DNA of 42,619 nt from Akkermansiaceae bacterium. Lineage in GTDB: Bacteria > Verrucomicrobiota > Verrucomicrobiia > Verrucomicrobiales > Akkermansiaceae. Shown piece after piece: positions 1-42,619 of this stretch. A program made the position numbers and the translations under genes. The notes beneath the pieces are model-generated. The model did no database searches. It was given only the letters and a program-made list of their open reading frames with translations, and was not told the origin of the DNA. The DNA is taken from positions 1 through 42,619 of the forward strand of contig CAIKHZ010000224.1 of the NCBI GenBank assembly GCA_903827375.1, written 5' to 3'. Position 1 is the stretch's first letter; every line of letters starts with the position of its first letter.

Positions 1-108
1 ACCCAGGGCCGCGGAAAACTCGAAAAGAACCACCGGCGAGTCCTCCCCCTCAAGAGCGTCCTGGTTTACCCTCTCCAAAAGAACTTCCGCGCCATCCTCG
101 CCCCCTGA
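1..108 (+). CDS. Possible C-terminal tail of a gene entering from the left
   Basis: Frame 1 is open from the first base to a TGA at 106-108 and encodes 35 residues rich in Lys and Arg (starts TQGRGKLEKN, ends NFRAILAP). No family can be named from so short a piece. It is listed because the frame is open to the window edge, and the next 190 bases hold no convincing gene, only an imperfect CCTGA/TCAGG inverted repeat near 157-176. The call is weak, since a chance open frame of this length is common in GC-rich DNA. Confidence 0.3.
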   Translation, partial: TQGRGKLEKNHRRVLPLKSVLVYPLQKNFRAILAP

Positions 109-301
109 GCCCTGACCCAGAGGGGCACCGAATATTTACCCAAAAATCATCTCGGAGCCTGAGAATTTTTCAGGTTCACAGTTCCTGATCTCAGTGGAAA
201 ATGATTTGGCACATTTTTCCAGAATTTCGGGCCACTTCCCCGTCAATTCAAAGCCGGGGTCATGAAGTCTGAGGTTGAGCAGGTCAGCGGAGGAGTTCGC
301 C

Positions 302-1225
302 TCACAATCCGCGGTAGGCGGCGGCGAGTTTCTTCGCAGTGGCAATGGTATTGCGGTGAAGCTTGGCAGTAAACTCGGGTTGGCGGTTGTAGCCGCCGCC
401 GTAAAGCACGGCCACCGGAATGCGGTTTTTGATGAAGGCCCCGAGGAGGACCTCGTCGCGCCGCTGAATGTCCTTGAGCGCCAAATACATCTGCCCCACC
501 CGGTCGTTTCGGTGGTTGTCCACCCCGGAAATCCAAATTACCAAGTCCGGAGCAAAGGCATCCAGCGCTCCTGCCAAGGTTGAAAACAGTTGCTTCAAAT
601 ACATCTCGCCCTCGACGTAACGGCTCGTTTCCACGTCGAGCGAGCCATGGGACAGGCGCGCCAGAGAACTCATCGAGTAGCCCGGTACATGGATCGAATA
701 GGTGAACACCCGCGGGTCGCCGGCCAGCAGCGTATTGGTGCCCTCGCCTTGGTCGGCAGCAGTATCCACCACCATGATTTTGATGGCTGGCTGCTGGTCC
801 TGCAAATCCCGGATGGCCACCGCGACGTCATTGAAGACACTGTAGCCCTCGCCGTGCTCGCGAAACGCCTGATGCGTGCCGCCCGCAAGACACACGCCTA
901 CGCCTTCGGCAAGCGCCGCCCGACAGGCCAAACGGGTCGCCTCCACCTCGGCCGCGCTGCGGGTAAACAAGCGCGGCGAGGCAGGCAGGCCCAGCACAAT
1001 CTGCTCTTTGCGGTCGAGCGCGCCAGCGGCGATTTTTTCGATATAGCTGGAGTCGTGGACGCGCCGCAGATGGTGTTGGGCGACTGGGCGCACATCGATA
1101 ATTTCCTCGGGCCGGAGGATGCCGCCATCCAGCAGCATATCCTTGGACACGCGGAACTTGTCCATCGGAAACGGATGTCCCGGGGGCAGTTCGAGCTCCA
1201 ATTCCTGCGAATAAAAACAGCGCAT
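302..1225 (-). CDS. Histone deacetylase family protein with substituted active site
   Basis: A 307-residue protein of the class II-like bacterial HDAC/acetoin-utilisation family, whose normal members are zinc amidohydrolases acting on acetylated lysine or polyamines. The family pattern is clear: PPGHPFPMDKF at 12-24, GGTHQAF at 115-121, FNDVAVA at 131-137, SGVD at 233-236 and GGGY at 276-279. Three catalytic positions differ. The usual His-His pair is His118-Gln119. The D-x-D-x-H zinc motif reads D154-T-A-A-D158, so the usual ligands Asp and His are Ala156 and Asp158. The third ligand Asp236 and the transition-state Tyr279 remain. The frame is open further upstream to 1327, but homology starts at the ATG at 1225, so that start was chosen; no clear ribosome-binding site is visible. 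It diverges from the gene at 1361. The family assignment is firm; catalytic activity is doubtful. Confidence 0.88.
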   Translation of the reverse strand: MRCFYSQELELELPPGHPFPMDKFRVSKDMLLDGGILRPEEIIDVRPVAQHHLRRVHDSSYIEKIAAGALDRKEQIVLGLPASPRLFTRSAAEVEATRLACRAALAEGVGVCLAGGTHQAFREHGEGYSVFNDVAVAIRDLQDQQPAIKIMVVDTAADQGEGTNTLLAGDPRVFTYSIHVPGYSMSSLARLSHGSLDVETSRYVEGEMYLKQLFSTLAGALDAFAPDLVIWISGVDNHRNDRVGQMYLALKDIQRRDEVLLGAFIKNRIPVAVLYGGGYNRQPEFTAKLHRNTIATAKKLAAAYRGL

Positions 1226-1360
1226 GGGGTGACGACAAGGAACAGGAAAACCCGGGCGATTCCAAATGGAAAGTGCGCCACGGGCATGGAATGAGGGCGG
1301 CTGGCGGGAAATTTTCGCTTTACGCATTGCAGGGACGCGTGGAATTCGTAGGGTAGCGGG

Positions 1361-1723
1361 GTGTTACAGATCGTTTTCAATGAAATCAGTGCTGCGGAAA
1401 TCTCCCGCCTGGATATCCTCGAGCAGCTCGATCTGCTCGATTCGTTCCAAGTGTCCGAGACCGATCTGGATAACCTCGACGGCGAACGCTTTGGCAAAAT
1501 CACCCGCGATGGCAAAGTGCTTTACCGGTTCCGGGCCAAGGATTACCGGTTCTATTTCGAGGTCAAAGACGCTGCGGTGGTGGTCCACCGATTGCTCCAC
1601 AAAGGGACGTTTTCTGATTTTCTGTTTCGCTCGAAGATGCCACTGGCCGAAGACGAGGCGCTGGCCCAATCCAAACACTTTTGGAAACTCATTGATGAGG
1701 GCCGTAACGCAAGGCGTTTGTAA
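1361..1723 (+). CDS. RelE/ParE-fold small protein, no antitoxin partner
   Basis: A 120-residue soluble protein starting with GTG behind a purine-rich stretch (GGGTAGCGGG). Residues 1-25 are helical and rich in Leu and acidic residues. Residues 40-95 (ERFGKITRDGKVLYRFRAKDYRFYFEV...VVVHRLLHKGTFSDFLF) resemble the beta-sheet core of RelE/ParE-type proteins, where basic and aromatic residues sit on the strands. In type II toxin-antitoxin systems such proteins cleave ribosome-bound mRNA or inhibit gyrase. No antitoxin-sized gene lies beside it: upstream is the divergent HDAC-like gene, and downstream, 56 bases on, is a membrane TPR gene. It may therefore be a chromosomal housekeeping relative rather than an active toxin. 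The fold is inferred from pattern alone. Confidence 0.6.
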   Translation: MLQIVFNEISAAEISRLDILEQLDLLDSFQVSETDLDNLDGERFGKITRDGKVLYRFRAKDYRFYFEVKDAAVVVHRLLHKGTFSDFLFRSKMPLAEDEALAQSKHFWKLIDEGRNARRL

Positions 1724-1779
1724 TTTCGGCGATTTTACTTTTGCGATCTGTCTAACTTGTTGCAAACTCCCCTTCCCAG

Positions 1780-2475
1780 ATGAAATGGCTTCCCTACATT
1801 ATTCTCATAGCCCTCGCTGCTAGTGGCTTTGCATACTACACGTTCTCGCGTGTTGAGCAGTCCCGCATCACCGATAAGATCACCCATCTCCGGAATCTCC
1901 CGGAACGCGACGAGGACAACGAACGAGAAATCGCCAGATTGGAGGACAAACTCGATGGCAAGAAAAGCGGCTCGATTTTCGGCGGAATATTGCTGACGTT
2001 TTTGGGGGCCGGTTTGGTGGGCATCATGTTTGTGACGCTGGTACTGCCGATGCTGGCCCACCGCGTCGCCCATTTGGTGTACGACAGCGGGGAAATGCTT
2101 GAGAAGGACGTCATGCACGACGCCCGCTCGTTAGTGGCGCAAGGGGAATATGAAAAGGCGATCGAGGCGTTCCGGGTGGCCGCCGCCGTTGAACCGCTAA
2201 ACCGCCTGCCATGGGTGGAAATCGCCCGTATTCAGCGCAGCCATCTGGAAGATGCTGGAGCGGCGATTCAGACGCTGCGCCAGGCCTTGGAAGGGCAGGA
2301 GTGGCAGATCAACGATGCGTCCTACTTCCTGTTCCGGCTGGCTGAACTCTACGATGAAGACCACCACGACCGGGTCACCGCAGCGGCAATCATGCACCAA
2401 GTGATCGCCGAGTTTCCGGAAACCCGACACTCGGCCAACGCCCGCCACAAACTTCACGGGTGGGGGCTGGTCTAA
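1780..2475 (+). CDS. Membrane-anchored tetratricopeptide repeat protein
   Basis: 231 residues. Residues 4-21 form a first membrane segment. Residues 25-62 are charged and probably coiled-coil (RVEQSRITDKITHLRNL...EIARLEDKLDGKK). Residues 64-92 form a second, longer membrane segment. The C-terminal half is helical: 115-148 match a TPR unit (ARSLVAQGEYEKAIEAFRVAAAVEP) and more helical hairpins follow to the end. TPR domains bind protein partners; the partner is unknown. The gene lies 42 bases upstream of comEC on the same strand and is probably co-transcribed with it. Confidence 0.75.
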   Translation: MKWLPYIILIALAASGFAYYTFSRVEQSRITDKITHLRNLPERDEDNEREIARLEDKLDGKKSGSIFGGILLTFLGAGLVGIMFVTLVLPMLAHRVAHLVYDSGEMLEKDVMHDARSLVAQGEYEKAIEAFRVAAAVEPLNRLPWVEIARIQRSHLEDAGAAIQTLRQALEGQEWQINDASYFLFRLAELYDEDHHDRVTAAAIMHQVIAEFPETRHSANARHKLHGWGLV

Positions 2476-2517
2476 TCCATACGTGCGGCACTTACCGCGT
2501 TTTTTGCCAGGCATCCC

Positions 2518-4725
2518 ATGTTGGCCGCCGCGCTCGTCATAGCCGGCTGCATCGCACTGGCCGACCGTTCGCTCATCGCCGGCTGCCTCGCGGCAGGAGG
2601 GCTCGGGGGGCTCGGTGCCTGGTTCGGCAATTGGCGCCGCGGCTTGGCATGGGCGCTTTGTGGCCTCTTGGCGCTGGGGATTTTCAGCTGGCGCAACCAC
2701 CGGCGGGGTGCAGCTGCGGCGGGATTGTTAGAGCCAGTGGGAGGCTGGGTGGAGGGGCGTGCCCTCAAGGATGGCAAGGGCGAGCGCGGCTCGTGGGTGG
2801 CTCCGGTGCGGCTGCGCGGCGGTCGCTATGACGGCACCCAGGTTTGGTGGGAAGGCCGCGGCGAAAGCCCGGTGGCCGGATCACTGGTGCGAGCTAGGGG
2901 AAATTTCCGGCCGCTGCCGATTCCGCGCAATCCGGGGGAGTTCGATCAAGGGGCCTGGTTGCGCCGCCTGGGAGTGGCCGCAGTGTTTCGCTCGTCTTGG
3001 AGCAATGGGCAGGTGGAAACAAGCCAGCTAGCGGCTTGGGGCGCTCAGGTGCGACTGGGTTTCCGCAACGCGGTGACCGCCGGTTTGGCGGAGGATAGCC
3101 AGGCGGCAATCGTCATCCGCGCAGTGGTCATAGGAGACGTGCAGCCGGATGCCGACGAGTTGATCGCTGACTTTCGCAATAGTGGCACCCTGCATATCTT
3201 TTCGGTTAGTGGCACCCACGTGGCGATGGTCGCAAGTATCCTTTGGGTGTTGCTGCGGGTGGCTGGCGTGCCGCGCCGCTGGGCAATTCTGGCGTTGTTG
3301 CCGGCTATCTTCGGCTACACGTGGATCTCGGGCAACAGTCCGCCAGCGCTGCGATCGGCCTGGATGGCCTCGGTGTTTTTGGGGGCTTTTGTCTTCAGAC
3401 GACGTCCCGATTTACTCAACTCCCTCGGCTTGGTCTTGTTCATCATGCTCATGTGGGATGGCAATTTGTTGTTCCAGCCCGGCGTCCAATTGTCCTACGG
3501 CGTCGTGGTCGCCATCGCTCTGGGCACCGACTGGGCGTCGCGTGCTTTCGCGTGGTTGGCCCAATCACCACTCTATCAGCCCACCACGCTGCTGACCCGC
3601 TTCCAAAACCTTTGGCTTAAGAGTCGCCGCTATCTGGCCCAATCCCTCACCGTCTCCCTCGCCGCCCTGGTCGGCTCCACCCCGTTGACGATCTATCACT
3701 TCGGCCTGGTCACTCCCATCGCCTTGCTGGCAAATTTGGTGCTGATGCCATTGGTGTTCGTGCTGCTGGCGGTGGCCATGCTGGCGGCAGCCTTGTACCC
3801 GATCTCGCCAAAGGCCGCCTGCTTGGTCAACCGCGCCAATGCCGTCGTCGCCAATGCCTGTGCCTCCAGCGCCGCCATCATGGCCGCCATTCCCGGCGGC
3901 CATTTCAATGTCCGCCACTCCAAGCAACCCTTCCTGCTGGTTTATGCCCTCGACCGCGGGGCTGCGGCCGCTTGCTTCGCCACCTCCGATAGCGGCGCAG
4001 TTTTGCTAGATTGTGGCGACCCCTTCGGCTTCAAGCGGCGGTTGCTGCCTTCGTTGCGGCAGCTCGGGGTGGCCCCGGATTCGGTGGTGTTGAGTCATCC
4101 CGACGGCCGACACCTCGGCGGCGGCGCTCAGGTCTGGGCGGCTTTTCCCATCCGGCAGGTATTGTTACCGGTGGGCCGCGCCCGCAGCCCGGCCTATCAG
4201 GCATGGCTGAATGACGCGCCGAAGGACGGCATCCACACCCTGCAAGCGGCGGCCACTGCGGCGCTGCCCCTGCCTGACGGTGCCACCCTCGAAATCCTCT
4301 ACGCCCCGGATCCCGCAAGCACCGTCACTCGTGCCGACGAACGCGTCGCCATCTATCGGCTCCACTGGCATGGCTGGAAAATCCTCTTCACAAGCGACGC
4401 CGGCATGGGCACCGAAACAAAGATGTTAGCCCAGGGCGGCGACCTCTCAGCTGACGTGATCATCGCAGGCCGCCATCAAAGCGACTTGTCATTGAGCGAC
4501 GCATTTTTGGAAAATGTCCATCCTGCGGCCATCATCGCCTCCAACGCCGAGTTTCCCATAGAGGAACGCTTGCCGCCCCAGCAAGCAGCCTTCTGGAGGG
4601 CCAGTGGCATCCATGTCTTCGATCAGGAAGCATCCGGCGCGGTCACCCTCACGGTCGATGCCGCAGGCGATCTGCTGCTGGATGGGTTTATCGACCATTC
4701 ATCGCTGCGCCTCAAGCACCGCTAA
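2518..4725 (+). CDS. comEC: ComEC/Rec2 family DNA-uptake channel protein
   Basis: 735 residues, normal length for the family. ComEC carries transforming single-stranded DNA across the inner membrane. Residues 1-60 hold membrane segments, 70-165 the OB-like DUF4131 region, and 190-470 the multi-helix competence domain with the family signature HIFSVSGTHVAMV and ALRSAWMAS. Residues about 490-735 are the metallo-beta-lactamase-like domain. That domain has unusual metal motifs: the first reads HPDGRH (residues 527-532) where relatives usually have HxDxDH, and the usual HHGS region reads GRHQSD (near 650). It begins at the ATG at 2518, 42 bases after the TPR gene, and its stop overlaps the stop of trmB tail to tail (4722-4725). 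The family call is firm; nuclease activity of the C-terminal domain is uncertain. Confidence 0.9.
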   Translation: MLAAALVIAGCIALADRSLIAGCLAAGGLGGLGAWFGNWRRGLAWALCGLLALGIFSWRNHRRGAAAAGLLEPVGGWVEGRALKDGKGERGSWVAPVRLRGGRYDGTQVWWEGRGESPVAGSLVRARGNFRPLPIPRNPGEFDQGAWLRRLGVAAVFRSSWSNGQVETSQLAAWGAQVRLGFRNAVTAGLAEDSQAAIVIRAVVIGDVQPDADELIADFRNSGTLHIFSVSGTHVAMVASILWVLLRVAGVPRRWAILALLPAIFGYTWISGNSPPALRSAWMASVFLGAFVFRRRPDLLNSLGLVLFIMLMWDGNLLFQPGVQLSYGVVVAIALGTDWASRAFAWLAQSPLYQPTTLLTRFQNLWLKSRRYLAQSLTVSLAALVGSTPLTIYHFGLVTPIALLANLVLMPLVFVLLAVAMLAAALYPISPKAACLVNRANAVVANACASSAAIMAAIPGGHFNVRHSKQPFLLVYALDRGAAAACFATSDSGAVLLDCGDPFGFKRRLLPSLRQLGVAPDSVVLSHPDGRHLGGGAQVWAAFPIRQVLLPVGRARSPAYQAWLNDAPKDGIHTLQAAATAALPLPDGATLEILYAPDPASTVTRADERVAIYRLHWHGWKILFTSDAGMGTETKMLAQGGDLSADVIIAGRHQSDLSLSDAFLENVHPAAIIASNAEFPIEERLPPQQAAFWRASGIHVFDQEASGAVTLTVDAAGDLLLDGFIDHSSLRLKHR

Positions 4726-5423
4726 GCCAGCGGCTTGCGGTAGCGCAGCCGCCACATCGTCTTGCCCTCAGCTTCCCACTGCCGCTGGAAATCCGTCTTC
4801 GGATAGAAAAACGCATCTTCCGGCCACTCCAGCAACTCGAATCCGCCGCACTCCGCTACCTTGTCGCCTACCCACCCGAAGTATTCCTCATGATCGGTCA
4901 TGAATAAGAATTCCCCGCCTGGCACCAACGCCCGCCGCAGCGCCTCCACAAATTCCACCTGCACCAGCCGCCGCCGGTGGTGCCGCACCTTCGGCCACGG
5001 GTCCGGGCAGAGCAGGTGCAAACGCGCCAAGCTCGCCTCAGGCAGCAACCACTCAACCGTGTAGCGGCTCTCCAAGCGCAGAACCCGACCGTTCGACAGG
5101 TGTTGGCGCGTAAGTTTTTTACATACCTTGCGCACCCTGCCCAACAAGCGCTCCACACCCAGAAAATCCCTCTCTGGAAATTGTCGTGCCATTTCCAACA
5201 AAAACGCGCCATCGCCACAGCCCAAATCGACCTCTAGCGGCCGCCCGTCATGGCACAATTCCATGCGCTCCAGCCGCCGGAAATAATCCGCCGGTACCAA
5301 TTCCCCCGCCATGGCTGGCCGGGGCAACACATTGTGGGGCTGCGTGCTCACCCCATCATTCTCATTTCCCCCCGCGCCTTTCTCAATCAAAAAAGTTCGA
5401 TAGCCGTGGATCCCGAAATTCAT
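4722..5423 (-). CDS. trmB: tRNA (guanine-N7)-methyltransferase
   Basis: Methylates G46 of tRNA using S-adenosylmethionine. The AdoMet motif LEVDLGCGDGAFLLEMA, the motif GVERLLGRVRKV and the tRNA methyltransferase signature LHLLCPDPWPKVRHHRRRLVQ followed by EFLFMTDHEEYFGWV identify TrmB. The longest frame gives 233 residues and its ATG at 5423 overlaps the TGA of the upstream 5'-nucleotidase gene as ATGA, which would couple the two. Residues 1-24 of this version look unlike the family. A GTG at 5351, preceded by GGGGGGAAATGAG, would give a more typical N terminus; both starts are possible. The gene converges on comEC with a 4-base overlap. Confidence 0.92.
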   Translation of the reverse strand: MNFGIHGYRTFLIEKGAGGNENDGVSTQPHNVLPRPAMAGELVPADYFRRLERMELCHDGRPLEVDLGCGDGAFLLEMARQFPERDFLGVERLLGRVRKVCKKLTRQHLSNGRVLRLESRYTVEWLLPEASLARLHLLCPDPWPKVRHHRRRLVQVEFVEALRRALVPGGEFLFMTDHEEYFGWVGDKVAECGGFELLEWPEDAFFYPKTDFQRQWEAEGKTMWRLRYRKPLA

Positions 5424-8400
5424 GGCCTGGTCACACGCAAGCGAACAAACCGGCGGTCACCCGAACCCATCGGAATGCTAGCCGTGATCCGTTCTGAGAT
5501 GCCTTGATCCACCGTCGCCTGAACCACCACCCCGCTAGAACTCCATGTTCCTTCAGCCAGTGAGTCACTCCATTCAAGGGCAAATTCAATGCCGTCCGCC
5601 ACGGCGTTCTTGGCGCGTGCATAGCTGAAGGTAAAGCCACCACCACCACCATCATTGCCAATGCTCACCGGCTGCGTGCCCGGTGTGCCTGGGGTGCCAA
5701 GCGATATGGCAGTGGCGAACTTGATTAGATTCGGGATGCCGTCGTTAGCTGGCGTAGCGAGGTCAGCGCCGTCACCAGTGTTGTTAGCGCTGCCATAATG
5801 AGCCATTCTCCATGCTTCAAGATGGCTCAGACAGTTGCCATTCAAAAGTATATTGAATGGATTGTTTGCTGAGTCGCTGCTCGCGATATGAATCGCAGCA
5901 CCGCGCGGGCCAATCGCTTGAGGGGTGAAAGTGACCACCATATCGCTAGTGGCGGCGGCGCTCACCGAGGTGGCGGGTGCCGTGGAGATGGCGAAATCAG
6001 CGGCATTGGGACCCGACGGGTCGATGGTGACGCTTAGGCCTGTTAGCGTTTGATTGCCGGAGTTGCGGATGGTGAATGTGAGGGGATTCGACGTGTTCAC
6101 TTCCGTATTGCCGAAGTTCACGCTGGCACCATTGCTTAGGGAACCGTTTTGTTCCACTGCGATCACCGCGGTCCCTGACGTATAGGTTACGGCGGTGTCT
6201 GCATAAGGAGGCGCGGGTTCAACCGTGCCATTGCTGTCAGTGGCCACACTGTAGAACTCATAATGTCCGTCGCCGTTAGGATAACTGAAGGTCGCGTTCC
6301 ACGGTGACCCACTCACCGTCTGGAACGGACTCCAAGCCGTCCACGTCGCATTGTCTGCCGAGTATCGATAAAAGAACCGGACCTGTGTCACAGTAACCGG
6401 CGTGCCCGCGAACGGCGTGGTGACCTGCAAATATGGATGATTGGAGGCGTATTCCTTTGAGTCGAACCCATAACTTGGTGATGTTGCGTCGGTGGAATTC
6501 TCGGTAACCGGTTTTACTAACAGCGATACCAACTTGTTGCCGGCGAGTTTGCTCTGGGCAAAGGCGGTGGCATCCCAACTGTAATAGAGGTTAGTCACGC
6601 CGGAGACGAGCGTCTGTGTGTCCAGCACGCTGCCAAATGTCGGCTGATTGTTCCAAGTGATGGCTGTTTCGCCCCATGTGTCGTCATTTCCACCGCGCAC
6701 TTCGGCATCAAGTGACGCGCCAGTGGCCTTCCAACAGGACATGTTCAGTGTGGCGCTGGTAATCGTGGACCCGGCCGGCAGGCTGGAGAGGTCAAAGCGC
6801 AACCATGCACGCTCATTTTGGAATGATCCTGCAGCGGCGCTTTGAATGTATAGGTTCGTGGTGTTGAAGTTGCTTCCGGGGACACCGCTTTCCACCTGTA
6901 CATCGGCCACTGGCTCCAACGAGTAAAATGTTTGATTCGATCCCGGGGCGGCGTTGGCGGTAGCGGTGAGTGCCAGTGGGCTGCTTGTTTGGTTGGGTGC
7001 CACTGAGTTGACCTGCGAGTCTGGCGGGAAATTCGGCGTGGAGGCAGGCGTTACGTTATCAGCGCGGAAGCGCAAGCCATAGCTCTCGCTGGTGGGAACG
7101 CCAGTGATAACGAGATAGTCGCCGGTGTTGCCGGGGAGGGTCTTGGTGGCATAGCCGGTGGCGTCTTGGATGGTGATGGTCGTACCGCTCTTGTCCGTCA
7201 CGGAACTTGTGCCGCTCTTTCTTGCCACAAACTTCACATAGTGGTTTTTGTATGTCTGATTCCAAAATCCGCTGATTGCGCTGAAGTACGTCGGCTGAGC
7301 CAGACTCGGATCGTGACCGACGATTTTGAATTCCACGCCATCCGACTGGACGCCTTCCTGATCGACGAACTCAGGGTTGCCCCCATAGAACGCCCCTTTG
7401 CCCCAGACTTCGACGATGTCACCTGGTTTAAGAGCCCCGCTGCGGAACCCCAGATAGCTGCGATACCATTCATTCTCGGATAGGCGGTTGGCGCGATTGA
7501 TGGAACCATCCGCGTTGACAAGATCCGTAGGCACCTGCTGCGTGCCGCGGTGGGCCAGTGTCTCGGGTGTGGCGCTGAGAAAACGGATGAATCCGTCCTT
7601 GAATGCCTCGCGTGAGTCATTGTCATTCATCATTGTCACCACCACACGATAGCCACCGGAAAACTCAGTGTTGAGAGAGTAGCGCGACGGGCCTGCCTGA
7701 TAGGGGTTGGCTTGGTCGAAAGTCGCCGTGTAATCCATAAGAGCTGTGCGGGCGAGATAAGTCGATGTCTGCGGAGCCGGGTCAATGGTCGCGAAATTCG
7801 ACGCGTCATGCAAATACATGTAGTTGTTGATCGCCACCTTGTAAGTGTGGCCGAGATCGATCGGGCTGCCGTTGATAGAAATTGCTGTTGGCACGCCGTC
7901 GTAGGCCGTCACAAGCCAGCCAGCGGACATGGCGGCGTCACAATTATGATCCTTGAAAAAATTCCAAATTTGCTGGCCGGTCATGTTCACGACGTAGATG
8001 GTGTCGTCCGCCCATGGGAAGGTTTCATAGATATGGGTGTATTTCACCGGACCAGCGATAATGTCGGATCGGACGCCGCCGCCGGCTTCGAGCGAGAGGT
8101 CGCAACGGCCGAACAACGATGTCGCTTTCCGTTGCACGGCGTCGCAAATCCAGTTGCCAGCCGTGTTGTTGCCACTCCACGGGTATTCATCTGCAGACCA
8201 CCATTTCATGTAGTTGTCCAACAATAGGTTGTCAGATGTGTAGCCAACAACCTGGTCCACTCCGTAAGGTGGATTCGTGGCGGCATACTGGTCCTTGCGT
8301 GTTTGAAGGTAACTCGCAATATCAGAATCAGGCGTGATGTCGCTATTGCGCAGCGGATAGTAGTTCGAACTGACGAGTCTTCCGAGGCCATTGATCTTGA

Positions 8401-10528
8401 GTTCGCCGACGTAGTGCTGGAAGCTGCCGGCTTCAGTAAAGATTGTCTTGTAGTTGAGAGATGTAGGCTGCCAGACTGTATCGCAATAGGTGTGCCAGTG
8501 GCCGCTGACGACCACTTCCGGCAGCTTGGCCACGGCATTGTCCACAAGAATGGGTGTCGGGTTGGCACCAGTAACTGTGCAAAGGCCGCTATGGCCCATG
8601 TGGGTGAGCAGGATGACCATGTTGCAGCCCTGGTTGTTGCGCAGGTCATTCACAACATCCGCGAAATGAATCTTCGTGCTGTCCGAGCTGGACCAATCGC
8701 ATTTCACAACATCAATCAGGTTATTCACATCGGTCTCGGGTGAGTCGGCTGACTCAGTGGTGTAGCCGACGACGCCGATTTTATTGCCGTTGATGTTGAG
8801 GATGGTAGATGCGCTGTAATAGGGTGTGTGAGTTCCCTTGTTGCAGATGTTCATGGAAATGACCGGGAACTGGGCAGAGGCGGCCTTCATGTTGTTCATA
8901 TACGAAATGTCACGGATATCATGATTGCCGACGACCATTGCGTCCAGTCCTCGACCGCCACGACCTGAAATGAGCTTGAGTTTTGCATCCAGCATCTTGT
9001 AGTAATCCACGATGGTTCCATTGCCGAAGGATCCCGGCATAAAACCCGGACCATTCCAGTCGCCGATAGGGTTGCCTTCGGAGATGTCGCCGCCGTCGAG
9101 CACCAATGCGTCCGGCGTAACTGCCGTTAGTGAGAGCACCTTGCTGCCCATGTACGAGATGCCGCCAACATCTTCAAACTGGGTAGCCGTGCTGAACGTG
9201 TGCTGCGGCACAATCCACTTGTGCGGTGTGACGCGGGCATGGGTGTCGTTGGTGTGAAAGATGGTTAGAGCGCCACGAAGATTGAGGGTGAGCGAGGCGG
9301 CTGCCGAGCGGCCTTGTTCATCGGAAACCGTGAAATTCAGCAACTTGGATCCGCCAGCTAGATTTGCGGGGACCGTTGCAACGTAAGTAAACGTGTTGCC
9401 CACTCCCGAGGTGAATGATTGGGTACTGGAGCCACCGATAGAGCTGAGGTCGCCAGTAACGGTAATGCCGCTGCTGTTGGGATTGGCACCCGGAGTTACG
9501 GACACGGTCAGCGTTACATTCTGGCTGTTAAGAATCTCAGTGGCACTAGCAGAAGCCACCGCGGAAGGGTTGATGGGGCCTGCTGTGGCCGCAATAACGC
9601 CTGAGTCCACTGAATTGAGCCCGCTAATCGATGCGTGAATCACTGCGGAACCCGAAGCATGGGGAGTGAAAACTGCGCTTTTCCCGTCACCGGCGGGAAC
9701 GAGATCGGCAGCGACAACGCCACCACTTAGGCTTGTGAGAGACCAAGTAGCAGCGGCATTGGCGATGAAGGAATTGCCTGATGAACGGCTATTAGAGAAA
9801 ACAGTGACGGAACTTCCAGCGCTGATGGATTGCGCGGCAACCACAGACCCTGAACCATCAGCTAGGGTCTCGACCCGAACTTGGGATGCGACCGGTCCGG
9901 GCATGTAGATGGGTGTTGAGGCGTTGTGAGGAACTACGGCTCCCGCAGTGAAATCCGAAGCGTTCTGGTCTGTGTCCGTCGATCCGCTGTCTTTGCGGGT
10001 CACGGAGGTGGCGTTGCTCGGCGCGGGTGTCGGGCCGGTGCCTTCATAGCTGCTAGCCGTCAAGCCGAAGCCTACGAAATCCACGATTGAGCCGCCGCTG
10101 GAGGCGGTTCCTGAGAGTGCGGTGGCAGTGTTGCAAAGGGCGACTTTGCCAGCCGTCCCGCTCAAATTGAGGGATCCCGTGGCATCAGGCGCCGGTAGGG
10201 AGGTCGTTCCGCCGGCACCCGCACCTTCTTGCACGAGGTAATAACCGCCTGCTGGAATACTGCCTGTGAGGCTCGTTAGAGCCCATGTCGAACCGGTGGC
10301 GGAAGCATATTGGACGGACCACCCGGCGACGCTCACCGGAGAGGAGGAGATATTATGAAGTTCGATAAAATCGTTTTTGTAGGTGGCACCCGAGTTACCA
10401 CCGCCGCCATAGACTTGGCTGATGACGATATTGGTTGAGGGTGCTGCCTTGAGAACAGCCGGTAAGCCGACTGCTAGTGAGACCAGAATAGCCATGCCCG
10501 ATGTTATAGATGTTCTAATCATTTTCAT
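5420..10528 (-). CDS. Giant secreted 5'-nucleotidase with lamin-tail, DNRLRE and choice-of-anchor D domains
   Basis: 1702 residues. A signal peptide (1-28, cut near LKA/AP) is followed by a lamin-tail domain (33-205, VISQVYGGGGNSGATYKNDFIELHN). After Ig-like sequence come the 5'-nucleotidase domains: the metallophosphatase from about 419 (FHTNDTHARV, LVLDGGD, VVGNHD, LLTHMGHSG, VVSGHWHTYCDTV near 675) with all dimetal motifs present, then the nucleotide-binding C-terminal domain (765-940, SLEAGGGVRSDI, FPWADDTIYVV). A DNRLRE/CBM96-like beta domain lies at 1209-1372, a choice-of-anchor D domain at about 1452-1567, and the C terminus carries the LEAWRMAHYGS module shared with the 2339-residue protein. 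It should hydrolyse extracellular nucleotides or other phosphoesters and release phosphate. It follows the 239-residue gene by 63 bases and is probably transcribed from the Pho-box-like site at 11357. Confidence 0.88.
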   Translation of the reverse strand: MKMIRTSITSGMAILVSLAVGLPAVLKAAPSTNIVISQVYGGGGNSGATYKNDFIELHNISSSPVSVAGWSVQYASATGSTWALTSLTGSIPAGGYYLVQEGAGAGGTTSLPAPDATGSLNLSGTAGKVALCNTATALSGTASSGGSIVDFVGFGLTASSYEGTGPTPAPSNATSVTRKDSGSTDTDQNASDFTAGAVVPHNASTPIYMPGPVASQVRVETLADGSGSVVAAQSISAGSSVTVFSNSRSSGNSFIANAAATWSLTSLSGGVVAADLVPAGDGKSAVFTPHASGSAVIHASISGLNSVDSGVIAATAGPINPSAVASASATEILNSQNVTLTVSVTPGANPNSSGITVTGDLSSIGGSSTQSFTSGVGNTFTYVATVPANLAGGSKLLNFTVSDEQGRSAAASLTLNLRGALTIFHTNDTHARVTPHKWIVPQHTFSTATQFEDVGGISYMGSKVLSLTAVTPDALVLDGGDISEGNPIGDWNGPGFMPGSFGNGTIVDYYKMLDAKLKLISGRGGRGLDAMVVGNHDIRDISYMNNMKAASAQFPVISMNICNKGTHTPYYSASTILNINGNKIGVVGYTTESADSPETDVNNLIDVVKCDWSSSDSTKIHFADVVNDLRNNQGCNMVILLTHMGHSGLCTVTGANPTPILVDNAVAKLPEVVVSGHWHTYCDTVWQPTSLNYKTIFTEAGSFQHYVGELKINGLGRLVSSNYYPLRNSDITPDSDIASYLQTRKDQYAATNPPYGVDQVVGYTSDNLLLDNYMKWWSADEYPWSGNNTAGNWICDAVQRKATSLFGRCDLSLEAGGGVRSDIIAGPVKYTHIYETFPWADDTIYVVNMTGQQIWNFFKDHNCDAAMSAGWLVTAYDGVPTAISINGSPIDLGHTYKVAINNYMYLHDASNFATIDPAPQTSTYLARTALMDYTATFDQANPYQAGPSRYSLNTEFSGGYRVVVTMMNDNDSREAFKDGFIRFLSATPETLAHRGTQQVPTDLVNADGSINRANRLSENEWYRSYLGFRSGALKPGDIVEVWGKGAFYGGNPEFVDQEGVQSDGVEFKIVGHDPSLAQPTYFSAISGFWNQTYKNHYVKFVARKSGTSSVTDKSGTTITIQDATGYATKTLPGNTGDYLVITGVPTSESYGLRFRADNVTPASTPNFPPDSQVNSVAPNQTSSPLALTATANAAPGSNQTFYSLEPVADVQVESGVPGSNFNTTNLYIQSAAAGSFQNERAWLRFDLSSLPAGSTITSATLNMSCWKATGASLDAEVRGGNDDTWGETAITWNNQPTFGSVLDTQTLVSGVTNLYYSWDATAFAQSKLAGNKLVSLLVKPVTENSTDATSPSYGFDSKEYASNHPYLQVTTPFAGTPVTVTQVRFFYRYSADNATWTAWSPFQTVSGSPWNATFSYPNGDGHYEFYSVATDSNGTVEPAPPYADTAVTYTSGTAVIAVEQNGSLSNGASVNFGNTEVNTSNPLTFTIRNSGNQTLTGLSVTIDPSGPNAADFAISTAPATSVSAAATSDMVVTFTPQAIGPRGAAIHIASSDSANNPFNILLNGNCLSHLEAWRMAHYGSANNTGDGADLATPANDGIPNLIKFATAISLGTPGTPGTQPVSIGNDGGGGGFTFSYARAKNAVADGIEFALEWSDSLAEGTWSSSGVVVQATVDQGISERITASIPMGSGDRRFVRLRVTRP

Positions 10529-10591
10529 TGAGTGATGTTGACGGTTGTTGATTCGAATTGCATTTAAATTGTGAGAGATTGAAACTGGGTA

Positions 10592-11311
10592 TCAATGGAT
10601 GCGGCAATTGTCACTGCGCATACCGCGCTCCTCGTGGGCACATTGTTGGATGACTGCCTGTTCCCAGCGCGGCCAGTCCTGATGATGGTCAAGATTGAGG
10701 GTCGTGCGGAGGTCTGCCAGGGCTCGATCTGCGAGGGGATGCCCGTCAATCTCCGCGATAATGAACAGCATTCTAAGCTTGATCGGATTGGGGCGACGCA
10801 GCAAATCATCGTACAGAACATGCATCGACTCCGACGGAGTTTTTGGATCAACCACCTTGGGCAATGCGGTGGACACATAACAGTCGTCCGGCAAGGTGCC
10901 CAGAGCTATAACCAGCCCCTCGGCATCCGGGTTGCTTTCCCCGCCCAGCCCGGGCAGGCAACGCGGGCTGCTTTCGCCGTCGCAGCAATGGGCGCAGCGG
11001 TACCTATTTTGAATGGTAAATGCCATCTGCCGGGCTTCTGGCGAGAGTGACTCCGGTAACACGGTCGCTTGTTTCCGGGCAAAGCGTGGGTCAGATGTGA
11101 CAACATTCGCAGTTGCCTGAGTGCTTAGCACAGGCAGCATGCCGTCCACCTCCTCAGGTTGCGGTGATCGCCAGCCTGCCAGATGAATTGTCGATCCTTC
11201 AGGAGATCTGAGAGCCAGCCATGCGAGAATTGCCATGCTCCCTGTTAGAATAAGATTCATGGCTAGCAATCCCTGCGACCGTGAGAGACTTGTGTTTGTG
11301 AACTTTGACAT
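10592..11311 (-). CDS. Membrane-anchored protein of unknown function, first gene of the 5'-nucleotidase operon
   Basis: 239 residues, family not recognised. One membrane segment at about 14-35 (GLLAMNLILTGSMAILAWLAL) is followed by an outside domain with a cysteine cluster (RYRCAHCCDGESSPRC near 104-119), and a helical C-terminal half in which HVLYDDLLRRPNPIKLRMLFI is notable. The cysteines could bind metal or form disulfides. It begins 45 bases downstream of a Pho-box-like repeat (11357-11374) and ends 63 bases before the giant 5'-nucleotidase gene, with no terminator seen between them, so it is probably expressed under the same control. It might help export or anchor the nucleotidase; nothing in the sequence proves this. 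Confidence 0.65.
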   Translation of the reverse strand: MSKFTNTSLSRSQGLLAMNLILTGSMAILAWLALRSPEGSTIHLAGWRSPQPEEVDGMLPVLSTQATANVVTSDPRFARKQATVLPESLSPEARQMAFTIQNRYRCAHCCDGESSPRCLPGLGGESNPDAEGLVIALGTLPDDCYVSTALPKVVDPKTPSESMHVLYDDLLRRPNPIKLRMLFIIAEIDGHPLADRALADLRTTLNLDHHQDWPRWEQAVIQQCAHEERGMRSDNCRIH

Positions 11312-11356
11312 GCATCTGGTATATGGTCAAATCAGCCGAATTGTGAACTGAGAAAT

Positions 11357-11374
11357 CGTGACAACTTTGCCACA
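11357..11374 (-). promoter_or_regulatory. Pho-box-like direct repeat A
   Basis: On the minus strand TGTGGCA-AAGT-TGTCACG: two 7-base half sites 11 bases apart, the layout of PhoB-type operators. It lies 45 bases before the start of the 239-residue gene that leads the 5'-nucleotidase operon. A weak -10-like CACAAT follows about 11 bases after the box, the spacing expected when a Pho box replaces the -35 element. Confidence 0.6.
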
Positions 11375-11483
11375 TGATTCCATCCATATAACTTCGGGAA
11401 GATATGGCTCCTCACCTTTATCTTTTGAAAACTGCAGGTTTGAACTTCTAAGATATTTGGTGCGACCTCAATGAACAAGAATG

Positions 11484-11509
11484 GGGCCGCCGGCTTTCAC
11501 CAGCGGCCC
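11484..11509 (-). terminator. Probable terminator of the giant PhoD-like phosphatase gene
   Basis: Inverted repeat GGGCCGC (11484-11490) / GCGGCCC (11503-11509) with a 12-base loop, 45 bases beyond the stop of the 2339-residue gene. On the minus strand it is followed by a T-rich stretch (ATTCTTGTTCATT), consistent with intrinsic termination. Confidence 0.55.
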
Positions 11510-11553
11510 TCCTCCCAAGAGAACCCTAAACCCGTGAGATACTTGTTCCCGCA

Positions 11554-14500
11554 TCAGGGAATGACAACCTTGAGCCGCATCACGCGGCGCGGGTGCCCGG
11601 CGTCTGCCGGAACCAAGTCCCCAATCTTGACCGTCACCGGCCCGCTGCCGGAAGTAACAACGTGGGATGCTCCGCCACCGAGCCACTGCCAGTCGTCGGC
11701 ACCTGTCTTCGATGCCACGTCCGTCCATGTCGCCAGATCGTCGGACGCCTGCACGATATAGGTGATGTCCGTTGGATTCGGGCTGGGCAGCGAGAAGCTT
11801 ATGGCCAAGCGGTCACTGAGCAATGGATTCGCATCGCCCCTGAGCGCCGTTGGCAGCGCGGCCGCTCCAGAAGCCACAGTGGGATTGAGGCCAAGCGCGT
11901 ATTCCAGCAAATTTACTATACCATCGTGGTCGAAGTCACCTGTATTGGCTGTGTCGCCCGTGTCAGCAGACGTCCCGAAGTTCGCCAGGCGCCAAGCCTC
12001 AAGCGGGCTCGGCAGCACGGTGATGGTGAACGTCGAACTTTGCACACTGCCGAAGCTATCCGAATAGGCGTAGGTGATGCTGTGCACGCCAGACGCAACC
12101 GCCGAAGGGTCAAACACCCCACCGGTCACGCCCGGGCCGGAGAAGCTGCCGCCCGCCGGGGAAGCACCGGAAGCGCTCACAAGATCCATTGTCGCTCCGT
12201 GGCTCTGTGCGGTCAGACCGGCGCTGGCCACCAGATTGAAATAGGGCTTCAGGACAAGGGCGAACTCGCTGACGACTGCCGGCGTGCGTGCTGTGACGGA
12301 CGCGGAATCGGCATCAAGTTGGGCCTTGTTGTATGGTGCGATGCCCCAGGTTTTGACATTCAGTTCCTGTGTTACAGCGTCGATGGTGAACTCGGTCCAG
12401 CCGTAGCTGTTGCTAGCTGTGTAGAGACCACCGATCAGATGGCACATCGGCAGCGGGTTCGTGGCGAGGGCAATCTGATTGTAACCGAGGGAGGCAAGGC
12501 TTGGATTGATGATATTGTTCATTACCAAGGCTTCCTTGCCAGGTGCGCTCAGCGACTGATAGTAAGCGTCCGTGCCGGGTGCCGCGAGCCCTGCAGCTAT
12601 GGCGAGATCAACGATGGTAGGCCCGAACGGTTTGTCATAGGCGATAGGACCCGTGATCACCTCGATGGAGTTGGTCTGAATCTGCGGACCGAACGGCGCA
12701 AGCTGATAGGACAAGCGATTGATCACTGTGCCATGAAAATCAGCGGTGACAAAGACAACATTGGAGATGTGTTGATCGTCGATGAACTTCAACAGTTCAC
12801 TGCGCTCGGCGGCATAGCCTTCATAGCGGTCTTCGGCACCCAGCGGCCCGAAGTTTTGGATCGGCTCCGGGACACAGACAAACTTCCAAACGATACCGGC
12901 TGCTTGCGCGGCGAGCAGGTCGGCTTTGAAGTCGGCCTTCTGCTGCGCCCCGAGCAGCGTGCGTCCCGGGGTGAACGAAGTGGCAAGGAAGGTGCCGACC
13001 TCGAGCTGGTTTGTGATATCTGCAACCGGTGTCAACGGCGCACTTCTGAATGAGCGCGTGTCGAGCACAAAAGTGGCTGCCGTCTTGCCCTGTGTTGAGT
13101 AGCGATAGAGTTTGGTGTGGTTGGCGGTAATAGGATCGCCGGTCGCCCCGTAACTCTGATCGAGGAGCGGATGATACTCGCTAAATGCTTGAACGCCGTT
13201 GGCGAAGGTCTCCGTCTGATTGATATAGGTGCCGGTATCGGAACTGAAGCGTGCATCACTGGTGCGGAGGGCACCACCTGAGAAATTGTTCGTTACTTCG
13301 TGGTCATCGATCACCGCGAAGACGCCCGTGGAAGCCCGCAGATCGCCGAGGGTGTTGAGGCCGTAGCGGGGGACATACACTTCATTGAACTTGGCCCGAA
13401 AATCTCCGAGCGTGCGGGCCTGTGCAGCAGGCACGTCAGGCGAAGATACGTCAGCGTATATGTTGTCGCCGAACAACAAGAAGAAATCGAGGTTTTTGCC
13501 AGCGGCATTTTTCACCGACGGATAGGGTGCCAGATCACCGCGCTGGTCGCCGCCGATGCCGAAGTGAAGACCACCGAGGGCGCCAGCTGCTGCCGACGTT
13601 CTGAAGGTGCCGCTCGCGTTGTTGTTCAAGTTCTTAGCCCGGTAGTAATACTGCGTGCCAGCCGTTAGACCGGTGATGGATGACTTAACTGGCAAGGTCG
13701 TATCTGTGATCGCAAGCGTCGTGCTGGTCACGCCAAAGGCGAAAGTGGCACTGGTGGAATAGTCGAGAGTGATGGGGCCATTACTAAGACTGTGAGCCCA
13801 CAGAACCGCGCTGGTGCTGGTGACGTCTCCGGCGGCTACGGTGAGGACTGCGGGTTTGACAAAGCCCGGTGAGCCAATTTCTCTGGCATCGCCCACGGCA
13901 GCGAAGGCACCGTTCATACCGATGACACTCGGGGTCGCAATGATGGGTAGTGGCAGTGTCCTGCCACCTAAACCGGCCTTGTTATCGAAGGTGGCGAAAG
14001 GAGCCGTTGCAGGCGAGACACCAAAGCCGACCCCAGTAACGATGGCTCCGCTGGCGTCGAAGAGAACGACTTCATCAGCGGCGCTGCTGAGGCCGACGCC
14101 GCTGCCAGAGTAACCGCCGATTTGCAGACTGGCGGGAGGATTGCTGCCAAACCAAGTGCTGCGGAACGCTGCGGCCTTAGTCGCGAGGTCGGCAGGATTC
14201 GTCGTGGCGATTTCCATGAAGATCACAGCCTCACCAGGAGCGATGCTGGTGACTCCGAACATCGGGACTGCGGAGGCGATGGCGTGTGAGTTATCATCCA
14301 TCTTCCAACCGGTGATGTTCGCGGTCGTGGTGCCGATGTTAGTCACTTCGAACCAATCCGCTCCGATACCGTTGCTATTGCCTGCGGTGCTGGACCACGG
14401 AGCGACTTCGGAGATGATGATGCTGCCTGGTACCACGGCGGCCGCGACGGCCAGCGTGAAGGTGGTGCTGGCATCTGGAGTGGTGCCGACGGTTACGTCA

Positions 14501-17500
14501 TCGACGGTCACCGTCACACTGTAGCTGGGCTTGTTAGCATTGCTTAGTGATGTGCCGGACTTGAGATACAACGAGTTGCCGACGACGGTGAAGAACGCAG
14601 CGTCGGTGCCGCTTACACCAAGCGTGTTAGTGCCTTGGCCATCATCGGTGACGGTGATATCTGCGACGCGGATGTTGGAGGCCGTGTTGGCAGCTTCGGA
14701 AATCGTCGCCAGCGTGTTGGTCAGGGCGATGGAGGTCGCTGCCATATTTAGTACATCGTTGTCCAAGATGGTGATGGTTGCCGTGCCCGGGGTGCCCACA
14801 TCGTAGCTTCCGGTATCCGTGATGCTAAGGGTCAATGTCTCGGGGCCTTCGCCGAGCAGGTCGTCCACCGGGGTAATGGTGATATCCACAAATACCTGAC
14901 CAACGGCAAACGTCACCGATCCGGTGAGCGTTGGCGTATAATCCGGAGGGGTGGCTTGTCCTACTCCAGTGGCGATGGTATAAATCGCGGTGAGCGTGGA
15001 TGCTGTGCTGCCGGTTCGGCTGATGCGGAAAGTGCCAGGATCGGGGCCGGTTTCGGACGCGCTGGCGTCGATGGCGACGATGCTCACAAGCGGGGTGGCT
15101 CCTGCGCCAACGGTGCCAGGAGAGCCGATTTCATTAGGGTCATTGGCGGCAACGAAGGCACCGCTAACTCCCACAACACTTCGATTGGAGATGGTGGCGT
15201 TGTTCAAACCCGTCGAGTTGTCGAAGCTGTAGAATTTGCCAGCAGTGCCCGTGTTAGCACCAAAGTCCACGTGCGCCTGCAAGTTTCCGCCGATGTCGAA
15301 GAGGTTCACTGCGTCACCCGCCGTGCTGAGGCCGACACCGGAACCAGAGTAACCGCAGAAGTGAAGGTTGGCGGGAGGATTGTTGCCGAACCAAAGCGTC
15401 TTGAACGCAGCTGCTTTGAGATCGAGTTCCGCTTGGGAGTCGATGCCGGTCTCGATAAAGATGACGGACTCACCCGGATCGATGCTGCTGGCACCAAAGA
15501 CGGGCAGCGAGACCGAGTAGGAGTTGGAATTGTCATCCACGGTCCAGCCTGTGAGGTCCACGGCGGCAATGCCGTAGTTGGTCACTTCGAACCAGTCGGC
15601 GGCGAGCGCTGCGCCGCTATTGCTGCTAGACCAAGGAGCCACCTCAGTGATGACGAGGTTCGGGGTGGCACCTGCGCCGGTAACGACGGTCAGATTGTAT
15701 GTCGTGCTGGCATCAGGGCTGGTGCCGACTGTGGCATCATCTACATTGACGTTGACCGTGTAGGTGGGCTTTGTCGTCGCATTGAGCGATGAGCCGGCTT
15801 TGAGGAACAAGGCCGTACCAATGATCTTGAACGAGGCGGCGTCTGCGCCGGATACGGACAAGGTGTTAGGACCGATGCCATCATCGACGACGAGGATGTC
15901 AGCGACGCGAATGTCGTTAGCAACGCTCGGAAGCTCTGGCAGTGAACTAACGACGGAGGTCAGCGTCACAGCGGTGGGCGGAAGGTTTGCCTCAGTGGAG
16001 AGCGCATAAACCCAGAGTTGTGGATGATCGAAATCGCCACCGCCATCTTCGTTCGTAACGTAGAGGTTGCCGCTGCGGTCCATGCAAACGCCTTCCATCG
16101 TCATGGCAGGCACACTCAAAGGACTGCCTGGGTCAGCAACGATGGTCAGACGGCTGTAAACGTTGCCGTTGCGGTCGCAGTTGATGATTTGACCCGACTC
16201 CTGGCTGATGACGAGGAGATGGCTGGCTTCCGGTGTGCCGGTGAGCGCGGGCAGATTCGACAAGGCGAAGATGTCGGAGAGATCGAGCGTGTTGAGCAGA
16301 TCGGGGTTGAAGAGATCCGTCGAATTAGCGGTGGTGGGCGAGCCATTCGTCGCGGTGAGCGTGTTCCAGTCAATGTTGGTTTGGAAGATGCCCTTGGGCT
16401 GCTTTTCCTTCACGAGAATGAAGCCGCCGGTGAGCGGGTCCCAAGTCACACCTTCGAGGCCGATGTTTCCGATGGTGGTGCCGAGCTTCATGGTCTTGGT
16501 CGCAGAGCGTTGAAGCGTGGTGTTTGGCACATAGGTGAACTTCACCAGGGTGCGATCGCGTTCCTCGGTCATCACGAACTCGCCATTTCCTATGTAAGCG
16601 AGGGCTTCAGTGTCATCGAACTCGGTGCCTGCACGGCGCGCCGGATTGAGAGCAAGGGTCATCGAGTCGATGAGCTCCCCGGTCTTCGTCACTTGCACAA
16701 CAGAAGTGCCGCCATCGCCGGTTAGGAAGAGCGTGTCCGTGTCCCAGTTATAGGTCACGTTCGATGCTTCCTGGCAAAGCAAGCTGCCGGTCGGCGGCGT
16801 GGTGCGCGTCGGCTCCGGCAAATCATAGCGACCCACGCGAACGTAGCGAGAGAGGTCCACTGTGGTGATTGCGCTGTTCACGGTGATGTTACCAGCCATA
16901 TATGTGAGCGAATAGTTCGTTGCGGTGAAGGTGCCACCCGTCGCAGCGGATGCGACCACCGAGCCTGGATAGTTGCCAGCAGGATCTGCCGCTGCCGCGC
17001 CGGAACCGTAAGTGATCGTGACCGAGCCTATCGTTTCGCTGTTCGCCAAACCGCTACTCGTGAACGCCGTCGAACCCGCACCACCCGTGAGCGTGGCATT
17101 GAAATTTTTTGTCACGTTGTCCGCAGTGACGATTAATGCCTTGGCGGAGACCGTGTTGCCACTTGCTGCGGTGGTGATGCTTGCTGTCGTCGCTCCGCTC
17201 GCGAGACCAATGCTCAAACCATTGTAGCTGCCGGAGACAGGAGCCGTCGCCGAGAGTCGAATCGAAAGCGTGCCGCCCGCGGCTGCGAAGCTTGCCGATG
17301 CACCAAACGTCGCGCCATCGCTGGCGACTTCAAAACCCACAGGTGCCGTGGCGATGATGCTGGCAGGCAAGTTGCTGCCCGTGATCGGGAAGGTCTGCGG
17401 GGTGGATGCCGTGCCGTAAGTCGTCGTGAACGCAGTGGCAGTGGCTGCGCCCGTGATCGAGGTCGGGGAAAGCGGTGCGAAGGCAATCCCACGGAAGGCG

Positions 17501-18573
17501 GTGTTAGCTGCCGCTGTGGCCAGCAATGTGGGAACGGAGGTGAGGGATCCGCTGTAACCCGAGCTATCCACTAGGCTGGCAATCTCACCGCCTCCAACAG
17601 CTGCTGAGCCACCTTTGCGTGTGACATATAGCGTGACAGTTGAGCCCGAAACCGTGCCCGTGATCCCCCGATAGGCGTCGGTACCCGTGCCAACAGTTCC
17701 CTTGGCAGTCCAGGTTGTTCCATCAAATGAAAACTTCTGAATGCCCGCAGCATCATCACATACATACAGCGTGTCCACGCCAGCGACCGATGGACTGAGG
17801 TCAGCGAAAAAGAATGAATACGGACTGCCGGTGATCGCAAACCCCGGCAGATTGATCATCGTCTGGCCTGCGGTAGTAGGCAGTCCGACGCCAACGCTGG
17901 CAAGCCGGAGTGCCGAGCCCGAGCTGTCGGAACTGTAGAGTTGATTGTCAAATATATTCACTTGCCGGTTATTGACCAGCGTCGTGCTGAGCTGGGTCGA
18001 GGTGCTCGCTCCAAGGGTGGCGTAACGAATGCCACCAGCAGCGCCCGCAAACCAGAAGGCGCTACCGTCCACTGATACCGCACTGCGTCCATTGTTGCCT
18101 GTGGAGGCGTCGCTGAGCCCAGTTGTGGTGTCAATGTTGCCTGAACTGTCCACCCGGCCTATCACCCGGTTGACCGTGGCAGAAGCCGTGCTTGTTAGGC
18201 TAGTCGTCGGTATCGCCGCGTCATAACCGGTTACAATCAGATAGCGGCCGTCGATAGATCGAGACAACATGCCCTCGGAGGTGGCGGTACCACTGGCAAT
18301 CAGCCGCTTATTGGAACCGCTGACCACTGTGGGCATGGCAATCGACTGCACCAAAGTACCAGTCGGTGAATATTCGTCGATAAAGACCGGGCTGCCGGTG
18401 GACACCAGTGAACCGCTGCCGCTGCCAGCCCTGTACACCGCCAGGTTGCCTGGGGTGAACGGTGCAGCGTTGGCACTTGGAAACAGGAACGAAGTGCCGC
18501 AGGCGACGAGCGCCAGCAAGCGTGAAGAGAGCGACTTGGCTCTGCTGATAGAAGTCAGATTGGTTGGATTCAT
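11554..18573 (-). CDS. Giant secreted PhoD-like phosphatase with propellers and duplicated cadherin-like/lamin-tail modules
   Basis: 2339 residues. The signal peptide ends near ANA/AP (36). About 40-370 is a beta-propeller-like region, 478-568 an MBG-type repeat, and 570-860 an SdiA-regulated/phytase-like propeller (DDTEALAYIGNGEFVMTEERD, EGVCMDRSGNLYVTNEDGG). Then follow a cadherin-like plus lamin-tail module (860-1155), a Calx-beta domain (1160-1275) and a second cadherin-like plus lamin-tail module (1280-1571). The catalytic part is PhoD-like: a beta domain at 1573-1660 and the metallophosphatase at 1660-2100, with GGDQRGD near 1676, LFGDNIYAD near 1703, VIDDHEVTNN near 1755 and FVTADFHG near 1948. 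An Ig-like domain and the LEAWRLANFG/DHDGIVNLLEYALGLNP module close the protein. PhoD enzymes are phosphodiesterases or alkaline phosphatases acting outside the cytoplasm. The 5' leader contains a candidate Pho box at 18795. Confidence 0.87.
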   Translation of the reverse strand: MNPTNLTSISRAKSLSSRLLALVACGTSFLFPSANAAPFTPGNLAVYRAGSGSGSLVSTGSPVFIDEYSPTGTLVQSIAMPTVVSGSNKRLIASGTATSEGMLSRSIDGRYLIVTGYDAAIPTTSLTSTASATVNRVIGRVDSSGNIDTTTGLSDASTGNNGRSAVSVDGSAFWFAGAAGGIRYATLGASTSTQLSTTLVNNRQVNIFDNQLYSSDSSGSALRLASVGVGLPTTAGQTMINLPGFAITGSPYSFFFADLSPSVAGVDTLYVCDDAAGIQKFSFDGTTWTAKGTVGTGTDAYRGITGTVSGSTVTLYVTRKGGSAAVGGGEIASLVDSSGYSGSLTSVPTLLATAAANTAFRGIAFAPLSPTSITGAATATAFTTTYGTASTPQTFPITGSNLPASIIATAPVGFEVASDGATFGASASFAAAGGTLSIRLSATAPVSGSYNGLSIGLASGATTASITTAASGNTVSAKALIVTADNVTKNFNATLTGGAGSTAFTSSGLANSETIGSVTITYGSGAAAADPAGNYPGSVVASAATGGTFTATNYSLTYMAGNITVNSAITTVDLSRYVRVGRYDLPEPTRTTPPTGSLLCQEASNVTYNWDTDTLFLTGDGGTSVVQVTKTGELIDSMTLALNPARRAGTEFDDTEALAYIGNGEFVMTEERDRTLVKFTYVPNTTLQRSATKTMKLGTTIGNIGLEGVTWDPLTGGFILVKEKQPKGIFQTNIDWNTLTATNGSPTTANSTDLFNPDLLNTLDLSDIFALSNLPALTGTPEASHLLVISQESGQIINCDRNGNVYSRLTIVADPGSPLSVPAMTMEGVCMDRSGNLYVTNEDGGGDFDHPQLWVYALSTEANLPPTAVTLTSVVSSLPELPSVANDIRVADILVVDDGIGPNTLSVSGADAASFKIIGTALFLKAGSSLNATTKPTYTVNVNVDDATVGTSPDASTTYNLTVVTGAGATPNLVITEVAPWSSSNSGAALAADWFEVTNYGIAAVDLTGWTVDDNSNSYSVSLPVFGASSIDPGESVIFIETGIDSQAELDLKAAAFKTLWFGNNPPANLHFCGYSGSGVGLSTAGDAVNLFDIGGNLQAHVDFGANTGTAGKFYSFDNSTGLNNATISNRSVVGVSGAFVAANDPNEIGSPGTVGAGATPLVSIVAIDASASETGPDPGTFRISRTGSTASTLTAIYTIATGVGQATPPDYTPTLTGSVTFAVGQVFVDITITPVDDLLGEGPETLTLSITDTGSYDVGTPGTATITILDNDVLNMAATSIALTNTLATISEAANTASNIRVADITVTDDGQGTNTLGVSGTDAAFFTVVGNSLYLKSGTSLSNANKPSYSVTVTVDDVTVGTTPDASTTFTLAVAAAVVPGSIIISEVAPWSSTAGNSNGIGADWFEVTNIGTTTANITGWKMDDNSHAIASAVPMFGVTSIAPGEAVIFMEIATTNPADLATKAAAFRSTWFGSNPPASLQIGGYSGSGVGLSSAADEVVLFDASGAIVTGVGFGVSPATAPFATFDNKAGLGGRTLPLPIIATPSVIGMNGAFAAVGDAREIGSPGFVKPAVLTVAAGDVTSTSAVLWAHSLSNGPITLDYSTSATFAFGVTSTTLAITDTTLPVKSSITGLTAGTQYYYRAKNLNNNASGTFRTSAAAGALGGLHFGIGGDQRGDLAPYPSVKNAAGKNLDFFLLFGDNIYADVSSPDVPAAQARTLGDFRAKFNEVYVPRYGLNTLGDLRASTGVFAVIDDHEVTNNFSGGALRTSDARFSSDTGTYINQTETFANGVQAFSEYHPLLDQSYGATGDPITANHTKLYRYSTQGKTAATFVLDTRSFRSAPLTPVADITNQLEVGTFLATSFTPGRTLLGAQQKADFKADLLAAQAAGIVWKFVCVPEPIQNFGPLGAEDRYEGYAAERSELLKFIDDQHISNVVFVTADFHGTVINRLSYQLAPFGPQIQTNSIEVITGPIAYDKPFGPTIVDLAIAAGLAAPGTDAYYQSLSAPGKEALVMNNIINPSLASLGYNQIALATNPLPMCHLIGGLYTASNSYGWTEFTIDAVTQELNVKTWGIAPYNKAQLDADSASVTARTPAVVSEFALVLKPYFNLVASAGLTAQSHGATMDLVSASGASPAGGSFSGPGVTGGVFDPSAVASGVHSITYAYSDSFGSVQSSTFTITVLPSPLEAWRLANFGTSADTGDTANTGDFDHDGIVNLLEYALGLNPTVASGAAALPTALRGDANPLLSDRLAISFSLPSPNPTDITYIVQASDDLATWTDVASKTGADDWQWLGGGASHVVTSGSGPVTVKIGDLVPADAGHPRRVMRLKVVIP

Positions 18574-18794
18574 GGGAACAGTACAGTGTCAGTTAGGGGA
18601 GATTGGATTGGCAAATGCCGGGGTTTTTAAATATGGATCGTTAGGCGGCCAGCCGAGGCAGCTACAGTAAGAATTTAGTCTGACGGGGGGGCGGGCTGTT
18701 TCATATAATTAGTATCTTGAGATACAGTTTCGCCGGACGCACGTGCCGGAACTGCTCAAATTATTCATGCAACCCAATCCCTCAACCGCCGAAT

Positions 18795-18812
18795 TGCAAC
18801 GATTGTGTCACA
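18795..18812 (-). promoter_or_regulatory. Pho-box-like direct repeat E (weak)
   Basis: On the minus strand TGTGACA-CAAT-CGTTGCA, matching the 11-base-period pattern with a weaker second half. It also overlaps a perfect inverted repeat CGATTGTG-T-CACAATCG, so another regulator could bind. It lies 222 bases before the start of the giant PhoD-like gene and just after the terminator hairpin at 18836-18865. A 6-base inverted repeat GTATCT/AGATAC at 18712-18725 lies between it and the gene. Confidence 0.4.
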
Positions 18813-18831
18813 ATCGGCCATCCGTGACAGA

Positions 18832-18920
18832 AAAGAACCCCGCCCGGCCAAGGCCGGACGGGGTTGACATGACACCATCGCTACAACCATGCAGCAATTC
18901 CAAGAAGCTCAACAAGACTC
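18832..18920 (-). ncRNA. Candidate short Pho-controlled transcript (putative sRNA)
   Basis: A Pho-box-like repeat (18950-18967), a TATAGA -10-like element (about 18919-18924) and a strong terminator (18836-18865 plus T tract) follow one another on the minus strand. They would delimit an RNA of roughly 80-90 bases with no convincing reading frame. The ends are guesses. The stretch could equally be the 3' untranslated tail of the kinase transcript or an attenuator in the long leader of the giant phosphatase gene. Confidence 0.3.
18836..18865 (-). terminator. Strong intrinsic terminator
   Basis: Arms AACCCCGCCCGGCC (18836-18849) and GGCCGGACGGGGTT (18852-18865) pair along 14 bases with one mismatch and a 2-base loop. 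On the minus strand the stem is followed by CTTTTCTG. It lies about 200 bases past the winged-helix fragment and 260 bases before the giant phosphatase gene, so it separates the kinase unit from that gene. Confidence 0.75.
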
Positions 18921-18949
18921 TATACTCTGGCATTTTGCCATCATCGTTT

Positions 18950-18967
18950 TGTTACATTTCCGTCACT
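18950..18967 (-). promoter_or_regulatory. Pho-box-like direct repeat F
   Basis: On the minus strand AGTGACG-GAAA-TGTAACA, fitting the 11-base-period pattern of the other island sites. No coding start lies close by: the next gene begins 377 bases on, and a terminator intervenes. Together with the TATAGA near 18919-18924 it suggests a promoter for a short transcript. Confidence 0.45.
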
Positions 18968-19061
18968 TGTTGAACTTGCCAAAGATCATAGCAGACCAAA
19001 ATGGCGATAGTATCTCACGCTGGCTTTGCAAGAAGAACCCACAACCAATGACATGCTTCAG

Positions 19062-19331
19062 TTAGGATAGTGGGGCGGTACGAAGGAGATACCCGTTACC
19101 GCGGGCAGTTTCAAGGCGCTCGGCATGAAGCCCGAGTTTGACGCGCAGGCGTTTGATGTGTGTGTCGAGGGTGCGGGAATGGGTGTCATCACTATGAGCC
19201 CAGACCGAACGGAGAAGTTCGTTCCGCTCGCAGATTTGGTCGGCATGCTCGCAAAGGTGACGGAGGAGTTTGCACTCGGTACGAATTACAACGCCAACGA
19301 ATCGATGTGACTTGGCGTAGGCAGCCAGCGC
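19062..19331 (-). pseudogene. Orphan PhoB/OmpR-type winged-helix DNA-binding domain, out of frame behind the kinase
   Basis: The frame running from just after a TGA at 19332-19334 down to a TAA at 19062-19064 encodes an almost complete Trans_reg_C domain: TECKLLRHLCEHADQICERNELLRSVW, then the recognition helix SRTLDTHIKRLRVKLG and the wing ETARGNGYLLR. It overlaps the last 46 bases of the hybrid kinase gene in a different frame. No ATG, GTG or TTG occurs in frame before the domain core, and the receiver domain expected in a response regulator is missing. It is therefore a decayed response-regulator remnant, or is reached by frameshifting from the kinase, or the window has an indel. PhoB-type domains bind direct repeats with an 11-base period, which is what the island promoters carry. 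Confidence 0.75.
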
Positions 19332-21346
19332 TCAAGCATGTGAGCCAACGACTCCGGCGCAACGGGCTTGACGAGATAGTCATCCATGCCCGCCTCAAGG
19401 CATTTTTCCCTGTCCTTCTGCATGGCATTGGCAGTCATGGCGATGATAGGAAGTCTGAGGTGACTGGCTCCAGTGTGGGCAGCCCGGATCAAACGCGTGG
19501 CCTCCAGTCCGTCCATCCCAGGCATTTGCATATCCATGAGCACGAGGTCATAGGCGGTCGTGGCGATGGCATCAACGGCCTTTCGGCCATCGGCCACCAC
19601 ATCCACCGGCAGCCCCATATTGCGTAAGAAGCCAGCAGCCACTTTTTGGTTAATCAGGTTGTCCTCGGCCAGCAGCACCCGCAGGCTCGGCCAGTGACCC
19701 GGTATGGGTGCCGAAGGCGCAGGTTGCGGCACCGGCGCTGACAGCGCTGCCGGTACGGACCTCAGGGCAGTGGCAAAACAAGCGGTAAACCAAAACTCAG
19801 ACCCTTGACCAACCACACTTGAGACACCAATCTCACCCTCCATGAGGCCGATGAGTTGTTTGGAGATGGCCAATCCCAAACCCGATCCACCGTAATGCCG
19901 GGTCGTCGATGCGTCCACCTGGCTAAACTTTTCAAACAATAAGACCTGTTTGTCCGCCTGAATGCCGATACCCGTATCGCGCACCGAAAAGCGCAAAACT
20001 GTGCCGTTGGCACTGGCCGTGATTCGACTGACGTGTACGATTACCTCTCCGATCGCTGTGAACTTGATGCCATTGCCGACCAAATTAAGGAGCACCTGGC
20101 GTAAGCGTGCGGGGTCGCCATGCAATAAATCAGGGGTGCCCGAGGCGATCGTGCAACTGAATTGGAGACCCTTGGCTCGGGCGGAGATTGTTAGCAAATC
20201 AGCGATTTCATCCAGCAGGCCGTGCAGGCTGAAGTCCAACATTTCCAAGTCGAGTTTGCCGGCCTCGATCTTTGAAAAGTCAAGGATGTCGTTGATGAGT
20301 TTGAGGAGGATCTTCCCGCTGGTATGGGCAATTTTGGCATGCTCACGCTGTTCGTCGCCGAGCGTGCTTGCCAATAGCAAACGAGTCATCCCGATGACTC
20401 CGTTCAAGGGCGTGCGGATTTCGTGGCTCATGTTCGTTAGGAACTGGCTCTTGAGTTGAGATGATTCGATGGCGATGTCACGGGCGATCATCAACTCCTG
20501 GTTCGACGCCTCGATACTCGCATAACCGGCTTTGATTTGGGCGGCCATGCTGTTGAGAGCGAGTTGCAAATTGCGAATCTCGAGGATGCAGCCCTCCTTG
20601 ATTCTGATTTCCAAATCGCCATTGGCGATGCAGTGCGCTTGGTGGATCGCGGCATTGACCGGCTTGGTGATCCATTTGGACATGGCTAACAAAAGCACAA
20701 GCATGGCTGCGCCGACGGCCCCAGCGGCGTACCAGTTCGACGAACGCTCCTTCTGCGCCAATTCGGTGTTAGTCCGTAGAATGGTTTGGGTCCTTTCCTC
20801 GGCAACCAGATCCAGGATGGCATCAAACAGATCGGTCGGCTTCCGATCCTGGCCTCGCACCAATCCGTCAGCTCGCTGGTAGGCTTGGTCCGTGCCGTCA
20901 TTGAATGCCACCAACGCGATCCGATACCTGTCCCCCAATTTCCGGTGCTCCTCCAGAAACCCGCTGGCAAGCACACCAATTCTCGACGACTGAGAGAAAC
21001 CTCGAGCAATTTCCTCAACCAATCCGCGTGTTCTCGCCTCTTCCTGCAAGAACGATTGCCAATACTTCGCACGGTCGTCCGGATTGTGGCCGCGGATCAG
21101 CACGTTCTTCCACTCTTGGACCTGCTTCTTGAATGCCACCTGTGCCCGCAAGGCCGTCACTTCATATTTGGATACCCGCAGGATTGCCCTGATGCTTTCT
21201 TGGTGCATCCGCATCACAAGCTCGCGCTGAAACCACCCGATTCCTAGCAGAACGGCAAAGAATATGCCGGTGAGCAGCAGGACAATATGGCGGAGATTCA
21301 TGAAACTAGTGAGGTTCTTCCTCAAGCACAAGGCACTAGACTTCAT
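19286..21346 (-). CDS. Membrane hybrid sensor histidine kinase
   Basis: 686 residues. Membrane segments at 20-39 and 205-224 enclose a helical outside sensor domain of about 165 residues (four-helix-bundle type by pattern, ligand unknown). A HAMP linker (225-275) and coiled coil lead to HisKA with His308 in MSHEIRTPLNG. The ATPase domain has the N box around Asn425 (NLVGNGIKFT), G1 at Asp457 (DTGIG), the F box FEKFSQVD and G2 GGSGLGLAI (486-494). A Pro/Ala linker (530-553) joins a receiver domain (555-675) with acidic Glu561-Asp562, phosphoacceptor Asp605 in LVLMDMQMPG, and the Lys660-Pro pair. An internal ATG at 21301 is a possible shorter start. A near-perfect Pho box lies at 21450-21467. 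It is a plausible sensor for the island, but it is not a canonical PhoR and its signal cannot be read from sequence. Confidence 0.93.
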   Translation of the reverse strand: MKSSALCLRKNLTSFMNLRHIVLLLTGIFFAVLLGIGWFQRELVMRMHQESIRAILRVSKYEVTALRAQVAFKKQVQEWKNVLIRGHNPDDRAKYWQSFLQEEARTRGLVEEIARGFSQSSRIGVLASGFLEEHRKLGDRYRIALVAFNDGTDQAYQRADGLVRGQDRKPTDLFDAILDLVAEERTQTILRTNTELAQKERSSNWYAAGAVGAAMLVLLLAMSKWITKPVNAAIHQAHCIANGDLEIRIKEGCILEIRNLQLALNSMAAQIKAGYASIEASNQELMIARDIAIESSQLKSQFLTNMSHEIRTPLNGVIGMTRLLLASTLGDEQREHAKIAHTSGKILLKLINDILDFSKIEAGKLDLEMLDFSLHGLLDEIADLLTISARAKGLQFSCTIASGTPDLLHGDPARLRQVLLNLVGNGIKFTAIGEVIVHVSRITASANGTVLRFSVRDTGIGIQADKQVLLFEKFSQVDASTTRHYGGSGLGLAISKQLIGLMEGEIGVSSVVGQGSEFWFTACFATALRSVPAALSAPVPQPAPSAPIPGHWPSLRVLLAEDNLINQKVAAGFLRNMGLPVDVVADGRKAVDAIATTAYDLVLMDMQMPGMDGLEATRLIRAAHTGASHLRLPIIAMTANAMQKDREKCLEAGMDDYLVKPVAPESLAHMLERWLPTPSHIDSLAL

Positions 21347-21449
21347 GACGCAACATAATGAGGTGCCCTAACGGCATCATCTTTTGCTTTTCAAGAAGCA
21401 AGGCTGGGTCAAGCCTACCCTCGACAAGGACTCAAATTGAACCGCAAAT

Positions 21450-21467
21450 TGTGACAATTTCGTCACA
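21450..21467 (-). promoter_or_regulatory. Pho-box-like direct repeat B (best copy)
   Basis: On the minus strand TGTGACG-AAAT-TGTCACA, 103 bases before the kinase start. A CAATTT hexamer lies about 10 bases after it. The same bases also form TGTGAC-N6-GTCACA as an inverted repeat, but only the direct-repeat reading holds for the other island sites. Confidence 0.65.
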
Positions 21468-21471
21468 TAAA

Positions 21472-21485
21472 GCGCGAAACCGCGC
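21472..21485 (-). terminator. Short GC hairpin, possible terminator of the broken secreted-protein gene
   Basis: GCGCG-AAAC-CGCGC, followed on the minus strand by TTTAT. It lies 113 bases after the end of the remnant reading frame and touches the Pho box that follows. The stem is short, so the call is tentative. Confidence 0.35.
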
Positions 21486-21597
21486 GACGGATCGAACATC
21501 GCGCAGTTATAGGCACCGGAACCGCTAGAATACTTGAAAGCCGAAGGCTTGTTCAGTAAGATGGCAACCCACGTTTCTGTTCTCAAGCCTCGCTATC

Positions 21598-22281
21598 TCA
21601 AGGCAGAGCGACACCGGTGATCACTCGTTCAGAATAGGTGATTGCAACTCTCGATGGGTTCGAAAACTGAAGGACCACCGGGAGTGATGAGCCGGGCTAC
21701 AGAGTTGCAGCGTTGGCGACTGCCACCACATAGGGACTGCCCGTCGGCGATGTGTTGGTGGTTGTGCCGCCAGCACCGGCAAGCGTGGCGTTAGAACTCA
21801 GGTTGTCGAGCGCCAGATATACCGGCCCGGTAATGACCGATGATGAGTCATTGGTAAGAGTCATCTGTTGCACGAATTTACCTGCACGCCGGTCAAAGGT
21901 GAAGCCACCCCGCGAAACACTGACGCGGCCCGGAATGAACGCAATACCTCGCAACACTTCAGCATACTGTGCCGTCTTGATGACAGTCAACACCTCGCCG
22001 GCGGCCTGCGCCGCACTCGTGAAGGCGAGGTTGTCAGTGACCTCGACCAGTTGATTGGGATCTGCCCCTACATCGACCAACGAGCTGATCGTCGAAGTCA
22101 CCGCGAAGATGGTGACCGTGCCGTCGCCGTTTACTCGACCAGAGATATTGCGCAAACCGACCGCGCTGGGTGTCACCGAATGGGTGCCATCAGTAACGGT
22201 ATAAGGTGTTCCACCGCTCGTGTTATTTGCAAGCGTGCTGCCTGTTAGCGCACCGTTCGTTAGTGTATAGCGGAGGTATGT
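21598..22281 (-). pseudogene. Broken secreted protein: 5' truncated and interrupted by an in-frame TAG
   Basis: The frame carries the end of a propeller-like region (TLTNGALTGSTL...VLRGIAFIP), similar in plan to residues 290-370 of the 2339-residue protein (which reads AFRGIAFAP). It continues into a beta domain (GGFTFDRRAGKFVQQMTLTN...GPVYLALDNLS) clearly related to the C terminus of the 1301-residue phosphatase fusion. A TAG at 21697-21699 interrupts it. After that stop the same frame goes on (PGSSLPVVLQFSNPSR...ERVITGVALP) to a TGA at 21598 and matches the last 30 residues of the fusion protein (APGASVSAVLQFTRPA...ARVITATVNP). No signal peptide precedes it; the ATG at 22386 gives an unrelated basic N terminus and lies upstream of a Pho-box-like site. 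It is probably the remnant of another secreted phosphate-related protein. Confidence 0.8.
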
Positions 22282-22344
22282 ACGCACCGATAACCGTTCA
22301 CGCAATGAAAGTAACTTCCTGCCCGTCGTTCGCAACAGATCGCA

Positions 22345-22362
22345 TGCAACAATATTGACACA
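22345..22362 (-). promoter_or_regulatory. Pho-box-like direct repeat G
   Basis: On the minus strand TGTGTCA-ATAT-TGTTGCA, 11-base period. It stands 64 bases before the recognisable part of the broken secreted-protein gene, suggesting the intact ancestor belonged to the same regulon. Confidence 0.5.
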
Positions 22363-22444
22363 ATGTTTACCGGTTTCCCCGATCACGTTTGCAAATCACT
22401 TGTAGATGCACTGCTTTATCAAGGAGTTTACGTGGATGCCAAAG

Positions 22445-22472
22445 AAGCCAGCCCCGTTACCAGGGCTGGCTT
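22445..22472 (-). terminator. Terminator of the PEP-CTERM gene
   Basis: A perfect 10-base stem AAGCCAGCCC (22445-22454) / GGGCTGGCTT (22463-22472) with an 8-base loop, followed on the minus strand by CTTTGG. It lies 45 bases after the stop of the PEP-CTERM gene. Confidence 0.75.
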
Positions 22473-22516
22473 GTTGTTGGTTGGTTATGCGGCGGTTGCC
22501 CGCCGTGGACAGACAG

Positions 22517-23173
22517 TTAGGCAAGGCGGCGACGGCGGATCACGGTTGCACCGCAGGCCAGAAGAGCGCAAAGGGCTGTCGTGGGCTCAGGCACCGCCGT
22601 AACACTGACACTGGCAAAATCCCCGGTACCGGATGCAAGATTGAGTTGCCCGATACTCAGTGGGTTGGTGGTATCAAAATTCGCCATAAGCAATGTGTTA
22701 CCCAGACCATTGGTCGGAATGTTAGCCAGTGTGCCATCTAGAATGGCTATCGAGAAGCTCTCCGGTGTGAGACCCGCTCCGACCACCTGGGTCAGAGACA
22801 GATCAAATGAAAGAGAAGTCCCGGCACCGAATGCTTGATAGAACTCGTTGAACTGGCTGCTGTCGATCATGGTGACCACTGAAGCGATGTCACCAGTGGC
22901 TCCGCCCAACCCATTGGCCAAGCCAATGGCTCCGCTGCCACCGCCGAATGTGAAATTACTAACGACGGCTGTGTTGTTGTTGAGGGTGTCACCAGCGTTC
23001 AATTGGAGGTCCAACGAATAGGGTGCGGAGCCCAAATTGGCCGGCAACGTGAACGCCGTGGTGTCTATGGAGATATGATAGACCGCGGCCTGGCTGGCTG
23101 CGGAGGCGAGCAGGAGACCGGCACATGCCAGCAAGCTAACGGATCTAATTGATTTTGATGCGATGATTTTCAT
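22517..23173 (-). CDS. PEP-CTERM sorting-signal protein
   Basis: 218 residues. A signal peptide (1-29, ASQA/AV) precedes a beta-rich domain (YHISIDTTAFTLPANLG...). The C terminus has the full PEP-CTERM sorting signal: VPEPTT, a hydrophobic stretch, then RRRR. Such proteins are processed by exosortase and end up on the cell surface or in extracellular matrix. The overall plan is that of a small PEP-CTERM family with an N-terminal YHISIDT segment; its role is unknown. It sits between the dual phosphatase gene and the broken gene, flanked by terminators on both sides. Its promoter must lie within the 43 bases between its start and the upstream terminator, or overlap that stem (an AATATAAA element lies about 20 bases upstream). 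No Pho-box-like site is seen at this gene. Confidence 0.85.
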   Translation of the reverse strand: MKIIASKSIRSVSLLACAGLLLASAASQAAVYHISIDTTAFTLPANLGSAPYSLDLQLNAGDTLNNNTAVVSNFTFGGGSGAIGLANGLGGATGDIASVVTMIDSSQFNEFYQAFGAGTSLSFDLSLTQVVGAGLTPESFSIAILDGTLANIPTNGLGNTLLMANFDTTNPLSIGQLNLASGTGDFASVSVTAVPEPTTALCALLACGATVIRRRRLA

Positions 23174-23216
23174 TGGTTCGATAAGACTATGGTTTATATT
23201 TGATTGGAGAGTTGTA

Positions 23217-23257
23217 AAATATTCCGGGCGGTGGATGGAACGCCGCCCGGAATATTT
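23217..23257 (-). terminator. Terminator of the dual phosphatase gene
   Basis: A perfect 15-base stem AAATATTCCGGGCGG (23217-23231) / CCGCCCGGAATATTT (23243-23257) with an 11-base loop. It starts 9 bases after the stop codon and ends in an ATTTTA run on the minus strand. Confidence 0.85.
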
Positions 23258-23265
23258 GGATTCGA

Positions 23266-26200
23266 TTAGGGATTAACTGTTGCGGTGATGACGCGGGCAC
23301 CGTAGCTTATTCCGCCGTTGGCCGGCCGGGTGAACTGGAGCACCGCACTGACTGAGGCACCCGGGGCCAAATCGGCACCGGTCAGCGATATATACGGGCT
23401 GCCCAACGGAACGCCATTGGCAGTGGTGCCGCTGGCATTTGATAGTGTGGTTGTGGCAGACAGGTTATCGAAGGCGACGGCAATGGGGCCAACCAGAGGA
23501 GTGCCACCGTTGTTTGTCACCGTGATCTGTTGCACCATTTTGCCACTACGCCGGTCATAGGTGAAGCCGCTGCGGGTCACCTGTGTGGTTGTGAAGATAC
23601 CGGCCAGGCTGTTAACACCCGCATCAGTGGAGTTCAACGACGGCAAGCCAAAGCGCTGTTCGATCGTCTTAAGCACCGAGGACGTGTCATACTCCGTGTG
23701 ATCGACATAGGCCTGTTTGGCCAGCGGCGAAATCACGATGGCAGGCACCCGAACGCCCGGTCCCCAGATGTCGCGCTGCGGAGGTGTGACGTGATCCCAA
23801 CGACCACCGTGCTCGTCATAGGTGACGATGATGGCGGTGTGCGCCCAGAGTGCCGGATTGGCTTGGACTTTTGCGACGAGGTCGGCGACGTGCTGCTGCC
23901 CCTGTTGGAGCGACGCGTAGCCGGGGTGTTCATTGTCCGGGCCGAGGAACTTCACAAACGATACCGCCGGAAGCGTGCTGCTGGCGATGTCGGTATAGAG
24001 AACCGTTTCGTCCTGCAAGTGAGCGCTGGCATAAGGGTTGCGGCCGTTAGGCTGGGATGCGTCGAACGGCTTGGATTTCTCGAAGAATGCGAACGCCTGA
24101 TGATGCCATTGGAACAGGTTGGGAGCGGCTGGTGCACCCTGCGTGATAGGATTGTTAGGCGAACTTTGCAACGCTTGCTCCCAACCGCCGGAATACCACT
24201 TCCACGAAACACTGGCGGCATCGAGCAGGTCGCCGATGTTGATGTGATAGTCGGGACCGGCCGGGTTCGTGTTATTTTGGGATGGCAGCAAGTTGAGTGA
24301 ACTCAGGCTCGACCCGTGAGACTGGAGGTTGGCGGAGAAGATGGTATTTACCGCGTAGTGCTTGTCGAAGGTGTTGCCGATATTGCCTGCAAACACCTGG
24401 GCGTTCGCTGCACCGAGCGTGACAGGCGTATTGGCGACTCCGTTGAGCGTCACGCTGATTTGGTCACCAGCCACCGGGGTGATGTTGCCATCTCGGACGA
24501 TCTTGCCGGCACTGGTGCCACTTGAGTTTAGCACGAACACGCCATTGCCGTCGAGATAGGCAATGTTGCCATTGTTGCCTGTGGGCATATTGGTATATAC
24601 CGGAGGTGCCGCTGCGATGAGGAACTGGTGGTTGAGGAATGAGCCACCAAACGCCGAGTGGAAGAAATTGTCGCACATTGTGTACTGCTGTGCGAGCAAA
24701 CCTTCCGGCAGGTTTGAGGCATCGTAATAACTCATGACCAGGCCTGGATTATCGCTCCAGCTCATGAAGCCGCTGTTATTGCCAGCCTCGGCATCCACGC
24801 CCGGTGCCGTCTGCACGACACCATAGGTCTGGAATTGTTCCTGCCAATAGCGATGGAAAATATCTCCGGTGGTCGCGGTTGGGGCAATATAACTCCCGGC
24901 ATTGAAGGGCAGCAGCGTATTGAGACCTGCCGGGAATGTGGTGTCGATGGCACCGCCAGCATTGAATGGCTGTGGCGGCGTGTTCTGCAACGGCGAGGTC
25001 TTCGACGGATTGTTGTAGTTATTGGTTCCCAACTCGTTGGCGAGAAGATTGCCGTTGAGCCGGTCAATTTGATTGAGGGAGGCCGCGCTGGCACTGGCCC
25101 TGCCGTTGGCACCGGGGAAACTGCCGTAGAGACCGTCAAAGCTCCAGTTTTCCTGATAGACAACGATGATATGGTCGATGCCGGCGAGGGGATTGGCGGC
25201 ATCGACCTGGAAGCTGAAGATCTCCCGTGCCGGGTTGCTAACGACATTGTATTCCGAGGCACTGTTTTGGGCCGTGGAGTTGATACCGATGCTCTTCACT
25301 GTCAGGGTTCTACCATCGGCGCTGACGTCCAGGAGGTTATAGTTGAACGTGTCAGGGCTGTAGAAATCCACGGGTTGCGGATTGGTCGCTGCGTTGGGAT
25401 CGCCTTCGCGAACGACATTGTGCAGGCCGGGGTACCCCTGCAGACCGATCGAGTTCACTCCGGCGGCGACCTGGGCGTTGGCGATCATGTCGGTAGCACC
25501 TTTGATATGTGCAAAGTCATGGTTGAGGAACAGATCGGGGCCGGTAGCACCGAGAGGGCCGCAAACAATTTCGAAGCAATAAGGGACTTTCTTATAGTCG
25601 GCCTGCGAGAACCCGGGGGTTCCGGGTCCGGTCCGACCGCTCGGCGAGTAGAGCAATTCGTTAATCCGGTTCTGATGGTCATCGGTCGATAGAAACACGA
25701 CGTTGGTGATCTGGTGCTCGGCGATGAATTTGAGCAAGGCGTTGCGCTCGGCGCGGTAGCCGCCGACCCATGCCTTGCCGCCGTCCGAAGCCACCGGGCC
25801 GTAAGCGGCGTTGCCGCTGTAGGAAGCCATGGCGGCGGCTGTGACGCCACTCAATGCACCACCGATCGGGCCGATTTGATCGATGGGGTTAGAGACGGCG
25901 ATGAACTTCCAGGGCGTGCCGGCATTCTGTGCGGCAAGCAGCGTCTGTTGGAGCCAAGCCAACTGCGTCGCACCAAGATAGCTGCGGTTTGGATTGTCCG
26001 CGCGGCTGCCAGTGTCGTCGGCGCTGCCGTCGGCGGTCTTGATGCGGATATCACGATACGTGCGGTCGTCCACATTGATGAAGACGGCGTTCTTTCCCCA
26101 GGATTGGGCAAAGTACAATTGTTTGGTACCGTGTGATCGCGGGTCTGAAGGGGAGTTGACACTGCCGCGTTCGGAGATTGGCTGATAGTTCAAATATGCC

Positions 26201-27171
26201 TGCTGGAGTGTTTGAAAGCCTGCGGAGCGGTTCATATAGTCGCTGGCCGAGGAGTTGGCATCATTGATATTGCCGACATTGCCAGTCCCATTGGCGCGGG
26301 CATCGACGCCGCGTCCAGTGGGCATATCGTTTCCTGCTGCACCACCCACCGAGCCACCGGCAGGCGCGCCGCCGTTGATATACTGGCGGTTGCCAAGTTC
26401 GTGGTTGTCTAGCAGCGTGTAGTTGCCCTGCCCGGCGTAAAAGTCTTTCAGGCATGACTGCCCACCACTATTTACCGGAAGAAATTGCTCGCGATACTTT
26501 TTCGAGTAGTCGGCAAACAACTGCGCTTGCGTTGCAAAGGTGGTCCCGGCCGCCGGCACCCCGTTTAGACTTGCAGAAGAGCCCGAGAGCGTCACCGATG
26601 GCGAATTCAAATACGAAGTAGCAGCATTGCCAGCCACGTTGCTCGCATTCTCATAGATTGTGTCACCGAGGTTCACATAGAAGTCGAGCGCTTGGCCTGG
26701 CAGTGTGCTGGCCAATGCATATGGACGCATCAGACCGTCAAGATCACCGCTGAATCCGAAGTGAACCGGCACCGCAGCACCTGCGGCCGGTGCGGTCTTG
26801 AATCTACCAACGTTGCTGGTGCTGGCACCTGACTGGAATTGATAATAGTACACGGTGGATGGTTGCAGCCCGCTCATGCTGAATTTGAGCGTGTAGTCGT
26901 TGGAGGCAGCTGTCGTGCCGCTGGTGGTGGCGACGATGTTAGTCATCGTGTTGTCGGTGGCCAGCGACAGTGTCACCGTGGCAGTGACCGGCGACGCGTC
27001 ATCGGCGGCACGAGTCCAAACGGTCGCGCTGTCACTCGTTGCGTCACCAGCGGCGACGCCGGTGAAGCCGAATGCGGCATGCGCCATGGGCGTGCATAGT
27101 CCGGTGATACTTGCAAGGCTGGCATTGAAGAGGGCAGAGCGGAGCCAGTGATATTTGTGGTGTTGTTTCAT
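23266..27171 (-). CDS. Secreted fusion of a PhoD-like phosphatase and a phospholipase C/acid-phosphatase domain
   Basis: 1301 residues. The signal peptide ends near AHA/AF (32). Residues 35-135 form the beta domain of PhoD-like enzymes (FTGVAAGDATSDSATVWTR). The metallophosphatase follows to about 640, with NLGDTIYEN near 165, LLDNHELGN near 250 and FLSTDDHQNRIN near 495. A second, unrelated phosphatase begins at 665: the phosphoesterase family (PF04185) of phospholipase C and acid phosphatase, with IIVVYQENWSFDGLYG (usually QENHSFD), CDNFFHSAFGGSFLNHQF, TYDEHGGRWDHVTPP near 1114 and YDTSSVLKTIEQRFGLP. Residues 1195-1301 are a beta domain also found in the broken gene at 21.6-22.3 kb. Both enzymes would act outside the cytoplasm; the second may cut phospholipid head groups and leave diacylglycerol. 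A Pho-box-like site lies 166 bases upstream and btaB lies beyond it. No frameshift is visible at the junction. Confidence 0.9.
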   Translation of the reverse strand: MKQHHKYHWLRSALFNASLASITGLCTPMAHAAFGFTGVAAGDATSDSATVWTRAADDASPVTATVTLSLATDNTMTNIVATTSGTTAASNDYTLKFSMSGLQPSTVYYYQFQSGASTSNVGRFKTAPAAGAAVPVHFGFSGDLDGLMRPYALASTLPGQALDFYVNLGDTIYENASNVAGNAATSYLNSPSVTLSGSSASLNGVPAAGTTFATQAQLFADYSKKYREQFLPVNSGGQSCLKDFYAGQGNYTLLDNHELGNRQYINGGAPAGGSVGGAAGNDMPTGRGVDARANGTGNVGNINDANSSASDYMNRSAGFQTLQQAYLNYQPISERGSVNSPSDPRSHGTKQLYFAQSWGKNAVFINVDDRTYRDIRIKTADGSADDTGSRADNPNRSYLGATQLAWLQQTLLAAQNAGTPWKFIAVSNPIDQIGPIGGALSGVTAAAMASYSGNAAYGPVASDGGKAWVGGYRAERNALLKFIAEHQITNVVFLSTDDHQNRINELLYSPSGRTGPGTPGFSQADYKKVPYCFEIVCGPLGATGPDLFLNHDFAHIKGATDMIANAQVAAGVNSIGLQGYPGLHNVVREGDPNAATNPQPVDFYSPDTFNYNLLDVSADGRTLTVKSIGINSTAQNSASEYNVVSNPAREIFSFQVDAANPLAGIDHIIVVYQENWSFDGLYGSFPGANGRASASAASLNQIDRLNGNLLANELGTNNYNNPSKTSPLQNTPPQPFNAGGAIDTTFPAGLNTLLPFNAGSYIAPTATTGDIFHRYWQEQFQTYGVVQTAPGVDAEAGNNSGFMSWSDNPGLVMSYYDASNLPEGLLAQQYTMCDNFFHSAFGGSFLNHQFLIAAAPPVYTNMPTGNNGNIAYLDGNGVFVLNSSGTSAGKIVRDGNITPVAGDQISVTLNGVANTPVTLGAANAQVFAGNIGNTFDKHYAVNTIFSANLQSHGSSLSSLNLLPSQNNTNPAGPDYHINIGDLLDAASVSWKWYSGGWEQALQSSPNNPITQGAPAAPNLFQWHHQAFAFFEKSKPFDASQPNGRNPYASAHLQDETVLYTDIASSTLPAVSFVKFLGPDNEHPGYASLQQGQQHVADLVAKVQANPALWAHTAIIVTYDEHGGRWDHVTPPQRDIWGPGVRVPAIVISPLAKQAYVDHTEYDTSSVLKTIEQRFGLPSLNSTDAGVNSLAGIFTTTQVTRSGFTYDRRSGKMVQQITVTNNGGTPLVGPIAVAFDNLSATTTLSNASGTTANGVPLGSPYISLTGADLAPGASVSAVLQFTRPANGGISYGARVITATVNP

Positions 27172-27336
27172 ATTTTGGTTGTGTATGTTGGGTTAAACGG
27201 TGAGTTGCGGATCAGATGCACCATGCGTTTGCATCCACAAGTATGTGGGAGCAATCGGCAATGAAAAGTGATCGCGCAAGCAACTGTTCACCCGGTCAAT
27301 CTACTATCTAGCATAGTTGAATGACAACTGGCTGAT

Positions 27337-27354
27337 TGCGACAATTTCGACACA
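27337..27354 (-). promoter_or_regulatory. Pho-box-like direct repeat C
   Basis: On the minus strand TGTGTCG-AAAT-TGTCGCA, 166 bases before the dual phosphatase start and 47 bases after the btaB stop. The 229-base gap also holds a CCACA/TGTGG inverted repeat (about 27236-27249) and no gene. Confidence 0.6.
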
Positions 27355-27400
27355 TTGTCTGTCTTATCAGCCGGGTCGAAAGCAAGGGGCACTGTGTGGA

Positions 27401-28027
27401 TCAGCGGCATTTGCCGACGTAAAGAAGATAGCGCCACAATGTGGCATAACCCCGCTGAATCTGGCAGAGGTGGCCATCGAAATGGCGATTGAGTTCCGCC
27501 AACAGGTGTCCGTCCATGCGCACATGATTGACGCCCATCCAGCGCCGGAACCATGTCCAACGCGAATCGTGAAAGTCCACCACCGCGACGACGCCTATTG
27601 GGCTCAAGTCAGTTTTGCAAATTCGCAAGACATCGTCGAATCCCGGGTTGATCATCGAAAGTGAATAGCTGAAGATCATGATATCAAACTTGGCGTCGGT
27701 CGCAACCGGTGCATCATAAGCCCGATGCAGCAGGACCATCCTCGAGCCGTAACATTCCACTTTGGATTTGGCGCGTTCGAGCATATCCGAGGATAGGTCC
27801 AGACCGGTGATCTGCGCATGAGGGAAGCGCTCGGCCAAGGCAGCCAGATTGCGCCCGGTGCCACAGCCGATTTCAAGAATGCGAGCGGGAGAGATTACGT
27901 GATCGGAAACACGCTGGATGAGACGGGCTCTGCCGAAGAGAAATGCCCAGCGGGTTAGATCGTAGATACGGGCATGCCAACGATAATAGTCTTTGAGGGA
28001 TGCATAACTTGTGCTAGGCGTACTCAT
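27401..28027 (-). CDS. btaB: Betaine-lipid N-methyltransferase, BtaB-like
   Basis: 208 residues from the ATG at 28027. In DGTS synthesis BtaB adds three methyl groups from AdoMet to diacylglyceryl-homoserine. The AdoMet motif ILEIGCGTGRNLAALAE, DLSSDMLERAK, the loop FSYSLSMINPGF and the C-terminal segment WMGVNHVRMDGHLLAELNRHF...LWRYLLYVGK fit the BtaB family. The N-terminal DYYRWHARIYDLTRWAFLFGR is also typical. The start was chosen because its ATG overlaps the btaA TGA (ATGA, 28024-28027), implying translational coupling; an in-frame ATG at 28054 would add nine residues. It is the last gene of the betaine-lipid operon. Confidence 0.85.
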   Translation of the reverse strand: MSTPSTSYASLKDYYRWHARIYDLTRWAFLFGRARLIQRVSDHVISPARILEIGCGTGRNLAALAERFPHAQITGLDLSSDMLERAKSKVECYGSRMVLLHRAYDAPVATDAKFDIMIFSYSLSMINPGFDDVLRICKTDLSPIGVVAVVDFHDSRWTWFRRWMGVNHVRMDGHLLAELNRHFDGHLCQIQRGYATLWRYLLYVGKCR

Positions 28028-29208
28028 GGCATGATGTGAGCAAGTAGTGTGCAACCATAGGTTCCTACGCGGTCTTGTGAATGCAGTCTCGCGGCCATGA
28101 GTGGATTGAGAAGCAGGCGCCTCCGCGCAAACTCCGGGATGAAGTTGATCTCAGGGCCGGCCGAGCGCATCAGAATACAGGTTCCAGGTTCGCTGTTCGC
28201 CAAAATCAAACGCCATTCCTCGTCCAGCGCCTTGGGCTGGTTCGCGGCTAGCCAGTCCTGATGGTCCAGCAATGCATAGTGGGTATAGCGGCCGGGCTGC
28301 TCTCGCAAGAAATTCGCTATGCTTGTATTGTGGGTGGTCAGGCGGCTAACAGACGCCTGCAGTGCCGGTTGGTATCGTTCCCGAAGATAGTTGGGACAGC
28401 AGTTGCGTGTGTAGCGTCCCGTCAGATAGACCCGCCAGAAATAGTTATCTGAATAGAGGATCTTGGTAAGCACATATTCCAATTTTGATTGAAGATAACC
28501 CGTGATACCACCCTCAAATTGCGATTCAATCAAGTGGAGTTGGGATTGCGGCACGCCCAGCATGGTCATTGCCATCGGTTGGCGCAGCAACCAGGTGACC
28601 ACTCCGTTCCATAACGCCGGACGAACGGCCTCATAGAGGACGCCCTGGTCTTGAAGACTGGTGACGTGCTGAAGATCGGTCAGATAGTCGCGCACCCTGC
28701 TGCTTGTGCTCTTGAACGCCTGCAGCGCAAGCCATGCCATTTGACCGGCTGTACCCCGATAATAGAACGATGGATTCATCGGGGTGCTGCGGAAGTAATG
28801 GCTTTTCGATTCCCAATAGCGCCGCGCATCCGGGCTTAGGCTGCCGTTCATTCCCTCCAATAGGGTGGCAAATTCGGGATGGGAGCCATGACCGAAGAGT
28901 CGGAACAAGTCGTCGAAATCATCCCGAAGGATCATAGCGATTTTTAGCTCTAGCAGGGCGTTTTACCGGGGATTAACATCCACGGCATGGATCTCCGCCG
29001 GTTCATCCAGCAAATAATCCAGGGCATTGCAACCGGCGCTGGTGATCATAACTAGGCGGCTGTCGGGCTGGAGGTTGAGCATTTGCCGATCCAGGCGAGG
29101 ATCTTCCCAGCACGTGTTATAGACAAGGTTCGACCCGTGGACGCGCTTGAAGATAGCGTCGTGAATCGCGTGGGTCGAGGGGGGCGTCGATTGGGCAAAC
29201 ATCAGCAT
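28024..29208 (-). pseudogene. btaA: Betaine-lipid 3-amino-3-carboxypropyl transferase BtaA, interrupted by one in-frame TAA
   Basis: BtaA (DUF3419 family) transfers the aminocarboxypropyl group of AdoMet to diacylglycerol, the first step to DGTS. The N-terminal part has [21 protein letters not shown] and [29 protein letters not shown]. There the frame meets TAA (28963-28965), where relatives have Gln of VNPRQN, then continues without shift as NALLELKIAMILRDDFDDLFRLFGHG through 303 further intact residues (FYYRGTAGQMA, DNYFWRVYLTGRY, LLDHQDWL, RSAGPEINFIP). Reading through the stop gives 394 codons, about the family length. The ATG at 29208 follows AGGG by five bases. It is a single C-to-T-type lesion, a sequencing error or a recoded stop; the ATG at 28935 could restart the second piece. 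It is coupled to btaB by ATGA, with a Pho-box-like site at 29272-29289. Confidence 0.87.
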
Positions 29209-29240
29209 CGCGGCCCTATGAAAGCCGCAAATTGAGCCAA

Positions 29241-29252
29241 TGCCACGTGGCA
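29241..29252. promoter_or_regulatory. Perfect 12-base palindrome in the btaA leader
   Basis: TGCCACGTGGCA lies between the Pho-box-like site and the btaA start, about 33 bases before the ATG. It is downstream of the probable -10 (CATATT near 29253-29258), so it would sit near the transcription start or in the early leader. It could bind a second regulator. Confidence 0.4.
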
Positions 29253-29271
29253 ATATGTGACGAATTCGCCA

Positions 29272-29289
29272 TGTGACAAAATTGTAACA
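29272..29289 (-). promoter_or_regulatory. Pho-box-like direct repeat D
   Basis: On the minus strand TGTTACA-ATTT-TGTCACA, followed by a further CGTCACA half site at 29256-29262. The -10-like CATATT follows about 13 bases after the box. It lies 63 bases before the btaA start and is the best-placed of the seven sites. Confidence 0.65.
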
Positions 29290-29583
29290 GTCCGATGATC
29301 ATCGCCGCCTCCGCTTACCCGATCAGAAAGCCGATCGACAAGAGCAGCGGTCTGTTCAAAGGTACCCGCCGGGCCACCCCGGCGACCACCGGCCTAACCC
29401 CATAACTCAGTGCTCGACCTGACTTTCGACAACGGAGCGAACAAGTCGGATTCCCTAACTGTCGGCTGTGGGCGGATGCGCTTTGCCTCAAACAAATGTT
29501 GAGATTGCTCGATCCCGAGCTTGACTGAGGGCGCGAATGCCTCCTCAATGTGACGCGTTAGCCGAGCGCTTTCCTGCAAGCAT
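29290..29583. other. Intergenic gap between btaA and the GxGYxYP gene
   Basis: 294 bases separating divergent genes. Apart from the Pho-box-like site at its left border I see no terminator, RNA gene or convincing reading frame. A 36-codon ATG frame on the plus strand (29295-29405) has no supporting signal. Confidence 0.5.
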
Positions 29584-31488
29584 ATGATAGAAGAAAGTTG
29601 CAACCTAGGGGCCCGCCTCTGGATCCATGTCCTTGGACTGTTGCTGTGGGCCGCTGGGGCATGCGGCGCGGCAACTCCGCCATGCCTGCATGTGTTCGAC
29701 GCGCGGCCGATGAGGAATTGGGACCTGAGCCAGCCGGAAAAAGCGGCTGAGGTGTGGGACACGATGCATGTGTTGACGGCCCTGCAAGGCATCGTCAACC
29801 GCGAGACTCCACAGTTATATCTTCTTTATTGCGCCGAATTCGGTGTGGAGACCGATCAGTTCTGGCTCGATTGGTTGCGTGGGGAAGACGGCTGGTTGCG
29901 CCAAACCCAGATCCTCCCGATCGCATCCCTCGAGCAGGCCGTGGGCATTTTCCGCCATCACATCAAAGGCCTGGTGGTTTACGACCCCGCCGTGCCGGCC
30001 ACCGCATGCCTGGCATCCACCGCCGCGGGTTGCGACGACTTGCTGCCCGTGCGCTTCAGCGCGGGTGCTAGCTCGATATATGAGTTGCTCACCAAGCGTC
30101 TGGGTTTGCCTGTCCGCTTATGGTTGGTCAATCCCGATGGAACTGCAAAGTTCACTGGCCGAGGCAACCTCCCTGATTCCAGTGAGCCGAGTTCGGGCAG
30201 CGCCAAAGTGGACGCCTACCGCTGGGGCTTGCACCGCTTCATGGACACCGGCAACTGCGATGCCCGCTTCGCCGCATATTACCTCGATTCCTTCTGGCTG
30301 CAACGCCCCCGCAATGGTCCGCCGGATCTACACACGCTCACCAACCATGATTATTTCATCGCTAAGCGTGCCTTCTTTTTTGACCTGTCGCCGTGGGCTG
30401 ACGAAGCACCGGTGGACGACCCGCAGCAAGCCCTTGGCTTGGACCGCCAAACGTTGCTGCAGATATTGCAAGCCCTGCAACATCGCGTGCCTAACGATAT
30501 CATTAAAATCGGCGGATTCCCGCCCTGGCCTTACAAATACACCACCCACGGCGGAGCTGGGAAACACGAGGGCGTGCCCACCGAGTGGGAGTTTACCCGC
30601 CTCATCTCGCAGTTCAATGCCTATCACGAAGCCGACGCCGCCAGCCCAGGCGCCATGGCCAATGCTTCGGTCTTTTGCCACTACCCGCTACAGACCCGCT
30701 ACCCGCAACCCAACCCAAAACCCACCCGCCAAGCATGGCAGGCCGCCGCTCTCGTCAACCCAACCGGCAAAATCGCCGCTAAATTGTTCGTCGGCCACTA
30801 CGTCGGCGATTACGATTCACCCTCATGGCTGTACAAGGCCATCCCGGCGTTTTTCAACGAGCCCCGGCGCGGACGCGTGCCTCTGGGCTGGGCATTCAAT
30901 CCCAATCTGGCCGATCGTGCGCCGCAAGTGCTCGCCTACGCCTACCGCCATGCCACACCTAACGACTTTTTCATCGCCGGGGATTCGGGAGCCGGCTATC
31001 TCAATCCGCGCGGCCTCTCGCTGCGTCCTGATTCGCAGCTACCCTCTGGACTGGAGTGTTGGGCAGCCCATTGCGCCGCCTCATTCCGCCGCTGGGACAT
31101 GACCATCACCGGATTCGTGCTCGACGGCGCGAGCGGGGCATCGACCGATCGGGAATTCGCCGCCTACCGCAGCTTTAGTCCCGATGGCTGCGGCACGAGT
31201 TTCGAACCGGCACCACGCATCATCCGCGGCGTGCCAACTTGTCCCGAGCGCGACCTGCCGGATTCTGCGGAGGCCGCAGCAGCAGTCATTGCAGACCTCG
31301 CCAGCGGCGTCACCACCGAGGCACGTTTCCTGTGGGCACGCAGCATTCTCAAGCCGCCGTCATGGTATGAACAGGTCTCACAGATCTTGCGCGACAAGCA
31401 TCCGCAGGCAGCGGTGGTCATCGTCGATCCCTACACGTTTTTCGGTCTGATCCAACTCCAATACGGCGCTGTGCCGCCAAGGCCGTGA
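29584..31488 (+). CDS. Secreted GxGYxYP-family protein, putative glycoside hydrolase
   Basis: 634 residues. A signal peptide covers about 1-30 (LWIHVLGLLLWAAGACGAA). The N-terminal domain (40-260: DTMHVLTALQGIVNRETPQLYLLY, a hallmark of the GxGYxYP N-terminal domain) is followed by the C-terminal domain with its name-giving motif at about 466-476. Here it reads GAGYLNP, so the usual second Tyr is Asn. The family is thought to act on carbohydrate, but its substrate is not established. The gene is divergent from btaA across 375 bases, has no visible Pho box on its own strand, and is followed by about 190 bases without a gene. Confidence 0.8.
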   Translation: MIEESCNLGARLWIHVLGLLLWAAGACGAATPPCLHVFDARPMRNWDLSQPEKAAEVWDTMHVLTALQGIVNRETPQLYLLYCAEFGVETDQFWLDWLRGEDGWLRQTQILPIASLEQAVGIFRHHIKGLVVYDPAVPATACLASTAAGCDDLLPVRFSAGASSIYELLTKRLGLPVRLWLVNPDGTAKFTGRGNLPDSSEPSSGSAKVDAYRWGLHRFMDTGNCDARFAAYYLDSFWLQRPRNGPPDLHTLTNHDYFIAKRAFFFDLSPWADEAPVDDPQQALGLDRQTLLQILQALQHRVPNDIIKIGGFPPWPYKYTTHGGAGKHEGVPTEWEFTRLISQFNAYHEADAASPGAMANASVFCHYPLQTRYPQPNPKPTRQAWQAAALVNPTGKIAAKLFVGHYVGDYDSPSWLYKAIPAFFNEPRRGRVPLGWAFNPNLADRAPQVLAYAYRHATPNDFFIAGDSGAGYLNPRGLSLRPDSQLPSGLECWAAHCAASFRRWDMTITGFVLDGASGASTDREFAAYRSFSPDGCGTSFEPAPRIIRGVPTCPERDLPDSAEAAAAVIADLASGVTTEARFLWARSILKPPSWYEQVSQILRDKHPQAAVVIVDPYTFFGLIQLQYGAVPPRP

Positions 31489-31679
31489 GCCATACACGTT
31501 GAAAATATCTGATATTCCTACCCGTCGTTGCCCGATTCCTTTTACTCTCGGATGACCCAGTCATTACGAATCTGCCGCCGGTCATCGGTGGATTTGGACG
31601 GGCAGAGAATCAGACACCCCCGAACAAACCAAAATTCAGAAGATATACCACTTGCCAAAATGAGTTTGCAAATGTGCGA

Positions 31680-32045
31680 ATGATCCAAATGAAAATGACA
31701 AATTCACGATTAGATAGCTTCATCGACAAAGTAAAAATAAACGTCTATAGTTTTGTTTGTGTTTCAATTGTAGTCTGTCTTGTGTTGGCAAATCATGAAG
31801 GCTTTGCACAACTCGGTATTGTGGTTGTGGTACTAGGGTCAGCATGCAATGTCTTTAATCAAAATACAAGATACCACCGCCTCAAAAATGCCATAGAGGA
31901 AAGAGGTTTTGATGAGAAATTATGTGCCGAATTTATGAGAAAACCATGTGGAAGAAATGTCGTAAGAACCGTATTGAAAAGAACGGGGCATTTTGATAGG
32001 TATCCTCATCTTCAAAAAAAATTCCCGCTGAAATCCTTCATATAG
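31680..32045 (+). CDS. Small membrane protein in an AT-rich patch
   Basis: 121 residues from the ATG at 31680; the same frame has a GTG six bases earlier and another ATG at 31689. Two hydrophobic segments (VYSFVCVSIVVCLVLA and LGIVVVVLGSACNVF) are followed by a basic tail (EFMRKPCGRNVVRTVLKRTGHFDRYPHLQKKFP). I do not recognise a named family. The region from about 31620 to 32050 is visibly richer in A and T, with AAA, ATA and TTT codons, than everything around it, which suggests acquisition from another source. The following 120 bases hold no gene. Confidence 0.55.
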   Translation: MIQMKMTNSRLDSFIDKVKINVYSFVCVSIVVCLVLANHEGFAQLGIVVVVLGSACNVFNQNTRYHRLKNAIEERGFDEKLCAEFMRKPCGRNVVRTVLKRTGHFDRYPHLQKKFPLKSFI

Positions 32046-32171
32046 TTCGAAGGAAAACTTGTCACCTGAACATTGATGGGTTAAGTCCCGACCAGGGGTG
32101 GGTTACAACAACTATTGATGAGAACACGCTTAGTGAGCATGTTTTGAATCAGGGAATAGCCAGCCTTGGTC

Positions 32172-32594
32172 CTACCGCTCTAGGACCAGAATTTGCGTCG
32201 GCTTGCCTGAACCATCCATCACCACCAGCAGCGGCAATCCACGGGCCGATTTGAGGAGGTCTTTCTGCTCCTGAGTGGCCCCCGAAGGAGATGGCAGTGG
32301 CTTGGAAATGGCTTCTTCCATTGTCTGGACCATGACGAAGTTTCTTGGTCGGGCGAGGGCCGACTGCTGGATGACGTTCTGCGGAAGGTCACCTCCCTTT
32401 GGAACAGAACGAATCAAAGGGAAGGTTTGCCAGCAGCACACGCCCAGAAGCGCGACGAGTGCGGCCTGCGCCATCCGGCGGCGATGCTGGGCGCGAAACT
32501 CCCGGGCGGCTTGTGCCGCCATCGTGGGCAGGTGTGCGGCATCGTCCATGAGCATTTCTCGGATTCGATCGGAAGGGTCAGAGTTCGGTTTCAT
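32172..32594 (-). CDS. Single-pass membrane protein paired with an ECF sigma factor, probable anti-sigma factor
   Basis: 140 residues. The start codon ATG at 32594 overlaps the TGA of the sigma gene (ATGA), the classic coupling of a sigma factor with its regulator. The N-terminal 40 residues are charged and helical (DRIREMLMDDAAHLPTMAAQAAREF), residues 41-58 form one membrane segment, and about 80 residues lie outside, ending in a beta strand pair (PLLVVMDGSGKPTQILVLER). This is the plan of an anti-sigma factor, though no zinc-binding anti-sigma motif is present. A TGGTCCTA/TAGGACCA stem (32167-32188) overlaps its end. The frame is open 162 codons further upstream, but that part lies inside the sigma gene and is rejected. 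Confidence 0.65.
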   Translation of the reverse strand: MKPNSDPSDRIREMLMDDAAHLPTMAAQAAREFRAQHRRRMAQAALVALLGVCCWQTFPLIRSVPKGGDLPQNVIQQSALARPRNFVMVQTMEEAISKPLPSPSGATQEQKDLLKSARGLPLLVVMDGSGKPTQILVLER

Positions 32595-33169
32595 TGGATG
32601 CGGAGGATGATTTCTCGCAGGCGTTCGCGCAGACGAGCGAGGCGGTTTTCGATGGCTTTGGGGGTTATGCCGAGGTCCGCAGCCAATTCCTGTGTGGACC
32701 AGCCATCGCAGTATTTGCGGCGCACCAGGGCGGCTTCGTCGCCGGGAAGTTTGCCCAACGCCTCCTCGACGAGGGCGGAAGCGGGTTGGGCGGCGGCAGG
32801 CCACTGCGCGTCCTCGGGGGCCTGGGCCGCACGCCAGTGGGCTAACTTTTCCAGCAGGGCCAGGCGGCGCGAGGCGTTGCGCCCATGGTCCACCGCCGCG
32901 CAGCGAACCACGCAACAAAGCCAGTTCCAAAAGTCCCCTTCGGCGGCGAAAGGGCGGACGTGACGCGCCACCCGCAAGTAGCCCTGCTGCACGATCTCGC
33001 TGGCGTTCGATGGATTGCCCGCGCGCTGAGAGGCATAGCGTAAGAGCGGCAAATAGTAGCGCTGGTGAAACCACCGCCACGCCTCCTCATCGCCTTGGGC
33101 CAGGCGGCGTGTCCAGCCTGTGAGCGCAGGCTCGACACGGCCATCGTTGATGCCGCTGTCCATGGTCAT
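32591..33169 (-). CDS. ECF-type RNA polymerase sigma factor
   Basis: 192 residues from ATG 33169 (another ATG at 33163). Region 2 (DEEAWRWFHQRYYLPLLRYASQR...ASEIVQQGYLRVARHVRPF, WNWLCCVVRCAAVDHGR) and region 4 with its helix-turn-helix (LPGDEAALVRRKYCDGWSTQELAADLGITPKAIENRLARLRERLREII) are clear, and there are no regions 1 or 3, as in ECF factors. It is the middle gene of a three-gene unit: a secreted protein 31 bases upstream and a coupled membrane protein downstream. A longer start at 33271 would overlap the upstream gene and is less likely. Confidence 0.88.
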   Translation of the reverse strand: MTMDSGINDGRVEPALTGWTRRLAQGDEEAWRWFHQRYYLPLLRYASQRAGNPSNASEIVQQGYLRVARHVRPFAAEGDFWNWLCCVVRCAAVDHGRNASRRLALLEKLAHWRAAQAPEDAQWPAAAQPASALVEEALGKLPGDEAALVRRKYCDGWSTQELAADLGITPKAIENRLARLRERLREIILRIQ

Positions 33170-33200
33170 CAGGAGATCAGACTCCGGCGCAATGGTAGAA

Positions 33201-33944
33201 TCATTTCCCACTGTTGGCTTCTTTGACCGGCTCCGCTGCGGTTTGCTCCGCAGCCTTGATGAGGCTTTCAAGTCCGGAGATGCCCTCTTCGGTCCCGACC
33301 AGCACGACGACTCGTTGCTCCTTAAGCGGCAGGATTTGGGCGCTCATGAGCGGCATCGAGTTCTCAAGCTTCTCCAAATAGGCGAAGGTATCCGCAACTT
33401 GCCTCTGCACTGTTTCGGCTTCTTTGAGGAAACGCGAAAGCGTGTCCTCGTTCGCGAAGAGATGCGGGGCCGCCACGGCACGCATCTTGACCTTTTGGGA
33501 CAAGACCTCCTGGGAGGGCCGGGCAACCCGCCAGATGTTCCCGGGCAGGCCGGCACTGCGCTCCACCACTTCGACGGTGAGCGCGCCTTGACTGAGGAAA
33601 GCAACGGACCTCGCCAGTTCGGTCAACGTCATATCGCGCATCTGAAACGCACGCAAATTCACCCCTTCAGCCGAAGAGCTGATGAGGAAGTTGTCGTTGG
33701 TAAAGGCATTCATCCAGACTCGCTTCAAGGCGCTCACGGATCCGCCCTCGAAATTCATGCTGTAAAGGTTGCCACTCTTTTCGCTGCCCACCGACCAGGC
33801 TTTGGCAGGCGGCTGCTCCTCCGCTTGGGCGTGGGCGGTGGGGACGAGGATCAGCGCGGCCAGCAGAGCCGCACACCTTGTTTTCAACCCGCAGGAATCG
33901 CCGCTCCGGGAGGAGCCAGCCATTGTGTTTCGTTGCATGTTCAT
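33201..33944 (-). CDS. Secreted protein of the sigma-factor operon, STN-like domain by pattern
   Basis: 247 residues from ATG 33944, chosen because GGAA lies seven bases upstream; the frame is open to 33983. The signal peptide ends near AHA/QA (residue 39). Residues about 65-140 (GGSVSALKRVWMNAF...NLRAFQMRDMTLTELARSVAFLSQGALTVEVVE...GNIWRVAR) follow the plan of the STN/secretin N-terminal domain, where a short beta-alpha-beta unit ends in a readout strand. The rest is mainly helical (EDTLSRFLKEAETVQRQVADTFAYLEKLE). STN domains occur in secretins and in TonB-dependent receptors that signal to sigma factors, so it may sense a signal for the sigma factor that follows. This is inference; no secretin pore domain is present. 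Confidence 0.6.
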   Translation of the reverse strand: MNMQRNTMAGSSRSGDSCGLKTRCAALLAALILVPTAHAQAEEQPPAKAWSVGSEKSGNLYSMNFEGGSVSALKRVWMNAFTNDNFLISSSAEGVNLRAFQMRDMTLTELARSVAFLSQGALTVEVVERSAGLPGNIWRVARPSQEVLSQKVKMRAVAAPHLFANEDTLSRFLKEAETVQRQVADTFAYLEKLENSMPLMSAQILPLKEQRVVVLVGTEEGISGLESLIKAAEQTAAEPVKEANSGK

Positions 33945-34005
33945 ATTGTATTTCCAGTATTCGTTTTTTGTTTTTTTAATCAACGTTCGCTAATCGCAGG
34001 CTCTC

Positions 34006-34021
34006 TGTGATTGCGTTCACA
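34006..34021. promoter_or_regulatory. CRP/FNR-type palindromic site
   Basis: TGTGA-TTGCGT-TCACA is a perfect match to the TGTGA-N6-TCACA consensus of CRP-type regulators. It lies 62 bases upstream of the start of the sigma-operon secreted protein and is placed to act on that promoter; the recG 3' end is 140 bases away on its other side. Confidence 0.55.
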
Positions 34022-34160
34022 AGGTAAACGCCTGCCACGCGGATCACCCCTCGAAATAGTGGAATTTTCTGCAAATCAGCCTAGCCATGCGTCAGAACTT
34101 CAGAGAACGCGGTTGACTCAATGAACCAGTCCTCGCATTCAAAGCCGTCGTCATTTCGGC

Positions 34161-36194
34161 TCACGCCGCACCGGGGTGAACGTCGTTCCCGCTGGGCTCT
34201 TGAATGAGCGAACGCAGGTGGCGTTGCGATGCTATTAGATCGGGATCAGCGGCAATGACGGCATCTGCCAAGGCACGGGCTTCGCGCAGCAGCGCCGTGT
34301 CAGCCAGGAACTCGCTGAAGCGCAGGTCCGCCAAGCCGCTCTGGGCGGTTCCTAACACGTCGCCTGGGCCGCGCAAGCGCAGGTCGGCCTCGGCGATTTC
34401 GAAGCCATCGGCGGTGTGCTCGAGGATTTTGAGTTTTTCGAGGCCGTCGGGGTTTTTGCCATCGGTTAGAAGGATGCACCAACCCTTGTGAGCGCCACGG
34501 CCGATGCGGCCGCGGAGTTGATGGATTTGAGCCAGGCCAAAGCGCTCGGCATGATGCAAAATCATAACGCTGGCATTGGCTACATCCACGCCCACCTCGA
34601 TGACGGTGGTTGCGACGAGCGCGGAGATTTCGCCGGAGCGGAAGCGGTTCATCACGGCTTCTTTGTCCTCGGGCTTGAGCTTGCCGTGAACCAGTCCGAC
34701 CTGGCAACCCAGGAGTCGCTTCTGCCATTTGGCATAAGCCTTGATGGCCGATTCCGCATTGAGCGATTCACTTTCCTCGACGAGTGGATAGACGAGATAT
34801 ACCTGGCGGCCCTCCGCAATCTGTTGCTTGATGAACTTTGTGACATCCGTCTGCTTGGGGGCTATGCGCACAGCGGTGACAATTTTGCCCCGGCCGGGTG
34901 GTTTCTCGTCTAACACCGATACGTCGAGATCGCCGTACGCGGTCATGGTCAAGGTGCGCGGAATGGGTGTGGCAGTCATGACCAGCACATCCGGCAACAC
35001 CCCCTGATTGATGAGCGCGGCCCGCTGGACAACCCCGAATTTGTGCTGTTCATCGATAACGACCAAGCCGAGATCTCGGAAGGCGACGGAGTCGTAGAGC
35101 AAGGCATGGGTGCCGATGATGATCTGTGCATCGCCGGATTGCCGGACCTGGATGGATTCATTGCGGTTGGCTGTGCGCAGGGCAATGCCCAAGCCTAACG
35201 GCTCCAGCCAGCGTCGGAACGTCAGGTAGTGTTGTTCGGCAAGAATCTGGGTGGGGGCCATGAGTGCGGCCTGACAGCCGGAGTCGATGGCTAACAGCAT
35301 GGCCGCGATTGCTACGAACGTCTTGCCGGACCCCACATCCCCCTGCAACAAACGGTGCATCGGCCGCGCCTCCCGCATGTCCACCACAATTTCCTTGATC
35401 GAACGCTTCTGGGCATGCGTTAGATCAAACGGCAGACTGGCGTAAAACCGCTTGAGCAGGCTGGTGCGGGTGCCAAGCACACGGCCCGGACGCTCATGAT
35501 AGCGGGCACGGCGCCATACGACGTTGAGTTGCAACACGAAAAATTCCTCGAGAGCGAAGCGGCGGCGGGCTGCCTGTGCCAGCTCGAGGGTTGTGGGAAA
35601 GTGCAACTCGCACAGCGCCTGATACCTAGGAGTGGCGGGTTGCACGTCGCAGATAGACGCCAGGGTGGCAGGATCAGTTTGCTGCAAGACCAGGTGGATA
35701 ATCTCGCGCAGACGGCGCTGCGCCAAGCCGGTAATATTTCTGTAAATAGGCACGATTCGATCGAGGTGAATGGGTGCCGGGGTGTCTTCTTCGCGCAGAA
35801 CTTCAAACTCCGGGTGCTCAATAACCAAGCGCCCGTTGCTATCCTTGACCTTGCCATAAAGAATCACTTCGTGACCGGTGGCTAGCAATTTGTGGATAAA
35901 CGGCATGTTGTACCAGCGACAGGTGACTTTACCACTGCCGAAGACCCCGCCGGACCCGTCCATCACAATGGCTTCGTAAAACCGCCGGCCTTGTCCGAAC
36001 CCGCGCAGCGCGGCATCAATGACGGTGCCGCGCAGACACACGGGCAGCCCCGAGGCTTGGTTGGGAAACGCGTCGAAACGCCGCCTGTCCTCATATCGGC
36101 GTGGCAAATGCCCAAGCACAGCTGCCGGGGTTGCCAGCCCGGCAGCGGCCAGCGCGGCAATATCCTTGGGCGGCAGAAGGGCGAACGAGTCCAT
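34161..36194 (-). CDS. recG: ATP-dependent DNA helicase RecG
   Basis: 677 residues from ATG 36194. RecG reverses stalled replication forks and branch-migrates Holliday junctions. The N-terminal wedge/OB domain (PRRYEDRR, LRGTVIDAALRGF) precedes the helicase core: Walker A LLQGDVGSGKT, motif II VVIDEQHKFGV, motif III MTATPIPRTL, and the C-terminal RecA-like half with VHGKLKPEDKEAVM, TTVIEVGVDVANA and HQLRGRIGRGAHKGWC. The TRG region ADLRLRGPGDVLGTAQSG follows. The frame is open another 78 codons, but the extension has no family character and would cover the recA promoter, so the internal start is preferred. It is divergent from recA. Confidence 0.95.
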   Translation of the reverse strand: MDSFALLPPKDIAALAAAGLATPAAVLGHLPRRYEDRRRFDAFPNQASGLPVCLRGTVIDAALRGFGQGRRFYEAIVMDGSGGVFGSGKVTCRWYNMPFIHKLLATGHEVILYGKVKDSNGRLVIEHPEFEVLREEDTPAPIHLDRIVPIYRNITGLAQRRLREIIHLVLQQTDPATLASICDVQPATPRYQALCELHFPTTLELAQAARRRFALEEFFVLQLNVVWRRARYHERPGRVLGTRTSLLKRFYASLPFDLTHAQKRSIKEIVVDMREARPMHRLLQGDVGSGKTFVAIAAMLLAIDSGCQAALMAPTQILAEQHYLTFRRWLEPLGLGIALRTANRNESIQVRQSGDAQIIIGTHALLYDSVAFRDLGLVVIDEQHKFGVVQRAALINQGVLPDVLVMTATPIPRTLTMTAYGDLDVSVLDEKPPGRGKIVTAVRIAPKQTDVTKFIKQQIAEGRQVYLVYPLVEESESLNAESAIKAYAKWQKRLLGCQVGLVHGKLKPEDKEAVMNRFRSGEISALVATTVIEVGVDVANASVMILHHAERFGLAQIHQLRGRIGRGAHKGWCILLTDGKNPDGLEKLKILEHTADGFEIAEADLRLRGPGDVLGTAQSGLADLRFSEFLADTALLREARALADAVIAADPDLIASQRHLRSLIQEPSGNDVHPGAA

Positions 36195-36309
36195 GGCGTC
36201 ATGAGCGGAGATCACCCGCCAAGACTGGGGTCTCCAACCCTCTTTTTCAAGCCGCCTCCTCCTACCCACCCCTAGAAACTCATACCCCCTTTTTAAAAAT
36301 TCACTTTTT

Positions 36310-36323
36310 TGTTCGAGCGAACA
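36310..36323. promoter_or_regulatory. LexA operator in front of recA
   Basis: TGTTC-GAGC-GAACA is a perfect palindrome and matches the TGTTC-N4-GAACA LexA motif reported for Verrucomicrobiota. It sits about 30 bases upstream of a perfect -10 (TATAAT, 36354-36359), covering or flanking the -35 region, where LexA would block recA and perhaps the divergent recG promoter. Confidence 0.85.
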
Positions 36324-36353
36324 TCTTTTTTCTTGTATTCGGGTGATTTTCGG

Positions 36354-36359
36354 TATAAT
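36354..36359 (+). promoter_or_regulatory. recA -10 element
   Basis: A perfect TATAAT, 24 bases before the recA ATG. No good -35 hexamer is seen; TCTTGT (36331-36336) has the right spacing of 17 bases. Confidence 0.7.
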
Positions 36360-36383
36360 CATCCGCAACCCCCAATCACTGCC

Positions 36384-37427
36384 ATGGCCGCCAAACAAAC
36401 ATCCGAAGAATCCGCCGCTGAAAAACACGCCGAAGCCCGCAAGCGCAACCTAGACCTTGCCATCGCCTCCATCCAAAAGGAATTTGGCGAAGCCGCCATC
36501 ATGCGCATGGGCGACGGCCACCGCGTCGATGTGGACGTCATCCCCACCGGCAATTTGCTCATCGATCGCGCCTTGGGCGTCGGCGGCTTTCCACGTGGCC
36601 GCATGGTCGAGGTCTTCGGCCCCGAATCGTCCGGCAAAACCACCCTCACCCTCACCGTCATCGCGCAGGCCCAGAAGCGCGGTGGCATCGCCGCCTTTAT
36701 CGATGTCGAGCACGCCCTAGACCCGCAGTACGCCAAAAAACTCGGCGTCAATATGGATGACCTGTTGGTTTCCCAGCCGTCATCCGGCGAAGAGGCCCTG
36801 CAAATCTGCGAGGCACTGGTGCGCTCCAATGCCATCGATGTCATCGTCCTCGACTCAGTCGCCGCGCTCGTCACCAAACAGGAACTCGATGGCGAAATCG
36901 GCGATTCAACCGTCGGCGCCCAGGCTCGCTTGATGAGTGCCGCGATGCGCAAGCTCACGGCACTCATTTCCAAGGCCCGCACCGTGTGCATCTTCACCAA
37001 TCAGATCCGGGAGAAAATCGGCGTCATGTTTGGTAACCCGGAAACCACTCCCGGCGGCCGCGCCCTCAAGTTCTTTTCCTCGCTGCGCATCGACATCCGG
37101 CGCATCGGCCAGATCAAAGCCACCGACGGAACCGTCACCGGCAACCGCACCAAGGTGAAAATCGTCAAAAACAAGGTGGCACCACCCTTCACCGAAGCTG
37201 AATTCGACATCATGTACAACGAAGGAATCTCTTCCACCGGCTCGTTGCTCGACTTGGCCTTGGAAATGGAAATCGTCCAAAAGCGCGGCTCATGGTTCAG
37301 CCACAACGGCACCCAGCTCGCCCAAGGCCGAGACGCCGCCAAGGAACTCCTCAAAGGCGATCCCGTCCTCTATGCCGAGATAGAAACCAAGGTCAAAGAA
37401 CAGCTCGAATCCAAGAAGAAAAACTGA
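36384..37427 (+). CDS. recA: Recombinase RecA
   Basis: 347 residues from ATG 36384; the frame is open 75 bases further but would start within the operator. RecA forms filaments on single-stranded DNA, drives strand exchange and triggers LexA self-cleavage. Seen: Walker [31 protein letters not shown], Walker [12 protein letters not shown], loop L1 region [50 protein letters not shown] and the C-terminal part [21 protein letters not shown]. The protein is complete. The LexA box and TATAAT upstream show SOS control. Confidence 0.98.
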
Positions 37428-37496
37428 CCCTTCTGGCTACCCTTCTAAGTAACTTGCTAGACATCTATTCACGCCGACACACAGGAAACCAACAAG

Positions 37497-37759
37497 CTTG
37501 CTCAGTCGCGTAGCTGGTATGGCTGGCGTAGCTGCTGCGTCTCGCGGCAGGCCGTGACAGCGTGCCTCCGGCCGCAGTGCCCATGAGTGGTGAAATAAGC
37601 GCAAGATAAGTCTCGCCGCATGAGCAGCCGCTTGGTTCGCGCCGCGAGACGCGGCACGCACGGCTTGCCGCCGGAGGCACGCATCCACATGGCCAAACCC
37701 GCCGCCTTCGGTACTGAGGAAGCGTCAACAGACCTAGTTGACAACGCACTTGCTCAGTC
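37497..37759. repeat. 11-base direct repeats bracketing the recA 3' gap
   Basis: CTTGCTCAGTC occurs at 37497-37507 and again at 37749-37759, the second copy covering the stop codon of the minus-strand gene that ends at 37754. They bracket about 240 bases that contain the GC-rich inverted repeats. They could be a target duplication from insertion of a small non-coding element, or a local duplication; no terminal inverted repeats adjoin them. Confidence 0.4.
37537..37682. repeat. GC-rich palindromic repeat element between recA and the terpene-cyclase-fold gene
   Basis: Two exact inverted pairs: GCGTCTCGCGGC (37537-37548) with GCCGCGAGACGC (37641-37652), and GCGTGCCTCCGGC (37560-37572) with GCCGGAGGCACGC (37670-37682). 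The order is A-B-A'-B', so both pairs cannot form one simple nested hairpin. The right half also contains the local palindrome GCCGCG-AGA-CGCGGC. This is the look of a REP/BIME-type dispersed intergenic element. The rest of the 326-base gap 37428-37753 holds no gene. Confidence 0.6.
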
Positions 37760-39301
37760 CACCCATGTTGGGGTGCCGCCAGTGCTGAGGAAGCGGTAAT
37801 AGACTTCGAGCATCAGAGTGCATAAGCAAGTGCGATAGGTCTTGTCACTAACAAACCCCGGAGCGGCGGCACGCAGTTTTTGACCTCCGCCAGGGACTTT
37901 CCATGATCCATCGGCATCTTGGTTGTTGAGTAGTTGGTCACGGAACATCGCGTTGTACTGCTTCCAGTCATTGCCGCCGCGCTGCATCATTGCCTGCGAT
38001 TCGTAATAGTGGCCATAAAGGTCACAGTTGGGACCATTGTAGTCGAACCGGGAGTTATCGGTCAGGTATTTGGCGGCGCGGCGGACCACGGAGGTATCGG
38101 CCTTGCCCCACATCTGGTTGCAAAGCATGCCGACACCGGTGAGGGAGAAATAATCCGCGACCCCGGAGGTCGGGCCGGAGTAACCGAAGCCGCCGTTGAC
38201 GTTCTGGCAGGTGGCGAGATATTTGAGTCCCTTGTTGACGCCCGCCATCATGCCTTTGAATTTGATGCCGGTGTGGCTGCAGGCTTTCAAGGCCTGGAGT
38301 TGCCAACCGGCAACAGACACATCGGTGTGGCCGTCGGTTTTGGCATAGGCATATGCCCAGCCGCCGCTAACGTGCTGGTGATCGAGAATATATTGGCCGG
38401 CTTTGGTCGTGACCTCATCCAGGTAAGGGAAGGGTTGTTTGATTTCCTTGCAGAAGACCAAAGCTTCCGCCAACGCGTAGGTGGCGATGGCATGTTCGTA
38501 GGACCAGTGATTGGCGGTGAAATTGTCGGCGATCCGTCCGTCGTTCTTCATGCCGATTTCAACCAGGTAAGCGATTCCGTTCAGGCAGGATTCGCCGAAC
38601 TCATCAGAGGCCGGGGTTTCGCAATGACCGAAGTAGGCGAGCAGCGCCAGCCCGGTCATGGCCACCGAACTCTGGCCGCTCCAGGAACCATCCGAGTTCT
38701 GATTGGCCTTGAGCCAGCGCAGGCCCTTGACCACGGCATCTTCACAGGCAAGAGTGCCGCCATTGTTACTGATGCGGCTGAGACGGTCGCCCTTGGCACA
38801 ACGCTTCTGCCAATCGATGGGCAACGGACCAAAAAAGCGCGGCCCCTTGATCGAACCGGGGCCTGCACCGGGGCCCTTGCCCGGACCGAACCCAAGACCC
38901 TCACCCAAGCTGCCCATTCCGCTGGGGTTGCCACCGCCGCCGGGAGAGACCAGCGGGGATATCGGGCCGAGGTGATCGCTTTGCTCAGGAAGGACGTAAG
39001 ACGCGAACGCATTGGCTGATACCACACGCCGGCCCTGACTGTTGGGAATGAGGTTTCTCATGGCTCTTTCGTGGCGTGCGAGTTCCGCTCCGCGGGGGCC
39101 GCCACCGCCTCCGCTCGGGATAACCGGTTCCATGATCGCCTCAGGCTGGTTGACGATTTGAAATATCCAGAAGGCACCGATGGCAAGGACGAGCATATGC
39201 AAAACAATGGCGATGCTGAGGGAGCGGCCGCCAAATCTGTCCCAGAGCGTCGATGGCGGGGACTGATGAGTCACGGGTTCGGTATCGATGGGCATGTTCA
39301 T
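37754..39301 (-). CDS. Membrane-anchored protein with terpene-cyclase/prenyltransferase-type repeats
   Basis: 515 residues from ATG 39301; a TTG at 39355 would overlap exbD. One membrane segment lies near the N terminus (SLSIAIVLHMLVLAIGAFWIF), followed by a Gly/Pro-rich linker (GGGGGPRG, GFGPGKGPGAGPGS). The C-terminal 330 residues are an alpha/alpha toroid built from repeats with the prenyltransferase/squalene-cyclase signature (VKGLRWLKANQNSDGSWSG, YILDHQHVSGGWAYAY, LKYLATCQNVNGGFGYSG, QLLNNQDADGSWKVPGG). The DxDD motif of hopene cyclases is not seen, so it is probably not a cyclase. Next to exbD, its short cytoplasmic tail, single membrane helix and periplasmic domain recall TonB-like partners of ExbBD motors. 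The function is unknown. Confidence 0.75.
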   Translation of the reverse strand: MNMPIDTEPVTHQSPPSTLWDRFGGRSLSIAIVLHMLVLAIGAFWIFQIVNQPEAIMEPVIPSGGGGGPRGAELARHERAMRNLIPNSQGRRVVSANAFASYVLPEQSDHLGPISPLVSPGGGGNPSGMGSLGEGLGFGPGKGPGAGPGSIKGPRFFGPLPIDWQKRCAKGDRLSRISNNGGTLACEDAVVKGLRWLKANQNSDGSWSGQSSVAMTGLALLAYFGHCETPASDEFGESCLNGIAYLVEIGMKNDGRIADNFTANHWSYEHAIATYALAEALVFCKEIKQPFPYLDEVTTKAGQYILDHQHVSGGWAYAYAKTDGHTDVSVAGWQLQALKACSHTGIKFKGMMAGVNKGLKYLATCQNVNGGFGYSGPTSGVADYFSLTGVGMLCNQMWGKADTSVVRRAAKYLTDNSRFDYNGPNCDLYGHYYESQAMMQRGGNDWKQYNAMFRDQLLNNQDADGSWKVPGGGQKLRAAAPGFVSDKTYRTCLCTLMLEVYYRFLSTGGTPTWVD

Positions 39302-39341
39302 GTTGGGTTGTTTGTTGGGTTGGGGTTGTTTCGGAATGGAA

Positions 39342-39788
39342 TCAATCGGGGTCAACGGCTTGGAAGGTCACGTTGTGGATCTGGGTGCGGGTGAGGACGT
39401 CTAGGGTATCGATGACCCGCTCGTAACGGGCACCCTCGGCGGCGTAGATGCACACCATCAATTCGGCTTTCGCGGCGAGGCTGTTGTCGCGGAGTTGGGG
39501 TAGATTGTTAGCCAACTCAGGCAGCGCCTTGCTGGTGGGCGAGTCAAGCGCCTCGTCATTGAGCAACACTTGGCCGTCGTCGTCGATGCGGATGGCAATT
39601 TCGTCGGGCAACGAAGTGGGCGAGCCACAGTCCACTGGCAGTTTGGTGATGAGGGTTTTTTCAATCTGGACGCTGCCGGCCAGCACCATGAAAAAGAGCA
39701 TGATGACGAACACCACATCGACCATGGGTGCGATTTGGAAACCGAGGTTGACGGCGGCGGAGGCTCTGCGAGTGGAGTGTGTTTTCAT
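39342..39788 (-). CDS. ExbD/TolR family proton-channel accessory protein
   Basis: 148 residues. One membrane helix (APMVDVVFVIMLFFMVLAG, with the conserved membrane Asp) and a periplasmic domain (IAIRIDDDGQVLLNDEAL...YERVIDTLDVLTRTQIHNVTFQAVDPD). ExbD works with ExbB, using the proton gradient to move a TonB- or TolA-like protein. No ExbB gene is in the window: upstream on this strand lie 187 bases without a gene and then the oppositely oriented holA. The gene overlaps or abuts the terpene-cyclase-fold gene downstream, with which it probably forms an operon. Confidence 0.85.
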   Translation of the reverse strand: MKTHSTRRASAAVNLGFQIAPMVDVVFVIMLFFMVLAGSVQIEKTLITKLPVDCGSPTSLPDEIAIRIDDDGQVLLNDEALDSPTSKALPELANNLPQLRDNSLAAKAELMVCIYAAEGARYERVIDTLDVLTRTQIHNVTFQAVDPD

Positions 39789-39975
39789 TAGAGGGCTTTC
39801 TTGATGTTGATGGATTCACAGACTGAAAGTTCGGGAAAACCGCCAAATTGGCAGTGCGACTCATTGGGTTATTGATTGGTAGTATCTATAGCTGATTGGG
39901 CCACTTTACCAAGAACAATTTTCCAAAAATTTTTATTAGGTGACGAGGTTCCTTGAAACGCAAAAGGGGTTGCGA

Positions 39976-41184
39976 ATGAGCCAAGTCTTGCGCTCACACC
40001 GACTGCCCGCTAAGACGTGGCTTGTGGCAGCGAAAACCAAACTTCCCAGTTCCGGCAATTTCTTTGCGCTCATCGGTAGCGATGAGGGCCAAGTGCGTGA
40101 ACAGGCGCTACTCCTCTACAACCAACTCACCGGCGGAAACGACGACGGCTTCACCCACGAGATCATCGACGGCATTGCCGACAATTCGGAGTCTGCCTTC
40201 ACCCTTTGCTCCTCCACCGTCCAAGCCCTGCTTACGATCCCGATGTTTGGCGGCGACAAGGTGGTGTGGCTGCGCAACGCCAATTTCCTCGCCGACAACG
40301 TCACCGGCCGCTCGCAACGCACCGAGCAGGGCGTCGAAAGCCTCCGTGCCACCTTGGAGCAGGGGTTGCCACCTGGCGTGAAATTCTTGCTCACCGCTCA
40401 AGGTGTGGACAAACGCCGCGGCTTCTGGAAATTCATCGAGAAATCTGCCGAGGTCCGGGTTTTCGACCTCATCGATACCAGCCGCGATGGCTGGACCGAC
40501 CAGGTCGCCTCCATCGTCACCAAGCGCTCCGGCGAACTTGGCCTGAGTTTCCAGCCCGACGCCCTTGCCCTGTTTGTCCTGCTGGCCGGCGAGGCCACCC
40601 AACAAATCGGCAACGAACTCGAAAAGATTGACCTCTTCCTCGGTCCCGATTGCCGGTTGGTCACCACGGAAGACGTTCGTCAGCTTGTTCCCCTCAGCCG
40701 TGCCGCTGCTGTCTTTGAAACCGGCCAAGCCATCCAAAAAGGCAACGTCGCCCGCGCCATCCAACTCATTGACCAGCAACTCGATGCTGATGAATCGGCC
40801 ATTGGCATCATGCGTGCTTCGATCATACCGACCGTTCGCAATCTATTCATGGCGAAGCTGATCAGTGAGAATTTCAAGGTGCCGAGTGGAAGTTACGGGG
40901 CGTATGCGGGAGGGTTGAACCGGTTGCCGGAGGGGGATCGGGCGTGGTTGCCGCAGAAGAAGGACGGCAGTGGGGTGAATGTATTTCCGATTTACTTATG
41001 TGTGGAGATGGCGGGCAGGTACGAGCTTGATGGGCTGCAAAAAGTGATGGAGGCGACGCTGAGGGCGGATTTGGCGCTGGTGAGCAGCGGTTTGGACCAC
41101 CGGCTTATTTTGCACCGATTGCTTGCGGAAGTGGCTGCAGCGCGCACATCACCGGGCAAATCTGCGGGCTCGTCGCGTCGATGA
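39976..41184 (+). CDS. holA: DNA polymerase III delta subunit
   Basis: 402 residues from ATG 39976, preceded by AAGGGG at good spacing; a GTG at 39940 lacks one. The delta subunit opens the beta sliding clamp as part of the clamp loader. The AAA-like N-terminal domain (NFFALIGSDEGQVREQALLLY...TIPMFGGDKVVWLRNANFL...LLTAQGVDKRRGFWKFIEK), the middle three-helix lid (FVLLAGEATQQIGNELEKIDLFL) and the C-terminal collar (AVFETGQAIQKGNVARAIQLIDQQLD...LRADLALVSSGLDHRLILHRLLAEV) match HolA. It is longer than the Escherichia coli protein by an insertion of about 40 residues near 300-345. It converges on the glycosidase gene with 12 bases between stops. Confidence 0.88.
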   Translation: MSQVLRSHRLPAKTWLVAAKTKLPSSGNFFALIGSDEGQVREQALLLYNQLTGGNDDGFTHEIIDGIADNSESAFTLCSSTVQALLTIPMFGGDKVVWLRNANFLADNVTGRSQRTEQGVESLRATLEQGLPPGVKFLLTAQGVDKRRGFWKFIEKSAEVRVFDLIDTSRDGWTDQVASIVTKRSGELGLSFQPDALALFVLLAGEATQQIGNELEKIDLFLGPDCRLVTTEDVRQLVPLSRAAAVFETGQAIQKGNVARAIQLIDQQLDADESAIGIMRASIIPTVRNLFMAKLISENFKVPSGSYGAYAGGLNRLPEGDRAWLPQKKDGSGVNVFPIYLCVEMAGRYELDGLQKVMEATLRADLALVSSGLDHRLILHRLLAEVAAARTSPGKSAGSSRR

Positions 41185-41196
41185 GACGGGTGTTTC

Positions 41197-42619
41197 TCAG
41201 GGCAGGCGGACGTCTGCGGACTCGCCGGGTTTCAAATCAAACTCGGAGATGGTTTTTCCGGCTTGGCTGACGCTGAGGTGTTGGAGTTCGCCACGGCGTT
41301 CGACGAGCACATCGAAGTTGCGGTTGAAGGCACGCACCGAGCGCAGAGCCATGCGCGGCCAAGCGGCTGGCAGGTGTGGGGTACAGCGGAACCGGTCGAG
41401 GCCGGTGGGCAGCATGCCGAAGAGCCCCTCGGTGAAGATGCGGCAATACAAGCCACTCTCCGACGAAAGGTGGCGCTGGTCGCCCTCCGGCCACGCCTCT
41501 ACCGGATAGGGCACGTGATCGCCGAGGAGGCGACGGTTGGTATAAGCCGTTAGATAGCGCAAGCCGGTGGTGATTTCGCCGGCTTGAAAGACGCCGCGCA
41601 GGCCGTAGAGGGTGGAGCGGTCCCAGAATGCCAGGTCGCCGGCTTGGGATGCCAAGCCGTCGGATGTCCAGAGTTGGGGCGAGAACAAGGCGGCGATGGT
41701 GCCATCGCGCCGTTCGGTGAGGCCCATGCAAAGCGGCAGGCAAATCCACGAGCGGAGCACGTCATTGCCATCGTAGTAACGGTAGGTATTGAATCCTGCA
41801 ACGGTGGCCCCGAAATATTTGTCGATGGCCTTGGCCATGGCGTCGGCTTGCTCGTCATAGCTGCGAGCCTCGGCCGTCATGCCAAGAACCCGGCCCAGGT
41901 CGGCGGCGGATCGCAGACCGCCGTAGTACAAGCTGGAGGTGGACAAATTGGCCTTGCCGGTGGGCAGGCGGCCTTCGAGTTCGTCGGTGTTGGAAGCGAT
42001 CACGCCATCTGGGGTGGTTTGGCGGCGGGAGTATTCCAAGCACCAAGCGATGGCGGGCCATAGTTCCTTGGCGATGGCCTGATCGCCGCGGGCCAGACAG
42101 AATCGGGCACAGCCGTAGGCATACATGGCCGCATCGCCACGGTCGCCATCAGCGCCCCCCAAGCCGATGCCCTCTGAGTACAGCGAAGAAGGAATGAGTC
42201 TGTAGTCCGGCTTCATGTGCTTCTGGAAAAGCCGGTAGGTGTCCAGCGACGCCTGGTTGCCGTTGCGCTCACCCAGAAACGGGAAGAACGGCCCGGCGTA
42301 TTCGACGTTGTCGTTGCACCAAGCGGCGGCGTAATAGGCGAGCCCGCCCGGGGCGAGCATCATGCCGCCGCGGGTGGCGTTGATCGACTCGGCGACGCGC
42401 AGTTTGCAGAACGTGAATGCGCGGTCGAGTTCCGGCAAGGGCGTTTCTAAGCGCAAATCCTGCTGTAGCCCGCTGACGTAGGCACGGCGGGCAGCTTCCT
42501 CGGCGGCGACATCGAGTGTGGCGGACGTTTCTGTGTCGAGCCGTCCCCGGAAGAGCACCGCGAAACTCATTTCCTTGTTAGGACCGAGCACGGTGGTGGC
42601 TGTGGCACTGCAACTCACT
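41197..42619 (-). CDS. (alpha/alpha)6-barrel glycosidase, C-terminal part (runs off the right edge)
   Basis: About 474 residues are visible and the frame is open to the window end, so the N terminus is missing. The helical barrel pattern is that of six-hairpin glycosidases: LDRAFTFCKLRVAESI, GGLAYYAAAWCNDNVEYAGPFFPFLGERNGN, KELWPAIAWCLEYSRRQTTPDGVIASNT, SSLYYGGLRSAADLGRVLG. It ends with a beta-sandwich tail (RSVRAFNRNFDVLVERRGELQHLSVSQAGKTISEF) like that of GH63/GH65/GH78-type enzymes. The exact GH family and substrate cannot be settled without the missing part. A short GTG-initiated start at 42618 is an artefact of the cut. Confidence 0.7.
   Translation of the reverse strand, partial: VSCSATATTVLGPNKEMSFAVLFRGRLDTETSATLDVAAEEAARRAYVSGLQQDLRLETPLPELDRAFTFCKLRVAESINATRGGMMLAPGGLAYYAAAWCNDNVEYAGPFFPFLGERNGNQASLDTYRLFQKHMKPDYRLIPSSLYSEGIGLGGADGDRGDAAMYAYGCARFCLARGDQAIAKELWPAIAWCLEYSRRQTTPDGVIASNTDELEGRLPTGKANLSTSSLYYGGLRSAADLGRVLGMTAEARSYDEQADAMAKAIDKYFGATVAGFNTYRYYDGNDVLRSWICLPLCMGLTERRDGTIAALFSPQLWTSDGLASQAGDLAFWDRSTLYGLRGVFQAGEITTGLRYLTAYTNRRLLGDHVPYPVEAWPEGDQRHLSSESGLYCRIFTEGLFGMLPTGLDRFRCTPHLPAAWPRMALRSVRAFNRNFDVLVERRGELQHLSVSQAGKTISEFDLKPGESADVRLP

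What the first reader, a model, noticed from the sequence alone, without database searches (positions are those of the whole stretch)
23266..27171. Two unrelated phosphatase folds in one secreted polypeptide
Seen: a PhoD-like metallophosphatase (residues 35-640) is joined in one uninterrupted frame to a PF04185 phospholipase C/acid-phosphatase domain (665-1180), plus a C-terminal beta domain. Known: these families are normally separate proteins. Inference: a bifunctional enzyme could remove a head group and then work on the released phosphoester, directly upstream of a lipid-replacement operon.
Basis: partly seen in the sequence, partly recalled or inferred. Interest (0 to 1): 0.8.

Follow-up and report, generated by a model that had tools for sequence, protein, structure and literature searches.

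The report
Fused double phosphatase with surface tail
A bacterium of the Verrucomicrobiota encodes one exported protein holding two unrelated phosphate-releasing enzyme domains, an arrangement kept by distant relatives and, in many of them, followed by a small partner gene that looks like a surface anchor.

Summary
Window 23266-27171 (-) encodes 1301 aa: signal peptide, PhoD_N + PhoD (about 35-652), PF04185 (665-1177), beta tail (1195-1301). It is no artefact: 11 of 15 loci from named genome records, including Chthoniobacter flavus Ellin428, carry both halves in one frame. None of 246 matching plasmid records covers 80% of it.

The PF04185 half scores best as acid phosphatase. The PhoD half has the Asp-type iron site, but 12 of 12 fusions have Asn for B. 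subtilis metal ligand D266 and Lys/Arg for calcium ligand N272: a variant PhoD site.

The lipid-replacement link fails: the bta genes lie 5' of the fusion, were found beside no other fusion (some contigs are short there), and btaA, the only copy, has an in-frame stop.

Unexpected: the tail travels with a PEP-CTERM gene (NF038129). The same 11 of 99 related genomes hold close copies of both, adjacent in all 11; the catalytic part varies (PhoD-PF04185, PhoD alone, distant PhoX-like; a GH5 cellulase elsewhere). I infer an exchangeable surface-display module. No activity or interaction was tested.

The parts
23266..27171 (-). fusion gene, 1301 aa, start to stop codon
27076..27171 (-). signal peptide (residues 1-32, ends ..PMAHA); boundary judged by eye, no predictor run
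   Evidence: sequence
26794..27060 (-). PhoD_N domain (residues 38-126)
   Evidence: PF16655 79.2 bits
25216..26793 (-). PhoD catalytic region (residues 127-652); predicted metal residues D143, D170, Y173, D255, N256, N261, D497, H499; R262 stands where B. subtilis has calcium ligand N272
   Evidence: PF09423; mapping; fold
25180..25215 (-). short junction (residues 653-664); the spacing between the aligned ends (residues 652 and 661) is the same 8 residues in the 11 other fusions once the alignment starts are corrected
23641..25179 (-). PF04185 acid-phosphatase-type domain (residues 665-1177); E674/N675, putative nucleophile S844, NEHPG 1080-1084, D1119/E1120
23269..23589 (-). C-terminal beta tail (residues 1195-1301)
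22517..23173 (-). adjacent PEP-CTERM protein of family NF038129, proposed anchor partner of the beta tail
   Evidence: 98.5 bits against cut-off 65; co-occurrence

Best explanation
The gene makes an exported, probably cell-surface-displayed organic-phosphate scavenger with two independent active sites. Shown: one frame, domain identities, conservation in 12 distinct proteins, retention of most catalytic residues, constant short junction, a tail tied to an adjacent PEP-CTERM gene. Inferred: (1) Sec export; (2) the PhoD half hydrolyses phosphodiesters and some monoesters with a purple-acid-phosphatase-like Fe3+ plus one divalent ion, its second calcium site replaced by a Lys/Arg; (3) the PF04185 half removes phosphate from monoesters through Ser844; together they take diesters and monoesters to phosphate; (4) the beta tail holds the enzyme at the surface through the neighbouring PEP-CTERM protein. 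The halves act as tethered modules rather than as a channelled machine.
For: Frame and domains. 11 of 15 loci from the genome-contig scan have PhoD + PF04185 in one frame, including Chthoniobacter flavus Ellin428 (frame of 1343 aa). The motifs SGDxDG, GDTIYE, DNHELGN, TDDH, QENWxFD, GGSFLNH, NEHPG and YDEHGGRWDH are kept in 12 of 12 fusions. Fold: PhoD half to 2YEQ Z 26.5, rmsd 3.5, 427 aligned; second half to AcpA 2D1G Z 16.1, rmsd 3.5, 240 aligned (poor model). Modules exchange: in G047/L049 the PhoD core groups with L050 (support 1.000) while the PF04185 half groups with the window and L048 (1.000). Close copies of the beta tail and of the NF038129 gene occur in the same 11 of 99 genomes, adjacent in all 11. 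Two exosortase homologues in the genome.
Against: No activity, secretion or interaction was tested. Two of the seven PhoD residues whose alanine variants lost activity in B. subtilis are changed here beyond the known Cys/Asp switch (D266 to N, N272 to K/R), so the PhoD half could be weak or inactive. No Pho-box signal above shuffles in 12 of 13 upstream regions, so phosphate control is not shown. Structure models are of low confidence (pLDDT 61.6 and 52.8). 5 of 12 fusions lack the beta tail and a PEP-CTERM neighbour, so this form of display cannot be general. The window's PEP-CTERM neighbour falls just short of the general PEP-CTERM sorting model (15.8 of 16 bits). Both halves are rare in the phylum sample, this genome included: PhoD half 1 of 387, PF04185 half 5 of 387.
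Confidence: 0.6

Rival explanations
1. One reading: a phospholipid-remodelling enzyme that removes head groups and then dephosphorylates the released phosphoester, working with betaine-lipid synthesis.
For: PF04185 also contains phospholipases C, and the solved phospholipases 9gy2, 8yk5 and 9gye match the half. DUF3419 and methyltransferase genes lie next to it in this window.
Against: The acid-phosphatase model scores far above the PC-PLC model (337.5 against 121.9 bits). Bta genes were found in none of 22 other loci searched, most of them neighbourhoods of fusions or of beta-tailed proteins (several end close to the gene on that side). btaA carries an in-frame TAA and is the only copy.
Confidence: 0.1
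2. Only the PF04185 half is catalytic; the PhoD half has become a binding or structural domain after losing metal ligands.
For: D266 to N and N272 to K/R in 12 of 12 fusions, against DDHE followed by N/D at that place in 18 of the 19 other PhoD frames that fit a search pattern (26 loci scanned; the 19th, L039, is of the fusion type).
Against: The iron-side residues D143, D170, Y173 and H499, and D255, N261 and D497, are invariant in the 12. DNHE resembles the GNHE motif of two-metal purple acid phosphatases (motif recalled), and an Asp-ligand PhoD subfamily is described (PMC4223295, passages read).
Confidence: 0.2
3. On the tail: it is a carbohydrate-binding module, and the PEP-CTERM neighbour is only a co-transcribed secreted protein; there is no physical pairing.
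For: The tail region of the model aligns to CBM2-type and other beta-sandwich chains at Z about 8 (3ndy, 6qfs, 8ose), a level that can mean a common arrangement only. One carrier is a cellulase with other carbohydrate-binding modules. Weaker tail relatives in six genomes have no close NF038129 gene.
Against: Adjacency in 11 of 11 genomes among relatives, in both copies of G240, and in L051, L054, L060 and L062, with the catalytic part changing.
Confidence: 0.4
4. Assembly or annotation artefact joining two genes.
For: The window is one of 370 contigs of a draft genome.
Against: The same fusion in 11 other records including Chthoniobacter flavus Ellin428, with a constant junction.
Confidence: 0.02

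Closest known systems
Bacillus subtilis PhoD (2YEQ; PF09423)
   Same: Fold (Z 26.5), PhoD_N + catalytic layout, GDxxY, D-x-HExxN and D-x-H motifs
   Different: Asp for the Cys iron ligand, Asn for D266, Lys/Arg for calcium ligand N272; fused to another enzyme; no twin-arginine motif seen by eye in the signal peptide
TIGR03397 acid phosphatase ('acid_phos_Burk') and Francisella AcpA (2D1G; PF04185)
   Same: Whole-domain match, QEN, Ser in the nucleophile motif, acidic metal pair; the 12 plasmid records listed match this half at 37-38% identity, 9 of them annotated 'acid phosphatase' and 3 without a listed gene there
   Different: Below the TIGR03397 cut-off (337.5 of 362.75 bits); C-terminal half of a fusion
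PC-PLC (TIGR03396) and non-specific phospholipases C
   Same: Same Pfam family and metal motif
   Different: 121.9 bits against a cut-off of 580.25
PEP-CTERM / exosortase sorting (PMC1569441, passages read)
   Same: Neighbour has the PEP motif, hydrophobic stretch and basic end; exosortase homologues present
   Different: The enzyme itself has no PEP-CTERM; it would be held through a partner, which the passages read do not describe

Membership tests
PhoD (PF09423/PF16655) | profile match over curated cut-off | tested here: met
   98.8 bits (27) and 79.2 bits (30)
PhoD (PF09423/PF16655) | PhoD/purple acid phosphatase fold | tested here: met
   2yeq Z 26.5, rmsd 3.5, 427 aligned; model pLDDT 61.6, pTM 0.72
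PhoD (PF09423/PF16655) | iron-site ligand Cys (or Asp in the second subfamily), plus Asp, Tyr, His | tested here: met
   D143, D170, Y173, H499 in 12 of 12 fusions
PhoD (PF09423/PF16655) | remaining metal ligands tested by mutation in B. subtilis: D265, D266, N271, N272, D436 | tested here: not met
   D255, N256, N261, K/R262, D497: two of five changed in 12 of 12. The passages read name N272 as a calcium ligand; that D266 is one is inferred
NF058638 alkaline phosphatase PhoD equivalog | score over 1000 bits | tested here: not met
   94.7 bits
PF04185 phosphoesterase family | profile match over cut-off | tested here: met
   226.1 bits (23)
PF04185 phosphoesterase family | AcpA-type catalytic residues (E43, N44, S175, D386, D387; roles recalled) | tested here: met
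   E674, N675, S844, D1119, E1120 in the alignment to 2d1g; one conservative change, Glu for D387
TIGR03397 acid phosphatase | score over 362.75 bits | tested here: not met
   337.5 bits; C. flavus protein 329.4
TIGR03396 PC-PLC | score over 580.25 bits | tested here: not met
   121.9 bits
NF038129 PEP-CTERM protein (neighbour gene) | score over 65 bits | tested here: met
   98.5 bits; L036, L037, L051 and L060 copies 82.8-98.8 bits
PEP-CTERM sorting domain TIGR02595 (neighbour gene) | score over 16 bits | tested here: inconclusive
   15.8 bits in the window copy and 14.6 in L036, just short; 23.7 in L037 and 21.8 in L051; L060 not listed
NF038129 PEP-CTERM protein (neighbour gene) | processing by an exosortase | not testable with these tools
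   two PF09721 homologues in the genome; processing not tested

The most novel reading that the evidence does not exclude
The beta tail and the NF038129 PEP-CTERM protein form a two-gene surface-display module: an exosortase-processed anchor binds the tail of whichever hydrolase is encoded beside it (double phosphatase, PhoD, PhoX-like protein, GH5 cellulase), so that enzymes are mounted outside the cell without an anchor of their own. The double phosphatase is one cargo, with a PhoD site in which a Lys/Arg side chain stands in for a calcium ion.
Probability: 0.35. Interest if true: 0.65.

Novelty: new variant of a known kind. Interest (0 to 1): 0.5.

Why it matters
Gene surveys of phosphorus cycling commonly count PhoD, PhoX and acid phosphatases as separate genes (general knowledge); here members of a widespread phylum carry two of them as one protein, so single-family counts would misread it. 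The PhoD half gives a natural test of how many metal ions PhoD chemistry needs. If the tail and the PEP-CTERM protein pair physically, it gives a function to a PEP-CTERM family that bears only a number as its name, and a general way to display enzymes on Gram-negative surfaces.

Tried and rejected
Pho box: the best 7+4+7 site upstream (350 bases; 158 for L060) was matched or beaten by 21 to 200 of 200 shuffles in 12 of 13 upstream regions; only L052 was beaten by 0 of 200. Not used as evidence.

Calling the 630-aa beta-tailed proteins PhoX by eye: Pfam (at E up to 10) and the PDB profile search gave no support, and a comparison with two PhoX frames gave probability 23% (E 9e-4) over 96 columns. 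One intermediate, L146, is over the PhoX cut-off (44.9 of 24 bits, over part of the model) and 26-29% identical to them over 361-424 residues. I therefore say 'distant PhoX-like'.

Active-site check on the models: protein residues 256-307 (222-273 of the model) have pLDDT under 50, and the second model is poor, so the place of R262 could not be judged. Sequence mapping was used.

The pairing of tail and PEP-CTERM gene is not universal: six further genomes with weak tail matches (E 7e-7 to 8e-4: G054, G062, G068, G083, G094, G097) have no close NF038129 gene, and five with weak PEP matches (G024, G026, G063, G082, G089) have no close tail. It holds for the close tail subfamily only. In the phylum search with NF038129, 214 of 387 genomes match at E 0.001 or better, but only 2 over the cut-off, and at most 8 candidates per genome were scored. 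L056 offers only 677 bases downstream for the neighbour test.

The genome-contig scan used two peptide patterns from the PF04185 half of four fusions, so 11 of 15 is not an unbiased rate, and fusions with more distant halves could be missed. In the 387-genome phylum sample strong PF04185 matches (E 1e-30) occur in 15 genomes; the only other frame over 1000 aa there (G183, 1092 aa) was read in part, carries PF04185 near its start and showed no PhoD by eye.

The plasmid collection gave no match for the tail or the PEP-CTERM protein. Literature: searches for PhoD + PF04185 + fusion (0 papers), NF038129 (0 papers) and two wider ones listed no paper on such a fusion; other listings served other questions. 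The library is open-access PMC only. PMC6355987 and PMC6950083 were read in passages, which describe other proteins.

Notebook labels to correct: 'lake MAG' and 'Methylacidiphilaceae' were my guesses, borne out by no call; 'PhoX-like' and 'linker 9-10 residues' are put more exactly in this report; in G034 the PEP-CTERM gene follows the 632-aa protein, with the PhoD-tail gene before that.
Full report
What is there. The frame 23266-27171 on the - strand is open for 1301 codons. Pfam finds PhoD_N at 38-126, PhoD at 323-550 and PF04185 at 665-1177, all over their cut-offs. NCBIfam gives acid phosphatase TIGR03397 337.5 bits (cut-off 362.75), PC-PLC 121.9 (580.25) and PhoD equivalog 94.7 (1000). 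So the families are right, but neither half is a full member of the finer subfamilies, and the second half is acid-phosphatase-like rather than phospholipase-like.

Is it real and how widespread. In 99 genomes of the genus and order, the full-length fusion occurs in four (window; G028 96%, G047 78%, G029 63% identity); a fifth, G034, has the PhoD half and tail without PF04185. A scan of genome contigs with the PF04185 half returned 15 loci. With the window that makes 12 distinct fusions, in records titled Akkermansiaceae, Chthoniobacter flavus Ellin428, Pedosphaera, Verrucomicrobia subdivision 3 and uncultured Verrucomicrobia. The other four: L054 starts inside the domain; L061 shows no PhoD in the 3.8 kb before the domain and ends inside it; L055 has three PF04185 domains in tandem and no PhoD; L059 (Chloroflexi) is a stand-alone 524-aa frame. 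The halves are patchy: PF04185 half in 5 of 387 phylum genomes at E 1e-20, PhoD half in 1 of 387 at 1e-30, this genome counted in both. Of 246 plasmid records with a match none covers 80% of the query; the 12 listed cover only the PF04185 half, 9 of them annotated 'acid phosphatase'.

Active sites. In B. subtilis PhoD, alanine at C180, D265, N271, N272 or D436 abolished activity and at D207 or D266 drastically reduced it; the family splits into a Cys and an Asp iron-ligand subfamily (PMC4223295, passages read). The profile alignment to 2YEQ and the alignment of the fusions give C180 to D143, D207 to D170, D265 to D255, D266 to N256, N271 to N261, N272 to R262 (R in 2, K in 10 of 12) and D436 to D497. 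Of 26 loci with other PhoD or related frames, from this genome and its relatives, 19 fitted a motif pattern that demands D[D/N]HExxN: 18 have DDHE followed by N or D, and one, L039, has the fusion type. L009, the PhoD-tail protein of G034, also has the fusion type. I infer that the second calcium site is gone and a basic side chain takes its place. In the PF04185 half the AcpA residues E43, N44, S175, D386 and D387 (roles recalled) map to E674, N675, S844, D1119 and E1120.

Structure. The PhoD-half model (pLDDT 61.6, pTM 0.72) aligns best to 2yeq (Z 26.5), then to plant purple acid phosphatases (Z about 22); the second-half model is poor (52.8, 0.46) but ranks AcpA first (Z 16.1).

Evolution. 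The spacing between the aligned ends of the halves is constant, 8 residues, once alignment starts are corrected. Yet the halves do not share one history: the PhoD core of L049 is 72.6% identical to L050 and 65.2% to the window, while its PF04185 half is 89.1% identical to the window; trees place it accordingly with support 1.000 both times. Block identities put the switches near residues 113 and 690. The PhoD halves without PF04185 (L009, L039) sit beside the window among fused ones (0.970, unrooted tree), so loss is the simpler reading there. Exchange of one half speaks for modules that work side by side.

The tail and its neighbour. The last 107 residues recur on other proteins. A search of 99 genomes with the tail finds 17 genomes, of which 11 at E below 1e-15; a separate search with the neighbouring gene 22517-23173 finds 16, of which 11 at E below 1e-20. 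These are the same 11 genomes (chance 8e-15 without correction for kinship), and the genes are adjacent on the same strand in all 11, 45-119 bases between matched codons, stop codon included. The weak matches beyond the 11 do not pair up (six tail genomes, five neighbour genomes). The neighbour is NCBIfam NF038129, a PEP-CTERM protein. Outside these: L051, L054, L060 and L062 have both; the five fusions without the tail (L052, L053, L056-L058) have no PEP-CTERM neighbour (L056 has only 677 bases to look at). Searching 387 phylum genomes with NF038129 itself gives two genomes over the cut-off, this one and G240 with two copies, and both G240 copies follow a tail-bearing protein: one a GH5 cellulase with two carbohydrate-binding domains, the other without Pfam match. 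Carriers among relatives are the fusion (4 genomes), PhoD alone (G034) and proteins of about 630 aa in seven genomes that are only distantly PhoX-like. Two exosortase homologues are in the genome. I infer an exchangeable surface-display pair; binding is untested.

The lipid operon. BtaA-like and methyltransferase genes are 5' of the fusion on the same strand, not 3'. BtaA is interrupted by one TAA (mutation and assembly error cannot be told apart) and has no second copy. Blast found neither gene in 22 other loci; several of these contigs end close to the fusion on that side (for example L048 and L060), so absence is not firm everywhere.

Verdict. The fusion is real, conserved and, in the listings of my searches, undescribed. 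It is a new arrangement of known enzymes with a variant PhoD site. The most surprising part is the tail/PEP-CTERM pairing, which lies partly outside the given coordinates.

Noticed in passing
28024-29151 (-): The only DUF3419/BtaA-like gene of the genome carries one in-frame TAA; the rest of the frame is open.
   Followed up: partly
11554-18573 (-): 2339-aa protein with SdiA-regulated, two lamin-tail stretches, Calx-beta and an Asp-type PhoD domain: another phosphatase inside a giant multidomain protein.
   Followed up: partly
5420-10528 (-): 1702-aa protein joining lamin-tail, metallophosphatase with 5'-nucleotidase C-terminal domain, and CBM96.
   Followed up: no
21607-22386 (-): Second copy of the beta tail just beyond the PEP-CTERM gene, its frame broken by one TAG.
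   Followed up: no
L055:3237-7094 (+): Three PF04185 domains in tandem in one 1286-aa protein; the last is the same type as in the fusion.
   Followed up: partly
L131:3335-6587 (+): GH5 cellulase with CBM_X2, CBM46 and the beta tail, followed directly by an NF038129 PEP-CTERM gene.
   Followed up: partly
L039:1895-9289 (+): In G029 a second PhoD of the DNHE/R type lies inside a 2465-aa frame that shares several stretches, the C-terminus among them, with the window's 2339-aa protein.
   Followed up: partly
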